Shown here: piece after piece, positions 1 to 37,777 of the stretch
Position numbering within the stretch: position 1 is the first letter of the stretch
Layout of the letters: each line of letters opens with the position of its first letter
IMG/VR virus record: IMGVR_UViG_3300031586_000373
Location: 1 to 37,777 of that record
DNA: 37,777 nucleotides
Reading direction: 5' to 3' (one strand)
Source of the DNA: a virus
The notes under the pieces: model-generated
The model's input: the letters and a program-made list of their open reading frames with translations, nothing else
Databases searched by the model: none
Told to the model about the DNA's origin: nothing
Translations under genes and position numbers: made by a program

Positions 1-924
1 AATCCTGCTGCGGTCCTGCCCAAGCTGATTCCCGTCGAACGCGGAAGCGAGGAGGAGCTTCTCTTCCGCTATATTTGCCTTCACTGGAGCATCCCGGTGT
101 CCTCCGGGTACGGCCGGAGACTCCGGTTCATCGTAGAGGACGCGAGCAACGGGAAGGTGATCGGCCTCTTCGGCCTCGGAGACCCAGTGTTCTCCTTGGG
201 TTCGCGCGACGACTGGGTTGGCTGGGACACGGAGACGAAAAAGCAGCGACTCTACCATGTGCTCGACGCGTTTGCCCTTGGAGCGGTACCACCGTACAAT
301 CGCCTGATGTGCGGAAAGCTCGTTGCGATGCTGGCCCTGTCTGATCCTGTACGGCAGGCTTTCCGCACGCGATACAGTGGACGCGAAACAGTAATCAGTG
401 GCGAGGTGCGTCGGCCATACCTCGCCATGCTGACGACAACATCGGCTCTGGGGCGGTCCTCGATCTACAATCGGATTCGAATCGACGGAGTTGCCTATTG
501 GCATCGGCTCGGCGCGACGGGAGGATGGGGTGACTTCCATTTCTCGAACGGAGTCTACAGTGACATCCGCGCCTATGCAGAGCGCTGGTGCAAACCGACT
601 GCCAAGAGGGAGCCCTGGGGGGATGGTTACCGAAACAAGAGGGAGGTCATCAGAAAGGTCCTGCCCAGGATCGGACTTTCCACTAATCTGGCAAATCATG
701 GGATTCAGCGAGAAGTCTACGCCGCACCTTTGGGGCGCGACGCATTGCCGTTCCTTCGCAACGAGGTCCAGCGTCCGCTGTTCTTCAATTGGACGGTACG
801 CGATCTGTGGGAGGCGTTCAGGGCACGATGGTTCTTGAAACGCGCGGAGCGGTGCCCGGACTACGTCTCGTTTGAGCGGGGGTCATACCGGCTATGGCCT
901 CCGAAGAGCCGGAGGTCAAGGTAA
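1..924 (+). CDS. druA: DruA-like DUF4338 protein, 5' truncated by window edge
   Basis: The frame is open from base 1, so the gene begins outside the window; 307 codons are visible before TAA at 922-924. Conserved DUF4338 landmarks appear in order: a PVSSGYGRRLRF segment, IGLFGLGDPVFSL, WVGWD, GAVPPYNRLMCGKLVAML, TTTSALGRSSIYNR and a GWGDFHF segment. DUF4338 is the domain of DruA from the Druantia anti-phage systems, and stand-alone copies are widespread; its biochemical activity is not something I can state. The stop codon overlaps the ATG of the NurA-like gene by one base, so the two are probably translationally coupled. An internal ATG at 97 would delete conserved sequence and is not the true start. 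Druantia helicase DruE is not seen here; HerA/NurA follow instead. Family assignment is confident, defence role is inferred from family and neighbours. Confidence 0.85.
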   Translation, partial: NPAAVLPKLIPVERGSEEELLFRYICLHWSIPVSSGYGRRLRFIVEDASNGKVIGLFGLGDPVFSLGSRDDWVGWDTETKKQRLYHVLDAFALGAVPPYNRLMCGKLVAMLALSDPVRQAFRTRYSGRETVISGEVRRPYLAMLTTTSALGRSSIYNRIRIDGVAYWHRLGATGGWGDFHFSNGVYSDIRAYAERWCKPTAKREPWGDGYRNKREVIRKVLPRIGLSTNLANHGIQREVYAAPLGRDALPFLRNEVQRPLFFNWTVRDLWEAFRARWFLKRAERCPDYVSFERGSYRLWPPKSRRSR

Positions 925-2102
925 TGGCAGGCCCCAACGAACCCAATGCCGCCAATCGCCCATTCTCTGACCTGCCGGCAGGACTGGTTGAGGAGGTGCT
1001 GGCCAAAGCCACTCAGGTCGGCAGTCACCTTCTGGACGATTTCACCCACATGAAGCGCGATAAGGCCGCACTCCGTCAGAAGCTTGAGGACGCGAGGCTC
1101 ATCGCACACGAGTCTGAGCTGCCCAGCCCGCAGATTCCGACGACATGTGCGGCTGACGGGTCATACGCAATTGAGCGCCTGCTGGCGGCGGACCTCGCTG
1201 CCGCGGCGGCCGTTGCGGTTGAGGGGCTGACACCCCCAAGCGAGACCCGGCATTGGGAAGCACCGCACCACCGGACCTTCGTTCGAGCTGAAGTCCACCA
1301 CGATGGTACGGGGACCGTCTTGCGGGCCGTAATGCTCGGTCGTGAGCTAGAGCTTGCCGCGTCTGCACCGCATGACCTAGTTCTGCTCGACATGACGCTC
1401 ACGCTGCCCGTGATCTACTTCAACCAGGCGTTTGCCAAGGCGCAGGAGATCAATCGCGAACTTGGACTAGGCCAGGTCGCCTGTGTTGCCGAGTTCCAGC
1501 AGAATGCCCTTGAGTTCGTGCGGCACTACCGAGCAATCTTGAAGTGCGAGAGGTCTGACAAGGCGTTCGTTGGCCTTCCCAAGTACTCGACGCGACGAGA
1601 GATCGGTGAGACCGCTGGGTGGCCATCGCATCACGATGACCGGTCGCTCCTCACGCTTCTCTTGCGGCCCGGCGAGTATGTTCGGCCACAAGCACTGGCT
1701 GACAGCGACTTTCATCTGCGCACGCCAATGCCCAGTGGCGCTGCCACTGACGCTGCCAAGGCAGTTGCCGTGGACATCGTCGGAGCCCTGAGAGAGATGA
1801 AGGTTGTGTACTATCGTCCCCATGGATTCCTCCCCGCACTTCGGGTGGAACTGCCAGCAGCTGTTGCGGACAATGTCCACAGGCTCGCAACTGTGCTGAG
1901 AGGGCTGAAGGAACAGTCAGTCGTCTCGTCCATGCTAGAGCCGTACCCCCTGTACATGGCCGACCGGATGGCCAAGTCCTTGGCCGCTGCCATTCCCGCC
2001 TTCCGGCAGGTGGCAACCCAGAGGATCAGCGCCGACTACGAGGGCGACATTGGGGAAGTGTTCTTCGCAATGCACGGATACCGTAGCGAAGGCGGCCGAT
2101 GA
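924..2102 (+). CDS. nurA: NurA-type nuclease
   Basis: A 392-residue protein with NurA-family landmarks: D78-G79-S80, a second acidic site at D156 in a VLLDMTL strand, a GLPKYS segment near K221, and the C-terminal YPLYMADRMAKS segment at about 341-352. NurA enzymes are Mn-dependent nucleases that dock on a HerA hexamer and process DNA ends; the HerA-like gene directly follows, which strongly supports the call. I chose ATG 924 because it overlaps the preceding stop as TAATG and has GGAGG about nine bases upstream; ATG 894 is an alternative giving 402 residues. The 3' end overlaps an alternative start of the HerA gene. In this setting the pair more likely serves DNA degradation in defence than archaeal-type recombination, which is inference. 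Confidence 0.82.
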   Translation: MAGPNEPNAANRPFSDLPAGLVEEVLAKATQVGSHLLDDFTHMKRDKAALRQKLEDARLIAHESELPSPQIPTTCAADGSYAIERLLAADLAAAAAVAVEGLTPPSETRHWEAPHHRTFVRAEVHHDGTGTVLRAVMLGRELELAASAPHDLVLLDMTLTLPVIYFNQAFAKAQEINRELGLGQVACVAEFQQNALEFVRHYRAILKCERSDKAFVGLPKYSTRREIGETAGWPSHHDDRSLLTLLLRPGEYVRPQALADSDFHLRTPMPSGAATDAAKAVAVDIVGALREMKVVYYRPHGFLPALRVELPAAVADNVHRLATVLRGLKEQSVVSSMLEPYPLYMADRMAKSLAAAIPAFRQVATQRISADYEGDIGEVFFAMHGYRSEGGR

Positions 2103-2113
2103 AGGAGCATACC

Positions 2114-3943
2114 ATGGCCAATAGCGACTCGACAGAGGCGGGCACGCGGAACCTGGACAAGGTGGTATCGGATACGGAACGCCTCGGCGTGCTGGGCTCG
2201 CCATCGCGGACCTCCGAGCTTGCTGTCGACGTTGTCGGGACCGCCGTTGGCCGAAAACTTGTGGGCGAGCTGGCGATGTTCGCCTTCCAGCAGGACGGGG
2301 TTCCGCACTACGCACTTGGCCAAATCACGGAAATCGAACTGCGCAATGTCTGGCACGAGGATCCGACGATGCGGTCCCTGATTCGCCAACGGGGGCGTGT
2401 CGACGCCGTCAGCGAACGCCAGGACACTCATCTCGGCAAGATGACGATCAGTGCCGTCTTCAAACAGGCGGAGATCGTGTCATCCACGTCAGGACAAAGG
2501 GATGGATCGAGTTACGAGCCGAGCATAATGGGAACGGTTCCCTCGACGGGCACTGCTATTCACCTCGTCAACGATGAGATCCTGGAGACGCTGCTCCATC
2601 GGTACAGAGACCAGATCTTCTATCTGGGTCATGTTTACGGCTCCACTCCGAAGTTGCCCTTGTGGTTCAAGCAGTTCGGAAGCGGCCCCGATGGCGCAGG
2701 AGAGGCATATCACCTTGGCATCTTTGGCAAGACGGGCAGCGGAAAAAGCGTACTTGCTAAGATGGCCTTATGTGCATATATGCGCTACAAGCAAATGGGG
2801 CTTCTGATCCTTGATCCACAAGGCGAGTACGCAAAGGACTTCCGGGGTCGCGGCAGCGGGCAGATGAGAATGCCGCTTGCGTCAATTGCCAAGCAGTACG
2901 GCAAGCAGGTCGTCACCTTGTCGGTACGCAACCTTGTGCTGGACCGATGGGAACTGTTCCAGGAGATCCTCTTCGAGAGTGATTTCTTCCAGCAACTCAC
3001 CATGCCGAAGGGAGACAATAGGCGCGACGCATGTGCTAAGCTGGCGGACGAGCTGCGAAAGAAGAAAGTCAGGCTGGATGCCTTGAACAGTCGAACCGCG
3101 TTCGATGCTGCCTGGTCTATCCTTGCCGACCCGAAGGTGCAGCAGGTGTTCTACCGCACACCATTGAGTCGTAGCCGCTTCGAGTCAGCCAGGTCCGACG
3201 CGGATCCCGACGAATTCTATGCTCGCTTCTGGCAGCCTGTCACCGCTCTCTTCGACAGATCGCGTAGTGGTGCACGGACGGTAGAGCGTGCACTGGAATG
3301 GCTGCTGGATGTGGATTCCGCGAATGACGTGCGGCCAGTGCTGGTCATAGACCTGTCACGTGAGCAGGCCGAAGGGCTCCTGTGGAACGACATGATCCAG
3401 TCGCTTGTGATCAAGCGTTTGCTAGATGGCATCACTCTGACAGCCGAAAGGCGGTTTCAGGAAGGTGAAGAGAAGGGACTGAACACCCTGGTGCTCATAG
3501 ATGAAGCGCATCGCCTTGCACCACGGCATCTCCCGGAGAACGGAGACGCTGCCGCAGGCGTTCGCAGCGTGCTTATCGACGCCGTTCGGACGACGAGAAA
3601 GTATGGCCTCGGGTGGCTCTTCATCAGTCAAACACTCAGCTCACTTCACACCGAGATCCTTCAGCAGCTCCGTATCCAGTTCTTCGGTTTCGGCCTCTCG
3701 ATGGGGCAGGAGTTCCAGGCCCTCCGTCAGCACGTTGGCGGAGACGATGCAGCCCTACGTTTGTATGGACTGTTTCGCGATCCGCACTCCTCCTTTGACG
3801 TCAGCAGTCGGCAGTACTCGTTCATGACCACTGGCCCAATCAGCCCGCTATCGTTCGCGGGCACGCCGCTGTTTCTCAATGCTTTCAACACGGTCGACGC
3901 GTTCCTGTCGGCGAACGGCTTGGCCGAGACCGAAACAGGGTGA
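2114..3943 (+). CDS. herA: HerA-type hexameric DNA translocase ATPase
   Basis: A 609-residue FtsK/HerA-superfamily ATPase. An N-terminal beta-rich region (about 35-150, HAS-barrel-like) precedes Walker A GKTGSGKS at 205-212, an LDPQGEY segment at 233-239, and Walker B/DEAH at 461-466 (LIDEAHRLAP). DAVRTTRKYGLG and a downstream ISQTLSSL segment match the sensor region typical of HerA. Such ATPases form hexameric rings that pump duplex DNA and feed a partner nuclease, here the adjacent NurA-like protein. ATG 2114 is preferred because AAGGAG lies six bases upstream; ATG 2099 overlaps the previous stop and would add five residues. HerA with SIR2 or DUF4297 partners is an established anti-phage arrangement; HerA with NurA plus DruA is not one I recognise. 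Confidence 0.85.
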   Translation: MANSDSTEAGTRNLDKVVSDTERLGVLGSPSRTSELAVDVVGTAVGRKLVGELAMFAFQQDGVPHYALGQITEIELRNVWHEDPTMRSLIRQRGRVDAVSERQDTHLGKMTISAVFKQAEIVSSTSGQRDGSSYEPSIMGTVPSTGTAIHLVNDEILETLLHRYRDQIFYLGHVYGSTPKLPLWFKQFGSGPDGAGEAYHLGIFGKTGSGKSVLAKMALCAYMRYKQMGLLILDPQGEYAKDFRGRGSGQMRMPLASIAKQYGKQVVTLSVRNLVLDRWELFQEILFESDFFQQLTMPKGDNRRDACAKLADELRKKKVRLDALNSRTAFDAAWSILADPKVQQVFYRTPLSRSRFESARSDADPDEFYARFWQPVTALFDRSRSGARTVERALEWLLDVDSANDVRPVLVIDLSREQAEGLLWNDMIQSLVIKRLLDGITLTAERRFQEGEEKGLNTLVLIDEAHRLAPRHLPENGDAAAGVRSVLIDAVRTTRKYGLGWLFISQTLSSLHTEILQQLRIQFFGFGLSMGQEFQALRQHVGGDDAALRLYGLFRDPHSSFDVSSRQYSFMTTGPISPLSFAGTPLFLNAFNTVDAFLSANGLAETETG

Positions 3944-3955
3944 CGAACGAACGAG

Positions 3956-4846
3956 ATGTGGTCCCTGGCCCGTGTAGCTGACTCTGTGCCGCGTCGCGCG
4001 TCCGGCATGTTAGAAGAGATGCTTGTGAAGCCCCGGGAACCAAGCCTTCCGAAATCGGTTGTTGATGAGATAGACGCGTGGCTTCCGGCCGTGCTCCCCC
4101 TGTGGAAACGACTGGTGCACCGGACGGTCCACGGCCCGCTCTTGCCGGAGGAGGCCGAGCACCTGCATCTGGCGGCCGTATGTCTCCATGACCTCGCGGA
4201 CACTTTGCAGACTGCGGCGAAGGCACTGTGGTGGGCGAAGCACGACTGGCTATGGGTGGCCGTTCACCGCGAGAAGCCGAACCGACAATGGGCAGTCCAC
4301 TATTCGCGCTTTCACTTTGACTACGCGGCCATCGCGCTGTCTGCCGCCTCCAACCACTTGGCTTCAGCGATGTGGCATCTCGAGGAGAAGGTGCGGGCAC
4401 CACTGGGGCGAGGCTACAAGACGGCCGCCGGTGCGAGCGGTGCCTGGAAGGACAGGAAGCCGTCGCCACCTCAATCGTGTGGAATTCTCGACGAGCTACT
4501 GAACGATGCGGCTTGGACGGTAGTGTCTGAGTACCGGAACCACTGGGTGCACAGAGGACTGCCGATAATAGCCGGCGAAGTCCGGCAGCAACGGAGGCAG
4601 ATCTGGCAAGATGTGGGCGACCCGGCTCCAAATGTGCCGTGGATGATGAAGCGCGAGACCCAGGACGGCCGGGTCTGCTACATGGTGCAGTACGACGAGC
4701 CGCAGTTCCGCATGGAGGAGTTGCTGGACAAGGGCGCGTTGGCCCTACAGGGCATGATCCGCGCGGTTGAGAGCTTCTTGACGCTCTACGACGCGGCCTA
4801 CCGAGAGCACGGAATCAGCTTCGGCGAGGATGCCGGCGGCACATAA
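3956..4846 (+). CDS. Putative HEPN-like protein in the DruA-NurA-HerA operon
   Basis: A 296-residue protein, mostly predicted helical and rich in Trp and His. Its most informative feature is R194-N195-H196-W197-V198-H199 within a SEYRNHWVHRG segment. This matches the R-(polar)-x3-H form of the RX4-6H motif that marks active HEPN ribonucleases, and lies in a helix after a long helical N-terminal region, as expected. HEPN proteins commonly act as RNA-cleaving effectors in defence and toxin systems. The gene starts 12 bp after herA with no promoter visible, so it is probably the last gene of that operon. It could instead be an immunity, regulatory or structural HEPN; the domain call rests on one motif plus helical character. 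No homologous name is recognised. Confidence 0.6.
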   Translation: MWSLARVADSVPRRASGMLEEMLVKPREPSLPKSVVDEIDAWLPAVLPLWKRLVHRTVHGPLLPEEAEHLHLAAVCLHDLADTLQTAAKALWWAKHDWLWVAVHREKPNRQWAVHYSRFHFDYAAIALSAASNHLASAMWHLEEKVRAPLGRGYKTAAGASGAWKDRKPSPPQSCGILDELLNDAAWTVVSEYRNHWVHRGLPIIAGEVRQQRRQIWQDVGDPAPNVPWMMKRETQDGRVCYMVQYDEPQFRMEELLDKGALALQGMIRAVESFLTLYDAAYREHGISFGEDAGGT

Positions 4847-4899
4847 AGACTTGTTAGTGCAGTGCTTGAGAACCGCAGCTCGTTTCTGCTAAGTGCCCC

Positions 4900-4929
4900 T
4901 TGCGTCGCGCCGCCGCCGTGCAGTATACT
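4900..4929 (+). promoter_or_regulatory. Sigma70-like promoter for the 5,001-7,023 pair
   Basis: TTGCGT at 4900-4905 and TATACT at 4924-4929 are separated by 18 bp and lie about 70 bp upstream of ATG 5001. TATACT differs from the consensus -10 by one base. The surroundings are G+C rich, so the match stands out. It makes the 5,001 gene the start of a transcription unit separate from the DruA-NurA-HerA operon. Confidence 0.5.
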
Positions 4930-4961
4930 CGCGGTGTTTGGGATATGTTCAAGTTGCGTGA

Positions 4962-4983
4962 TGGACCGTCTGTCGCCGGTCCA
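4962..4983 (+). promoter_or_regulatory. Hairpin or dyad in the leader of the 5,001 gene
   Basis: TGGACCG at 4962-4968 and CGGTCCA at 4977-4983 are perfect inverted repeats with an 8-base loop. They lie downstream of the predicted -10 box and just before the AAGGAG ribosome binding site (about 4986-4991). No T-run follows, so this is not a terminator; a leader RNA hairpin or a dimeric operator fits better. Confidence 0.35.
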
Positions 4984-5000
4984 CGGAAGGAGATACTGCG

Positions 5001-6197
5001 ATGGCGACGTTCAACTTGCGACGGTTCTCGAGGCCCGACATCATCAAGTCTATCGGCCTTGAGCACCTCTTGGCATTCCTTCGACCCTTCGATAGGTTCC
5101 TCGCAGGACGTGGGTTCCAGGTGCCCGCACAGGCGACACCTGACAGCTTCGATTACGACGGGCTCTGCGACGTGCTCATGGAGCCCGATTTCGACACGCC
5201 GCGGGAGTTGGCCGAGGGACTCTTCATTATCGATGATATGGCCACCCCGGAGACCATGGACGAGCTGCTCCGCGAAGCGGAGGAAGCCGGTCTGACCATC
5301 AATGGGAACCCGGACCCGACGCCGGCGGATGTAGCGATCCAGGTCTGGTTGCAGGAGTCCGAGCTCTTGGAGCGCAGGCATGCTCGCCAGCGGATCGAGC
5401 GGCTGAAGTCGTTCGAGTATTACCAAGCTGAATCGATGCCCACGCGGAAGTTCCGCCGAATCCCTGCCGCGGCGCTGAGTGCGCTGCAGAGAGACCTGGA
5501 TAAGTGGTTCGCCAAGCACCGTCGAGGTCGTGGTTCAAAGGTGACGCCCTACCCCCGGGGCGAAGAGATCTGGTTCACCATCGGGCACGGCGAGCCCTTC
5601 ACGCGCAGCCCTGCGCGGGAAGGTGACAAGTCCACGGTTCACTTCTTCCGTCCGGAGAAGTACGACATCGTCGTCTACGATTGCCGAATGGGCGAGATCC
5701 GCGTGCATGCTGCCTCCAAGGGTGAGCGGGAGCTCTACCGGTCGGCGATCGGTCTGCATCTGTTTGGCGATGAGGGCTTCTTTCCGGACACGGCGAAGTA
5801 CACGCTGGACCCGATCAAGGAGGACGGCGATGCCTGCCTCGTGTGCAGCGATGTGGAAGGCATCGACTGGATCAGGCTGGTCGAGTTGCACTATTACTGG
5901 GGCGGGGCTTATGGCGAGATCGAGATCCGCAAGGCCGACGACATCTTCGCGGCCTTCGCCGATCGTGGCAGGACGATCGGCGCGAAAGACCGGCTCATCC
6001 AGGCGAAGTTCGAGGTGAAGTTCACGCACATCAAGACAACGCGGAAGGCCACCCTGCGGCCCCCGAATCGAGCCATGTTCAAGAAGGAGGGGGATAGCGG
6101 CGTGTTGGACAGGTGGCTGGAGCTCCGCGGGTTCGCACCGGGCGCGGAGGAGCGCTACGACGATGAAGAGGTTGAAGTGGCTATGGCCCGCACTTGA
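5001..6197 (+). CDS. Unknown protein, first gene of a two-gene module
   Basis: A 398-residue protein I do not recognise. ATG 5001 has AAGGAG about nine bases upstream. The N-terminal third is acidic and helical and the middle (about 130-190) is Arg/Lys rich. Residues about 190-340 look like alternating beta strands (segments such as EIWFTIGHGEPF, YDIVVYDCRMGEIRVHA and WIRLVELHYYWGG). No transmembrane segment, signal peptide or nucleotide-binding loop is visible. The 3' end overlaps the next gene by 35 bases, which suggests tight coupling and a joint function. Position next to a DruA/NurA/HerA operon and beside a prophage suggests accessory function, possibly defence or element control, but nothing in the sequence fixes a role. 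Confidence 0.7.
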   Translation: MATFNLRRFSRPDIIKSIGLEHLLAFLRPFDRFLAGRGFQVPAQATPDSFDYDGLCDVLMEPDFDTPRELAEGLFIIDDMATPETMDELLREAEEAGLTINGNPDPTPADVAIQVWLQESELLERRHARQRIERLKSFEYYQAESMPTRKFRRIPAAALSALQRDLDKWFAKHRRGRGSKVTPYPRGEEIWFTIGHGEPFTRSPAREGDKSTVHFFRPEKYDIVVYDCRMGEIRVHAASKGERELYRSAIGLHLFGDEGFFPDTAKYTLDPIKEDGDACLVCSDVEGIDWIRLVELHYYWGGAYGEIEIRKADDIFAAFADRGRTIGAKDRLIQAKFEVKFTHIKTTRKATLRPPNRAMFKKEGDSGVLDRWLELRGFAPGAEERYDDEEVEVAMART

Positions 6198-7023
6198 GGG
6201 CGTCGGTGGACCGGCGGCGACGGCGCTGGAGTGGCGCGCGCTGGCGGGCGCCGAGAACCATCTCCTCCAGAAGTTCCTCCGGCCTCGGCAGGAGCTCGCC
6301 GCATCGTATCCGTGTCCTATCCGCGGTCAGTTCGGCATCCGGCACGATGTCATCCAAGACGCCCCCGACCGGTACGCCGGCGTGTGTCCCGATTGCTGTG
6401 AGGAGGAGACGCTGTCGAAGGCCGACATCGTTGTCCATGAATTGAACGTCGGGTCTCTGATCAAGGCGATCCGTTCTGCGTTTCAGTTACAGGGAACGAC
6501 CGCGCCAGTGGACGGCACCGTCACTGGGCACCGCATAGGGACGCACATTCGGCCAACTGGGCATCACGTGGCGGTGTACCTGGCGCTGGCCAGCAGCCCG
6601 CCGGAGCTGTACCGGGCCGTGGACCGCATCGCGGCCTTCGATGATGGTGCGTTCATCGTCTTGGCTCCGACAGCCAATCAACTGAACCGGCAGTCGGAGA
6701 CCGTCCTGGAGAAACGCCGTTCCTGGTTCGTCGCCCTCTCCGATGCGATTGGCCTCGATGGCAAAGGTCGCCTGGCAAGGTTGTGTGACATCGAGCAGTT
6801 GATTCAGCATCCGCGCAAGGCCAAGAAAGGCCGTTCGGGGCGGAAGAAGCTCCCGGCGAAAGAGGTCGCTCGCCGCAGCAAGCTGTGGGAGGGATGGGAA
6901 CAGGCCCGGGGCAAGGGAGGGAGGACGAGGGCGGAATACTGCGGGGACAAGGGCATCACCCCGACGTTTCTGGACAACTGCCGGAGGCTGATTCAGCAAC
7001 GCCAGGCACGAGAGGCGAGGTAG
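6163..7023 (+). CDS. Unknown protein with a Cys cluster and basic C-terminus, second gene of the module
   Basis: A 286-residue protein beginning inside the previous gene (35-base overlap). C51 (PCPIRG) and C75-P-D-C78-C79 could hold a metal as in an irregular zinc finger. The C-terminal 75 residues (about 210-286) are strongly basic and end in a segment resembling a helix-turn-helix (TRAEYCGDKGITPTFLDNC...), suggesting nucleic-acid binding. Residues about 90-190 look like a compact alpha/beta domain. A rho-independent terminator candidate lies 40 bp after the stop, so this is the end of the unit. No family name is recognised; a DNA-binding regulator or the partner subunit of the 5,001 protein are both possible. 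Confidence 0.7.
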   Translation: MKRLKWLWPALEGVGGPAATALEWRALAGAENHLLQKFLRPRQELAASYPCPIRGQFGIRHDVIQDAPDRYAGVCPDCCEEETLSKADIVVHELNVGSLIKAIRSAFQLQGTTAPVDGTVTGHRIGTHIRPTGHHVAVYLALASSPPELYRAVDRIAAFDDGAFIVLAPTANQLNRQSETVLEKRRSWFVALSDAIGLDGKGRLARLCDIEQLIQHPRKAKKGRSGRKKLPAKEVARRSKLWEGWEQARGKGGRTRAEYCGDKGITPTFLDNCRRLIQQRQAREAR

Positions 7024-7062
7024 CGACCTCGGACAAATCAGTCGCGGCTGCCGGCCGCAAGC

Positions 7063-7089
7063 AAAAGTCGCTAATTGGCGGCTTTTTTT
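7063..7089 (+). terminator. Rho-independent terminator after the 5,001-7,023 pair
   Basis: AAAAGTCGC at 7063-7071 pairs with GCGGCTTTT at 7078-7086 (one G-U pair) around a 6-base loop, and the second arm runs into seven T residues at 7083-7089. It is 40 bp past the stop of the 6,163 gene and is the clearest intrinsic terminator I found. It separates the left island from the phage-like genes. Confidence 0.7.
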
Positions 7090-7251
7090 GGGCGCGCATT
7101 TCCTGAGCAGGCCTTGCCTTGCACGTGCGCAGGCAATGTCTGCCCTCGGGCAAACCCCCTCGAATTTGTCCGTCCTCAAACGCGCGGATCCTCGGCGGTG
7201 GAGGCGGGCAATGGTCCCGCCGAAACGACATCCGGTTCGAGGAGATGCGCC

Positions 7252-7602
7252 ATGGTTCAGACAGCAGTCGGATTCGCAGGCGAGCCCAGCAAACGTGCTT
7301 TGTCCCCGGCACGACGACGGCTCGTGGAGATGTTGCAGGGGATCAACTTCGGGCGCATCGAGGGCTTGGTCGTCCAGGGCGGTACTCCGGCCTTCGACCC
7401 GCCCCCGCGCATCGTGCGCGAGATCAAGTTCGGCGGCGAGAACGGTCCTCGCCCGGAGGCGGCCAAGGAAGACTTCATCCTGAAGGCGTCGGTGCGTGAT
7501 CTGTTCGCCCAACTCGAGGCCATGGGCGACGGCATCGTGCAGTGCATCGAGGTCAAGCATGGCTTGCCTTTCAGAATGACCGTCGAGGAGGTGACGGCCT
7601 GA
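7252..7602 (+). CDS. Small unknown protein, first gene after the terminator
   Basis: A 116-residue protein starting at ATG 7252 with GAGGAG about seven bases upstream. An in-frame ATG at 7075 would read through the terminator and is rejected. The sequence holds a helical N-terminus, an IVREIKFGGE strand near the middle and a VRDLFAQLEAMGDGIVQCIEVKHGLPFRM segment near the end. No motif assigns a function. A 6-bp hairpin (7203-7208 with 7216-7221) lies in the leader. It precedes the sigma-like gene and is probably part of the phage-like region, although no integrase or repressor lies between it and the left island. Confidence 0.65.
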   Translation: MVQTAVGFAGEPSKRALSPARRRLVEMLQGINFGRIEGLVVQGGTPAFDPPPRIVREIKFGGENGPRPEAAKEDFILKASVRDLFAQLEAMGDGIVQCIEVKHGLPFRMTVEEVTA

Positions 7603-7678
7603 GCATCCGGGGGTCGGCTCCCCGCATGTGATGTGAATCAGACGAATCGAGTACCTGACAACTAACCGGCCACGAAGT

Positions 7679-7724
7679 GGAGGCGTTGTGGGTGCCGCAG
7701 AAGCGGCAATCCTGCAACGCCTCC
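7679..7724 (+). promoter_or_regulatory. Long hairpin in the leader of the sigma-like gene
   Basis: GGAGGCGTTG at 7679-7688 and CAACGCCTCC at 7715-7724 form a perfect 10-bp stem. Nested inside, TGCCGC (7693-7698) and GCGGCA (7703-7708) form a 6-bp stem with an AGAA tetraloop. No T-run follows. The two stems lie on one axis and suggest a folded leader RNA or a binding site rather than a terminator. Confidence 0.5.
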
Positions 7725-7740
7725 TCCGCATGTGGTCGCA

Positions 7741-7806
7741 GCTTCGGTTGGCACCCACGCCACGCCTCCCGGCCACGGGAGATCCCAAGTGGACACCAAC
7801 CGAAGC
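7741..7806 (+). promoter_or_regulatory. Inverted repeat enclosing the RBS and GTG start of the sigma-like gene
   Basis: GCTTCGGTTGG at 7741-7751 is the perfect complement of CCAACCGAAGC at 7796-7806. Inside lies a second perfect hairpin, CTCCCG (7766-7771) with CGGGAG (7776-7781), whose right arm is the GGGAG ribosome binding site; the GTG start is at 7789. The fold would hide the translation start, so translational control of the sigma-like protein is plausible. Confidence 0.5.
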
Positions 7807-8424
7807 ATCAACCCGCAGTCAGTCGTTTCTGATCCTTTCACTGTCACCTTCATCCGCATCAAGGCCAAGCAGTTGTGCCGCCGCACGGACGTGTCGCGGT
7901 CGGATCTGGAGGACCTGCAACAGGAGATGAGGCAGTACCTGCTGGAGAAGGCCCACCTGTTCGACCCCGAGCGCGGCAACGTCGAGGCCTTCGTCACCAA
8001 CGCGATTAACACCTGGGTGGCGATCTACCTGCGGCGCCAGGATCGCGAGAAGCGCCGCGACGCCCACAAGGCGGCGTCCCTGGAGCGCACGCACGTCGAG
8101 TGCAACGGTGACGTCCGCCCCTTGGGCGAGACCATCCTCGAAGAGGAGGCCCATCGCCGGCTTCAGACCGAGTTCCGGTCTGACATCGAGCAGTTCGAGC
8201 TGCGCGAAGACGTCCAGCACGTCCTGGCCGCGCTCAGTCAGGACGAGCGGGACCTGCTGGCCCACGTCGCCGAGCATGGCATGACCAGCGCCGCCCGGGC
8301 CCGCGGCACCTCCCGCCGGCAGATCCGCAATGCCATGGCGCGCATCCGCCACGCCTTCGAAAAAGCCGGCCTCGGCTCCGAGGGAGCGGACCGCGCCGTC
8401 GCCGGCGGCATAGGTAACCCATAG
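7789..8424 (+). CDS. Sigma-factor-like protein of the phage
   Basis: A 211-residue protein resembling a small sigma70-type factor. Residues about 35-95 resemble region 2 (SDLEDLQQEMRQYLLEKA, FDPERGN, AFVTNAINTWVAIYLRR), and residues about 140-192 resemble region 4 with a helix-turn-helix (ALSQDERDLLAHVAEHG, TSRRQIRNAMARIRHAFEKAG). Region 4 normally contacts the -35 element, so it may direct phage genes. I chose GTG 7789 because GGGAG lies seven bases upstream; ATG 7732 would add 19 unusual residues and run through the hairpin. The final codons and stop lie inside the 19-bp repeat that recurs at 24,729. It could also act as an antitermination or regulatory relative of sigma factors; the sigma-like fold is the firmer part. 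Confidence 0.72.
   Translation: MDTNRSINPQSVVSDPFTVTFIRIKAKQLCRRTDVSRSDLEDLQQEMRQYLLEKAHLFDPERGNVEAFVTNAINTWVAIYLRRQDREKRRDAHKAASLERTHVECNGDVRPLGETILEEEAHRRLQTEFRSDIEQFELREDVQHVLAALSQDERDLLAHVAEHGMTSAARARGTSRRQIRNAMARIRHAFEKAGLGSEGADRAVAGGIGNP
8406..8424 (+). repeat. Copy 1 of a 19-bp repeat upstream of the recombination genes
   Basis: CGGCATAGGTAACCCATAG ends exactly at the stop of the sigma-like gene and recurs without change at 24,729-24,747. The core GGTAACC is palindromic and the flanks extend it to an imperfect 13-bp dyad (ATAGGT/ACCCAT). It lies 75 bp before the ExoVIII-like gene. Similarity upstream of the exact repeat is weaker (18 of 25 bases from 8388, including the first few bases of the exact repeat). 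Confidence 0.6.
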
Positions 8425-8498
8425 AGGGCGGCAAGCTACCGGGGGCCGCGGCACGGACGCCGCGGTCTCCGGGGAGCCCGGCAGAGGACATCGAGACC

Positions 8499-9332
8499 AT
8501 GGACGAACAAAACTGCAGCACGGACGACCTGGCCATCGACCTTGGCATTCTGGCCGCCGAATCGGCCGAGGAGTACCACGCCAAGGCGGGCGAGTTCCTC
8601 TCCAGCCACCAGTTGCTGGACTTCATCAAGTGCCCCTGGCTTCACCGCAAGAAGGCCCTGGGCATGATCGAAGAGAAGGACTCGCCCGCCTACCTCGTGG
8701 GCCGAGCGGCGCACGTCCGCATCCTCGAGGGCCGCGACGCCTACGAGGCGGCCTTCGCCCTCGGCGGACCGATCAATCCCAAGACCGGCAAGCCGTTCGG
8801 GTCGGCCACAAAGGCCTTCGCCGCGTGGGCGGCCCAGCAGGGCAAGCCGGTCCTCTCCCACGAGCAGATCGAGCTCATCGAGCAGATGGCCTCGGGCGTG
8901 GCCATGAACGACGCGGCGGTGGACCTGCTGCTCTACGGCCGGGCCGAGGGCGTGGTGCGGGCCGACTATTGCCGCGTGCCTTGCCAGGTGCGGCTCGACT
9001 GGGTCCATCCGCACCGGGGGATCGTGGACTTCAAGACCTGCGACGACCTGACCTGGTTCGAGGCCGACGCCCGCCGCTACGGCTACCACCGGCAGATGGC
9101 CTTCTACCGGGCCGTGTTTGCTGAGGCGCTGGGCGGTGTGTACGTGCCCGTCTACCTCGTCGCCGTGGAGAAGAAGGAGCCCTTCCGCTGCGGGGTCTGG
9201 CGCCTCAGCGACGACACCCTGACCATCGCCCGGCGGGAGAACGAGGCGGCCATCCGCCGGCTGGCCGTCTGCCGCCGGGAGGACCGCTGGCCGACCGGCT
9301 ACGAGGAGATCCGCGTGCTCGACGTGGCGTGA
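8499..9332 (+). CDS. RecB/ExoVIII-type phage exonuclease (PD-(D/E)XK)
   Basis: A 277-residue nuclease of the phage RecB-like/DUF3799 (exodeoxyribonuclease VIII-type) group. After an N-terminal SSHQLLDFIKCPWLHRKK segment and VGRAAHVRILEG, the PD-(D/E)XK core shows E150 (GRAEGVV), D167 (VRLDWV) and D177-F-K179-T. These enzymes resect duplex DNA 5' to 3' for single-strand annealing recombination. The gene opens a + strand series of recombination and replication genes and is preceded by a G+C-rich hairpin and the 19-bp repeat. ATG 8499 has only a weak GAG-type ribosome binding site. A single-strand annealing protein such as RecT is not obvious next to it; the ATPase and DUF669 genes may fill that part. 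Confidence 0.82.
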   Translation: MDEQNCSTDDLAIDLGILAAESAEEYHAKAGEFLSSHQLLDFIKCPWLHRKKALGMIEEKDSPAYLVGRAAHVRILEGRDAYEAAFALGGPINPKTGKPFGSATKAFAAWAAQQGKPVLSHEQIELIEQMASGVAMNDAAVDLLLYGRAEGVVRADYCRVPCQVRLDWVHPHRGIVDFKTCDDLTWFEADARRYGYHRQMAFYRAVFAEALGGVYVPVYLVAVEKKEPFRCGVWRLSDDTLTIARRENEAAIRRLAVCRREDRWPTGYEEIRVLDVA

Positions 9333-9414
9333 GCATTCCGCGCCCGGGCGGCTTGCGGCGGGTCCATCAAACGCGACGGCCGCCCGCCCGGGCGCATCGT
9401 GAGGTGACCGGCGA

Positions 9415-9457
9415 CCGGGGCCTCCGGGCCGCGAGGGAGCGCGGCCTGGGACCCCGG
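9415..9457 (+). other. Nested G+C-rich hairpin between nuclease and ATPase genes
   Basis: CCGGGG (9415-9420) pairs with CCCCGG (9452-9457), and inside them GGCCGCG (9427-9433) pairs perfectly with CGCGGCC (9440-9446). It lies in a 172-bp gap that holds no gene I can support. There is no T-run; it may be a pause or processing site, or merely a product of base composition. Confidence 0.3.
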
Positions 9458-9504
9458 CCCGGCCGAACGACATGACAAGAACCACCAGCAACAAGGAACC
9501 GCAG

Positions 9505-10239
9505 ATGGCACTCATGGACACACTGATCAGACAGACCACCCCGGCGCCGCCCAAGATGATCGTCTACGGCCAGCCGGGGGTGGGCAAGACGAGCTTCGCC
9601 GCCTCGGCCGGGGCGATCCTGCTGGACTGCGAGAACGGCGCCGGGGCGGTGCCGAACCTGACCCGCACGCCGTACCTGCAGGCCTGGCCGCAGATGCGCA
9701 AGTGGCTGGCCGAGCTGGCGGACACGCCGCCCGAGGGCGTCGCCGCCGTGGCCGTGGACACTATCGACTGGATGGTCCAGCGGATCGTCGAGCACGTGGT
9801 GCTGGACCTCGACGACAAGTCGCCCAGCGACATCACCAACACCCTGGGCACCGCCCACGGTGGGTACTTCAAGGCGCGGGAGATCGTCCAGAACATCGTC
9901 TACCGCGACCTGCTGCCCATGCTCAACGCCATCGCCGGCCGGGGCGTGGCGATCATCCTGCTGGCCCACGCGGCCAACACCAAGATGACCACCCCGGAGG
10001 GATTCGACCTGCGCCTGGCCGCGCCCGACCTTCCCCACTGGATCGCGCCGCCGTTCATCGAATGGGCGGACGCCGTGCTGTACGCGGCCCGCGACGGCGA
10101 GAGGCGCATCCTCAAGACCGAGGGGTCGAACGTCATCCTCGCCAAGAACCGCTACTCCCTGCCTGCCGAGCTGGAGCTGTCGTGGCCGGCACTGATGCAG
10201 GCCCTCACCGAGAGCACCACCCGCACCAAGGAGAACTGA
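9505..10239 (+). CDS. Phage RecA-like ATPase (AAA_24 / Sak4-like)
   Basis: A 244-residue P-loop ATPase with Walker A at residues 22-30 (GQPGVGKTS), a conserved LLDCENG strand, Walker B-like VAAVAVDTIDWM, and an IILLAHAANTK segment typical of phage nucleotide-binding proteins of the AAA_24 group, related to Sak4 recombinases. These act with single-strand binding proteins in phage recombination and replication. ATG 9505 is chosen because AAGGA lies eight bases upstream; ATG 9472 is in frame but without a clear ribosome binding site. The DUF669 gene follows after four bases, a pairing common in phage genomes and suggestive of a joint role on single-stranded DNA. Confidence 0.78.
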   Translation: MALMDTLIRQTTPAPPKMIVYGQPGVGKTSFAASAGAILLDCENGAGAVPNLTRTPYLQAWPQMRKWLAELADTPPEGVAAVAVDTIDWMVQRIVEHVVLDLDDKSPSDITNTLGTAHGGYFKAREIVQNIVYRDLLPMLNAIAGRGVAIILLAHAANTKMTTPEGFDLRLAAPDLPHWIAPPFIEWADAVLYAARDGERRILKTEGSNVILAKNRYSLPAELELSWPALMQALTESTTRTKEN

Positions 10240-10243
10240 CCCC

Positions 10244-10702
10244 ATGGCGAACCTGAACGGATTCAATGCCAACGACGTCGAGCCGACCACGACCCTCGAC
10301 CCGCTGCCGGCGGGCAAGTACCTGGCGGCCATCACCGCCAGCGAGATGAAGCCCACCAAGGCCGGCGACGGCAGCTACCTGCAGTTGGAGTTCACCGTCT
10401 TGGAGGGCCCCTGCAAGGGCCGGAAGGTCTGGGACCGGCTGTGCCTGACCCACCCCAACGCCCAGACGGTGAAGATCGCCCGCGGCAACCTGTCGGCGAT
10501 TTGCCGGGCCGTGGGCGTAATGCAACCCCGGGACTCGGTCGAACTGCACAACCTGCCCCTGGTGATCACTGTCAAGTGCAAGAAGCGCGAGGACACCGGG
10601 GAACTGAGCAACGAGGTCCGGGGCTACGCGAAGAAGGATGGCGCCGCCGGCCAGGGCCAGCAGGCCCCGGCCACCGACACCACCCCGCCCTGGAAGCGCT
10701 GA
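10244..10702 (+). CDS. DUF669 protein, probable phage single-strand DNA-binding protein
   Basis: A 152-residue protein of the DUF669 type: a beta-rich domain beginning with a PAGKYLAAITASE segment, continuing LQLEFTVLEGPCKGRKVWDRLCL and VGVMQPRDSVELHNLPLVITVK, then a flexible tail rich in Gly, Gln and Pro that ends PPWKR. The short tail after an OB-like domain resembles the layout of single-strand binding proteins, which is why DUF669 is usually thought to bind ssDNA. It starts four bases after the ATPase gene, so both are probably translated together. The function is inferred from family and position. Confidence 0.75.
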   Translation: MANLNGFNANDVEPTTTLDPLPAGKYLAAITASEMKPTKAGDGSYLQLEFTVLEGPCKGRKVWDRLCLTHPNAQTVKIARGNLSAICRAVGVMQPRDSVELHNLPLVITVKCKKREDTGELSNEVRGYAKKDGAAGQGQQAPATDTTPPWKR

Positions 10703-10713
10703 GGCAGGAGCCG

Positions 10714-11112
10714 ATGGAGCTGACGCTGCCATACCCTCCGAGCATCAATCACTACTGGCGCCGGGTGGGGCCGCGGACGCTGATCAGCCGGGAGGGCCGG
10801 GCGTTCCGCCGGGACGTCTGCGCCCTCCTGGCCGGGGGCGGCGCCCGCAAGCCGCCCGCCGGCGGCCGGATCGCCCTGTGCATGGACGCCTTCCCGCCCG
10901 ACCGGCGCCGGCGCGACTTGGACAACATCGCCAAGCCGACCCTCGATGCGCTGGAGCACGCCGGCGTGTACGCCGACGACGGCCAGATCGACCTGCTGGT
11001 CACCCGCCGGCGGGAACCAGCCAAGCCCGGCCGCCTCGACATCCGGCTCGATGAGTTTCCACTGAACCGCTGCCCACTGTGTGGGGGGCCGCTGAATCCG
11101 GAGGACAACTGA
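10714..11112 (+). CDS. rusA: RusA-family Holliday junction resolvase
   Basis: A 132-residue endonuclease of the RusA family. The start (LTLPYPPSINHYWRR) is typical, and the acidic catalytic set is present in PPDRRRRDLDNIAKPTLDALEHAGVY and the following ADDGQI. RusA dimers cut Holliday junctions, resolving recombination intermediates and branched phage DNA before packaging. ATG 10714 has CAGGAG six bases upstream, and the gene starts 11 bp after the DUF669 gene. The C-terminus carries one CPLCGG pair, an unusual extension that cannot by itself form a complete zinc site. Confidence 0.85.
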   Translation: MELTLPYPPSINHYWRRVGPRTLISREGRAFRRDVCALLAGGGARKPPAGGRIALCMDAFPPDRRRRDLDNIAKPTLDALEHAGVYADDGQIDLLVTRRREPAKPGRLDIRLDEFPLNRCPLCGGPLNPEDN

Positions 11113-11114
11113 GG

Positions 11115-11777
11115 ATGGACCGACCCCGGCGCATCTACATCGCCGGCCCAATGACCGGCCTGCCCGAGCACAACTTCCCGGCCTTCCACGCCGCCGCCGA
11201 GAGGCTGCGCCAGGCCGGTTGGGAGGCGGTCAACCCGGCCGAGAACTTCGACGGCCGCACCGACCTGCCCCGCGAGACCTATCTCCGCGCCGACATCAAG
11301 CTGCTGGCCATGTGCGAGGCCGTAGCCTTGCTGCCGGGCTGGGAGGAGTCCCGCGGCGCGAAGCTTGAGTACCTGATCGCCTGGGAGCTGGGCATGCCGG
11401 TCTTCGACGGCGCGACCTTGGAGCCGGTGGGCCCGAACCCGCCCCTGCCGGCGGTCAACCTGCACCGGCTGACCGTCGTTCGGGAGGAGGCGGCCGAAGC
11501 GCCCGAGTCCCTTCTGGATGAGGCCAAGCGGCTGACCGCCCAGGACCGCCAGCACGACTACGGCCACCCGTCGCAGGACTTCGCCCGCACGGCGCTGCTG
11601 TGGACGGCCGTGCTCGCAGACCGGCTCCGCGAGGGCCAGCACGTCACGGCGATGGACGTGCCGCTGTGCATGATCGCCGTGAAGCTGGCCCGCCAGGCCC
11701 ACCGCCACAAGCGCGACAACCTGGTGGACATCGCCGGCTACGCCTGCACGGCGGCCATGGTCGCCGGGGAGGAGTAG
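11115..11777 (+). CDS. DUF4406 domain fused to a DUF6378-like domain
   Basis: A 220-residue protein of two parts. Residues 1-100 match DUF4406: RRIYIAGPMTGLPEHNFPAF, DIKLLAMCEAVALLPGWEESRGAKLEYLIAWELGMPV, a fold related to nucleoside 2-deoxyribosyltransferases. Residues about 130-215 (AKRLTAQDRQHDYGHPSQDF..., then VPLCMIAVKLARQAHRHKRDNLVDIAGYA) resemble DUF6378, often seen in phages. Such proteins may act in nucleotide salvage or recognition; no reaction is established. ATG 11115 (two bases after the rusA stop, with GAGG upstream) is chosen over GTG 11079. The two domains are often separate genes, so the fusion is notable. Confidence 0.7.
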   Translation: MDRPRRIYIAGPMTGLPEHNFPAFHAAAERLRQAGWEAVNPAENFDGRTDLPRETYLRADIKLLAMCEAVALLPGWEESRGAKLEYLIAWELGMPVFDGATLEPVGPNPPLPAVNLHRLTVVREEAAEAPESLLDEAKRLTAQDRQHDYGHPSQDFARTALLWTAVLADRLREGQHVTAMDVPLCMIAVKLARQAHRHKRDNLVDIAGYACTAAMVAGEE

Positions 11778-12548
11778 ATGGCCCGGGGCGCCAGCAAGAC
11801 CATGCTCGCCTTCGGCGATGCCCACATCCCGCGCCAGAATCCGCGGGCCGTGGAGGTCTTCTGCCGCGCGGCCGAGCGGATCCGGCCGGACATCATCATC
11901 TGCCTGGGCGACCTCCTCGACTGCGGGCAGTTCTCCTCCCACCCTCTCACGCACGGCATGCCGGAGACGGACTACGAGGACGACCTCTGTCAGGCGAACG
12001 GACTGCTGGACCGCCTCCAGGCCGCCTGCGGCCGTCTGGTGATGGTCGAGGGCAACCATGAGTACCGGCTCGACCGGTGGGCGGCGGCCACGGCCGAAGG
12101 GCGCGGTGCGTACTCCATGCTCGCCCCGCGCACGCGGCTCACCAAGGGCCGCGCCCGTTTCACCTACGTGCCCTACGGTTCGGTCGGCGGCACGTACCCG
12201 CACTATCGTGTCAACTCGCGGATCATCGCCGTGCACGGCTGGTCGTACGCCAGGCACGCGACGAAGAACCATCTGCAAATCAGCCAGGGCAAGTCCGTCG
12301 TTCACGGCCACACGCACCGGGCGGACGCGAGCATCATCCAGAACATCTGGTCGCCGGGCCGGGTGATCCAGGCCCGTAGCGCCGGCTGCCTGTGCAAGCC
12401 CATCCCGCTCTACGGGACCGGCCGGCCCGTCGAGTGGGTCAACGCCTTCATCCTGGGCTATCTCGGCCGACGCAGCGACACGCTCTACACCATCCCGATC
12501 ATGGACCACCGCTGCATCCTGCCCGACGGCGTGGAGGTGGCGGCATGA
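11778..12548 (+). CDS. Calcineurin-like metallophosphoesterase
   Basis: A 256-residue phosphoesterase with the standard two-metal motifs: GDAHIP (D14, H16), GDLLDCG, GNHEYRLDRW and, near the C-terminus, a VHGWS His and the GHTH motif. It starts right after the previous stop and its end overlaps the helicase gene by ATGA. Phage-encoded members are usually placed near recombination genes and may process DNA ends, RNA or nucleotides; the substrate cannot be told from sequence. Soluble, no signal peptide. The motif set is complete, so an active enzyme is likely. Confidence 0.8.
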   Translation: MARGASKTMLAFGDAHIPRQNPRAVEVFCRAAERIRPDIIICLGDLLDCGQFSSHPLTHGMPETDYEDDLCQANGLLDRLQAACGRLVMVEGNHEYRLDRWAAATAEGRGAYSMLAPRTRLTKGRARFTYVPYGSVGGTYPHYRVNSRIIAVHGWSYARHATKNHLQISQGKSVVHGHTHRADASIIQNIWSPGRVIQARSAGCLCKPIPLYGTGRPVEWVNAFILGYLGRRSDTLYTIPIMDHRCILPDGVEVAA

Positions 12549-14272
12549 CCGAATCGCTGCTGTCACCACCACCGGCACCGACCATCACGCTGCGCCCGTA
12601 CCAGACGGAGGCGGTCGGGGCCGTCTACGAGCACCTTCGCACCCGCGACGACAACCCCTGCGTGGTGATCCCGACCGCCGGGGGCAAGACGCCCGTGATG
12701 GCCACGATCTGCCGCGACGCGGTCGGCCAGTGGAACGGGCGCGTCCTGATCCTGGCCCACGTCAAGGAGCTGCTGGAACAGGCCGTCGAGAAACTCCACG
12801 CCATGGCCCCGGATCTGTGGCGGCAGATCGGCGTGTACTCGGCGGGCCTCAAGAGCCGCGACACCGAGCACCTGATCATCGTCGCCGGCGTCCAGAGCGT
12901 CTACCGCCGGGCGGCGGAGCTGGACCGCTTCGACCTGGTCCTGATTGACGAGGCGCACATGATCCCGCCCGACGGGGACGGGATGTATCGAACCTTCCTG
13001 GCCGAAGCGCGGGTGGTCAATCCCAACGTCCGCCTGATCGGCCTGACCGCCACGCCGTTCCGGATGACCACGGGGATGATCTGCGGGGCCGGCAACCTGC
13101 TCAACGAGGTCTGCTACGAGGTCAGCGTCCGCGAGCTGATCGTCCAGGGCTACCTGTGCCCGCTCAAGACCAAGGCCGGCCGCCGCAAGGTGGACACCTC
13201 AGGCCTGCACATCCGGGGCGGGGAGTTCATCGCCGGCGAGGTCGAGGCCCTGATGGACGATGACTCGCTCGTTCGGGACGCCTGCCGGGAGATCGTCGAG
13301 CACACCGCCAACCGCCACTCAGTACTGATCTTCGCCGCCGGCATTCAGCATGCCCAGCACGTTCAGCGCGTGCTCGCCGAGCTCGGCCAGAAGTGCGGCT
13401 TCGTCTGCGGCGAGACGCTGGCCTTTGACCGGGCCCAGACACTGAAACGCTTCCGCGACGGCGGCTTGAAGTATCTGGTCAACGTCAACGTCCTGACCAC
13501 CGGCTTCGACGCGCCGAACATCGACTGCGTAGCCCTGCTGCGCCCGACCAACTCGCCGGGGCTGTACTACCAGATGGTCGGTCGGGGCTTCCGGCTCCAC
13601 CCCGGCAAGGCCGACTGCCTGGTCCTGGACTTCGGCGGCAACATCCTGCGCCACGGGCCGGTGGATGATCTTCAGGTCAAAGACCGCAGTGGCGCCGGAG
13701 GCGAGGCCCCGGCCAAGGAGTGTCCGCAGTGCCAAGCGGTGATCCACGCCGCCTACGCCACGTGCCCGGAGTGCGGCTACGAGTTCCCGCCGCCGGAGCG
13801 GCAGCGCCACGACCGCCAGGCCTCCACCGACAGCATCCTCTCCGGCGAAGTCACCGAGACGGAGTACGAGGTCACCGACGTCTACTACACCGTCCACGTC
13901 AAGCGCGGTGCCCCCGAAGATCACCCGCGCAGCATGCGCGTCGACTACCGCGTCGGCTTCAGCGACTACCGCAGCGAGTGGGTGTGCTTCGAGCACACCG
14001 GCTACGCCCGGGCCAAGGCCGAGGTGTGGTGGCGCGCGCGGTCGAATGAACCTGTCCCCGAGACGGCCGAAGAGGCCGTCGAGATCTGCCAGGCCGGCGG
14101 GATCGCCGAGACGAAGGCCATCACCATCCGCAGCGTTGCCGGCGAGAAGTTCGACCGGATCACGGACTACCAGTTGGGACCGATCCCGACGCGGCTGGAC
14201 AGCAGCGACGAGAGCGACCTCGAAGGAGTGCCTTCGGATTGGCCGCCGGATGACTGCGAGGTACCGTTCTGA
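12545..14272 (+). CDS. SF2 DEAD/DEAH-box helicase with C-terminal zinc ribbon
   Basis: A 575-residue superfamily 2 helicase. Walker A PTAGGKT at 43-49, DEAH at 135-138, motif III TAT at 168-170, motif V-like TTGFDAPN at about 318-325 and motif VI QMVGRGFRLH at 343-352 are all present. A zinc ribbon follows: C393-P-Q-C396 and C407-P-E-C410. Such phage helicases unwind DNA for replication or recombination, resembling the ResIII/UvsW-like group. ATG 12545 overlaps the previous stop by four bases and fits the start of the conserved LRPYQTEAV Q-motif region; an upstream ATG 12392 lies inside the phosphoesterase gene and is rejected. Its stop overlaps the replication protein by one base. Confidence 0.85.
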   Translation: MTESLLSPPPAPTITLRPYQTEAVGAVYEHLRTRDDNPCVVIPTAGGKTPVMATICRDAVGQWNGRVLILAHVKELLEQAVEKLHAMAPDLWRQIGVYSAGLKSRDTEHLIIVAGVQSVYRRAAELDRFDLVLIDEAHMIPPDGDGMYRTFLAEARVVNPNVRLIGLTATPFRMTTGMICGAGNLLNEVCYEVSVRELIVQGYLCPLKTKAGRRKVDTSGLHIRGGEFIAGEVEALMDDDSLVRDACREIVEHTANRHSVLIFAAGIQHAQHVQRVLAELGQKCGFVCGETLAFDRAQTLKRFRDGGLKYLVNVNVLTTGFDAPNIDCVALLRPTNSPGLYYQMVGRGFRLHPGKADCLVLDFGGNILRHGPVDDLQVKDRSGAGGEAPAKECPQCQAVIHAAYATCPECGYEFPPPERQRHDRQASTDSILSGEVTETEYEVTDVYYTVHVKRGAPEDHPRSMRVDYRVGFSDYRSEWVCFEHTGYARAKAEVWWRARSNEPVPETAEEAVEICQAGGIAETKAITIRSVAGEKFDRITDYQLGPIPTRLDSSDESDLEGVPSDWPPDDCEVPF

Positions 14273-16938
14273 TGAAGGACGCGGCCCGGCAATATCTCGA
14301 CGCCGGCCTGTGCGTCCTGCCTGCCCGGCGGGACCAGAAGCGCCCGACCATCGCCTGGAAGGGCTTTCAGTCGCGGCTGCCGACGCAGGCGGAGGTCGAG
14401 GCGTGGTTCGCCAACGGGCCCGACGCCTTGTGCATCATCGCCGGCGCCGTCTCGAGCAACGTCGAGCTGATCGACTTCGATGGCGGCGGGGAGCTGTTCG
14501 AGGCCTGGTGCGAGAAGGTCCGCGCGGCCGCGCCGGGCCTGCTGGAGCGGCTGGTCCTGTCCAAGACCCAATCCGACGGCCGCCACGCCGCCTACCGCCA
14601 CGAGGCTTCAGGTTGCGGCAACCTCAAGCTGGCCCAGCGCGAGGCCGGCGGGCGGATCGTCACGCTCATCGAGACCCGAGGCGAGGGCGGCCTGTTCCTG
14701 TGCGCGCCCACCGCCGGCTACGAGCTGATCCAGGGCGACTTGTGCGACCCGCCCGTCCTGACCGCCGCCGAGCGGGACATGCTGCTTCGGGCCGCCTGGG
14801 AGCTCAACGAGTACGTCCCGCCGGTGGTGGACGGGCCCACCGGGGACGCCCCCGTTGGCCCCACGTTGGCCCGTGTGGCCAAAGGGGCCGAGCGGTCGCC
14901 TGGTGGGCCAGCCGGCGGGCAGGAAGGCCCTGGGGGCGACGCCCACGCCCGCGGCCCTGCGGCAAACTGTCCGCCGTTGTCGGCGAAGGTCGGCCAGCGG
15001 ACGGCATTGTCGGCCCACAAGGGCGGCTTGTCCGCGGACAACGCCCACAATGGCGATTGTCGGTCGCACAGCGCCGCTCTCGGCCAGAGAGCGCCATCAT
15101 CGGCCGCACAATGCGGATGTGCGGCAGACAATCCGCACACCGGCAGTTGTCCGTCGAACAATGCCGCTGTGGGGCAGACAGGGTCGCTGTCTGTCGGACA
15201 GGCGGGTTGTCGACCAGAGAATACCGACCGTCCTGGCGATGACTTCAATACCCGCGGAGATGTGCGAGCCGTCCTGGAGAATGCCGGCTGGGCGCTGGCC
15301 CGGGCGGGCCAGAACGAGTACTGGCGCCGGCCGGGCAAGGCCTCCGGATGGTCGGCTACGCTCAAGGACGGCGTCTTCTACGTCTTCAGCTCCAACGCCG
15401 CGCCCTTCGAGCCGAACCGGGCGTACTCGCCCTTCGCCGTCTACGCCCTGTTGGCCTGCGGCGGGGATTTCGAACAGGCCGCACGCTCTCTGCGAGAACG
15501 CGGCTTCGGGGCCGATTCTCTGGCGGACAGCGCCGACGGCCCGGACATCTCGGCCATTGTGCGAATGTCCGCCGCACCCGGCGATTGTCCGTCGGACAAT
15601 GCCCCTCTCGGCGAGACAATGGCAATGTCCGACGGAGAAGCCGCACCAGCGCCAGAGATGGCCGACCCCGGGCCGCTCCCTGCCGAGATGCTGCGTGCGC
15701 CGGGCTTCATCGGCGAGGTCATGGACCACACCCTCACCGTCGCGCCGTACCCGAACCAGATGATGGCGTTCGGCGGCGCGCTGGCGCTGCAGGCGTTTCT
15801 GGCCGGGCGCAAGGTGCGCGACGCCGGCGACAACCGCACGAACCTGTACCTGCTGGGGCTGGCGCATTCCGGGGCGGGCAAGGACCAGTCCCGCAAGGTC
15901 AACTCACGGATCATCCACGCGGTCGGCCTGGGCGAGAGCCTCGGCCTGCACTTCGCCAGCGGGGAGGGCATCCAGGACGCGCTGTTCCAGACGCCGACAA
16001 TGCTGTTCCAGACTGACGAGATCGACGGCATGCTCCAGTCGATCAACAAGGCCAAGGACGCCCGGCACGAAGCGATCATGGGCACAATGCTGACGATGTA
16101 CTCGTCGGCCAACAGTGTCTATCCCATGCGGCGCAAGGCGGGCAAGGAGTCGCCCGGCGTCATCGACCAGCCGTGCCTGGTCATCTACGGCACCGCCATC
16201 CCGAACCACTACTACCAGGCCCTCAGCGAGCGGATGCTGACCAACGGCTTCTTCGCTCGCATGATCATCCTCGAAGCCGGGCCGCGAGCGCCGGGGCAGG
16301 AGCCGAGCATCCGCGACCTGCCCGCTCGCGTGCTCGCAATCGCGCAGTGGTGGGCGGACTACCGGGCCGGTACGGGCAATCTGGAGAACTGGCACCCGGT
16401 CCCGGCCATTGTCGAACACAGCGACAAAGCCAAGCGGCTGTTGGTCGAGACGCGTCTGGAAGCAGAGGCCGAGTACGCCAAGGCCGAGCAGGCCTGCGAT
16501 GCGGTGGGCACGACCGTCTGGGGCCGCGTCAGCGAGCAGGTCCGCAAACTGGCGCTGCTGCACGCGGTCAGCGAGAACCACGAGGCCCCGCGCATCGGCC
16601 TGGCCGCCGTGCAGTGGGCCTCGCGGTTCGTCATGCACCAGACCCGGCGCATGCTGTTCATGGCCGCCTCGCACGTCGCGGATAACCCGTTCCATGCCGA
16701 GTGTCTCAAGCTGCTGGAGAAGCTGCGCGGCGCATCGGGCAACGAGCTTCCCCACAGCGTCCTGCTCAAGCGCATGAAAACGGACGCCAAGACCTTCAGC
16801 GTGCTCATCGAGACCCTGGCCCAGCAAGGCGACATCGAGATCGTCACCGTGCCCAGAGCGGGTTCGCCGCCTCGGTCGTATCGCCTGGCGCGCGGGGTGA
16901 AACGTGACAGTGAAACCAGCGACGGGGGTGAAACGTGA
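14272..16938 (+). CDS. Bifunctional Prim-Pol / DUF3987-type replication protein
   Basis: An 888-residue replication protein. The N-terminal ~200 residues match the bifunctional primase/polymerase domain (LCVLPARRDQKRPTIAWKGFQ, ALCIIAGAVSSNVELIDFDGG, GGLFLCAPTAGYELI). A Gly/Ala/Cys-rich linker contains three 30-residue repeats (232-321). Then comes a small domain (FYVFSSNAAPFEPNRAYSPF) and, from about 470, a DUF3987-like helicase domain with Walker A GLAHSGAGK at 529-537 and an acidic FQTDEIDGM segment. It would prime and unwind phage DNA at the origin. The last 14 codons are made of iteron sequence, so the C-terminus (GVKRDSETSDGGET) reflects DNA-site constraints rather than protein fold. This gene ends the replication operon. 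Confidence 0.85.
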   Translation: MKDAARQYLDAGLCVLPARRDQKRPTIAWKGFQSRLPTQAEVEAWFANGPDALCIIAGAVSSNVELIDFDGGGELFEAWCEKVRAAAPGLLERLVLSKTQSDGRHAAYRHEASGCGNLKLAQREAGGRIVTLIETRGEGGLFLCAPTAGYELIQGDLCDPPVLTAAERDMLLRAAWELNEYVPPVVDGPTGDAPVGPTLARVAKGAERSPGGPAGGQEGPGGDAHARGPAANCPPLSAKVGQRTALSAHKGGLSADNAHNGDCRSHSAALGQRAPSSAAQCGCAADNPHTGSCPSNNAAVGQTGSLSVGQAGCRPENTDRPGDDFNTRGDVRAVLENAGWALARAGQNEYWRRPGKASGWSATLKDGVFYVFSSNAAPFEPNRAYSPFAVYALLACGGDFEQAARSLRERGFGADSLADSADGPDISAIVRMSAAPGDCPSDNAPLGETMAMSDGEAAPAPEMADPGPLPAEMLRAPGFIGEVMDHTLTVAPYPNQMMAFGGALALQAFLAGRKVRDAGDNRTNLYLLGLAHSGAGKDQSRKVNSRIIHAVGLGESLGLHFASGEGIQDALFQTPTMLFQTDEIDGMLQSINKAKDARHEAIMGTMLTMYSSANSVYPMRRKAGKESPGVIDQPCLVIYGTAIPNHYYQALSERMLTNGFFARMIILEAGPRAPGQEPSIRDLPARVLAIAQWWADYRAGTGNLENWHPVPAIVEHSDKAKRLLVETRLEAEAEYAKAEQACDAVGTTVWGRVSEQVRKLALLHAVSENHEAPRIGLAAVQWASRFVMHQTRRMLFMAASHVADNPFHAECLKLLEKLRGASGNELPHSVLLKRMKTDAKTFSVLIETLAQQGDIEIVTVPRAGSPPRSYRLARGVKRDSETSDGGET
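14965..15234 (+). repeat. Three tandem 90-bp repeats inside the replication gene
   Basis: Units at 14965-15054, 15055-15144 and 15145-15234 each encode 30 residues sharing C at position 2, A7, G10-Q11, S16, G21 and N26. A related partial fourth unit lies apart at 15583-15660. DNA in the units carries TTGTCCG/CGGACAA dyads: perfect at 15028-15041 and at 15584-15600 (ATTGTCCGTCGGACAAT), near-perfect at 15047+100 (15147-15161) and 15187-15201. The repeats sit between the primase and helicase domains. Confidence 0.75.
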
Positions 16939-17163
16939 ACAGCCTCCGGACGACAGAAATGGCACGAACGGCCGGTCAGGTTTCTCTCATTTCACCCACG
17001 TTTCACCCCCACAGGGTGAAACGTGAGATCGGCGGAAAGGCCCAATATATAAAGGAAAACAACAACTCTCTCTTCTTATTTCACCCATTCACCCCCACCC
17101 CCTCGCGCGACGCCCGCCCGCGCGAATATGCGTGTGTATGCGCGAGGGGGGTGAAAGGTGAAA
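16894..17163 (+). other. Iteron cluster with AT-rich stretch, candidate replication origin
   Basis: Direct repeats of GGGTGAAACGTGA occur at 16894-16907, 16925-16938 and 17013-17026. The same element inverted (CACGTTTCACCC) is at 16997-17008 and pairs perfectly with 17014-17025. Degenerate inverted copies at 17079-17097 and direct copies at 17150-17168 flank a perfect 10-bp stem (17098-17107 with 17141-17150). Between them, about 17043-17082 is very AT rich in an otherwise G+C-rich region. The gap 16939-17275 holds no gene I can support. Iterons plus an easily melted stretch at the end of the replication gene is the usual make-up of a phage or plasmid origin. Confidence 0.55.
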
Positions 17164-17275
17164 CCTGAGATTAGGTACTTCCCGCCGGACGGGGCAGGAG
17201 ACGGCCGCGGGAACAGCCGCGCCCAATAGCAGAGTTGGTTTCGGCTGTCCGGTTTTTTCCAGGAGATCAGAATGC

Positions 17276-17623
17276 ATGGACACAACACAACCGAGAGCGA
17301 TGGCAGATGCATGGAAGGCGCGGGCGTCGGAACTCGTCAGCCGGCTGCGAACCGACCACCACAACGGCCTGATGCTTCGCGACCCGTGGTCCCGGGCCGC
17401 GCACTGCATGGTCCAGGGCTGGCGTATCCGTCTCAGCCGCCCGCCCGCGAAAGGAAACGCCCGAGCCACTCCCAGGCCGACATGGCGGGTATTCGCCCGC
17501 CTGGCGGTAGGGATCGCCGCCACAAGAGCGAATCACGCGAGGCGAAGCGACTGGCACCTGTGGGCCACGCGGCGCGTGTCGGCCGGCAGCCGGTACGTCC
17601 CCAAACGCAAGCGCAGCTGGTAG
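17276..17623 (+). CDS. Small unknown basic protein upstream of the HNH gene
   Basis: A 115-residue, strongly basic protein rich in Arg and Trp. Two frames overlap here. I prefer this one because its third codon positions are mostly G or C, as in neighbours, while the 17272 frame over the same stretch has mixed third positions and a low-complexity translation. AGGAG lies about ten bases upstream and serves either ATG. A W-rich segment ends in YVPKRKRSW. Nucleic-acid binding is plausible from charge only. If the 17272 frame were the real one, its product would be a 211-residue protein with the HNH domain at its end. Confidence 0.5.
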   Translation: MDTTQPRAMADAWKARASELVSRLRTDHHNGLMLRDPWSRAAHCMVQGWRIRLSRPPAKGNARATPRPTWRVFARLAVGIAATRANHARRSDWHLWATRRVSAGSRYVPKRKRSW

Positions 17624-17661
17624 GTGCCGCCGCTCCGCATGGCCCTGTCTCCACCGAGAAC

Positions 17662-17907
17662 GTGCTGTGCCTGCTGGAGCACCAGCAGTACCGCTGCGCC
17701 CTGACGGGCCGCGAGCTGACGCCGGAGACGGCCGCCCTTGACCACGTCGTGCCCGTCCGCCTCGGCGGCGAACACGTGATCGAGAACACCCAGGTGCTGC
17801 ACAAGGATGTGAATCGGGCCAAGGGATCTCTCACCAGCCAGGAGTTCATCGGCCTCTGCCATGAGGTCGTCGCCTGGTCCAAAGCGCACACGGAGGTGCA
17901 CCCATGA
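17662..17907 (+). CDS. HNH endonuclease
   Basis: The 81-residue minimum product holds an HNH domain: a CALTGRELTPE segment, the ALDHVVPVRLGGEH core with D-H, IENTQVLHKDVNRAKG with N and H, and an EFIGLCHEV helix. HNH proteins near phage packaging genes often nick or cut concatemers or assist the terminase. The start is uncertain: GTG 17662 is the first in-frame start after the preceding gene but its ribosome binding site is weak; an ATG at 17272 in the same frame would give 211 residues but the upstream part does not look coding. The stop overlaps the methyltransferase start by four bases. Confidence 0.65.
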   Translation: MLCLLEHQQYRCALTGRELTPETAALDHVVPVRLGGEHVIENTQVLHKDVNRAKGSLTSQEFIGLCHEVVAWSKAHTEVHP

Positions 17908-19289
17908 CCACCAAGACGTTCGACGTGGAGCTTCGCCCCATCGACGCCGTCCGCCCGTACGAAGGCAACCCGCGCGTCAACGATCAGGCCGTAGACGCCG
18001 TCGCGGCCAGCTTGAGGGAGTTCGGCTTCCGCCAGCCCATCGTGGTTGATGGCGACGGCGTGATCATCGTCGGCCACACCCGCTGGAAGGCGGCCAAAAA
18101 GCTGGGCCTGGCCAAGGTGCCCGTCCACGTGGCCACCGACCTGTCGCCCGAGCAGACCAAGGCCTACCGGATCGCCGACAACCAGACCGCCAGCCTGGCC
18201 GAGTGGGACTTCGACCTGCTGCCGATCGAGCTGAAGGACCTGCGGGGCGCCGATTACGACCTGAGCCTGTTGGGCTTCGACGAAAAGGCCCTGGCCAAGC
18301 TGCTCGACGGCGAGGTCAACCCCGGCCTGACCGACCCGGATTCCGTTCCCGAACCGCCCGACGAGGCGGTCACCCGGCGCGGCGACATCTGGCTGCTGGG
18401 CGAGCACCGGCTGATGTGCGGTGACAGCGGCAGCCAGGCCGACGTCGACCGGCTACTGGCCGGGGCGACCATCGACCTGATCAACATGGATCCGCCGTAC
18501 AACGTGAGGGTCGAGCCGCGCAGCAGCACGGCCATCGCGGCCGGCAACAGCTCCTACCCCGATCTCTCGGGCAAGATGCACCACCAGGGCTTCGACGTAG
18601 CCCGCGGCGTGACCGATCCGAAGAAGGCGCGCAAGAAGATGCGCCCCAAGGACCGGCCGCTGGAGAATGACTTCGTCTCAGCCGAGGACTTCGACGAGAT
18701 GCTGCTGGCGTGGTTCGCCAACGCCTCACGCGTCCTGAAGCCGGGCGGGTCGTTCTACATTTGGGGCGGCTACGCGAACCTCGGCAACTACCCCGCGCCG
18801 CTCAAGGCGGCCGGCCTGTACTTCAGCCAGGGCATCGTCTGGGACAAACAGCACCCGGTGCTGACCCGCAAGGACATGATGGGATGCTTCGAACTGGCCT
18901 TCTACGGCTGGAAGGAGGGTGCAGGCCACAATTTCTACGGCCCCAACAACGCCACGGACCTGTGGCACGTCAAGAAGGTCAACCCACAGGCGATGGTCCA
19001 CCTGACCGAGAAGCCCGTCGAACTGGCCGTCCGATCGATTCAGTTCAGCTCGCTGCCGGGCGAGAACGTCCTGGACCTGTTCGGCGGCAGCGGCAGCACG
19101 CTGATCGGCTGCGAGCAGACGGGGCGGCGGGCGTTTCTGGTGGAACTGGACCCGCTGTACTGCGACGTGATCGTCCAGCGTTGGGAAGAGTTCACCGGCA
19201 AGAAGGCCGAGCGGATCGCGGCCGAGGCCGAGGAGTTGCCGAAGAGCACCCCGGCCGGGGCGACCGGGGTGGAGGAGGCGGCGGGTTGA
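17904..19289 (+). CDS. ParB-like domain fused to a beta-class DNA methyltransferase
   Basis: A 461-residue fusion. Residues about 5-100 form a ParB/Srx-like domain (RPYEGNPRVND, GFRQPIVVDGDGVIIVGHTRWKAAKKLG, RIADNQT). The C-terminal part is an N6-adenine/N4-cytosine methyltransferase: catalytic DPPY at 196-199 precedes the AdoMet motif DLFGGSGST at about 391-399, the beta-class order. Such phage fusions modify phage DNA, giving protection from host restriction or marking DNA for packaging or control. No partner restriction gene is seen; the HNH gene immediately upstream overlaps it by four bases but is not a known partner. It faces the HARE-HTH gene, with only eight bases between the stops. 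Confidence 0.87.
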   Translation: MTTKTFDVELRPIDAVRPYEGNPRVNDQAVDAVAASLREFGFRQPIVVDGDGVIIVGHTRWKAAKKLGLAKVPVHVATDLSPEQTKAYRIADNQTASLAEWDFDLLPIELKDLRGADYDLSLLGFDEKALAKLLDGEVNPGLTDPDSVPEPPDEAVTRRGDIWLLGEHRLMCGDSGSQADVDRLLAGATIDLINMDPPYNVRVEPRSSTAIAAGNSSYPDLSGKMHHQGFDVARGVTDPKKARKKMRPKDRPLENDFVSAEDFDEMLLAWFANASRVLKPGGSFYIWGGYANLGNYPAPLKAAGLYFSQGIVWDKQHPVLTRKDMMGCFELAFYGWKEGAGHNFYGPNNATDLWHVKKVNPQAMVHLTEKPVELAVRSIQFSSLPGENVLDLFGGSGSTLIGCEQTGRRAFLVELDPLYCDVIVQRWEEFTGKKAERIAAEAEELPKSTPAGATGVEEAAG

Positions 19290-19297
19290 TGGCGCTC

Positions 19298-19858
19298 TCA
19301 GCGGGCCAACTCGAACTTGCCCCGCCCGACCTTGCGGAAGCGGGCCTGGTCGCCCTTCGTGGCGATCTCGCGGATGATGGCGGCGTAGATCGTGGCGGCC
19401 GGGGTCTTGCCGTTGGTCTTCCACAGACCCTTGGCGAGCATCTGCTCGACCATCTCCTTGGTGTTCATCGGCTTGCCGGCCTCGGCCAGGACCTTCGCCG
19501 CGGCGTCCAGCCCGCTGGCCCGCTTCTTCTTGTCGGCGGCGACGGCCTGCATGGCGGCGTTGACCGCGTCGGCCTTCGTGGCCTCGGTGATGCCGCCGCG
19601 CTTCTTCTTGGCGGTCGGGGCCGTCTTGGCCGCGCCGTCGGCGGGCTTGGCTGCGGACTTGGCCGCTGGCTTGCCCGGCCAGGTCGCGGCCCTGCCCCGC
19701 AGCCGCTGGGCGGACTTGATGCGGACGGCCTTCTTGGTCTTCAGGTTCGTGCCGTCCCAGCCGCCGCGGGGGTTCTCCCGGTCGATCCTGACCGGGGCGA
19801 TGTTGCCGCTCACCTTGGCGGAATACACGGTGCCGACCTTCACATCTGCCTTCTTCAT
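19298..19858 (-). CDS. HARE-HTH domain DNA-binding protein
   Basis: A 186-residue protein. The N-terminus (VKVGTVYSAKVSGNIAPVRIDREN...) resembles a small beta barrel. A Lys/Ala/Pro-rich linker follows, then a C-terminal HARE-HTH domain of about 75 residues (GLDAAAKVLAEAGKPMNTKEMVEQMLAKGLWKTNGKTPAATIYAAI...RFRKVGRGKFEL). HARE-HTH domains occur in proteins linked to DNA modification and restriction and in RNA polymerase delta. ATG 19858 has AAGGAG about seven bases upstream and is preferred to 19885. It is the last gene of the five-gene - strand block and converges on the DNA methyltransferase, which may be relevant: a reader or regulator of modified DNA is a reasonable inference. Confidence 0.75.
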   Translation of the reverse strand: MKKADVKVGTVYSAKVSGNIAPVRIDRENPRGGWDGTNLKTKKAVRIKSAQRLRGRAATWPGKPAAKSAAKPADGAAKTAPTAKKKRGGITEATKADAVNAAMQAVAADKKKRASGLDAAAKVLAEAGKPMNTKEMVEQMLAKGLWKTNGKTPAATIYAAIIREIATKGDQARFRKVGRGKFELAR

Positions 19859-19897
19859 GACTTGCTCCTTTGCTCTGGGGCCCATGGGGCCGGTTCC

Positions 19898-20176
19898 TTA
19901 CAGTCCCACCTCGTCAACGAGGCGGTTGAACTCGTCCACGCCGAGCATGTCTACGAGCATGCCGGCGAACCACTCGATCTGGCGCTGCACCTGGCGGTTC
20001 TTGACCCGCGCGGCCGTCAGGTAGGCGGCGATGGCCGCTACGGCCTGCGGGCTGAGGTTGTCCTTGAGGGCCGCGGCGAGGTTCCCCTCGTCGATGGCCT
20101 CGGGTACCGTCACACGGACTTTCTTGCCGCCGTGCTCGGCCTCGTACGTCTCCGGTCGCTTGCGCTTGCTCTTCAT
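19898..20176 (-). CDS. Small unknown protein of the - strand block
   Basis: A 92-residue protein with a basic N-terminus, a short strand pair (YEAEHGGKKVRVTVP) and a helical C-terminal half (LSPQAVAAIAAYLTAARVKNRQVQRQIEWFAGMLVDML). AAGGAG lies nine bases before ATG 20176. Third codon positions are G+C rich, supporting a real gene. No known family is recognised. Confidence 0.65.
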   Translation of the reverse strand: MKSKRKRPETYEAEHGGKKVRVTVPEAIDEGNLAAALKDNLSPQAVAAIAAYLTAARVKNRQVQRQIEWFAGMLVDMLGVDEFNRLVDEVGL

Positions 20177-20191
20177 GGTCCGTCTCCTTCT

Positions 20192-20371
20192 TCAGCGGCT
20201 CTGGACGATGGCGACCTGGAACTCGCTGCCGTCGTCGGTCCGAACCACCACCCCGCGGTTGCTGGTCAGCACGCCGGCCTCTTCGAAGGTTCTGACCTTG
20301 GCGACCTCCGGCGCGGCCTCCTCGTCCTGGAGCAGCTCGTACAGCATGGTTTCGATGTCGATCTCGTTCAC
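20192..20371 (-). CDS. Very small acidic protein of the - strand block
   Basis: A 59-residue protein starting at GTG 20371, with AAGGAG seven bases upstream, and ending at TGA 20192-20194. The product is acidic (DIETMLYELLQDEEAAPEV near the start) and ends with a beta hairpin-like GVVVRTDDGSEFQVAIVQ segment. It fits exactly into the space between its neighbours with the same spacing and ribosome binding sites, and is too short for most gene callers. No function is recognised. Confidence 0.6.
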   Translation of the reverse strand: MNEIDIETMLYELLQDEEAAPEVAKVRTFEEAGVLTSNRGVVVRTDDGSEFQVAIVQSR

Positions 20372-20383
20372 GATGGTCTCCTT

Positions 20384-20671
20384 TCAGTCGGCGAAGTACT
20401 GGAGCACGCGGACGTACTCCTCGATCTCGCTGTTGGTCCCGTCGTAGCCGTCGAGCTGGTTCTGCAAGCACTCGGCCATCGACCGGATGTCTTCCTCGCA
20501 GTCGGTCCTGATCATGTGTTTCCGCTCGCCGCCAGGCCGGAGGATCGTGACCTCGATGTACTGGGCGTCGGTGGTGCGGCTGACCTTGGCGAAGGCCCGG
20601 GGCAGGCCCGGCGTCCCGTCACGAAGCGTGGTCCTGCTGCTTCCCGCCAGTTCGATGCTGGTGATTCTCAC
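20384..20671 (-). CDS. Small unknown protein of the - strand block
   Basis: A 95-residue protein with GTG start at 20671 and AAAGGAG upstream, beginning 12 bp past the stop of the previous gene. The sequence has beta strands (YIEVTILRPGGERKHMI) followed by a helical, acidic C-terminus (EEDIRSMAECLQNQL...EIEEYVRVLQYF). No motif identifies it. Unusual small proteins on the opposite strand between early and late regions are often phage host-takeover or control genes; that is inference from position. Confidence 0.6.
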   Translation of the reverse strand: MRITSIELAGSSRTTLRDGTPGLPRAFAKVSRTTDAQYIEVTILRPGGERKHMIRTDCEEDIRSMAECLQNQLDGYDGTNSEIEEYVRVLQYFAD

Positions 20672-20683
20672 GGTTCGCTCCTT

Positions 20684-20896
20684 TCATTCGGCGTTGAGGG
20701 CGAGGATGACCCGCGGCGTGTAGCCGCACCGACGGGCCTCGGCGTTGATGGCCTTGCGGATGGCGCTGCCGGGCCTCGCGGCCAGGTAGATGCGGGCCAA
20801 TCGCTTCCAGCCCAGCTTCTCGATACGGCGCCGGCCGTCGCGGCCGCGGGCCGTCAGCCACTCGTGCGTCTCGGTGTTGCTCTTGGCCTTCTTCAT
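20684..20896 (-). CDS. Small basic protein, first gene of the - strand block
   Basis: A 70-residue basic protein starting at ATG 20896, with AAAGGA eight bases upstream. A further upstream start would need an unlikely 43-residue extension running through the palindromic control region. The product holds helices (RRRIEKLGWKRLARIYLAAR) rich in Arg and Lys, suggesting nucleic-acid contact. It is the promoter-proximal gene of five and ends 12 bp before the next. No family recognised. Confidence 0.55.
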   Translation of the reverse strand: MKKAKSNTETHEWLTARGRDGRRRIEKLGWKRLARIYLAARPGSAIRKAINAEARRCGYTPRVILALNAE

Positions 20897-20974
20897 CGTA
20901 AGTCCTTTCTGGTTCATGGCTTGCATTCCATTCTTCTGGTGACATGTTTGCTCGACTGGCGGCACATGGGAAGG

Positions 20975-21065
20975 GGATTCCGGCCCCCGGCGGCGGAATC
21001 TTTCGGCCGTAACTGTCGCACACATCTATGCTTACGGCATGTGGCGAAGATTCTGGCCGGAATCC
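20975..21065. promoter_or_regulatory. Nested palindrome between divergent - strand block and terminase operon
   Basis: GGATTCCGGCC (20975-20985) is perfectly inverted at 21055-21065 (GGCCGGAATCC), and nested inside, GCCGTAA (21006-21012) is inverted at 21032-21038 (TTACGGC). A further pair, GAATCTTTCGG and CGAAGATTC, matches imperfectly. All share a centre near 21021. The 197-bp gap (20897-21093) must hold promoters for both directions, so this is a likely shared operator region; I see no clear -35/-10 pair. Confidence 0.45.
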
Positions 21066-21093
21066 GACGCCCCCGCGGCCGAAGGAGCTGCCC

Positions 21094-21294
21094 GTGAGCG
21101 ACCCCGCGCCCAGCCTGACGGCGCTGACGGTGGCCCAGGCCGCGAAGGTGCTCTCGGCGGCCGGCGGCCGGCGGATCACCGAGGCGATGCTCCGGGCGGA
21201 CATCGACGCCGGCGCCCCGGCCAACGCCGACGGCACGATCAACCTCGTCCACTACACCGCCTGGCTCGTTCGGGAGGTCTCCGGTGGCGATTGA
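21094..21294 (+). CDS. Small protein before the terminase, possible terminase small subunit
   Basis: A 66-residue protein from GTG 21094, with AAGGAG six bases upstream; an ATG at 21028 in the palindromic region is less likely. The sequence looks like a helix-turn-helix (LTVAQAAKVLSAAGGRRITEAMLRADIDAGAP) followed by VHYTAWLVRE. Its stop lies 11 bases inside the terminase gene. The position and helix-turn-helix character suggest a DNA-recognition role in packaging, but it is shorter than usual small subunits. Confidence 0.55.
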   Translation: MSDPAPSLTALTVAQAAKVLSAAGGRRITEAMLRADIDAGAPANADGTINLVHYTAWLVREVSGGD

Positions 21295-23548
21295 CCCCCG
21301 CAGCTTGCGGCCGTCGATGCTGACGCGGATGCTCAACTCCACGCCGCTGGGCGAGGTCATCAGCGAGCGCCAACTCCGCCGGCACCGCAACCGCGCCGGC
21401 TACCGCATCGGCGACGAGAAGCGCGTGGACCTGCTGCGCTACGCCGCCTGGCTGGCGTGGCTGCGCCACAACCCCGCACCCGCCAAGGAGCCTGCCGACT
21501 ACGAGGCGGTCAAGGAGGCCGCCCGGGCCCGCAACGCGGAGCTGTCGGCCATCGGCCGGGACATCGGCGAGATCCCCGAGGTGGTCGACCCCGAACGGAA
21601 GGCCGGCGCGGAGACGAGCTTCCGGTTCTTCTGCGAGGCGTACTTCCCCCGGACCTTCAGCCTGCCGTGGTCGGACGACCACCTGAAGGTCATTGCCAGG
21701 ATCGAGCAGGCCGTGCTGCGGGGCGGGCTGTTCGCCATGGCCATGCCGCGCGGCAGCGGCAAGACCACGCTGGCCGAGACGGCCTGCATCTGGGCGATGC
21801 TGACCGGCGCCCGCGAGTTCGTCTGTCTGATCGGCTCGGACGCCGGGCACGCCCGCAGCATGCTGGAGAGCATCAAGGTCGAGTTTGAGACCAACGACCG
21901 GTTGCTGGAGGACTACCCCGAGGCCGTCTACCCCATCCACGCCCTGGAGCGGATTCACAACCGCGCCAAGGGCCAGCTCTGCAACGGCCGGCACACCCGG
22001 ATCGTCTGGACGGCCGACGAGATCGTCCTGCCGACGATCCCTGACTCCAAGGCCTCCGGCGCCATCATCCGCGTCGCCGGCATCGAGAGCCGTATCCGCG
22101 GCATGAAGTTCAAGCGCGCCGACGGCCGGGCGGTGCGGCCCTCGCTAGTGGTCCTGGACGACCCGCAGACCGATGAGTCCGCCCGTAGCGACCAGCAGGT
22201 CCGGTCCCGGATGGAAACCCTCAACGGCGCGATCCTGAACCTCGCCGGCCCCGGCGAGAAGATCTCGGGGATCATGCCCTGCACGGTGATCCGCCCCGGC
22301 GACATGGCCGACCAGATCCTCGACCGCGACAAACACCCCGCCTGGCAAGGTGAGCGGACGAAGCTCGTGTATGCGTTCCCGACCAACGAGAAGCTTTGGC
22401 AGCGCTACGCCCAGGTCCGCGCCGACAGCTTCCGCAACGGCGGCGACGGCCGCGAGGCCACTGAGTTCTACCACGCCCATCGCCAAGAGATGGACGCCGG
22501 CGCTGCCGTCGCCTGGCCGCAGCGGCACAACGCCGACGAGCTGTCGGCCATCCAGCACGCGATGGACCTCAAACTCCAGGACGAGCGGGCCTTCTGGGCG
22601 GAATACCAGAACGAACCGCTGCCGGAGGATGAAGGCGACCCCGACCAGCTCACCGCCGATCAGATCGCCGCCAAGGTCAACGGCTACGCCCGTGGCGAGA
22701 TACCAATCGGGGCCAGCCACTTGACGATGTTCATCGACGTCCAAGCCAAGCTGCTCTTCCACGTCGTGGTCGCCTGGGAGGACGAATTCACCGGCTACGT
22801 GGTCGATTACGGCACGTATCCCGACCAGCGGCGGGCGTACTTCACGCTGCGGGACGTCCAGAAGACCCTCGGCCGGGCAGCGCCCGGGACGGGCTTGGAA
22901 GGTTCGATCTACGCCGGGCTGGAGAAGCTGACCGGCGAATACCTGCCACGCCGCTGGCGGCGCGACGACGGCGCGGAGCTGCAGATCGAGCGCTGCCTGA
23001 TCGACGCCAACTGGGGCCAGAGCACGGACGTGGTGTACCAGTTCTGCCGCCAGAGCGGGCATTCTGCCATCGTCATGCCTAGCCACGGGCGCTACGTCGG
23101 GGCTTCCAGCGTGCCCTTCAGCGAGTACAAGCGGAAGCGCGGCGAGCGCGTCGGCCATCACTGGCGCATCCCCAACATCGCCGGCCGCCGCCAAGTCCGC
23201 CACGTGCTGATCGACACGAACCACTGGAAGAGCTTCATCCAGGCCCGCCTGGCCGTGGCCATGGGCGATCCGGGGTGCCTGTCGCTGTTTGGCCGCAAGC
23301 CCGCCGAGAACCAGCTCCTGGCCGACCACCTCACCGCCGAGTACCGCGTGCGGACCGAGGCCCGGGGGCGGGTGGTGGACGAATGGAAGCTCCGCGCCGG
23401 CGGCCCCGATAACCACTGGCTGGACTGCCTGGTCGGCTGCGCCGTGGCCGCCTCCATCCAGGGCGCGGTCCTACCGGGCACCGACGCCAAGGCGGCGCCG
23501 GTGCGGCAGCGGGTCAAGCTCTCGGAGCTGCAAAGGACCAGGCGATGA
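21284..23548 (+). CDS. terL: Phage terminase large subunit
   Basis: A 754-residue packaging motor. Walker A MPRGSGKT is at 154-161 and the Walker B acidic pair is in LVVLDDPQ near 288-295. The C-terminal nuclease domain has an MFIDVQAKLLFHVVVAW strand, CLIDANWG near the middle and a closing DNHWLDCLVG, the three acidic positions expected of RNase H-like terminases. The N-terminal 110 residues form an extra helical, DNA-binding-like part, making it longer than the usual 450-650. It translocates phage DNA into the prohead through the portal. The start is GTG 21284, overlapping the previous gene. Gene order terminase-portal-protease is as in lambda-like phages. Confidence 0.9.
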   Translation: MAIDPRSLRPSMLTRMLNSTPLGEVISERQLRRHRNRAGYRIGDEKRVDLLRYAAWLAWLRHNPAPAKEPADYEAVKEAARARNAELSAIGRDIGEIPEVVDPERKAGAETSFRFFCEAYFPRTFSLPWSDDHLKVIARIEQAVLRGGLFAMAMPRGSGKTTLAETACIWAMLTGAREFVCLIGSDAGHARSMLESIKVEFETNDRLLEDYPEAVYPIHALERIHNRAKGQLCNGRHTRIVWTADEIVLPTIPDSKASGAIIRVAGIESRIRGMKFKRADGRAVRPSLVVLDDPQTDESARSDQQVRSRMETLNGAILNLAGPGEKISGIMPCTVIRPGDMADQILDRDKHPAWQGERTKLVYAFPTNEKLWQRYAQVRADSFRNGGDGREATEFYHAHRQEMDAGAAVAWPQRHNADELSAIQHAMDLKLQDERAFWAEYQNEPLPEDEGDPDQLTADQIAAKVNGYARGEIPIGASHLTMFIDVQAKLLFHVVVAWEDEFTGYVVDYGTYPDQRRAYFTLRDVQKTLGRAAPGTGLEGSIYAGLEKLTGEYLPRRWRRDDGAELQIERCLIDANWGQSTDVVYQFCRQSGHSAIVMPSHGRYVGASSVPFSEYKRKRGERVGHHWRIPNIAGRRQVRHVLIDTNHWKSFIQARLAVAMGDPGCLSLFGRKPAENQLLADHLTAEYRVRTEARGRVVDEWKLRAGGPDNHWLDCLVGCAVAASIQGAVLPGTDAKAAPVRQRVKLSELQRTRR

Positions 23549-23730
23549 CCAAGGCAGGCCGAGCCGAGAGTCTGACGAAGAAGCGCGGGCTGGAGTGCCC
23601 CCGGTGCGGCTGCGCCCACTTCCGCGTGCTCTACACCCGCCCAGCGTCGGGCGGGCGTCTGCTACGCCGTCGCGAGTGCCGACATTGCGGGCGGCGAATG
23701 ACGACGTACGAGCGGCCGGCGGGCGGCTGA
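23545..23730 (+). CDS. Small zinc-ribbon protein
   Basis: A 61-residue protein overlapping the terminase stop by four bases. C18-P-R-C21-G and C45-R-H-C48-G form a classic zinc ribbon with an intervening beta-rich basic segment, like the N-terminal ribbon of NrdR or phage Ogr/Com-type small regulators. Coupling to the terminase suggests a role in late control or packaging. No further function can be assigned. Confidence 0.7.
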   Translation: MTKAGRAESLTKKRGLECPRCGCAHFRVLYTRPASGGRLLRRRECRHCGRRMTTYERPAGG

Positions 23731-23763
23731 CGATGATGGGTACCGGTGCTGGGAGGATGACGA

Positions 23764-24549
23764 TCAGGGACTACGAGACTGGCGAGTCCCTTCTGGACCA
23801 TCGTCCTTCTGTGCCCCCGCATCAGCCTCCTCGACGTCCTCGAAGTCAGATTCCTTCAGCACACCCTCGCGGAGCAGCAGGTTGAAAAGATCCGGACTAT
23901 ACGTGAAAGCCCCGGTAGTGAACCCACACCCCAGGGCCTCCACGATCAGGGAATTGGTCAAGCGGTAAACCTCTACTGCGTCCTGCTGTGCTTCCTCGTG
24001 GGAAGAGAGGTAGTCATGGATGTGCTTGTTCCGAAGCTCGCGGACGCGGCCGAAGCTTCGGGCTGCATCAGCGCCTATCGCTCCCAGTCCCTGCAGTAGG
24101 TCGATGCGCCGGCTCTGGGACAGGTCTCGTACCTTCTTGCCGAAGATCCGCCGTTCGCGGCTCTTTGACATCCGTTTTCCCCCAATCGTGACCGGGCGCA
24201 TCTCGAACAAGAGCAATGTGAGTACCTCACAGACAACCCCACACAGAGCTATCGTTGCCAGGTAGTCCGCCAGGACGTACGCAGATCGAGCGTGGCGAAG
24301 CGGCCAAAAGATGGATTGCAGGATCTCCCCCTTCCCCGGAGCGTGGCAGATCCTCGTCGTGTTAGCCGAGATCTCCTCGTACCTTCTGAGCAGATCCTCA
24401 GGCTTGTGCCCCTGGCACGGAGTACACAGGTACTCGACCGCCGACCGATATGTTGGGGGCCCGCTTTTCCGGCCGGCCATGGCCATTTGTGCGTCGATCC
24501 ACTCGACCGGCTGAATGAAGATGGGTCCCGTGTACCGTTTCGCCGCCAT
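23764..24549 (-). CDS. Cargo (moron) gene: HEPN-like RNase-type protein
   Basis: A 261-residue protein on the - strand between terminase and portal, where lambda-like phages have only head genes. R173-N174-K175-H176-I177-H178 in RVRELRNKHIHDYLSS matches the R-N-x3-H form of the HEPN RX4-6H active motif. A hydrophobic helix (about 90-117, YVLADYLATIALCGVVCEVLTLLLF) may be buried or membrane-related, and CTPCQGH near residue 42 is a Cys pair. The acidic tail (ESDFEDVEEADAGAQKDD) is odd for the phage. ATG 24549 has GGAGGAGG eight or more bases upstream. Its codon use is visibly less G+C biased than neighbours, and it has its own promoter candidate: signs of transferred cargo, probably anti-phage or superinfection function. 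Confidence 0.7.
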   Translation of the reverse strand: MAAKRYTGPIFIQPVEWIDAQMAMAGRKSGPPTYRSAVEYLCTPCQGHKPEDLLRRYEEISANTTRICHAPGKGEILQSIFWPLRHARSAYVLADYLATIALCGVVCEVLTLLLFEMRPVTIGGKRMSKSRERRIFGKKVRDLSQSRRIDLLQGLGAIGADAARSFGRVRELRNKHIHDYLSSHEEAQQDAVEVYRLTNSLIVEALGCGFTTGAFTYSPDLFNLLLREGVLKESDFEDVEEADAGAQKDDGPEGTRQSRSP

Positions 24550-24588
24550 GTCGCCACCTCCTCCCCCGGCACGGTCGCCGGTCGCTGG

Positions 24589-24617
24589 ATTGTCCTCGGT
24601 CTACGCACGCTGATCAA
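24589..24617 (-). promoter_or_regulatory. Promoter candidate for the HEPN-like cargo gene
   Basis: On the - strand, TTGATC (24612-24617) and GACAAT (24589-24594) are separated by 17 bp, 40 bp upstream of the ATG. Each hexamer matches four of six consensus positions. An own promoter is what a cargo gene expressed from the prophage state needs. Confidence 0.35.
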
Positions 24618-24728
24618 CGCTCCTTGACGGCTGTCCGCGCGGGCTGGCAGCTGCGCAGGTTCTAGATGCGGAACGATCTTGGGGGCCTGAGCAGATCTCC
24701 GGCCTTTGCCGGACCGCTCCGCGCGCCA

Positions 24729-24747
24729 CGGCATAGGTAACCCATAG
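24729..24747 (+). repeat. Copy 2 of the 19-bp repeat upstream of the structural genes
   Basis: Exact copy of CGGCATAGGTAACCCATAG from 8406-8424, here in the non-coding gap 24550-24771, 25 bp before the first structural gene. Right after it, GGAGGG (24747-24752) and CCCTCC (24755-24760) form a perfect dyad that also overlaps the region of the ribosome binding site. The gap holds no other gene. Confidence 0.6.
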
Positions 24748-24771
24748 GAGGGCACCCTCCCAGAAGGCGAC

Positions 24772-24969
24772 ATGGCCGAAGACCTCGACAACACGATCCG
24801 CGACAACGCCTCCGGGCCCAAGCGGGCCTCGGGCGATTCCGGCAGCGTGGAGCAGCACTCCGTCAACGACCAGATCGCCGCCGACAAGTACCTCGCTTCC
24901 AAGCAGGCCGCCCGCGGCAAGGGCCTGGGCGTCAAGCTGGCGAAGATCTCGCCGGGGGGAACGGTCTGA
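24772..24969 (+). CDS. Small protein preceding the portal gene
   Basis: A 65-residue hydrophilic protein with a Ser/Gly-rich middle (SGPKRASGDSGSVEQHSVNDQIAADKYLASKQAA). Its position right before a lambda-type portal is that of gpW-type head-tail joining proteins in lambda, but the sequence does not show a clear gpW signature, so I leave the function open. The stop overlaps the portal ATG by one base. GGCGAC precedes the ATG; translation is probably coupled to the portal. Confidence 0.55.
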   Translation: MAEDLDNTIRDNASGPKRASGDSGSVEQHSVNDQIAADKYLASKQAARGKGLGVKLAKISPGGTV

Positions 24970-26426
24970 TGTGGCCCTTCGGCAAGTCCAGGGGGCGCGC
25001 CTCCCGCGGCAACGCCGGACACCGCCCGCCCCTGCGTGTGGTCCTGCGGGCCCGCTACGACGCCGCCCAGACCACCACGGAGAACGCCCGCCACTGGGCG
25101 ATGGCGGATTCGCTGTCGGCCGACGCGGCCAATTCCCCCGACGTCCGGCGCAAGCTGCGACAGCGGGCCCGCTACGAGGTCGCCAACAACTCCTACGCCA
25201 AGGGGATCGTCCTGACGCTGGCCAACGACTGCATCGGCACGGGCCCGCGGCTTCAGTTGCTCACCGAGGACGCGGAGGCCAACCGGCGCGTGGAGGCCGC
25301 CTTCGCCGAGTGGGCCCGCGCGGTCGACCTGGCCGGGAAGCTGCGGACGATGCGGATGGCCAAGGGGACCGACGGCGAGGCGTTCGCCGTCCTGACCAGC
25401 AACCCCGCTCTCGAAACCCCGGCCAAGCTGGACCTACGCCTGGTCGAGGCCGACCAGGTCGCCAGCGCCCGCCCCTACCCCCCGATGCCCAACGAGGCGG
25501 ACGGCATCGTCTTCGACGCGTTTGGCAACCCCGTGGCCTATCACGTGCTCAAGGCCCATCCCGGCGACCGGCTGCGAGCGCCGGCCCTGAAGTACGACCG
25601 GATCCCCGCCGAGTCGATGGTTCACTGGTTCCGCCCCGACCGGCCGGGACAGCATCGCGGCGTCCCCGAGATCACGCCGGCGCTGCCCCTGTTCGCGCAG
25701 CTGCGCCGCTACACGCTGGCGGTGCTGGGCGCTGCAGAGACGGCCGCGGACTTCGCGGCGGTGCTGTTCACCGACGCCCCGGCCAGCGGCGAGGCGGCGG
25801 CCGTCGAGCCGATGGACGTCGTCGAGCTGGAAAAACGCATGGCCACAGTCCTGCCCGACGGCTGGAAGCTCGGGCAGATCAAGGCCGAACAGCCGGGGAC
25901 AGGGTACGGCGAGTTCAAGCGGGAGATCCTCAACGAGATCGCCCGCTGTCTGAACATGCCGTTCAACGTCGCCGCCTGCAATTCCAGCGGCTACAACTAC
26001 GCCTCGGGGCGCCTGGACCACCAGACATACTTCAAGAGTATCCGCGTCGAGCAGTCCCACCTCGCCGAGATGGTGATGGACCGCGTCCTCGCCGCCTGGC
26101 TGGCCGAGGCGGCGCTCCTGGGGGACTTCGCGTTCCTGCACGGCCTGGGCGAGCTGCCCCACCAGTGGTTCTGGGACGGGATGGAGCACGTCGACCCGGC
26201 GAAGGAGGCGACCGCCCAGGAGAAGCGGCTCAAGAACAACACGACCACCCTCGCGGATGAGTACGCCAAGCAGGGCAAGGACTGGGAGGCGCAGATCCGC
26301 CAGCGGGCAAAGGAAAAGCAGCTCATGGCCGAGCTCGGCCTGACCGAGGCCCAAGCGGCCCCGCCCCCCGGCGAGGCCGAGGACGACGAGGAGGCCGAAG
26401 GCGAGGTGGACCGTGCCGCTGCCTGA
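24969..26426 (+). CDS. Lambda-type phage portal protein
   Basis: A 485-residue portal of the lambda B family. The landmarks are an N-terminal RYDAAQTTTENARHWAMADSLSADAANSP segment, a long helix with RQRARYEVANNSYAKGIVLTLANDCIGTGPRLQ, a LRLVEADQVASAR strand, a HWFRPDRPGQHRGVPEITPALPLF loop and the helical stem after it. It forms the dodecameric ring at one head vertex through which DNA passes and on which the connector assembles. The C-terminus is acidic (EAEDDEEAEGEVD). The gene ends inside the fused protease-capsid gene (14-base overlap). Confidence 0.9.
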   Translation: MWPFGKSRGRASRGNAGHRPPLRVVLRARYDAAQTTTENARHWAMADSLSADAANSPDVRRKLRQRARYEVANNSYAKGIVLTLANDCIGTGPRLQLLTEDAEANRRVEAAFAEWARAVDLAGKLRTMRMAKGTDGEAFAVLTSNPALETPAKLDLRLVEADQVASARPYPPMPNEADGIVFDAFGNPVAYHVLKAHPGDRLRAPALKYDRIPAESMVHWFRPDRPGQHRGVPEITPALPLFAQLRRYTLAVLGAAETAADFAAVLFTDAPASGEAAAVEPMDVVELEKRMATVLPDGWKLGQIKAEQPGTGYGEFKREILNEIARCLNMPFNVAACNSSGYNYASGRLDHQTYFKSIRVEQSHLAEMVMDRVLAAWLAEAALLGDFAFLHGLGELPHQWFWDGMEHVDPAKEATAQEKRLKNNTTTLADEYAKQGKDWEAQIRQRAKEKQLMAELGLTEAQAAPPPGEAEDDEEAEGEVDRAAA

Positions 26427-28596
26427 GAAGCGTCAAGGCGAGACCCGCGACAACTTCGTGCAGCGCTGCATGGGCGATGACGTGATGGTTCGCGAGTTCC
26501 CTGACGCCGAGCAGCGCCGGGCCGTGTGCCAGCGACAGTGGGAAGGAGCCCGGGCGATGTCGACGGAGAAGCAGCCCCAGTTCGTGAGGATGACCGCCGC
26601 GGCGACCATCCAGGCGGCCGGCGGGCAGGGGGAGGACCTGCCCAGCTTCAGCATGGTCGCCTACACCGGCGGGACGATGCGGATCGCGGGCTTCCCGCAT
26701 CCGGTCGTGGTTGACCTGGCTGGCCTGGAGATCCCCACCCAGAACCTGCCCATCCGCCTCGACCACGACCGCCGCCAGGGCGTCGGCCACACCCGGCGGA
26801 TCGCCATCGAGAGCGGCCGGCTGGTGGCCGAGGGCCTGATCAGTCGCGACACCTCCTGGGCCCGCGATGTGGCCCGCAGCGGGGCCAAGGGCTTCCCGTG
26901 GCAGGCCTCGATCGGCGCGCAGGTGGTCGAGGCCGAGTTCGTCCCGCCCGGCGGGCGGGTGCAGGTCAACGGCCAGGAATTCACCGGCCCCGTGCACGTC
27001 GTGCGGAAGGCCGTGCTCAAGGAGATCAGCTTCGTCGACAGCGGCGCCGATTCGGGCAGTTCCGCCCGGGTCGCCGCCGAGCGCAGCAAGGAGAAGACCA
27101 TGACCACCGACGTCAAGGACGACGAGAAGACCACGATCCCGCAGGGGAACGAGGGGCACGCCGAGGCCCCGCAGAAGCCCGGGCCGGCCAAGGTGGAGGC
27201 GGCGGCCGAGGGCGCGCAGGGAGGCGGCGGCCGCGACGGATCGCGACCGGACGCCCCGGCCGCCGCTGATCCGGCCGCCGAGATGCGGGCGGCGGCCGCC
27301 GAGGAGGCCAAGCGGATCGGCGCGGTCCGCAAGGTCTGCGCCGGCAAGCACCCCGACATCGAGGCCAGGGCCATCGAGGAGGGCTGGGACGCCACGCGGA
27401 CCGAGCTGGAGGTACTGCGGGCCGACCGGCCCAAGGCCCCGGCCGCCCACGTGCCCGACAGCTCCATGACCCGCACGGTCCTGGAAGCCGCCTGCATGCT
27501 CACCGGCGGGCTGCGCGGCGATGATCTGGCCAGCGGCTACGGCGAGCAGGCCGTCGAGGCCGCGACGAAGCGCTTCCGCGGCGGGATCGGCCTGCAGGAA
27601 CTGCTGCTGGAGGCGGCGTGGGCCAACGGCTATGACGGCCGGACCTTCCGCGACAGCCGGGCGGTCCTGCGCTTCGCGTTCGGGCCGGACGTGCAGGCTG
27701 CCGGCTTCAGCACCATCGACATCGGCGGCATCCTCTCCAACGTGGCCAACAAGTTCCTGCTGGAGGGGTTCTTCAGCGTCGAGCGGGTCTGGCGGAACAT
27801 CTGCGCCGTCCGCAACGTCAGCGACTTCAAGACGGTGACGTCCTACCGGCTGATCGGGCGCGACCAGTACGAGGTCGTGGCGCCCGGTGGGGAGCTGAAG
27901 CACGGGACGTTGGGTGAGGAAAGCTACACCAACAAGGCCGACACTTACGGCCTGATGCTGGCCATCGACCGGCGGGACATCATCAACGACGACCTCGGCG
28001 CCATCACCACCGTGCCGCGGAAACTGGGACGGGGGTCGGGCCTGAAGATCAACGACATCTTCTGGACCATCTTCCTGAACAACGGGTCGTTCTTCACCGC
28101 CGGCAATAAGAACTACCTGACGGGCGCGGACACGGTGCTCAGCATTGACGGGCTGTCCAAGGCCGAGAAGGCCTTCATGGACCAGGTCGACTCCGACGGC
28201 AAGCCCATCGGCATCATGCCGCAGGTCATGCTGGTGCCGACGGCGCTGTCGGCGATGGCCACGCAGCTTTTCAAGAGCGTGGAGATCCGCGACACCACGG
28301 CCAGCACCAAGTACCCGGTCGCCAACCCCCACCAGGGCAAGTTCCGGGCCGAGGTGAGCCGGTACCTCTCCAATTCCAGCTACACCGGCAACAGCGAGAA
28401 GGCCTGGTACCTGCTGGCCGACCCGACGGACCTGCCGGTGATCGAGGTGGCGTTCCTCAACGGCCAGGAGTCTCCGACCATCGAGACGGCCGAGGCGGAC
28501 TTCAACGTCCTCGGGGTTCAGATGCGGGGCTACCACGACTTCGGCGTCGCCCTGCAGGACCCCAAGGGCGGCTGTAAGTCCAAGGGCGAAGCTTGA
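26413..28596 (+). CDS. Fused prohead protease, scaffold and major capsid protein
   Basis: A 727-residue fusion. Residues 1-48 hold a separate small domain with QRCMGDDVMVREFPDAEQRRAVC, common at starts of phage head proteins. Residues about 65-220 are an S78-like prohead protease, with candidate catalytic His in IRLDHDRR and Ser in WQASIGAQV. A flexible Ala/Gly/Pro-rich stretch (about 230-345) is scaffold-like, and about 346-727 is the HK97-fold capsid protein (MTRTVLEAACMLTGGL, FSVERVWRNICAVRNVSDFKT, MVPT-like segments). The start is GTG 26413; in-frame ATG 26557 and 27100 both have AAGGAG upstream, so shorter products are likely. The protease must release and mature the shell. Confidence 0.85.
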   Translation: MPLPEKRQGETRDNFVQRCMGDDVMVREFPDAEQRRAVCQRQWEGARAMSTEKQPQFVRMTAAATIQAAGGQGEDLPSFSMVAYTGGTMRIAGFPHPVVVDLAGLEIPTQNLPIRLDHDRRQGVGHTRRIAIESGRLVAEGLISRDTSWARDVARSGAKGFPWQASIGAQVVEAEFVPPGGRVQVNGQEFTGPVHVVRKAVLKEISFVDSGADSGSSARVAAERSKEKTMTTDVKDDEKTTIPQGNEGHAEAPQKPGPAKVEAAAEGAQGGGGRDGSRPDAPAAADPAAEMRAAAAEEAKRIGAVRKVCAGKHPDIEARAIEEGWDATRTELEVLRADRPKAPAAHVPDSSMTRTVLEAACMLTGGLRGDDLASGYGEQAVEAATKRFRGGIGLQELLLEAAWANGYDGRTFRDSRAVLRFAFGPDVQAAGFSTIDIGGILSNVANKFLLEGFFSVERVWRNICAVRNVSDFKTVTSYRLIGRDQYEVVAPGGELKHGTLGEESYTNKADTYGLMLAIDRRDIINDDLGAITTVPRKLGRGSGLKINDIFWTIFLNNGSFFTAGNKNYLTGADTVLSIDGLSKAEKAFMDQVDSDGKPIGIMPQVMLVPTALSAMATQLFKSVEIRDTTASTKYPVANPHQGKFRAEVSRYLSNSSYTGNSEKAWYLLADPTDLPVIEVAFLNGQESPTIETAEADFNVLGVQMRGYHDFGVALQDPKGGCKSKGEA
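27088..27102 (+). promoter_or_regulatory. Internal RBS and ATG for a scaffold-capsid product
   Basis: AAGGAG at 27088-27093 lies six bases before ATG 27100, which is in frame with the fused gene at codon 230 and falls exactly between the protease and the scaffold-like linker. Initiation here would give a 498-residue scaffold-capsid protein in excess of the protease fusion. A similar AAGGAG at 26543-26548 precedes ATG 26557. Confidence 0.5.
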
Positions 28597-28631
28597 TTAT
28601 GACAGCCCGGCAACATCAGGAGAACTGAGAC

Positions 28632-28973
28632 ATGGCAACGGCAACGTTCGTGCATGACGGCAGCAGCATCGACTACACGCCCGGTTCGGCAGTCGCCGCG
28701 GGCGACGTTGTGGTTCAGGCCGACCTGATTGGCGTGGCCCGGACTCCCATCGCGGCCAACGCCCTGGGGGCCCTGGCGGTGGCGGGCGTCTTCGACGTGC
28801 CCAAGACGGCCGGGGTCGGCGAGGCCATCGCGGTCGGGTCCAAGGTGTACTGGGACGTGGCCGACCAGGTCGCCAAGACCGACGACGAGTCGGGCGCCAA
28901 CAAGTACCTGGGCAAGACGGTCAAGGCCGCCGGCGACGACGACACGGCCGTCCGGGTCCGTCTGGAGCAGTAG
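28632..28973 (+). CDS. DUF2190 capsid decoration protein
   Basis: A 113-residue protein matching DUF2190: ATATFVHDGSSIDYTP, AVAAGDVVVQADLIGVA, ALAVAGVFDVPKTAG and YWDVADQVAKT, all beta strands. Such proteins sit on the capsid surface as decoration or stabilising proteins. ATG 28632 follows GGAGAA with about six bases between. It is directly after the capsid gene, the usual place. Confidence 0.8.
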   Translation: MATATFVHDGSSIDYTPGSAVAAGDVVVQADLIGVARTPIAANALGALAVAGVFDVPKTAGVGEAIAVGSKVYWDVADQVAKTDDESGANKYLGKTVKAAGDDDTAVRVRLEQ

Positions 28974-28976
28974 TCC

Positions 28977-29360
28977 TTGGCGGACCTGCTCGAACAAGCC
29001 GCCTCCTGGTTGGACGACCAGCGCGTCGCCCACATGGCCCGGACGGTCAGCTACGTCCGGGGCGCTGAGTCGGTGGAGGTCGCCGCCACGCTGGGCAGCA
29101 CGACGTACGAGGTCACCGATGACGCCGGCGCGACGGTGCAGGCTAAGGCCACCGACTTCATCGTCTCGGCCAACGCGCTGATCTTGGGCGGGCAGGCGGC
29201 GAAGCCCCAGCCGGGCGACCGCATCGACGTGCCGAGCGGCGGAAAGGTGCTGGTCTTCGAGGTGATGGACCTGGGCGGCGCCGGGCATTACCGCCCGGCC
29301 GACCCCTACGGCAAGGTGCTGCGGATTCACGCCAAGCAAGTAGACGAGGAAGAGCCCTGA
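28977..29360 (+). CDS. Head completion / head-tail adaptor-like protein
   Basis: A 127-residue beta-rich protein with TTG start at 28977, three bases after the DUF2190 stop. An N-terminal helix (LLEQAASWLDDQRVAHM) is followed by YVRGAESVEVAATLG, AKATDFIVSANALI, and GDRIDVPSGGKVLVFEVM strands. The place after the decoration protein and before tail-completion genes suggests a lambda FII-like or Gifsy-2-type adaptor. The stop overlaps the next ATG by one base. Assignment is positional and by fold pattern. Confidence 0.6.
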   Translation: MADLLEQAASWLDDQRVAHMARTVSYVRGAESVEVAATLGSTTYEVTDDAGATVQAKATDFIVSANALILGGQAAKPQPGDRIDVPSGGKVLVFEVMDLGGAGHYRPADPYGKVLRIHAKQVDEEEP

Positions 29361-29593
29361 TGTGCGGCAGCGACCAGTACGAGCGAATCTGCAAGGGCGA
29401 GTTCGCGGCCATCCACGCCAAGCTCGACCGGCTGGATGAGGCCGTCCGCGGCAATAGCAAGCCGGGCATCCAACTCCGGCTGGACCGTCTGGAGACCGCC
29501 GAGGCTACACGGTCGCGCCTGCTGTGGATCATCGCCGGCTCAGTGGCGTCGCTGGCCGTCGCGGCGATCTGGAAGCTCGTGATCGGAGGCTGA
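29360..29593 (+). CDS. Small XhlA-like membrane protein
   Basis: A 77-residue protein with a coiled-coil-like N-terminal region (FAAIHAKLDRLDEAVRGN...LRLDRLETAEATRS) and one C-terminal transmembrane helix (LLWIIAGSVASLAVAAIWKLVIG). That layout resembles XhlA-type lysis-associated proteins. Its position among head genes is unusual for a lysis gene, so it may be a structural or cytoplasm-facing membrane anchor. It overlaps the previous stop by one base. Confidence 0.6.
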   Translation: MCGSDQYERICKGEFAAIHAKLDRLDEAVRGNSKPGIQLRLDRLETAEATRSRLLWIIAGSVASLAVAAIWKLVIGG

Positions 29594-29594
29594 C

Positions 29595-29960
29595 ATGGCG
29601 AAGCGATGGATCAACTCGGCGGACGTGGAGGTCAGCGCCGCCGGCGCGGTGCTGACCGAGGCCGGCGGCTTCGCCGGCCTGGCCGGGGGCACCAAGACCG
29701 TCGCCGCAGCGGCCACGCCGGAGAAGCTGGTCGCCACCGCCACGCCCTGCCGGATGGTCTGGGTGGGGGCGCCCATCGACGCCGCCACCGGCCTGGGCAC
29801 CAACACCAAGCCCGCCTTCATCGGCGACTCGGCCGGGCAGACGATGCCGCTCCTGCCCAGCAACTTCGAGGGCTACTTCATCCCCATCGACGACGCCAGC
29901 AAGGTCTACGTCAAGGTCGGAGCCGACGGCGAGAAGGTGAACTACCGGGTCTTCGCGTAG
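29595..29960 (+). CDS. Small virion-type protein of unknown function
   Basis: A 121-residue beta-rich protein with alternating hydrophobic and small residues (EVSAAGAVLTEAGGFAGLAGG, MVWVGAPIDAATGLGTNTKPAFIGDSAGQTMPL, VYVKVGADGEKVNYRVFA). It resembles small phage surface or neck components in style but no family is recognised. It starts two bases after the previous stop (GGAGG seven bases upstream of the ATG). Confidence 0.6.
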   Translation: MAKRWINSADVEVSAAGAVLTEAGGFAGLAGGTKTVAAAATPEKLVATATPCRMVWVGAPIDAATGLGTNTKPAFIGDSAGQTMPLLPSNFEGYFIPIDDASKVYVKVGADGEKVNYRVFA

Positions 29961-29963
29961 GGC

Positions 29964-30695
29964 ATGGCGAACAACACCACGACAACCTGGCGCTGGAACG
30001 GACGGACCAATGGCAACTGGGAGGGCGCCAACTGGGCCGACGCCTACGGCGTGGACGTGGACGACTACCCCACCAGGGCCAAGTGCCTGCTGCCGGGGGC
30101 CATGGTAATCTTCGAGGCAGGGGCGGCCCGGCCGTGCGCCAACGGCCCCAGCGTCGACTGCTGCGAGAAGTTCACCCTATTGGTGGAGGCGGGGTACGTC
30201 GATTGCGGGGCGACGCAGGTGGGCTGGACGCTCTGCCAGCCGGACGTGACGTACTGCTACGCCGACATCGACCTGCGCCTGGGCTCCGACGCCTGCAAGG
30301 ACGTTTTCCTGTACGCCGGGACCCTGGCCGACGGCAGGTTCCAGCGCGGCTTTTTCTTCGACGCCGCCACGGCCGAGAAGATCGGCGGCACGCCGCCGGG
30401 GTTCCAGCAGATCGTCTGGCAGACTAACAACCCCGTCTTCACCCCCGGCAGCGGCAAGTACTTCTACCTCGGCGGGAAGGTGGAACTGTACCTCCGGGCG
30501 CCCATGACGCTGGTGGACAACGGGGCCATCTACGGCTGCTGGAACGGCCTGCACGTCTTCCCCCAGCGGCCGGAGTACACGTTCGTCAAGCAAGGCAGCG
30601 GCTCGGTGCCGACCCCGACGGTCCATCCTCCCCGGCTGCCGGCTCACAGGAAGCGGCGGTTCATGCCCAGGATCGCCCTGGCAGGAGCAAGGTAA
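29964..30695 (+). CDS. Unknown protein, possible virion surface component
   Basis: A 243-residue protein with a Cys-, Trp- and aromatic-rich N-terminal region beginning MANNTTTTWRWNGRTNGNWEGANW, many predicted beta strands and a short basic C-terminus (PPRLPAHRKRRFMPRIALAGAR). The high Cys content (about nine) is unusual for a phage cytoplasmic protein and may suggest a metal-binding or extracellular virion part. No family is recognised. Its position between head and tail-completion genes fits an accessory head or neck protein. Confidence 0.6.
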   Translation: MANNTTTTWRWNGRTNGNWEGANWADAYGVDVDDYPTRAKCLLPGAMVIFEAGAARPCANGPSVDCCEKFTLLVEAGYVDCGATQVGWTLCQPDVTYCYADIDLRLGSDACKDVFLYAGTLADGRFQRGFFFDAATAEKIGGTPPGFQQIVWQTNNPVFTPGSGKYFYLGGKVELYLRAPMTLVDNGAIYGCWNGLHVFPQRPEYTFVKQGSGSVPTPTVHPPRLPAHRKRRFMPRIALAGAR

Positions 30696-31391
30696 GTGGC
30701 AACCAGGATCGGCTACATCGCGTTTCACTCGTCCTTCCAGCCGTTCAGCCCGGAGTACCGGCTGTGGCAGGCGGGCAAGCCGTTCCTGTGCGGCTACCAC
30801 TTCTTCGACGACCCGCTGGTGGCGCGGAAGAACAAGGCCCTGGCGGACGCCAACGACGGCCTGGCCAACCCCGACATCGACCTGAGGCCGGAGTTCCGGT
30901 CTGTGCGTCGGTACGACGCGCCCGCCCCGCCCGTCGGGGGGTACGTCCACGGCTCCTGGTGCCTGTTCAACAAGGAAGAGCCGGAAATCATCCTCCGCTG
31001 CCTGGAGGCGCTCCTGGCGAAGGACCCCGACTTCCACCTGCTGGTGGTGGTCCGCGAGGGGTACGACAACTTCCGCGAGACAATCGCCTGGCTCCAGAAG
31101 AACGCCCGAAAGCGCCACTACTCCGTCTTCCACCGCGCCGGCGGGAAACTCTTGCCCATCGAGGGCGACGACCGGGCCACGCTCAAGGACGACTTGTGGC
31201 TGTGGCGGAACTGCGACCGGCGGCTGATCGGCAAGACGGCCATCACCCAGCGCCCCGCCTACGCCGAGTGGCTGGAGGCGCTGCGGGCCGAAGGCCCTGA
31301 GCCCGGGCACGAGTTCTTCAACCCCCACGACTCACTGGCCAACGTCATGACGATGGTCGGCTGGGTCCAGGAGCACATCGAGAAGGCATGA
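30696..31391 (+). CDS. Unknown 231-residue protein between head and tail genes
   Basis: GTG start at 30696 right after the previous stop, with AAGG about seven bases upstream. The product is soluble and alpha/beta, with RIGYIAFHSSFQPFSPEYRLWQAGKPFLCGYHFF at the start and a HLLVVVREGYDNFRETIAWLQKNARKRH segment in the middle. The overlap of its end with the next gene (ATGA) shows it is part of the operon. It resembles neither a standard neck nor a tail protein and could be an enzyme or cargo, although base composition matches its neighbours. Confidence 0.6.
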   Translation: MATRIGYIAFHSSFQPFSPEYRLWQAGKPFLCGYHFFDDPLVARKNKALADANDGLANPDIDLRPEFRSVRRYDAPAPPVGGYVHGSWCLFNKEEPEIILRCLEALLAKDPDFHLLVVVREGYDNFRETIAWLQKNARKRHYSVFHRAGGKLLPIEGDDRATLKDDLWLWRNCDRRLIGKTAITQRPAYAEWLEALRAEGPEPGHEFFNPHDSLANVMTMVGWVQEHIEKA

Positions 31392-31813
31392 GCACGATTG
31401 CGGACATCGCCGAGGCCCTCCTGACCGCCCTCAACGGCCACACCTTCAGCCCGCCGTTCACGGCCGTCCGCGCGTACCGGGCGGCCTTCGACCTGAAGGA
31501 CATGAAGGACCCGCACGTGACGGTGGTGCCCAAGGGCGTGGAGATCTCCACGGCGGGGCGGGGGCTAGCCCAAAGCGACGTGCAGATAGACATCGGTGTG
31601 CAGAAGAAGCTGGCTGGGGCCGACAACGCGGAGATCGACGCCCTGATGGGCTTGGTCCAGGAGATCGCCGAGTTCGTCCGGGCAACCAGGCAGTTCGGCA
31701 ACGCCGCATGGGTTCGGACGGAGAACGTCCCCATCTACTCCCAGGAGCACCTGGCCGAGTTGAGGCAGTTCACGTCCGTCCTCACGCTGACCTTGCGGGT
31801 GATAGCGGCATGA
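31388..31813 (+). CDS. Tail terminator / minor tail protein-like
   Basis: A 141-residue protein with a helical start (STIADIAEALLTALNGH) followed by VRAYRAAFDLKDMKDPHVTVVPKG strands and a final LTLTLRVIAA strand. Size, alpha-beta pattern and location right before an HK97 gp10-like gene and the tail tube match tail terminator or completion proteins (lambda gpU-type), which cap the tail. Both ends overlap neighbours by four bases (ATGA). Confidence 0.6.
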   Translation: MSTIADIAEALLTALNGHTFSPPFTAVRAYRAAFDLKDMKDPHVTVVPKGVEISTAGRGLAQSDVQIDIGVQKKLAGADNAEIDALMGLVQEIAEFVRATRQFGNAAWVRTENVPIYSQEHLAELRQFTSVLTLTLRVIAA

Positions 31814-32247
31814 TCGGCATGGTGACCAAGCAGATGTTCTTCGACCGTGACAAGGTCCGGAGAAAGACCGACTCGGCCGCCCGGCGGGTGCTGAGCCGCT
31901 TCGGCGCGTTCGTCCGCACGGCCGCCAGGCACAGCATCCGCACGCGGAAGCGGACCAGCGCCCCGGGCGAGCCGCCGAGCTCGCATACCGGCCTGCTGAA
32001 GCGGTTCATCTTATTCGGCTACGACCGCGGCCGCCGCAGCGTGGTCATCGGCCCGATGCGGCTGAATCAGAAAGTCGGCGACGCGCCGGCCGCGCTGGAG
32101 TACGGCGGCACGTCCACTGTCGTCGAGGGCCTGCGGCGCCAGCGAAGGAAGCGGCGGATTCGGATAGCGGCTCGGCCCTACATGGGCCCGGCCTTCGAGC
32201 AGGAGAAACCCAAGCTGCCCGCCATGTGGCGGGGCAGTGTGAAGTAG
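31810..32247 (+). CDS. HK97 gp10-like head-tail joining / tail completion protein
   Basis: A 145-residue basic protein. The hallmark is SAPGEPPSSHTGLLKRFILFGYD followed by VIGPMRL, APAALEYGGT and ARPYMGPAFEQEKPKL, as in HK97 gp10-like and related tail-completion proteins. I use ATG 31810 (overlapping the previous stop as ATGA) rather than the upstream in-frame ATG 31708. It probably stabilises the head-tail interface. Confidence 0.7.
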   Translation: MIGMVTKQMFFDRDKVRRKTDSAARRVLSRFGAFVRTAARHSIRTRKRTSAPGEPPSSHTGLLKRFILFGYDRGRRSVVIGPMRLNQKVGDAPAALEYGGTSTVVEGLRRQRRKRRIRIAARPYMGPAFEQEKPKLPAMWRGSVK

Positions 32248-32303
32248 AGACGCAGGCCCGGCTTCGTCCCGCTGGGACTACGCCGCGGCATGGAGGCTAG
32301 ACA

Positions 32304-32747
32304 ATGCCTACGACCTACGTACTCGGGATGAACGCCGGGCTCTACCAGGGCACGGCCGGCGAGACCGACCCGAGCCTCATGACCGAGGTGGACAACGTCC
32401 GCGATGTAACGCTCTCGCTGGAGGCCGGCGAGGCCGACATCACCACCCGCGGTAACTCCGGCTGGCGGGCCACCGCCCCGACGCTGCGGGAGTGCACCGT
32501 CGAGTTCCAGATGGTCTGGAAGCCGGGCGACGCCGTCTTCGAGGCCATCAAGACGGCCTTCCTGACCGCCGCCACAGTCGCCCTGGCCGTGCTGGACCAG
32601 AAGCGGACGATCACCGGCGCCCAGGGCCCGCTCGGCGACTTCTCGATCACCAACTTCAGCCGCTCCGAGGCGCTGGAGGAGGCCATCGTCGCCGACGTGA
32701 CGGCCAAGCTGGCCCGGTTCGAGGAGTGGCACGAGGTGGCGGCCTAG
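32304..32747 (+). CDS. Major tail tube protein
   Basis: A 147-residue beta-rich protein (YVLGMNAGLYQG, VRDVTLSLEAGEADITTRGNSGWRATAPTLRECTVEFQMVWKPGD, TITGAQGPLGDFSITNFSRSEALEEAIVADVTAKLA), the pattern of siphovirus tail tube proteins. It would polymerise into the tail shaft along the tape measure. A 56-bp gap precedes it (GGAGG about ten bases before the ATG), so it may have stronger own translation, as expected for a major protein. No sheath gene follows, consistent with a non-contractile tail. Confidence 0.72.
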   Translation: MPTTYVLGMNAGLYQGTAGETDPSLMTEVDNVRDVTLSLEAGEADITTRGNSGWRATAPTLRECTVEFQMVWKPGDAVFEAIKTAFLTAATVALAVLDQKRTITGAQGPLGDFSITNFSRSEALEEAIVADVTAKLARFEEWHEVAA

Positions 32748-32748
32748 C

Positions 32749-33084
32749 TCATCGGATGGGCGTGAAGAGAATCGCATGGGCTACAGCCCACGCCCAAAGG
32801 CACAGAGGCGGCCACGCGATTGCGAACAACCAACCCGAGTTGACAGCGGACAGGACGACGAGTTTGCGCCGACGCCAGACTAACCCGACACATAGAACCG
32901 CCAATGGCACCAGGAAGACCCACGGCGCCACTACACATACCCATTCAGTGACTTGTGGAAGCTTCATTTCAAGGTGCTCGGCGTTATGGCGGCAGAGCGA
33001 ATGGTAAGCGTACCCAAGAGATGCTGATACGAACGATGCGACCGACGAGAAGGCAATTCGCACCACTTGGTCCACGTTGCGCAT
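32749..33084 (-). CDS. Cargo (moron) gene: small multi-span membrane protein
   Basis: A 111-residue protein on the opposite strand, fitted exactly between the tail tube stop and the chaperone gene. Hydrophobic segments IAFSSVASFVSASLGYAY, WVCVVAPWVFLVPLAVLCVGLV and a last pair starting LVVLSAVNSGWLFAIAW give three or four membrane spans. ATG 33084 has AGGGAG eight bases upstream. Longer starts on this strand would cross the chaperone gene. The base composition is lower in G+C than its neighbours. Small membrane proteins in such places are often superinfection exclusion or lysogenic conversion factors; that is inference. Confidence 0.7.
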   Translation of the reverse strand: MRNVDQVVRIAFSSVASFVSASLGYAYHSLCRHNAEHLEMKLPQVTEWVCVVAPWVFLVPLAVLCVGLVWRRRKLVVLSAVNSGWLFAIAWPPLCLWAWAVAHAILFTPIR

Positions 33085-33140
33085 GGTCAACTCCCTGTCC
33101 GTGCACCCCGAAGCCGATCGCCATGCAGGCCGCCAAGGAG

Positions 33141-33169
33141 ATTGTAGAGTGCCTAACTGCCGCCTGCAA
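33141..33169 (-). promoter_or_regulatory. Promoter candidate for the membrane cargo gene
   Basis: On the - strand, TTGCAG (33164-33169) and TACAAT (33141-33146) are separated by 17 bp, 57 bp upstream of the ATG. TACAAT matches five of six positions of the consensus -10. This is the best sigma70-like match in the late region and would allow expression in the prophage state. Confidence 0.5.
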
Positions 33170-33202
33170 CCGGCGGACGCCGAATCAAACGGAGAGCCTC
33201 CA

Positions 33203-33673
33203 ATGAAAACCTTCACTGACGCGGCCGGGCGGACCTGGACGATCGCGCTGAACCTCGGCACGGCCCTGGCCGTGAAGGAGAAGCTCGGCGTGGACCTGCT
33301 CCAGCCGGAAGCGGGCGACCCGCCGTTGCTGACCCGTTTGGGGACAGACGAACTGCTGCTCGGCGAAGTCCTCTGCGCGCTGCTGGCCGAGCAGTTCGAG
33401 ACCCACAAGGTCACGGCCGAGGACGTACGGGCGAGCTTCGACGGCGCCACGCTGCTGGCGGCGCAGAAGGCCTTCTACGAGGAACTCGTCGGTTTTTTCC
33501 GGAGCCGCGGGCGGAGCGATCGCGCCCGCGCCGTCGAGACCCAGGAGCGGATGATCGACGCGGCGGTCAAGGCCATCGAGACGCGGATCGAAGGGATCGA
33601 CATCGACGAAGCGATCCGTGGCGCGATGTCTGGTTCGTCGCCGGGGCCGTCGGCGTCGATCCCCGCCCCCTGA
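33203..33673 (+). CDS. Tail assembly chaperone (G-like)
   Basis: A 156-residue protein starting at ATG 33203 (GGAGAG about eight bases upstream). It has a WTIALNLGTALAVKEKLGVDLLQ start, a helical middle (LLLGEVLCALLAEQFETHKVTAEDVRASFDG) and a charged helical C-terminus. Between tail tube and tape measure this is the position of the lambda gpG-type tail assembly chaperone, which coats the tape measure during tail assembly. A second reading frame overlaps its end and may be joined by a -1 frameshift. Confidence 0.7.
   Translation: MKTFTDAAGRTWTIALNLGTALAVKEKLGVDLLQPEAGDPPLLTRLGTDELLLGEVLCALLAEQFETHKVTAEDVRASFDGATLLAAQKAFYEELVGFFRSRGRSDRARAVETQERMIDAAVKAIETRIEGIDIDEAIRGAMSGSSPGPSASIPAP
33493..33499 (+). 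promoter_or_regulatory. Candidate -1 frameshift slippery site (T TTT TTC)
   Basis: In the chaperone frame the codons are GGT TTT TTC, so bases 33493-33499 form a canonical -1 slippery heptamer. The GGT and TTT codons are uncommon in this gene, where TTC is normal. A -1 shift leads into the frame of the 33,694 ORF, open to 33,909. The problem is that the first 100 bases of the new frame are Arg-rich. Confidence 0.4.
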
Positions 33674-33693
33674 CGCTGCGGCAGCTTCTCTGG

Positions 33694-33909
33694 ATGGCCG
33701 AAGGCCACGGCCGGGACGCCTGGGGCCGCATGTCGGTGCTGTTGGCGCTCACCGCCAACGCCCACCGCGACCCGAAGAAGGGCCGGGCCTTCCGGCCGAG
33801 TGACTTCGACCCGTTCGGCCGGTCACCGAGCGAGATGATCGAGGTGAACCGCGAGAACATCGGCCTCCTGCGAGAGGCCTTTACCACTGGCAAAGGAGTG
33901 CAACCGTGA
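33694..33909 (+). CDS. Second tail assembly chaperone segment (GT-like extension)
   Basis: ATG 33694 gives 71 residues (MAEGHGRDAWGRMSVLLALTAN..., FRPSDFDPFG). The same frame is open far upstream, and the preceding codons read DVWFVAGAVGVDPRPLTLRQLLW, which is protein-like and continuous with the ATG, so real translation probably enters before 33,630. As no good start lies upstream, a -1 frameshift from the chaperone gene, as in lambda G-GT, is the likely route. The C-terminal product would recruit the tape measure. It overlaps the holin-like gene by four bases. Confidence 0.6.
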   Translation: MAEGHGRDAWGRMSVLLALTANAHRDPKKGRAFRPSDFDPFGRSPSEMIEVNRENIGLLREAFTTGKGVQP

Positions 33910-34127
33910 ACGAGACGAAGCCTGGGTACAAGACGACGGAGTTCTGGCTGAGCCTGCTGGCGACGCTGCTGGGGTTCCTGCTGGCCTCGGGCGTGATGGA
34001 CGCCGTGCCCGAGGAAAGCTGGATCGCCAAGCTCATCGGCGGCGTGGTCGCCGTGCTGGCCACGCTGGGCTACAGCGCCAGTCGGGCGAAGGTGAAATCG
34101 GAGACCGGCAATGGCGGGTCTGCTTGA
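33906..34127 (+). CDS. Holin-like membrane protein
   Basis: A 73-residue protein from GTG 33906 with two hydrophobic segments (FWLSLLATLLGFLLASGV and LIGGVVAVLATLGYSA) and a basic tail, the layout of small class II holins, which open the inner membrane for lysis. AAAGGAG lies about seven bases before the start. It is located just before the tape measure rather than with a lysin; no endolysin is found within the window. Confidence 0.6.
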   Translation: MNETKPGYKTTEFWLSLLATLLGFLLASGVMDAVPEESWIAKLIGGVVAVLATLGYSASRAKVKSETGNGGSA

Positions 34128-34296
34128 AGCGATCCGGCCGGTCATCGAGATCATCGTCAAGGCCCTGCTGGAACTGTTCCTGGAGAAGGCCAATGCGCCG
34201 GACACCGCTGTGGAAGCTGATCGCTGTCGCGGCCGTCGTGATCGCCTTGCTGAGCGGGTGCGGCGGCACAAGGACCGTGCTCATCCCGCCCGGTGA
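34111..34296 (+). CDS. Small amphipathic protein overlapping the lipoprotein gene
   Basis: A 61-residue protein whose N-terminus is a long hydrophobic/amphipathic helix (LLEAIRPVIEIIVKALLELFLEKA) and whose C-terminus is a basic stretch shared out of frame with the lipoprotein gene. Bases 34128-34192 are covered only by this frame. It overlaps the holin-like stop by 17 bases. An association with the membrane is likely; a role in lysis with the next gene is inferred from the overlapping arrangement. Confidence 0.5.
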   Translation: MAGLLEAIRPVIEIIVKALLELFLEKANAPDTAVEADRCRGRRDRLAERVRRHKDRAHPAR

Positions 34297-34432
34297 ACCG
34301 GTACAGCTGGCCGAGCCGGTGAAGGCCCACATCTACGTTGAGGTCGCAGGCCAGCGCGTCCGGTCCGAGAGCCCGGTGGTCCTCCCGGAAGGCTGGTGGT
34401 GCCTACCCGACCCCGGGCCGGAGGGGCAGTAG
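34193..34432 (+). CDS. Small phage lipoprotein, Rz1-like position
   Basis: A 79-residue protein with a lipoprotein signal: basic MRRTPLWK start, a hydrophobic core and the lipobox LLSGC at about 20-24. The mature part is short and Pro/Val-rich. GAGAAGG lies about four bases before ATG 34193. It starts out of frame inside the 34,111 gene, a layout resembling overlapping Rz/Rz1 spanin genes, which fuse the inner and outer membranes in lysis of Gram-negative hosts. An outer-membrane lipoprotein of other use is also possible. The stop is directly before the tape measure ATG. Confidence 0.6.
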   Translation: MRRTPLWKLIAVAAVVIALLSGCGGTRTVLIPPGEPVQLAEPVKAHIYVEVAGQRVRSESPVVLPEGWWCLPDPGPEGQ

Positions 34433-36778
34433 ATGCCCAGCGCGAAAGGCATCCGAGCCGGCCGGGCGTTCGTCGAGCTATTTGCCGACGACAGCAAGCT
34501 CGTGCGCGGGCTTCGCCGGGCCGAGCGGCGGCTCAAGGCGTTCGGCAAGCACATTAGCGCCCTCGGCCGGAAGTTGGCCGGGTTGGGGGCGGCCCTGGCG
34601 GCGCCGATCGCGCTGTCGGTCCGCGTGTTTGCCGGCTTCGACGACCAGATGCGGGCGGTGCAGGCCGTCATCGGCGCCACCGGCGACGAGTTCGACCGGC
34701 TCAACGCCAAGGCCAAGCTGCTGGGGCGGACGACTTCCTACACGGCCGCCCAGGTGGCCGGGGCGATGCTCGAACTGGGCCGGGCCGGGTTCGACCCGGG
34801 CCAGATCGACGCGGCCATCGCCTCCGTGCTCTCCCTGGCCAGGGCGACGGGCACGGAACTGCCCACCGCGGCCAATATCGCCGCCGGCGCCCTGCGGGCG
34901 TTCGGCCTGGAGGCCGACCAGATGGGCCGCGTCGCCGATGTGATGACTGCCACGGCCAACAACTCCGCCCAGACGCTGGAGGACCTGGGCGAGGCCATGA
35001 AATACGCCGCTCCGGTCGCCGACGCCTACGGCCTGACGCTGGAGGAGACGACGAAGATCCTCGGCGCCCTGGCGAACTTCAGCATTCGCGGCTCGATGGC
35101 GGGCAACACGCTCAAGAACATCATGCTCCAACTGGCCAACCCGGACGTGCGGGCGAAGCTGGCGGCCCTGGGCGTGGCCACCACCGACGCCGGCGGGGAC
35201 ATGCTGGAAGTCTCGGCTGTCCTGCGGAACCTGGGTAAGTCGATCCGGGACATGCCCAAGGCGGACCGGCTGAGCATCATGAACGACCTGTTCGGCAAGC
35301 GGGCGGTGGCCGGCGGCATCAAGCTGACGGCGGCGAGCTTCGACCGGCTCAACGACGCCATCGACAATGCCAACGGCACGGCGGCCCGGACCGCCAAGAC
35401 GATGGACAGCGGCATCGGCGGGGCCCTGCGGCGGCTGTGGTCGGCCGTGGAGGGCGTCGCCATCGGCATCGGCGAGTCCCTGGCCGGGCCGATCTCGGAA
35501 ATGGCCGAGTGGCTCAGTCGGGCCGCGGGCATGATCACCGGCTGGATCAAGGCCAACCGCGAGCTGATCGTCACCGTCCTCCAGGTAACGATAGCCGTGC
35601 TGGCCGCCGGCGTTGCCCTGATGGCCCTGGGCGGGATCATCTCGGGCCTGGGCAGCGCCCTGGGCGCCCTCATTGCCGTGGTCACCGGCGTCGGGACCGT
35701 CTTCAAGCTGCTCGGCGCTGTCATCGCCTTCCTCGTCTCGCCCATCGGCCTGGTCATCGCGGCCGTGGCGGCGCTGGGGGCATACCTCGTCTACGCCACC
35801 GGCGCGGGCGGCAAGGCGCTGACCTGGCTGGGCGAGAAGTTCGGTGTCCTCAAGGACGACGCCTTAGCGGCCTACCAGGGCATCGCCGACGCCCTGGCCG
35901 CCGGAGACATCTCCCTGGCGGCCAAGGTCCTGTGGCTGACGCTCAAGATGGAGTGGACGCGCGGGATCGGCTTCCTGGAGAAGGCCTGGCTGAACTTCCG
36001 CAACTTTTTCATCAAGATCGGCTACGACGCCTGGCACGGCCTGCTGGCCATCGTGGAGGTCATCTGGCACGCCCTGGAGGTCGGCTGGATCGAGACGGTC
36101 GCGTTCCTGGGCAAGGCGTGGACGAAGTTCACCAGCTTCTTCGCCCGCACCTGGGAGCGGATGAAGGGGTGGGCGAAGAAGGCCTGGACGTGGATCAAGG
36201 GCCTGTTCGACAGCTCGACGGCCGAGTCGCGGGCTGCCACCTACGCCGAGATCGACCGGCAGAAGGAAGCGGCCATCGCCCGGATCGAGGGGGAGGAGCA
36301 GCGCGAGCTGGCCCGCCGGGAGGCCGAGCGCCAGCGCAAGCGCGAGCAGTCCGAGGCGCTGCATGAAGCGACCATGGCCGATATCGGCCGGCAGAACCTC
36401 GCCAAGCACCAGGAGCTGGACGCCGAGTATGGGCGCCGCATGGCCGACAACGAAACCGACCTGGCGAAGGCGCGGCGCGAGTGGCAGGAAGCGATCGAAG
36501 CCGCCCGCAAGAAACGCCAGGCCAAGGATGCCGAGGGAGGCCCCGGCAAGCTGGAGGAGCCCGACGACATCATCGCCAAGGCCAACCGCGCCTTGGCCGG
36601 CCTCGGCGACCTGCTGGCCGGCCAGGCGGCGAAGATCGGCACCCAAGGCACCTTCGTCGCCGCCAACGTCCTGGGCCTCCAGGCCGGTGGCGTCACCGAC
36701 CGCATGGCCAACGGCATCGACAAGATCGAACGCAACACCCGTCCCCTGCGGGACGCGGACGAGATCAGCTTCACCTAG
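34433..36778 (+). CDS. Tail tape measure protein (TP901-type)
   Basis: A 781-residue tape measure. The N-terminal ~330 residues match the TP901 tape-measure domain (LKAFGKHISALGRKLAGLG, FDDQMRAVQAVIGATGDEFDRLNAKAKLLG, TSYTAAQVAGAMLELGRAGFD, NSAQTLEDLGEAMKYAAP, IRGSMAGNTLKNIMLQLANPD). Hydrophobic spans follow (about 375-460), then Trp-rich segments and a long charged coiled coil (about 590-700). It sets tail length; by the usual 0.15 nm per residue, about 115 nm would be expected. Gene order chaperone-tape measure is as in siphoviruses. Confidence 0.88.
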   Translation: MPSAKGIRAGRAFVELFADDSKLVRGLRRAERRLKAFGKHISALGRKLAGLGAALAAPIALSVRVFAGFDDQMRAVQAVIGATGDEFDRLNAKAKLLGRTTSYTAAQVAGAMLELGRAGFDPGQIDAAIASVLSLARATGTELPTAANIAAGALRAFGLEADQMGRVADVMTATANNSAQTLEDLGEAMKYAAPVADAYGLTLEETTKILGALANFSIRGSMAGNTLKNIMLQLANPDVRAKLAALGVATTDAGGDMLEVSAVLRNLGKSIRDMPKADRLSIMNDLFGKRAVAGGIKLTAASFDRLNDAIDNANGTAARTAKTMDSGIGGALRRLWSAVEGVAIGIGESLAGPISEMAEWLSRAAGMITGWIKANRELIVTVLQVTIAVLAAGVALMALGGIISGLGSALGALIAVVTGVGTVFKLLGAVIAFLVSPIGLVIAAVAALGAYLVYATGAGGKALTWLGEKFGVLKDDALAAYQGIADALAAGDISLAAKVLWLTLKMEWTRGIGFLEKAWLNFRNFFIKIGYDAWHGLLAIVEVIWHALEVGWIETVAFLGKAWTKFTSFFARTWERMKGWAKKAWTWIKGLFDSSTAESRAATYAEIDRQKEAAIARIEGEEQRELARREAERQRKREQSEALHEATMADIGRQNLAKHQELDAEYGRRMADNETDLAKARREWQEAIEAARKKRQAKDAEGGPGKLEEPDDIIAKANRALAGLGDLLAGQAAKIGTQGTFVAANVLGLQAGGVTDRMANGIDKIERNTRPLRDADEISFT

Positions 36779-36781
36779 ACC

Positions 36782-37600
36782 ATGCCCACGTTGACTGAAA
36801 AGATCGACTCGCGCGAGTGGACGACCGGCGAGCGGCCGTCGGTGACGATGCACTACGTCCTGGACGGCACGGCGGACGATCTGACGGCCAAGACGCTGCT
36901 GCTGAACTCCACGCCCACGGAGTACGACGGCCTGGCCCGCGACGACTGCTCCCTGGAGCCGATCTTCGTGGACACGGCCGCCGGGGCGGGCAAGTGGGAC
37001 TGCCGCGTCCGGTACGTCGCGCCGGAGGATAAGGAGCCGGAGGTCGGCGAGTCGAGCTTCAGCTTCGACACCGGCGGGGGCACCCAGCACATCACCCAGA
37101 GCCTCCAGACGGTGGCCAGCCACGCCCCGCCGGGCAAGACGGCCCCGGACTTCAAGGGCGCCATCGGCGTCACCCACGACAACGTCGAGGGCGTGGACAT
37201 CACAGTGCCGGTCTACTCGTTCTCCGAGACGCACTACCTGGCTGACTCGTTCGTCACGCCGGCCTACCGGGGGACGCTGTTTGCCCTCACCGGCAAGGTC
37301 AATAACGCCGCCTTCAAGGGCTGCGCGGCCGGGGAGTGCCTGTTCCTGGGGGCGGCCGGCTCCAAGCGCGGGCCCGACGACTGGGAGATCACCTTCCGCT
37401 TTGGCGCCAGCCCGAACCGCACAGGCATCACCGTCGGCGAGATCACCGTGGCGTCCAAGAAGGGCTGGGAGTACCTCTGGGTCCGCTACGCCGACGCCGA
37501 GGACGCCACGGCCAAGGCCATCGTCAAGGTGCCCGTGGCCGCCTATGTCGAGAAGGTGTACGAGGAAGGCAACTTCGCCGCGCTGGGGATCGGGACATGA
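36782..37600 (+). CDS. Distal tail / baseplate-type protein, unknown family
   Basis: A 272-residue beta-rich protein right after the tape measure, where the distal tail protein usually lies. Segments VTMHYVLDGTADDLTA, SLEPIFVDTAAGAGKWDCRVRYV and the later ITFRFGASPNRTGITVGEITVASKKGWEYLWVRYADA are all strand-like. I do not recognise a named family. It could be a tail-tip protein or adhesin base. ATG 36782 is three bases after the tape measure stop. Confidence 0.6.
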   Translation: MPTLTEKIDSREWTTGERPSVTMHYVLDGTADDLTAKTLLLNSTPTEYDGLARDDCSLEPIFVDTAAGAGKWDCRVRYVAPEDKEPEVGESSFSFDTGGGTQHITQSLQTVASHAPPGKTAPDFKGAIGVTHDNVEGVDITVPVYSFSETHYLADSFVTPAYRGTLFALTGKVNNAAFKGCAAGECLFLGAAGSKRGPDDWEITFRFGASPNRTGITVGEITVASKKGWEYLWVRYADAEDATAKAIVKVPVAAYVEKVYEEGNFAALGIGT

Positions 37601-37777
37601 TAACCGTTGCCTGCGTTGCTTCGTCTTTGGGCCTTCGAGCCCTCATCCAGCGTAGCGAAGCCTACGGCCGGTACCACGCTCTGACTTCGTCAGCTATCGC
37701 GAAGGCATGTCTCCGATGATCGGGGCCACACACCAGCTTCCATCCCGCACAGTTCAGGTGATGCCACATCTCCCAAA
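37601..37777 (-). other. Right-edge segment, possible end of a - strand gene
   Basis: No + strand gene is convincing here. On the - strand a frame is open from the window edge to TAG at 37662-37664, reading a protein-like, Trp/His-rich C-terminus (WEMWHHLNCAGWKLVCGPD...AIADEVRAWYRP, 38 codons). Base composition is visibly lower in G+C than the tail genes. It may be the end of a third cargo gene, but the visible part is too short to be sure. Confidence 0.25.

Follow-up and report, generated by a model that had tools for sequence, protein, structure and literature searches.

Experimentally tested origins of the SaPI/PICI elements lie directly 3' of pri-rep, with iterons flanking an AT-rich stretch, and in 2018 this layout was described as peculiar to PICI satellites (PMC6092414). 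In P4, iterons are also found by the 3' end of a primase-helicase gene (alpha), where they form crr, and another cluster lies at ori, some 4.5 kb off; the primase is of the Toprim type (PMC4234260). The crenarchaeal plasmid pRN1 and Bordetella phage BIP-1 have a single protein with Prim-Pol, helicase and winged helix, and replication of pRN1 needs a stem-loop of about 100 bp directly 3' of the corresponding gene, without iterons (PMC4234260). The models put forward for SaPI/PICI Rep (PMC6092414) and for P4 alpha and pRN1 ORF904 (PMC4234260) match the mechanism that we propose below. Our search of open-licence papers found nothing relevant on replication origins of Planctomycetes prophages.

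Here we describe a locus at 16895-17168 of IMG/VR virus record IMGVR_UViG_3300031586_000373, of which the whole stretch of 37,777 nucleotides was analysed (the window). An earlier note, made from the sequence alone, had read this segment as a likely origin, and the comparisons reported here support that interpretation: the locus very probably serves a tailed phage or prophage as its replication origin, recognized by the product of the gene that it overlaps. The organization matches that of SaPI/PICI. In both systems the site lies directly 3' of a primase/helicase initiator gene (for SaPI/PICI by published description; here the array overlaps the stop codon), two iteron sets flank an AT-rich stretch, the iterons differ between elements, and the initiator joins primase, AAA+ helicase and winged helix, with the model of the present protein matching SaPI PriRep1 (7pds). 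The SaPI/PICI elements are satellites, whereas this record carries terminase, portal, capsid and tape measure genes of its own, which places it outside the PICI satellites, and the locus has an added G+C-rich element with an alternating tract. The present family looks like a counter-example to a layout restricted to PICI. With P4 the locus shares not only its position but also the core GGTGAA (GGTGAACAG in P4, GGTGAAACG here), yet it has one cluster instead of two and a Prim-Pol domain (PF09250) instead of Toprim. From pRN1 it differs in that iterons, absent there, are the dominant feature.

Organization of the Locus

The features of the initiator gene and the adjoining segment are as follows.

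14272-16938, + strand: replication initiator gene, 888 aa (Pfam, PHROG, AlphaFold, fold search)
16687-16887, + strand: winged-helix codons, putative iteron-reading domain (model secondary structure; iteron-type association)
16895-16907, + strand: iteron 1, exact GGGTGAAACGTGA, within the coding sequence
16910-16922, + strand: degenerate half-iteron GTGAAACCAGCGA (repeat search)
16926-16938, + strand: iteron 2, exact; the stop codon forms its last three bases
16985-17008, - strand: two inverted iterons, 16985-16997 (2 mismatches) and 16996-17008 (1 mismatch)
17014-17026, + strand: iteron 5, exact; pairs with 16997-17008 as a perfect 12-bp inverted repeat
17043-17082, no strand: putative unwinding element, AT-rich, with a pyrimidine tract at its end (CTCTCTCTTC) (G+C minimum)
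17074-17095, - strand: inverted iteron cores TTCACCC (17080) and TTCACCCC (17089), the distal iteron set
17089-17155, no strand: G+C-rich inverted repeat with a C run, an alternating purine-pyrimidine tract and a G run (repeat search, fold)
17149-17168, + strand: two closing direct iterons (GGGTGAAAGGTGA, AGGTGAAACCTGA)

The locus is thus bipartite, with iteron sets at 16895-17026 and 17074-17168 around the AT-rich stretch, and its order is direct iterons over the 3' end of the gene, 40 AT-rich bp, inverted iterons, the G+C-rich inverted repeat and the closing iterons. The earlier note had given direct repeats at 16894, 16925 and 17013; all three are present and exact on the + strand, each beginning one base later than was said. 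The inverted copy that it had put at 16997 exists on the - strand at 16996-17008, with one mismatch, and the degenerate copies that it had traced to 17168 were found at 16985 (-), 17074 (-), 17149 (+) and 17156 (+). The repeats are genuine and occur far more often than chance predicts: GGGTGAAACGTGA has 19 matches with up to 3 mismatches in the window against 9.35 expected and a maximum of 16 in 100 shuffles, and the 12-mer iteron core is not repeated exactly anywhere else in the record.

The claimed AT-rich stretch of about 40 bases was confirmed: G+C is 27.5% at 17043-17082, whereas the record averages 66.7%, and no 40-bp window in the whole 37.8 kb is lower in G+C than the one that starts at 17044 (25%). 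No DnaA-box-like word occurs in 16701-17400, which is neutral for an initiator-driven origin. A change in GC skew at the site, which had been predicted, was not seen: neither GC nor TA skew has a consistent turn or extremum here in the window and six long related records, all linear and possibly incomplete, and in such linear or prophage records GC skew neither supports nor refutes an origin.

The long inverted repeat noticed earlier at 17079-17163 is present and folds well. Its arms (17079-17096/17146-17163) are 72% complementary, an inner pair of 11 bp is perfect (17098-17108/17140-17150), and the predicted hairpin of this strand is stable in the window (z = -6.3 against shuffles). Its place 3' of the gene recalls the stem-loop of pRN1, but no pair shows compensatory changes in a covariation test of 48 relatives. 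A base-paired function of the repeat was considered and is not supported by that test; what is conserved is the make-up of the strand, with its C run, alternating tract and G run, and this is better supported for the G+C-rich element than pairing. It is most improbable that the segment acts as a DNA or RNA structure, such as a terminator, packaging or recombination site, in which the repeats are incidental. The stable hairpin and the packaging and HNH genes downstream would fit such a role, but structure alone does not explain why the conserved elements should be iterons that vary in type with the winged helix of the initiator (see below); moreover, no intrinsic-terminator-like site is listed in 16895-17168, covariation is absent and the only Rfam match is a chance one, with none near threshold.

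The Initiator Gene and Its Product

The initiator consists of an N-terminal Prim-Pol domain (aa 5-149; Pfam PF09250, E 2e-10), an AAA+ helicase-like core (about aa 477-800), a winged helix (about aa 806-872) and a tail of 16 aa. Its PHROG match is a DNA primase (6e-56), and its N-terminal part has homology to Sulfolobales plasmids. An AlphaFold model of the last 480 residues, built from 33 aligned sequences (pLDDT 79.7), contains the AAA+ core and the C-terminal winged helix. The fold search with this model gave MCM/CMG AAA+ subunits (Z about 17 over about 266 residues, rmsd 3.6), and Foldseek also matched SaPI PriRep1 7pds (E 3.6e-4) and NrS-1; a PDB sequence search with the alignment found no match. 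The helicase label DUF3987 (PF13148) was not confirmed, as Pfam matched the Prim-Pol only, even at E values up to 10.

As had been noticed, two iterons lie within the coding sequence, and the second ends the gene, its last three bases being the TGA stop codon (16936-16938). The accompanying remark that the C-terminus is written by the protein's own probable binding sites also holds among relatives: GGTGAA occurs within the final 75 nt of the coding sequence in 86/147 of them, against 1.8% of control stretches, and in 79/147 a GGTGAA repeat supplies the TGA stop or sits within 12 nt of it. The array starts 7 nt past the winged-helix codons, so that the repeats encode the disordered tail only. 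The last 13 residues are disordered in the AlphaFold model and, on that ground, the iteron-encoded tail is probably a by-product and no functional domain.

Conservation Across Relatives

Overlapping scans yielded 35 and 80 related loci from viruses and 80 from genomes, of which 149 were testable after removal of duplicates. Their hosts are mostly Planctomycetota, with cultured strains such as Rhodopirellula rubra CECT 8075 and Bythopirellula polymerisocia Pla144 among them, and the loci belong to both phages and prophages. The presence of iterons beside the homologous genes of relatives was the point on which the earlier note had most clearly staked its reading, and a cluster at the same place proved to be the rule across about 147 distinct relatives. 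In 91/149 loci the best repeated 7-mer around the stop codon (median 6 copies) surpasses all control windows taken from that locus, and in 119/149 it equals or surpasses them. Exact GGTGAARGAAG sites fall near the 3' end of the initiator gene in 37 of 38 cases (12 related records).

The layout is conserved along with the position. In the 118 loci of the GGTGAA type, with counts that ignore relatedness, cores before the AT centre are mostly direct (427+/112-), those between the AT centre and the G+C-rich element are all inverted (0+/116-) and those past the G+C-rich element are again mostly direct (162+/20-). In these 118 relatives the stop codon is followed by the AT-rich centre at a median distance of +105 bp. 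For the alternating purine-pyrimidine tract the median length is 14.5 nt in relatives vs. 7 in controls, with 86% of loci reaching the 99th percentile of controls (counts again taken regardless of relatedness). The iteron word itself varies (GGTGAA followed by ACGTGA, AGAAG or GGAAG; AATCCGTCAC; others), with the layout kept in most relatives, even where the word is wholly different (AATCCGTCAC, CTTATTG, CACGTTTAGCA). A minority of relatives have no recognizable iterons at the site (L025, L073, L076, L178, L180), and of five distant named phages that have a related helicase domain, four (CRP-902, Ssp-JY40, H188, C7) lack the cluster 3' of the gene.

The fifth of these, Sinorhizobium phage AP-16-3, has an analogous layout: it encodes a related protein followed by TTTGGAATT repeats, an AT-rich stretch and closing repeats, but its iteron word is unrelated, protein identity is about 25% and it has no origin annotation. 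In its origin-like region (L201:3970-4270), which comes directly after the 3' end of the primase-helicase-like gene, TTTGGAATT flanks the AT-rich stretch on either side.

The iterons could also be an operator or incompatibility site through which the initiator regulates how much of itself is made, the copy number or the transcription downstream, with replication starting elsewhere. There is a precedent in P4, where crr is separate from ori, and binding by the gene's own product would look no different under this reading. Against this, the site lies past the gene and not at a promoter, no sigma-70-like promoter was found nearby, the site holds the AT minimum of the record, and no second iteron cluster was found within the window or, bar one isolated exception, in 12 related records. 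We consider such a purely regulatory role very unlikely.

Co-variation of the Iterons and the Winged Helix

Across the aligned loci, iteron type follows the winged helix at the C-terminus, above all the wing, and does not follow the AAA+ domain. The distance between iteron profiles tracks winged-helix distance after AAA+ distance has been removed (partial r 0.456; maximum of 300 permutations 0.15), whereas its correlation with AAA+ distance after removal of winged-helix distance is -0.016 and AAA+ blocks of similar length give -0.13 to 0.12. The winged helix holds 13% of the alignment columns and 24 of the 25 that are most informative for iteron type, led by wing residues 865 and 862 (encoded at 16864-16866 and 16855-16857, respectively). 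With iteron classes that were defined after inspection of the data, residue 865 is R in 73/75 GAAG-type loci and W, S or T in 19/19 ACNTG-type loci, and residue 862 is T in 67/75 of the former and R or K in 18/19 of the latter. The AAA+ tree has about 16 changes of iteron class, which the wing residue tracks, and residue 865 agrees in 7/7 independent pairs on supported branches (sign test p 0.016). This co-variation suggests how the initiator may recognize its site.

Since winged helix and iterons are physically adjacent, their association might stem not from recognition but from a recombining 3' cassette, made up of winged helix and origin, that is inherited as a unit, in which case the site would still be an origin. 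That iteron type does not follow the AAA+ domain implies that this end of the gene recombines, and the remainder of the winged helix carries part of the association (partial r 0.319). Linkage of this kind is nevertheless an unlikely explanation. The G+C-rich element lies between the iterons and does not follow their type (regression -0.001, simple r 0.076), whereas the wing does (regression 0.417, permutation limit 0.08); iteron distance does not track the adjacent DNA; and the independent pairs at residue 865 all point in the same direction.

Recognition by the wing is the reading that we prefer, and it can be put as a code readable from sequence. The rules that we consider likely are R865 for GGTGAA-RGAAG, R862 with W, S or T at 865 for GGTGAA-[AT]CNTG, and a TKPAQGY wing for AATCCGTCAC. 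Such a code would probably set origin specificity, and the family would repeatedly switch to origins that may not cross-react, with helicase and layout kept.

Proposed Mechanism and Its Implications

Iterons, AT minimum, layout, conservation, the predicted winged-helix fold and wing-iteron co-variation are all observed at the level of sequence, and from them we infer binding, unwinding, priming and origin function along the following lines. The C-terminal winged helix would bind the iterons on either side of the AT-rich stretch, the AAA+ domain would form a ring and open that stretch, and the Prim-Pol domain would prime synthesis. The G+C-rich inverted repeat past the AT-rich stretch probably aids assembly or strand separation. 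The first half of the iteron, GGTGAA, is common to most of the family, and the second half would be read mainly by the wing (residues 862-865), for which reason site and wing would change together.

If so, the PICI-type origin layout also occurs in a large family of tailed phages and prophages that belong mainly to Planctomycetota and have hardly been studied with regard to replication. The residue-to-base rule is a concrete and testable one for origin recognition by initiators of this kind, and origins in metagenomic phages may be found by looking just past the initiator gene.

Genomic Neighborhood

A second conserved block lies past the proposed origin at 17173-17265 (TAGGTACTTCCCG ... GCGGGAACAGCCGC ... 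GCAGAGTTNGTTT ... TGTCCGG). Its strict pattern occurs in 14/147 relatives, 167-571 bp past the stop codon, and similar versions are visible in more. The block stands ahead of the HNH and gpA-type terminase genes and might be a cos site. A ParB-N domain fused to a DNA methyltransferase is encoded at 17904-19289, near the proposed origin. Positions 1-8000 have a clearly lower G+C content, 58-64%, against about 64-72% elsewhere, and are mostly without PHROG matches; they are possibly a different module or a flank of separate provenance. An open frame of 795 aa at 18710-21097 overlaps the methyltransferase gene, has no Pfam or PHROG match and falls in a stretch where AT skew is strongly negative, and is possibly non-coding on this strand.

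Follow-up and report, generated by a model that had tools for sequence, protein, structure and literature searches.

The cargo gene and its neighbours

The window analysed here (the whole 37,777 nt of IMG/VR virus record IMGVR_UViG_3300031586_000373) carries, between genes for the terminase large subunit (TerL; 21284–23548, plus strand; GpA nuclease domain, GpA_nuclease 2e-28) and a lambda-family portal protein (24969–26426, plus strand; PF05136, 1e-61), an open reading frame (ORF) of 261 aa on the opposite strand (23764–24549; start ATG, stop TGA), as the initial annotation had reported. This cargo gene, with a capsid gene also among its neighbours, is convergent with a small gene ~34 nt away that bounds the slot on the left and whose 61 aa product (23545–23730, plus strand) is a standalone zinc ribbon of the NrdR type (PF22811, 5e-12). 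Next to the cargo gene on its 5' side comes a conserved dyad, GTTCTAGATGCGGAAC (24659–24674), which is shared with relatives and forms the right border, and then the adaptor and portal genes. The adaptor, whose function is assumed from its position, is a 65 aa protein (24772–24969, plus strand) that is conserved in nearly all related gaps and had no PHROG or Pfam match.

The G+C content of the three codon positions in the cargo ORF (0.63/0.46/0.71) is of coding type on its own strand, and the third-position value (GC3) of 0.71, compared to 0.93–0.94 in the TerL, portal and capsid genes, agrees with the less G+C-biased codons noted earlier; the codon usage of the gene is foreign relative to the flanking head genes. 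A Shine-Dalgarno-like sequence, GGAGGAGGT (24556–24564, minus strand), lies 6 nt upstream of the ATG and is predicted to be a strong ribosome-binding site. The gene had also been credited with a promoter of its own, for which there is a candidate, but a weak one: the sigma-70-like TTGATC-17-GACAAT (24589–24617, minus strand) agrees with the consensus at 8 of 12 positions, below the 9/12 threshold at which a promoter scan found none for this gene, and ~3% of random 130 nt places in the window score at least as well. As a cargo promoter it is only suggestive.

Gene turnover in the terminase-portal slot

Searches with the TerL and portal proteins of the window gave 234 related loci, found in viral contigs and in bacterial genomes. 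Most of these genomes are of Planctomycetota, and complete chromosomes (CP050848, CP036432 and CP036272 among them) are included. Since relatives lie in complete chromosomes the lineage includes integrated prophages, and we infer from these relatives that the window phage, itself a virus record, is temperate. The initial annotation had read the locus as having the signature of a cargo locus, and comparison of the gap among relatives bears this out. The 185 distinct TerL-portal gaps (a sample with near-duplicate loci such as L161 and L162, and possible misbinning in MAGs) have a median length of 574 bp, and 65 of them are enlarged by > 400 bp, with contents that differ between relatives, compared to 0/152 and 2/157 at the nearly invariant flanking gene junctions. 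Far from being syntenic in all relatives, the cargo gene of the window is absent from the other 184 gaps, and the slot is empty in many close relatives (TerL 87–89% identity). That the gap is a true cargo hotspot, with high turnover between conserved phage genes, is thus strongly supported.

Among the slot cargo ORFs of relatives we found AbiEi (9/80), AbiEii (8/80), HipA (3) and REase-ARP (2), these being raw counts, together with TIR, GmrSD_N, a DpnII-MboI-type restriction endonuclease (REase) and a P4-type Beta protein. The last (L118:9861-10952) matches the Beta protein family PF14350 at 9e-77, and the beta of P4 belongs to the gop-beta-cII defence system (PMC9122126). Also present are HTH partners of HipA, AAA_14/DUF4143 and pentapeptide/ion channel proteins, and a Phycisphaerales relative holds a small minus-strand protein (L198:7714-8169) with an RN-x3-H motif (RRNSLIH) and no Pfam match. 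By raw presence, AbiE, HipA, TIR, REase, GmrSD_N and Beta are all defence families, and much of the slot cargo assigned to named families is, by these matches, of defence or toxin-antitoxin type. The cargo is not only defensive, since the slot of Rhodopirellula rubra (L206:12340-17011) holds a regulator, a rhodanese-like protein and a phosphate-transport (Pst-like) operon, as read from their translations. A rule that cargo lies on the minus strand was rejected: it applies in the nearest clade only (8 vs 1, with two of the eight being near-identical copies), and outside that clade cargo strand is unbiased.

Because the slot genes of relatives differ and many are of defence or toxin-antitoxin types, the slot looks like a store in which dormant viruses keep weapons for use against their viral rivals. 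Phage defence hotspots have been described mainly in Enterobacteria, and the phages of Planctomycetota are little studied. We found no description of a TerL-portal slot in planctomycete phages in open papers (most subscription papers being outside this scope), and the slot is apparently undescribed; prophage HEPN effectors and phage defence hotspots are both already known. A precisely bounded prophage slot in Planctomycetota can be mined directly for candidate defence genes, among them short genes without annotation such as the HEPN-like one, and makes it testable how prophages with such genes avoid self-harm.

The slot resembles the hotspots of P2 and P4 (PMC9122126) in its size of about 1–5 kb, its position between two conserved phage genes, its high turnover and its TIR, HEPN, restriction and P4 beta-type cargo. 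The P2 slot lies between a replication gene and portal gene gpQ, beside cos, whereas the planctomycete slot extends from TerL and the zinc ribbon to the adaptor and portal genes.

Borders of the slot

In the interval from zinc-ribbon stop to adaptor start, 34 of 146 loci (compared to 4 of 2920 in shuffles) and 27 of the 40 loci with TerL > 80% have a GTTC-N8-GAAC dyad, which lies 106–158 nt (median 115) upstream of the adaptor ATG. The distance from zinc-ribbon stop to dyad is a median of 18 nt in empty relatives and 928 nt in the window, and in occupied close relatives where the dyad was found the cargo lies to its left. There are two combinations of zinc ribbon and dyad, TYE-type with GTTC-N8-GAAC and TREK-type with TACCA-N4-TGGTA (L004, L007, L002 and others); all 11 TACCA-N4-TGGTA dyads accompany a TREK-type ribbon, and the types of ribbon and dyad switch together even where TerL is 88–89% identical. 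Neither dyad is present in over half of distant loci. This co-variation points to the dyad as a binding site of the zinc ribbon, shared ancestry being the alternative explanation, and makes the two a candidate late-gene regulator and operator.

Relationship of the cargo protein to HEPN families

Proteins of the HEPN superfamily have a fold of four to five helices, a dimer cleft and metal-independent RNase activity. Their motif is Rx4-6H, usually with N, D or H after the R (PMC3710099), and R173-N-K-H-I-H178 of the cargo protein has this form. The loose Rx4-6H pattern is expected by chance in this protein (P = 0.82 in shuffles of its sequence) and is uninformative; the stricter RN-x3-H occurs once (P = 0.007 in the same shuffles). 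Three Pfam families overlap on residues 131–194, with the motif inside: DUF4145 (PF13643; residues 139–194, E 4e-4) and, on the segment around R173–H178, Cthe_2314-HEPN (E 0.006) and HepT-like (E 0.025). All three are HEPN families (PMC3710099), and all three matches fall below the curated cut-off, so that the protein is not a member of DUF4145 by its threshold (20.7 bits vs 23.1), while resembling it in having R-polar-x3-H at the family's motif position. PADLOC and PHROG returned no match for the protein, and a PDB sequence search gave nothing significant. An AlphaFold2 model built from the single sequence, without an alignment, is helical with pLDDT 45, and a fold search of the PDB with it gave no significant matches.

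A whole-genome search of 392 Planctomycetota genomes recovered two homologues, a sporadic distribution: L241 (E 6e-24, 32% identity, motif RRQYLH), which adjoins a DUF4917/SIR2-like gene, and L242 (E 1e-11, motif RTRIVYYH, with shifted spacing). Neither matched a Pfam family. Scans of viral and genome contigs yielded no close relatives, and tblastn against phages and plasmids gave chance-level matches only. A profile of the three sequences reached marginal Pseudomonadota proteins, L246 (RNQYIH, with a weak DUF4145 match) and L245/L248 (RNYIH), which support the profile only partly because they were retrieved with it. As to whether the motif residues are conserved, R and H are retained in L241 and L242, but N is lost.

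The HEPN-like character assigned initially thus has the support of three HEPN families on one segment, none of them above its cut-off, and of the R and H retained in the two homologues. We regard HEPN identity as moderately supported; it is unconfirmed because all Pfam matches are sub-threshold and fold prediction gave no usable result.

Proposed function

We propose that the slot of these temperate planctomycete phages is exchangeable and is occupied here by a single-gene effector of HEPN type through which infections by rival phages are aborted, a reading to which we give roughly even chances. The protein would be made in the lysogen from its own weak promoter and would dimerise through a HEPN domain (residues about 88–207), in which R173 and H178 would make up an RNase site that needs no metal. 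Its activity may have to await a trigger from an incoming phage, for which the N-terminal region is perhaps the sensor; the protein would then cleave RNA and the infection would be aborted.

There is a precedent in Tha of staphylococcal prophages, a single-gene prophage HEPN defence with the motif RNSIMH (PMC11087260). Like the cargo gene, Tha-1 of Staphylococcus phage 80alpha (301 aa; PMC11087260) is a single gene in a prophage with opposing transcription around it, and in both proteins an N-terminal region without known domain is combined with RN-x3-H in the C-terminal part. Homology was rejected (BLASTP E 0.14, off the motif; hhalign probability 0.3%) and the likeness is therefore one of architecture only. 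Tha is part of the cI operon and is accompanied by an inhibitor gene in antisense, whereas the cargo gene, placed between terminase and portal, has no known inhibitor gene. By analogy with Tha, and from the company that the cargo gene keeps, ribonuclease-mediated exclusion of competing phages is plausible.

The cargo gene runs antisense to the late operon, and its expression may therefore fall when the home prophage is induced and transcribes its late genes. Silencing by late antisense transcription would be no general rule of the slot, as beyond the nearest clade cargo shows no preference for either strand. An extension of this idea, which we think unlikely, is that the slot lies between a phage-encoded activator, the NrdR-type zinc ribbon, and its dyad at the head-gene promoter, such that cargo antisense to the late operon, like this gene, is expressed in the lysogen and shut off by late read-through once the prophage is induced; if true, this would give immunity without autoimmunity through genome position, with no dedicated inhibitor needed.

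Among the alternatives, there is perhaps one chance in a few that this is a helical protein of HEPN/DUF4145-like type that has no catalytic activity or a regulatory role, be it in RNA binding or as an accessory, and that its gene is a moron benefiting the host in some other way. Members of DUF4145 occur in varied contexts (PMC3710099), the homologues lack the N of the motif, the motif spacing is shifted in L242, and the L206 slot holds metabolic genes; both homologues nevertheless keep R and H, and much of the named-family cargo is of defence or toxin-antitoxin type. We find it less probable again that the protein is a HepT-like toxin of a toxin-antitoxin pair serving prophage stability and not defence. 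The weak HepT-like match and the occurrence of AbiE and HipA/HTH pairs in the slots of relatives point that way, but the insert contains one filtered coding ORF, with no second one beside it that could be MNT or another antitoxin, and the score against the HepT equivalog (NF047751) is 13.4 bits compared to a cut-off of 60. It is improbable that the protein is helical but has a different fold and owes its RN-x3-H to chance: that motif, for all its shuffle probability, occurs in four of the 124 cargo ORFs, and two of these four are clearly not HEPN proteins, and the PDB holds no significant relative by sequence, yet three independent HEPN models cover the one segment that contains it and its R and H are conserved. 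Chance long ORFs are frequent in this GC-rich window, but a spurious antisense ORF can practically be dismissed given the coding codon pattern, the Shine-Dalgarno-like sequence, the homologues in other genomes and the lack of any such ORF in the other 184 gaps.

Other features of the window

The initial annotation drew attention to a second protein with the same type of motif, and this exists (3956–4846, RNHWVH), but it shares only the motif, which makes the argument a weak one: it has no Pfam match and was rejected as a relative of the cargo protein for want of sequence similarity. It belongs to the left end of the window (97–4846), along with DruA (Pfam 4e-87), NurA and HerA, where GC3 is 0.69–0.76 compared to ~0.93 in head genes and which reads as a second foreign, defence-like block. 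A second enlarged junction, gp28632-gp28977 (window 28973–28977), follows the capsid-downstream gene and is enlarged in 15 of 100 relatives (L142, L201 and others); it was rejected as a swapped-defence slot, its contents being mostly same-strand phage-like or secreted-protein-like ORFs. The phage also encodes a sigma-70-like factor of its own (7732–8424; Sigma70_r2 7e-6, PHROG sigma 4e-9).
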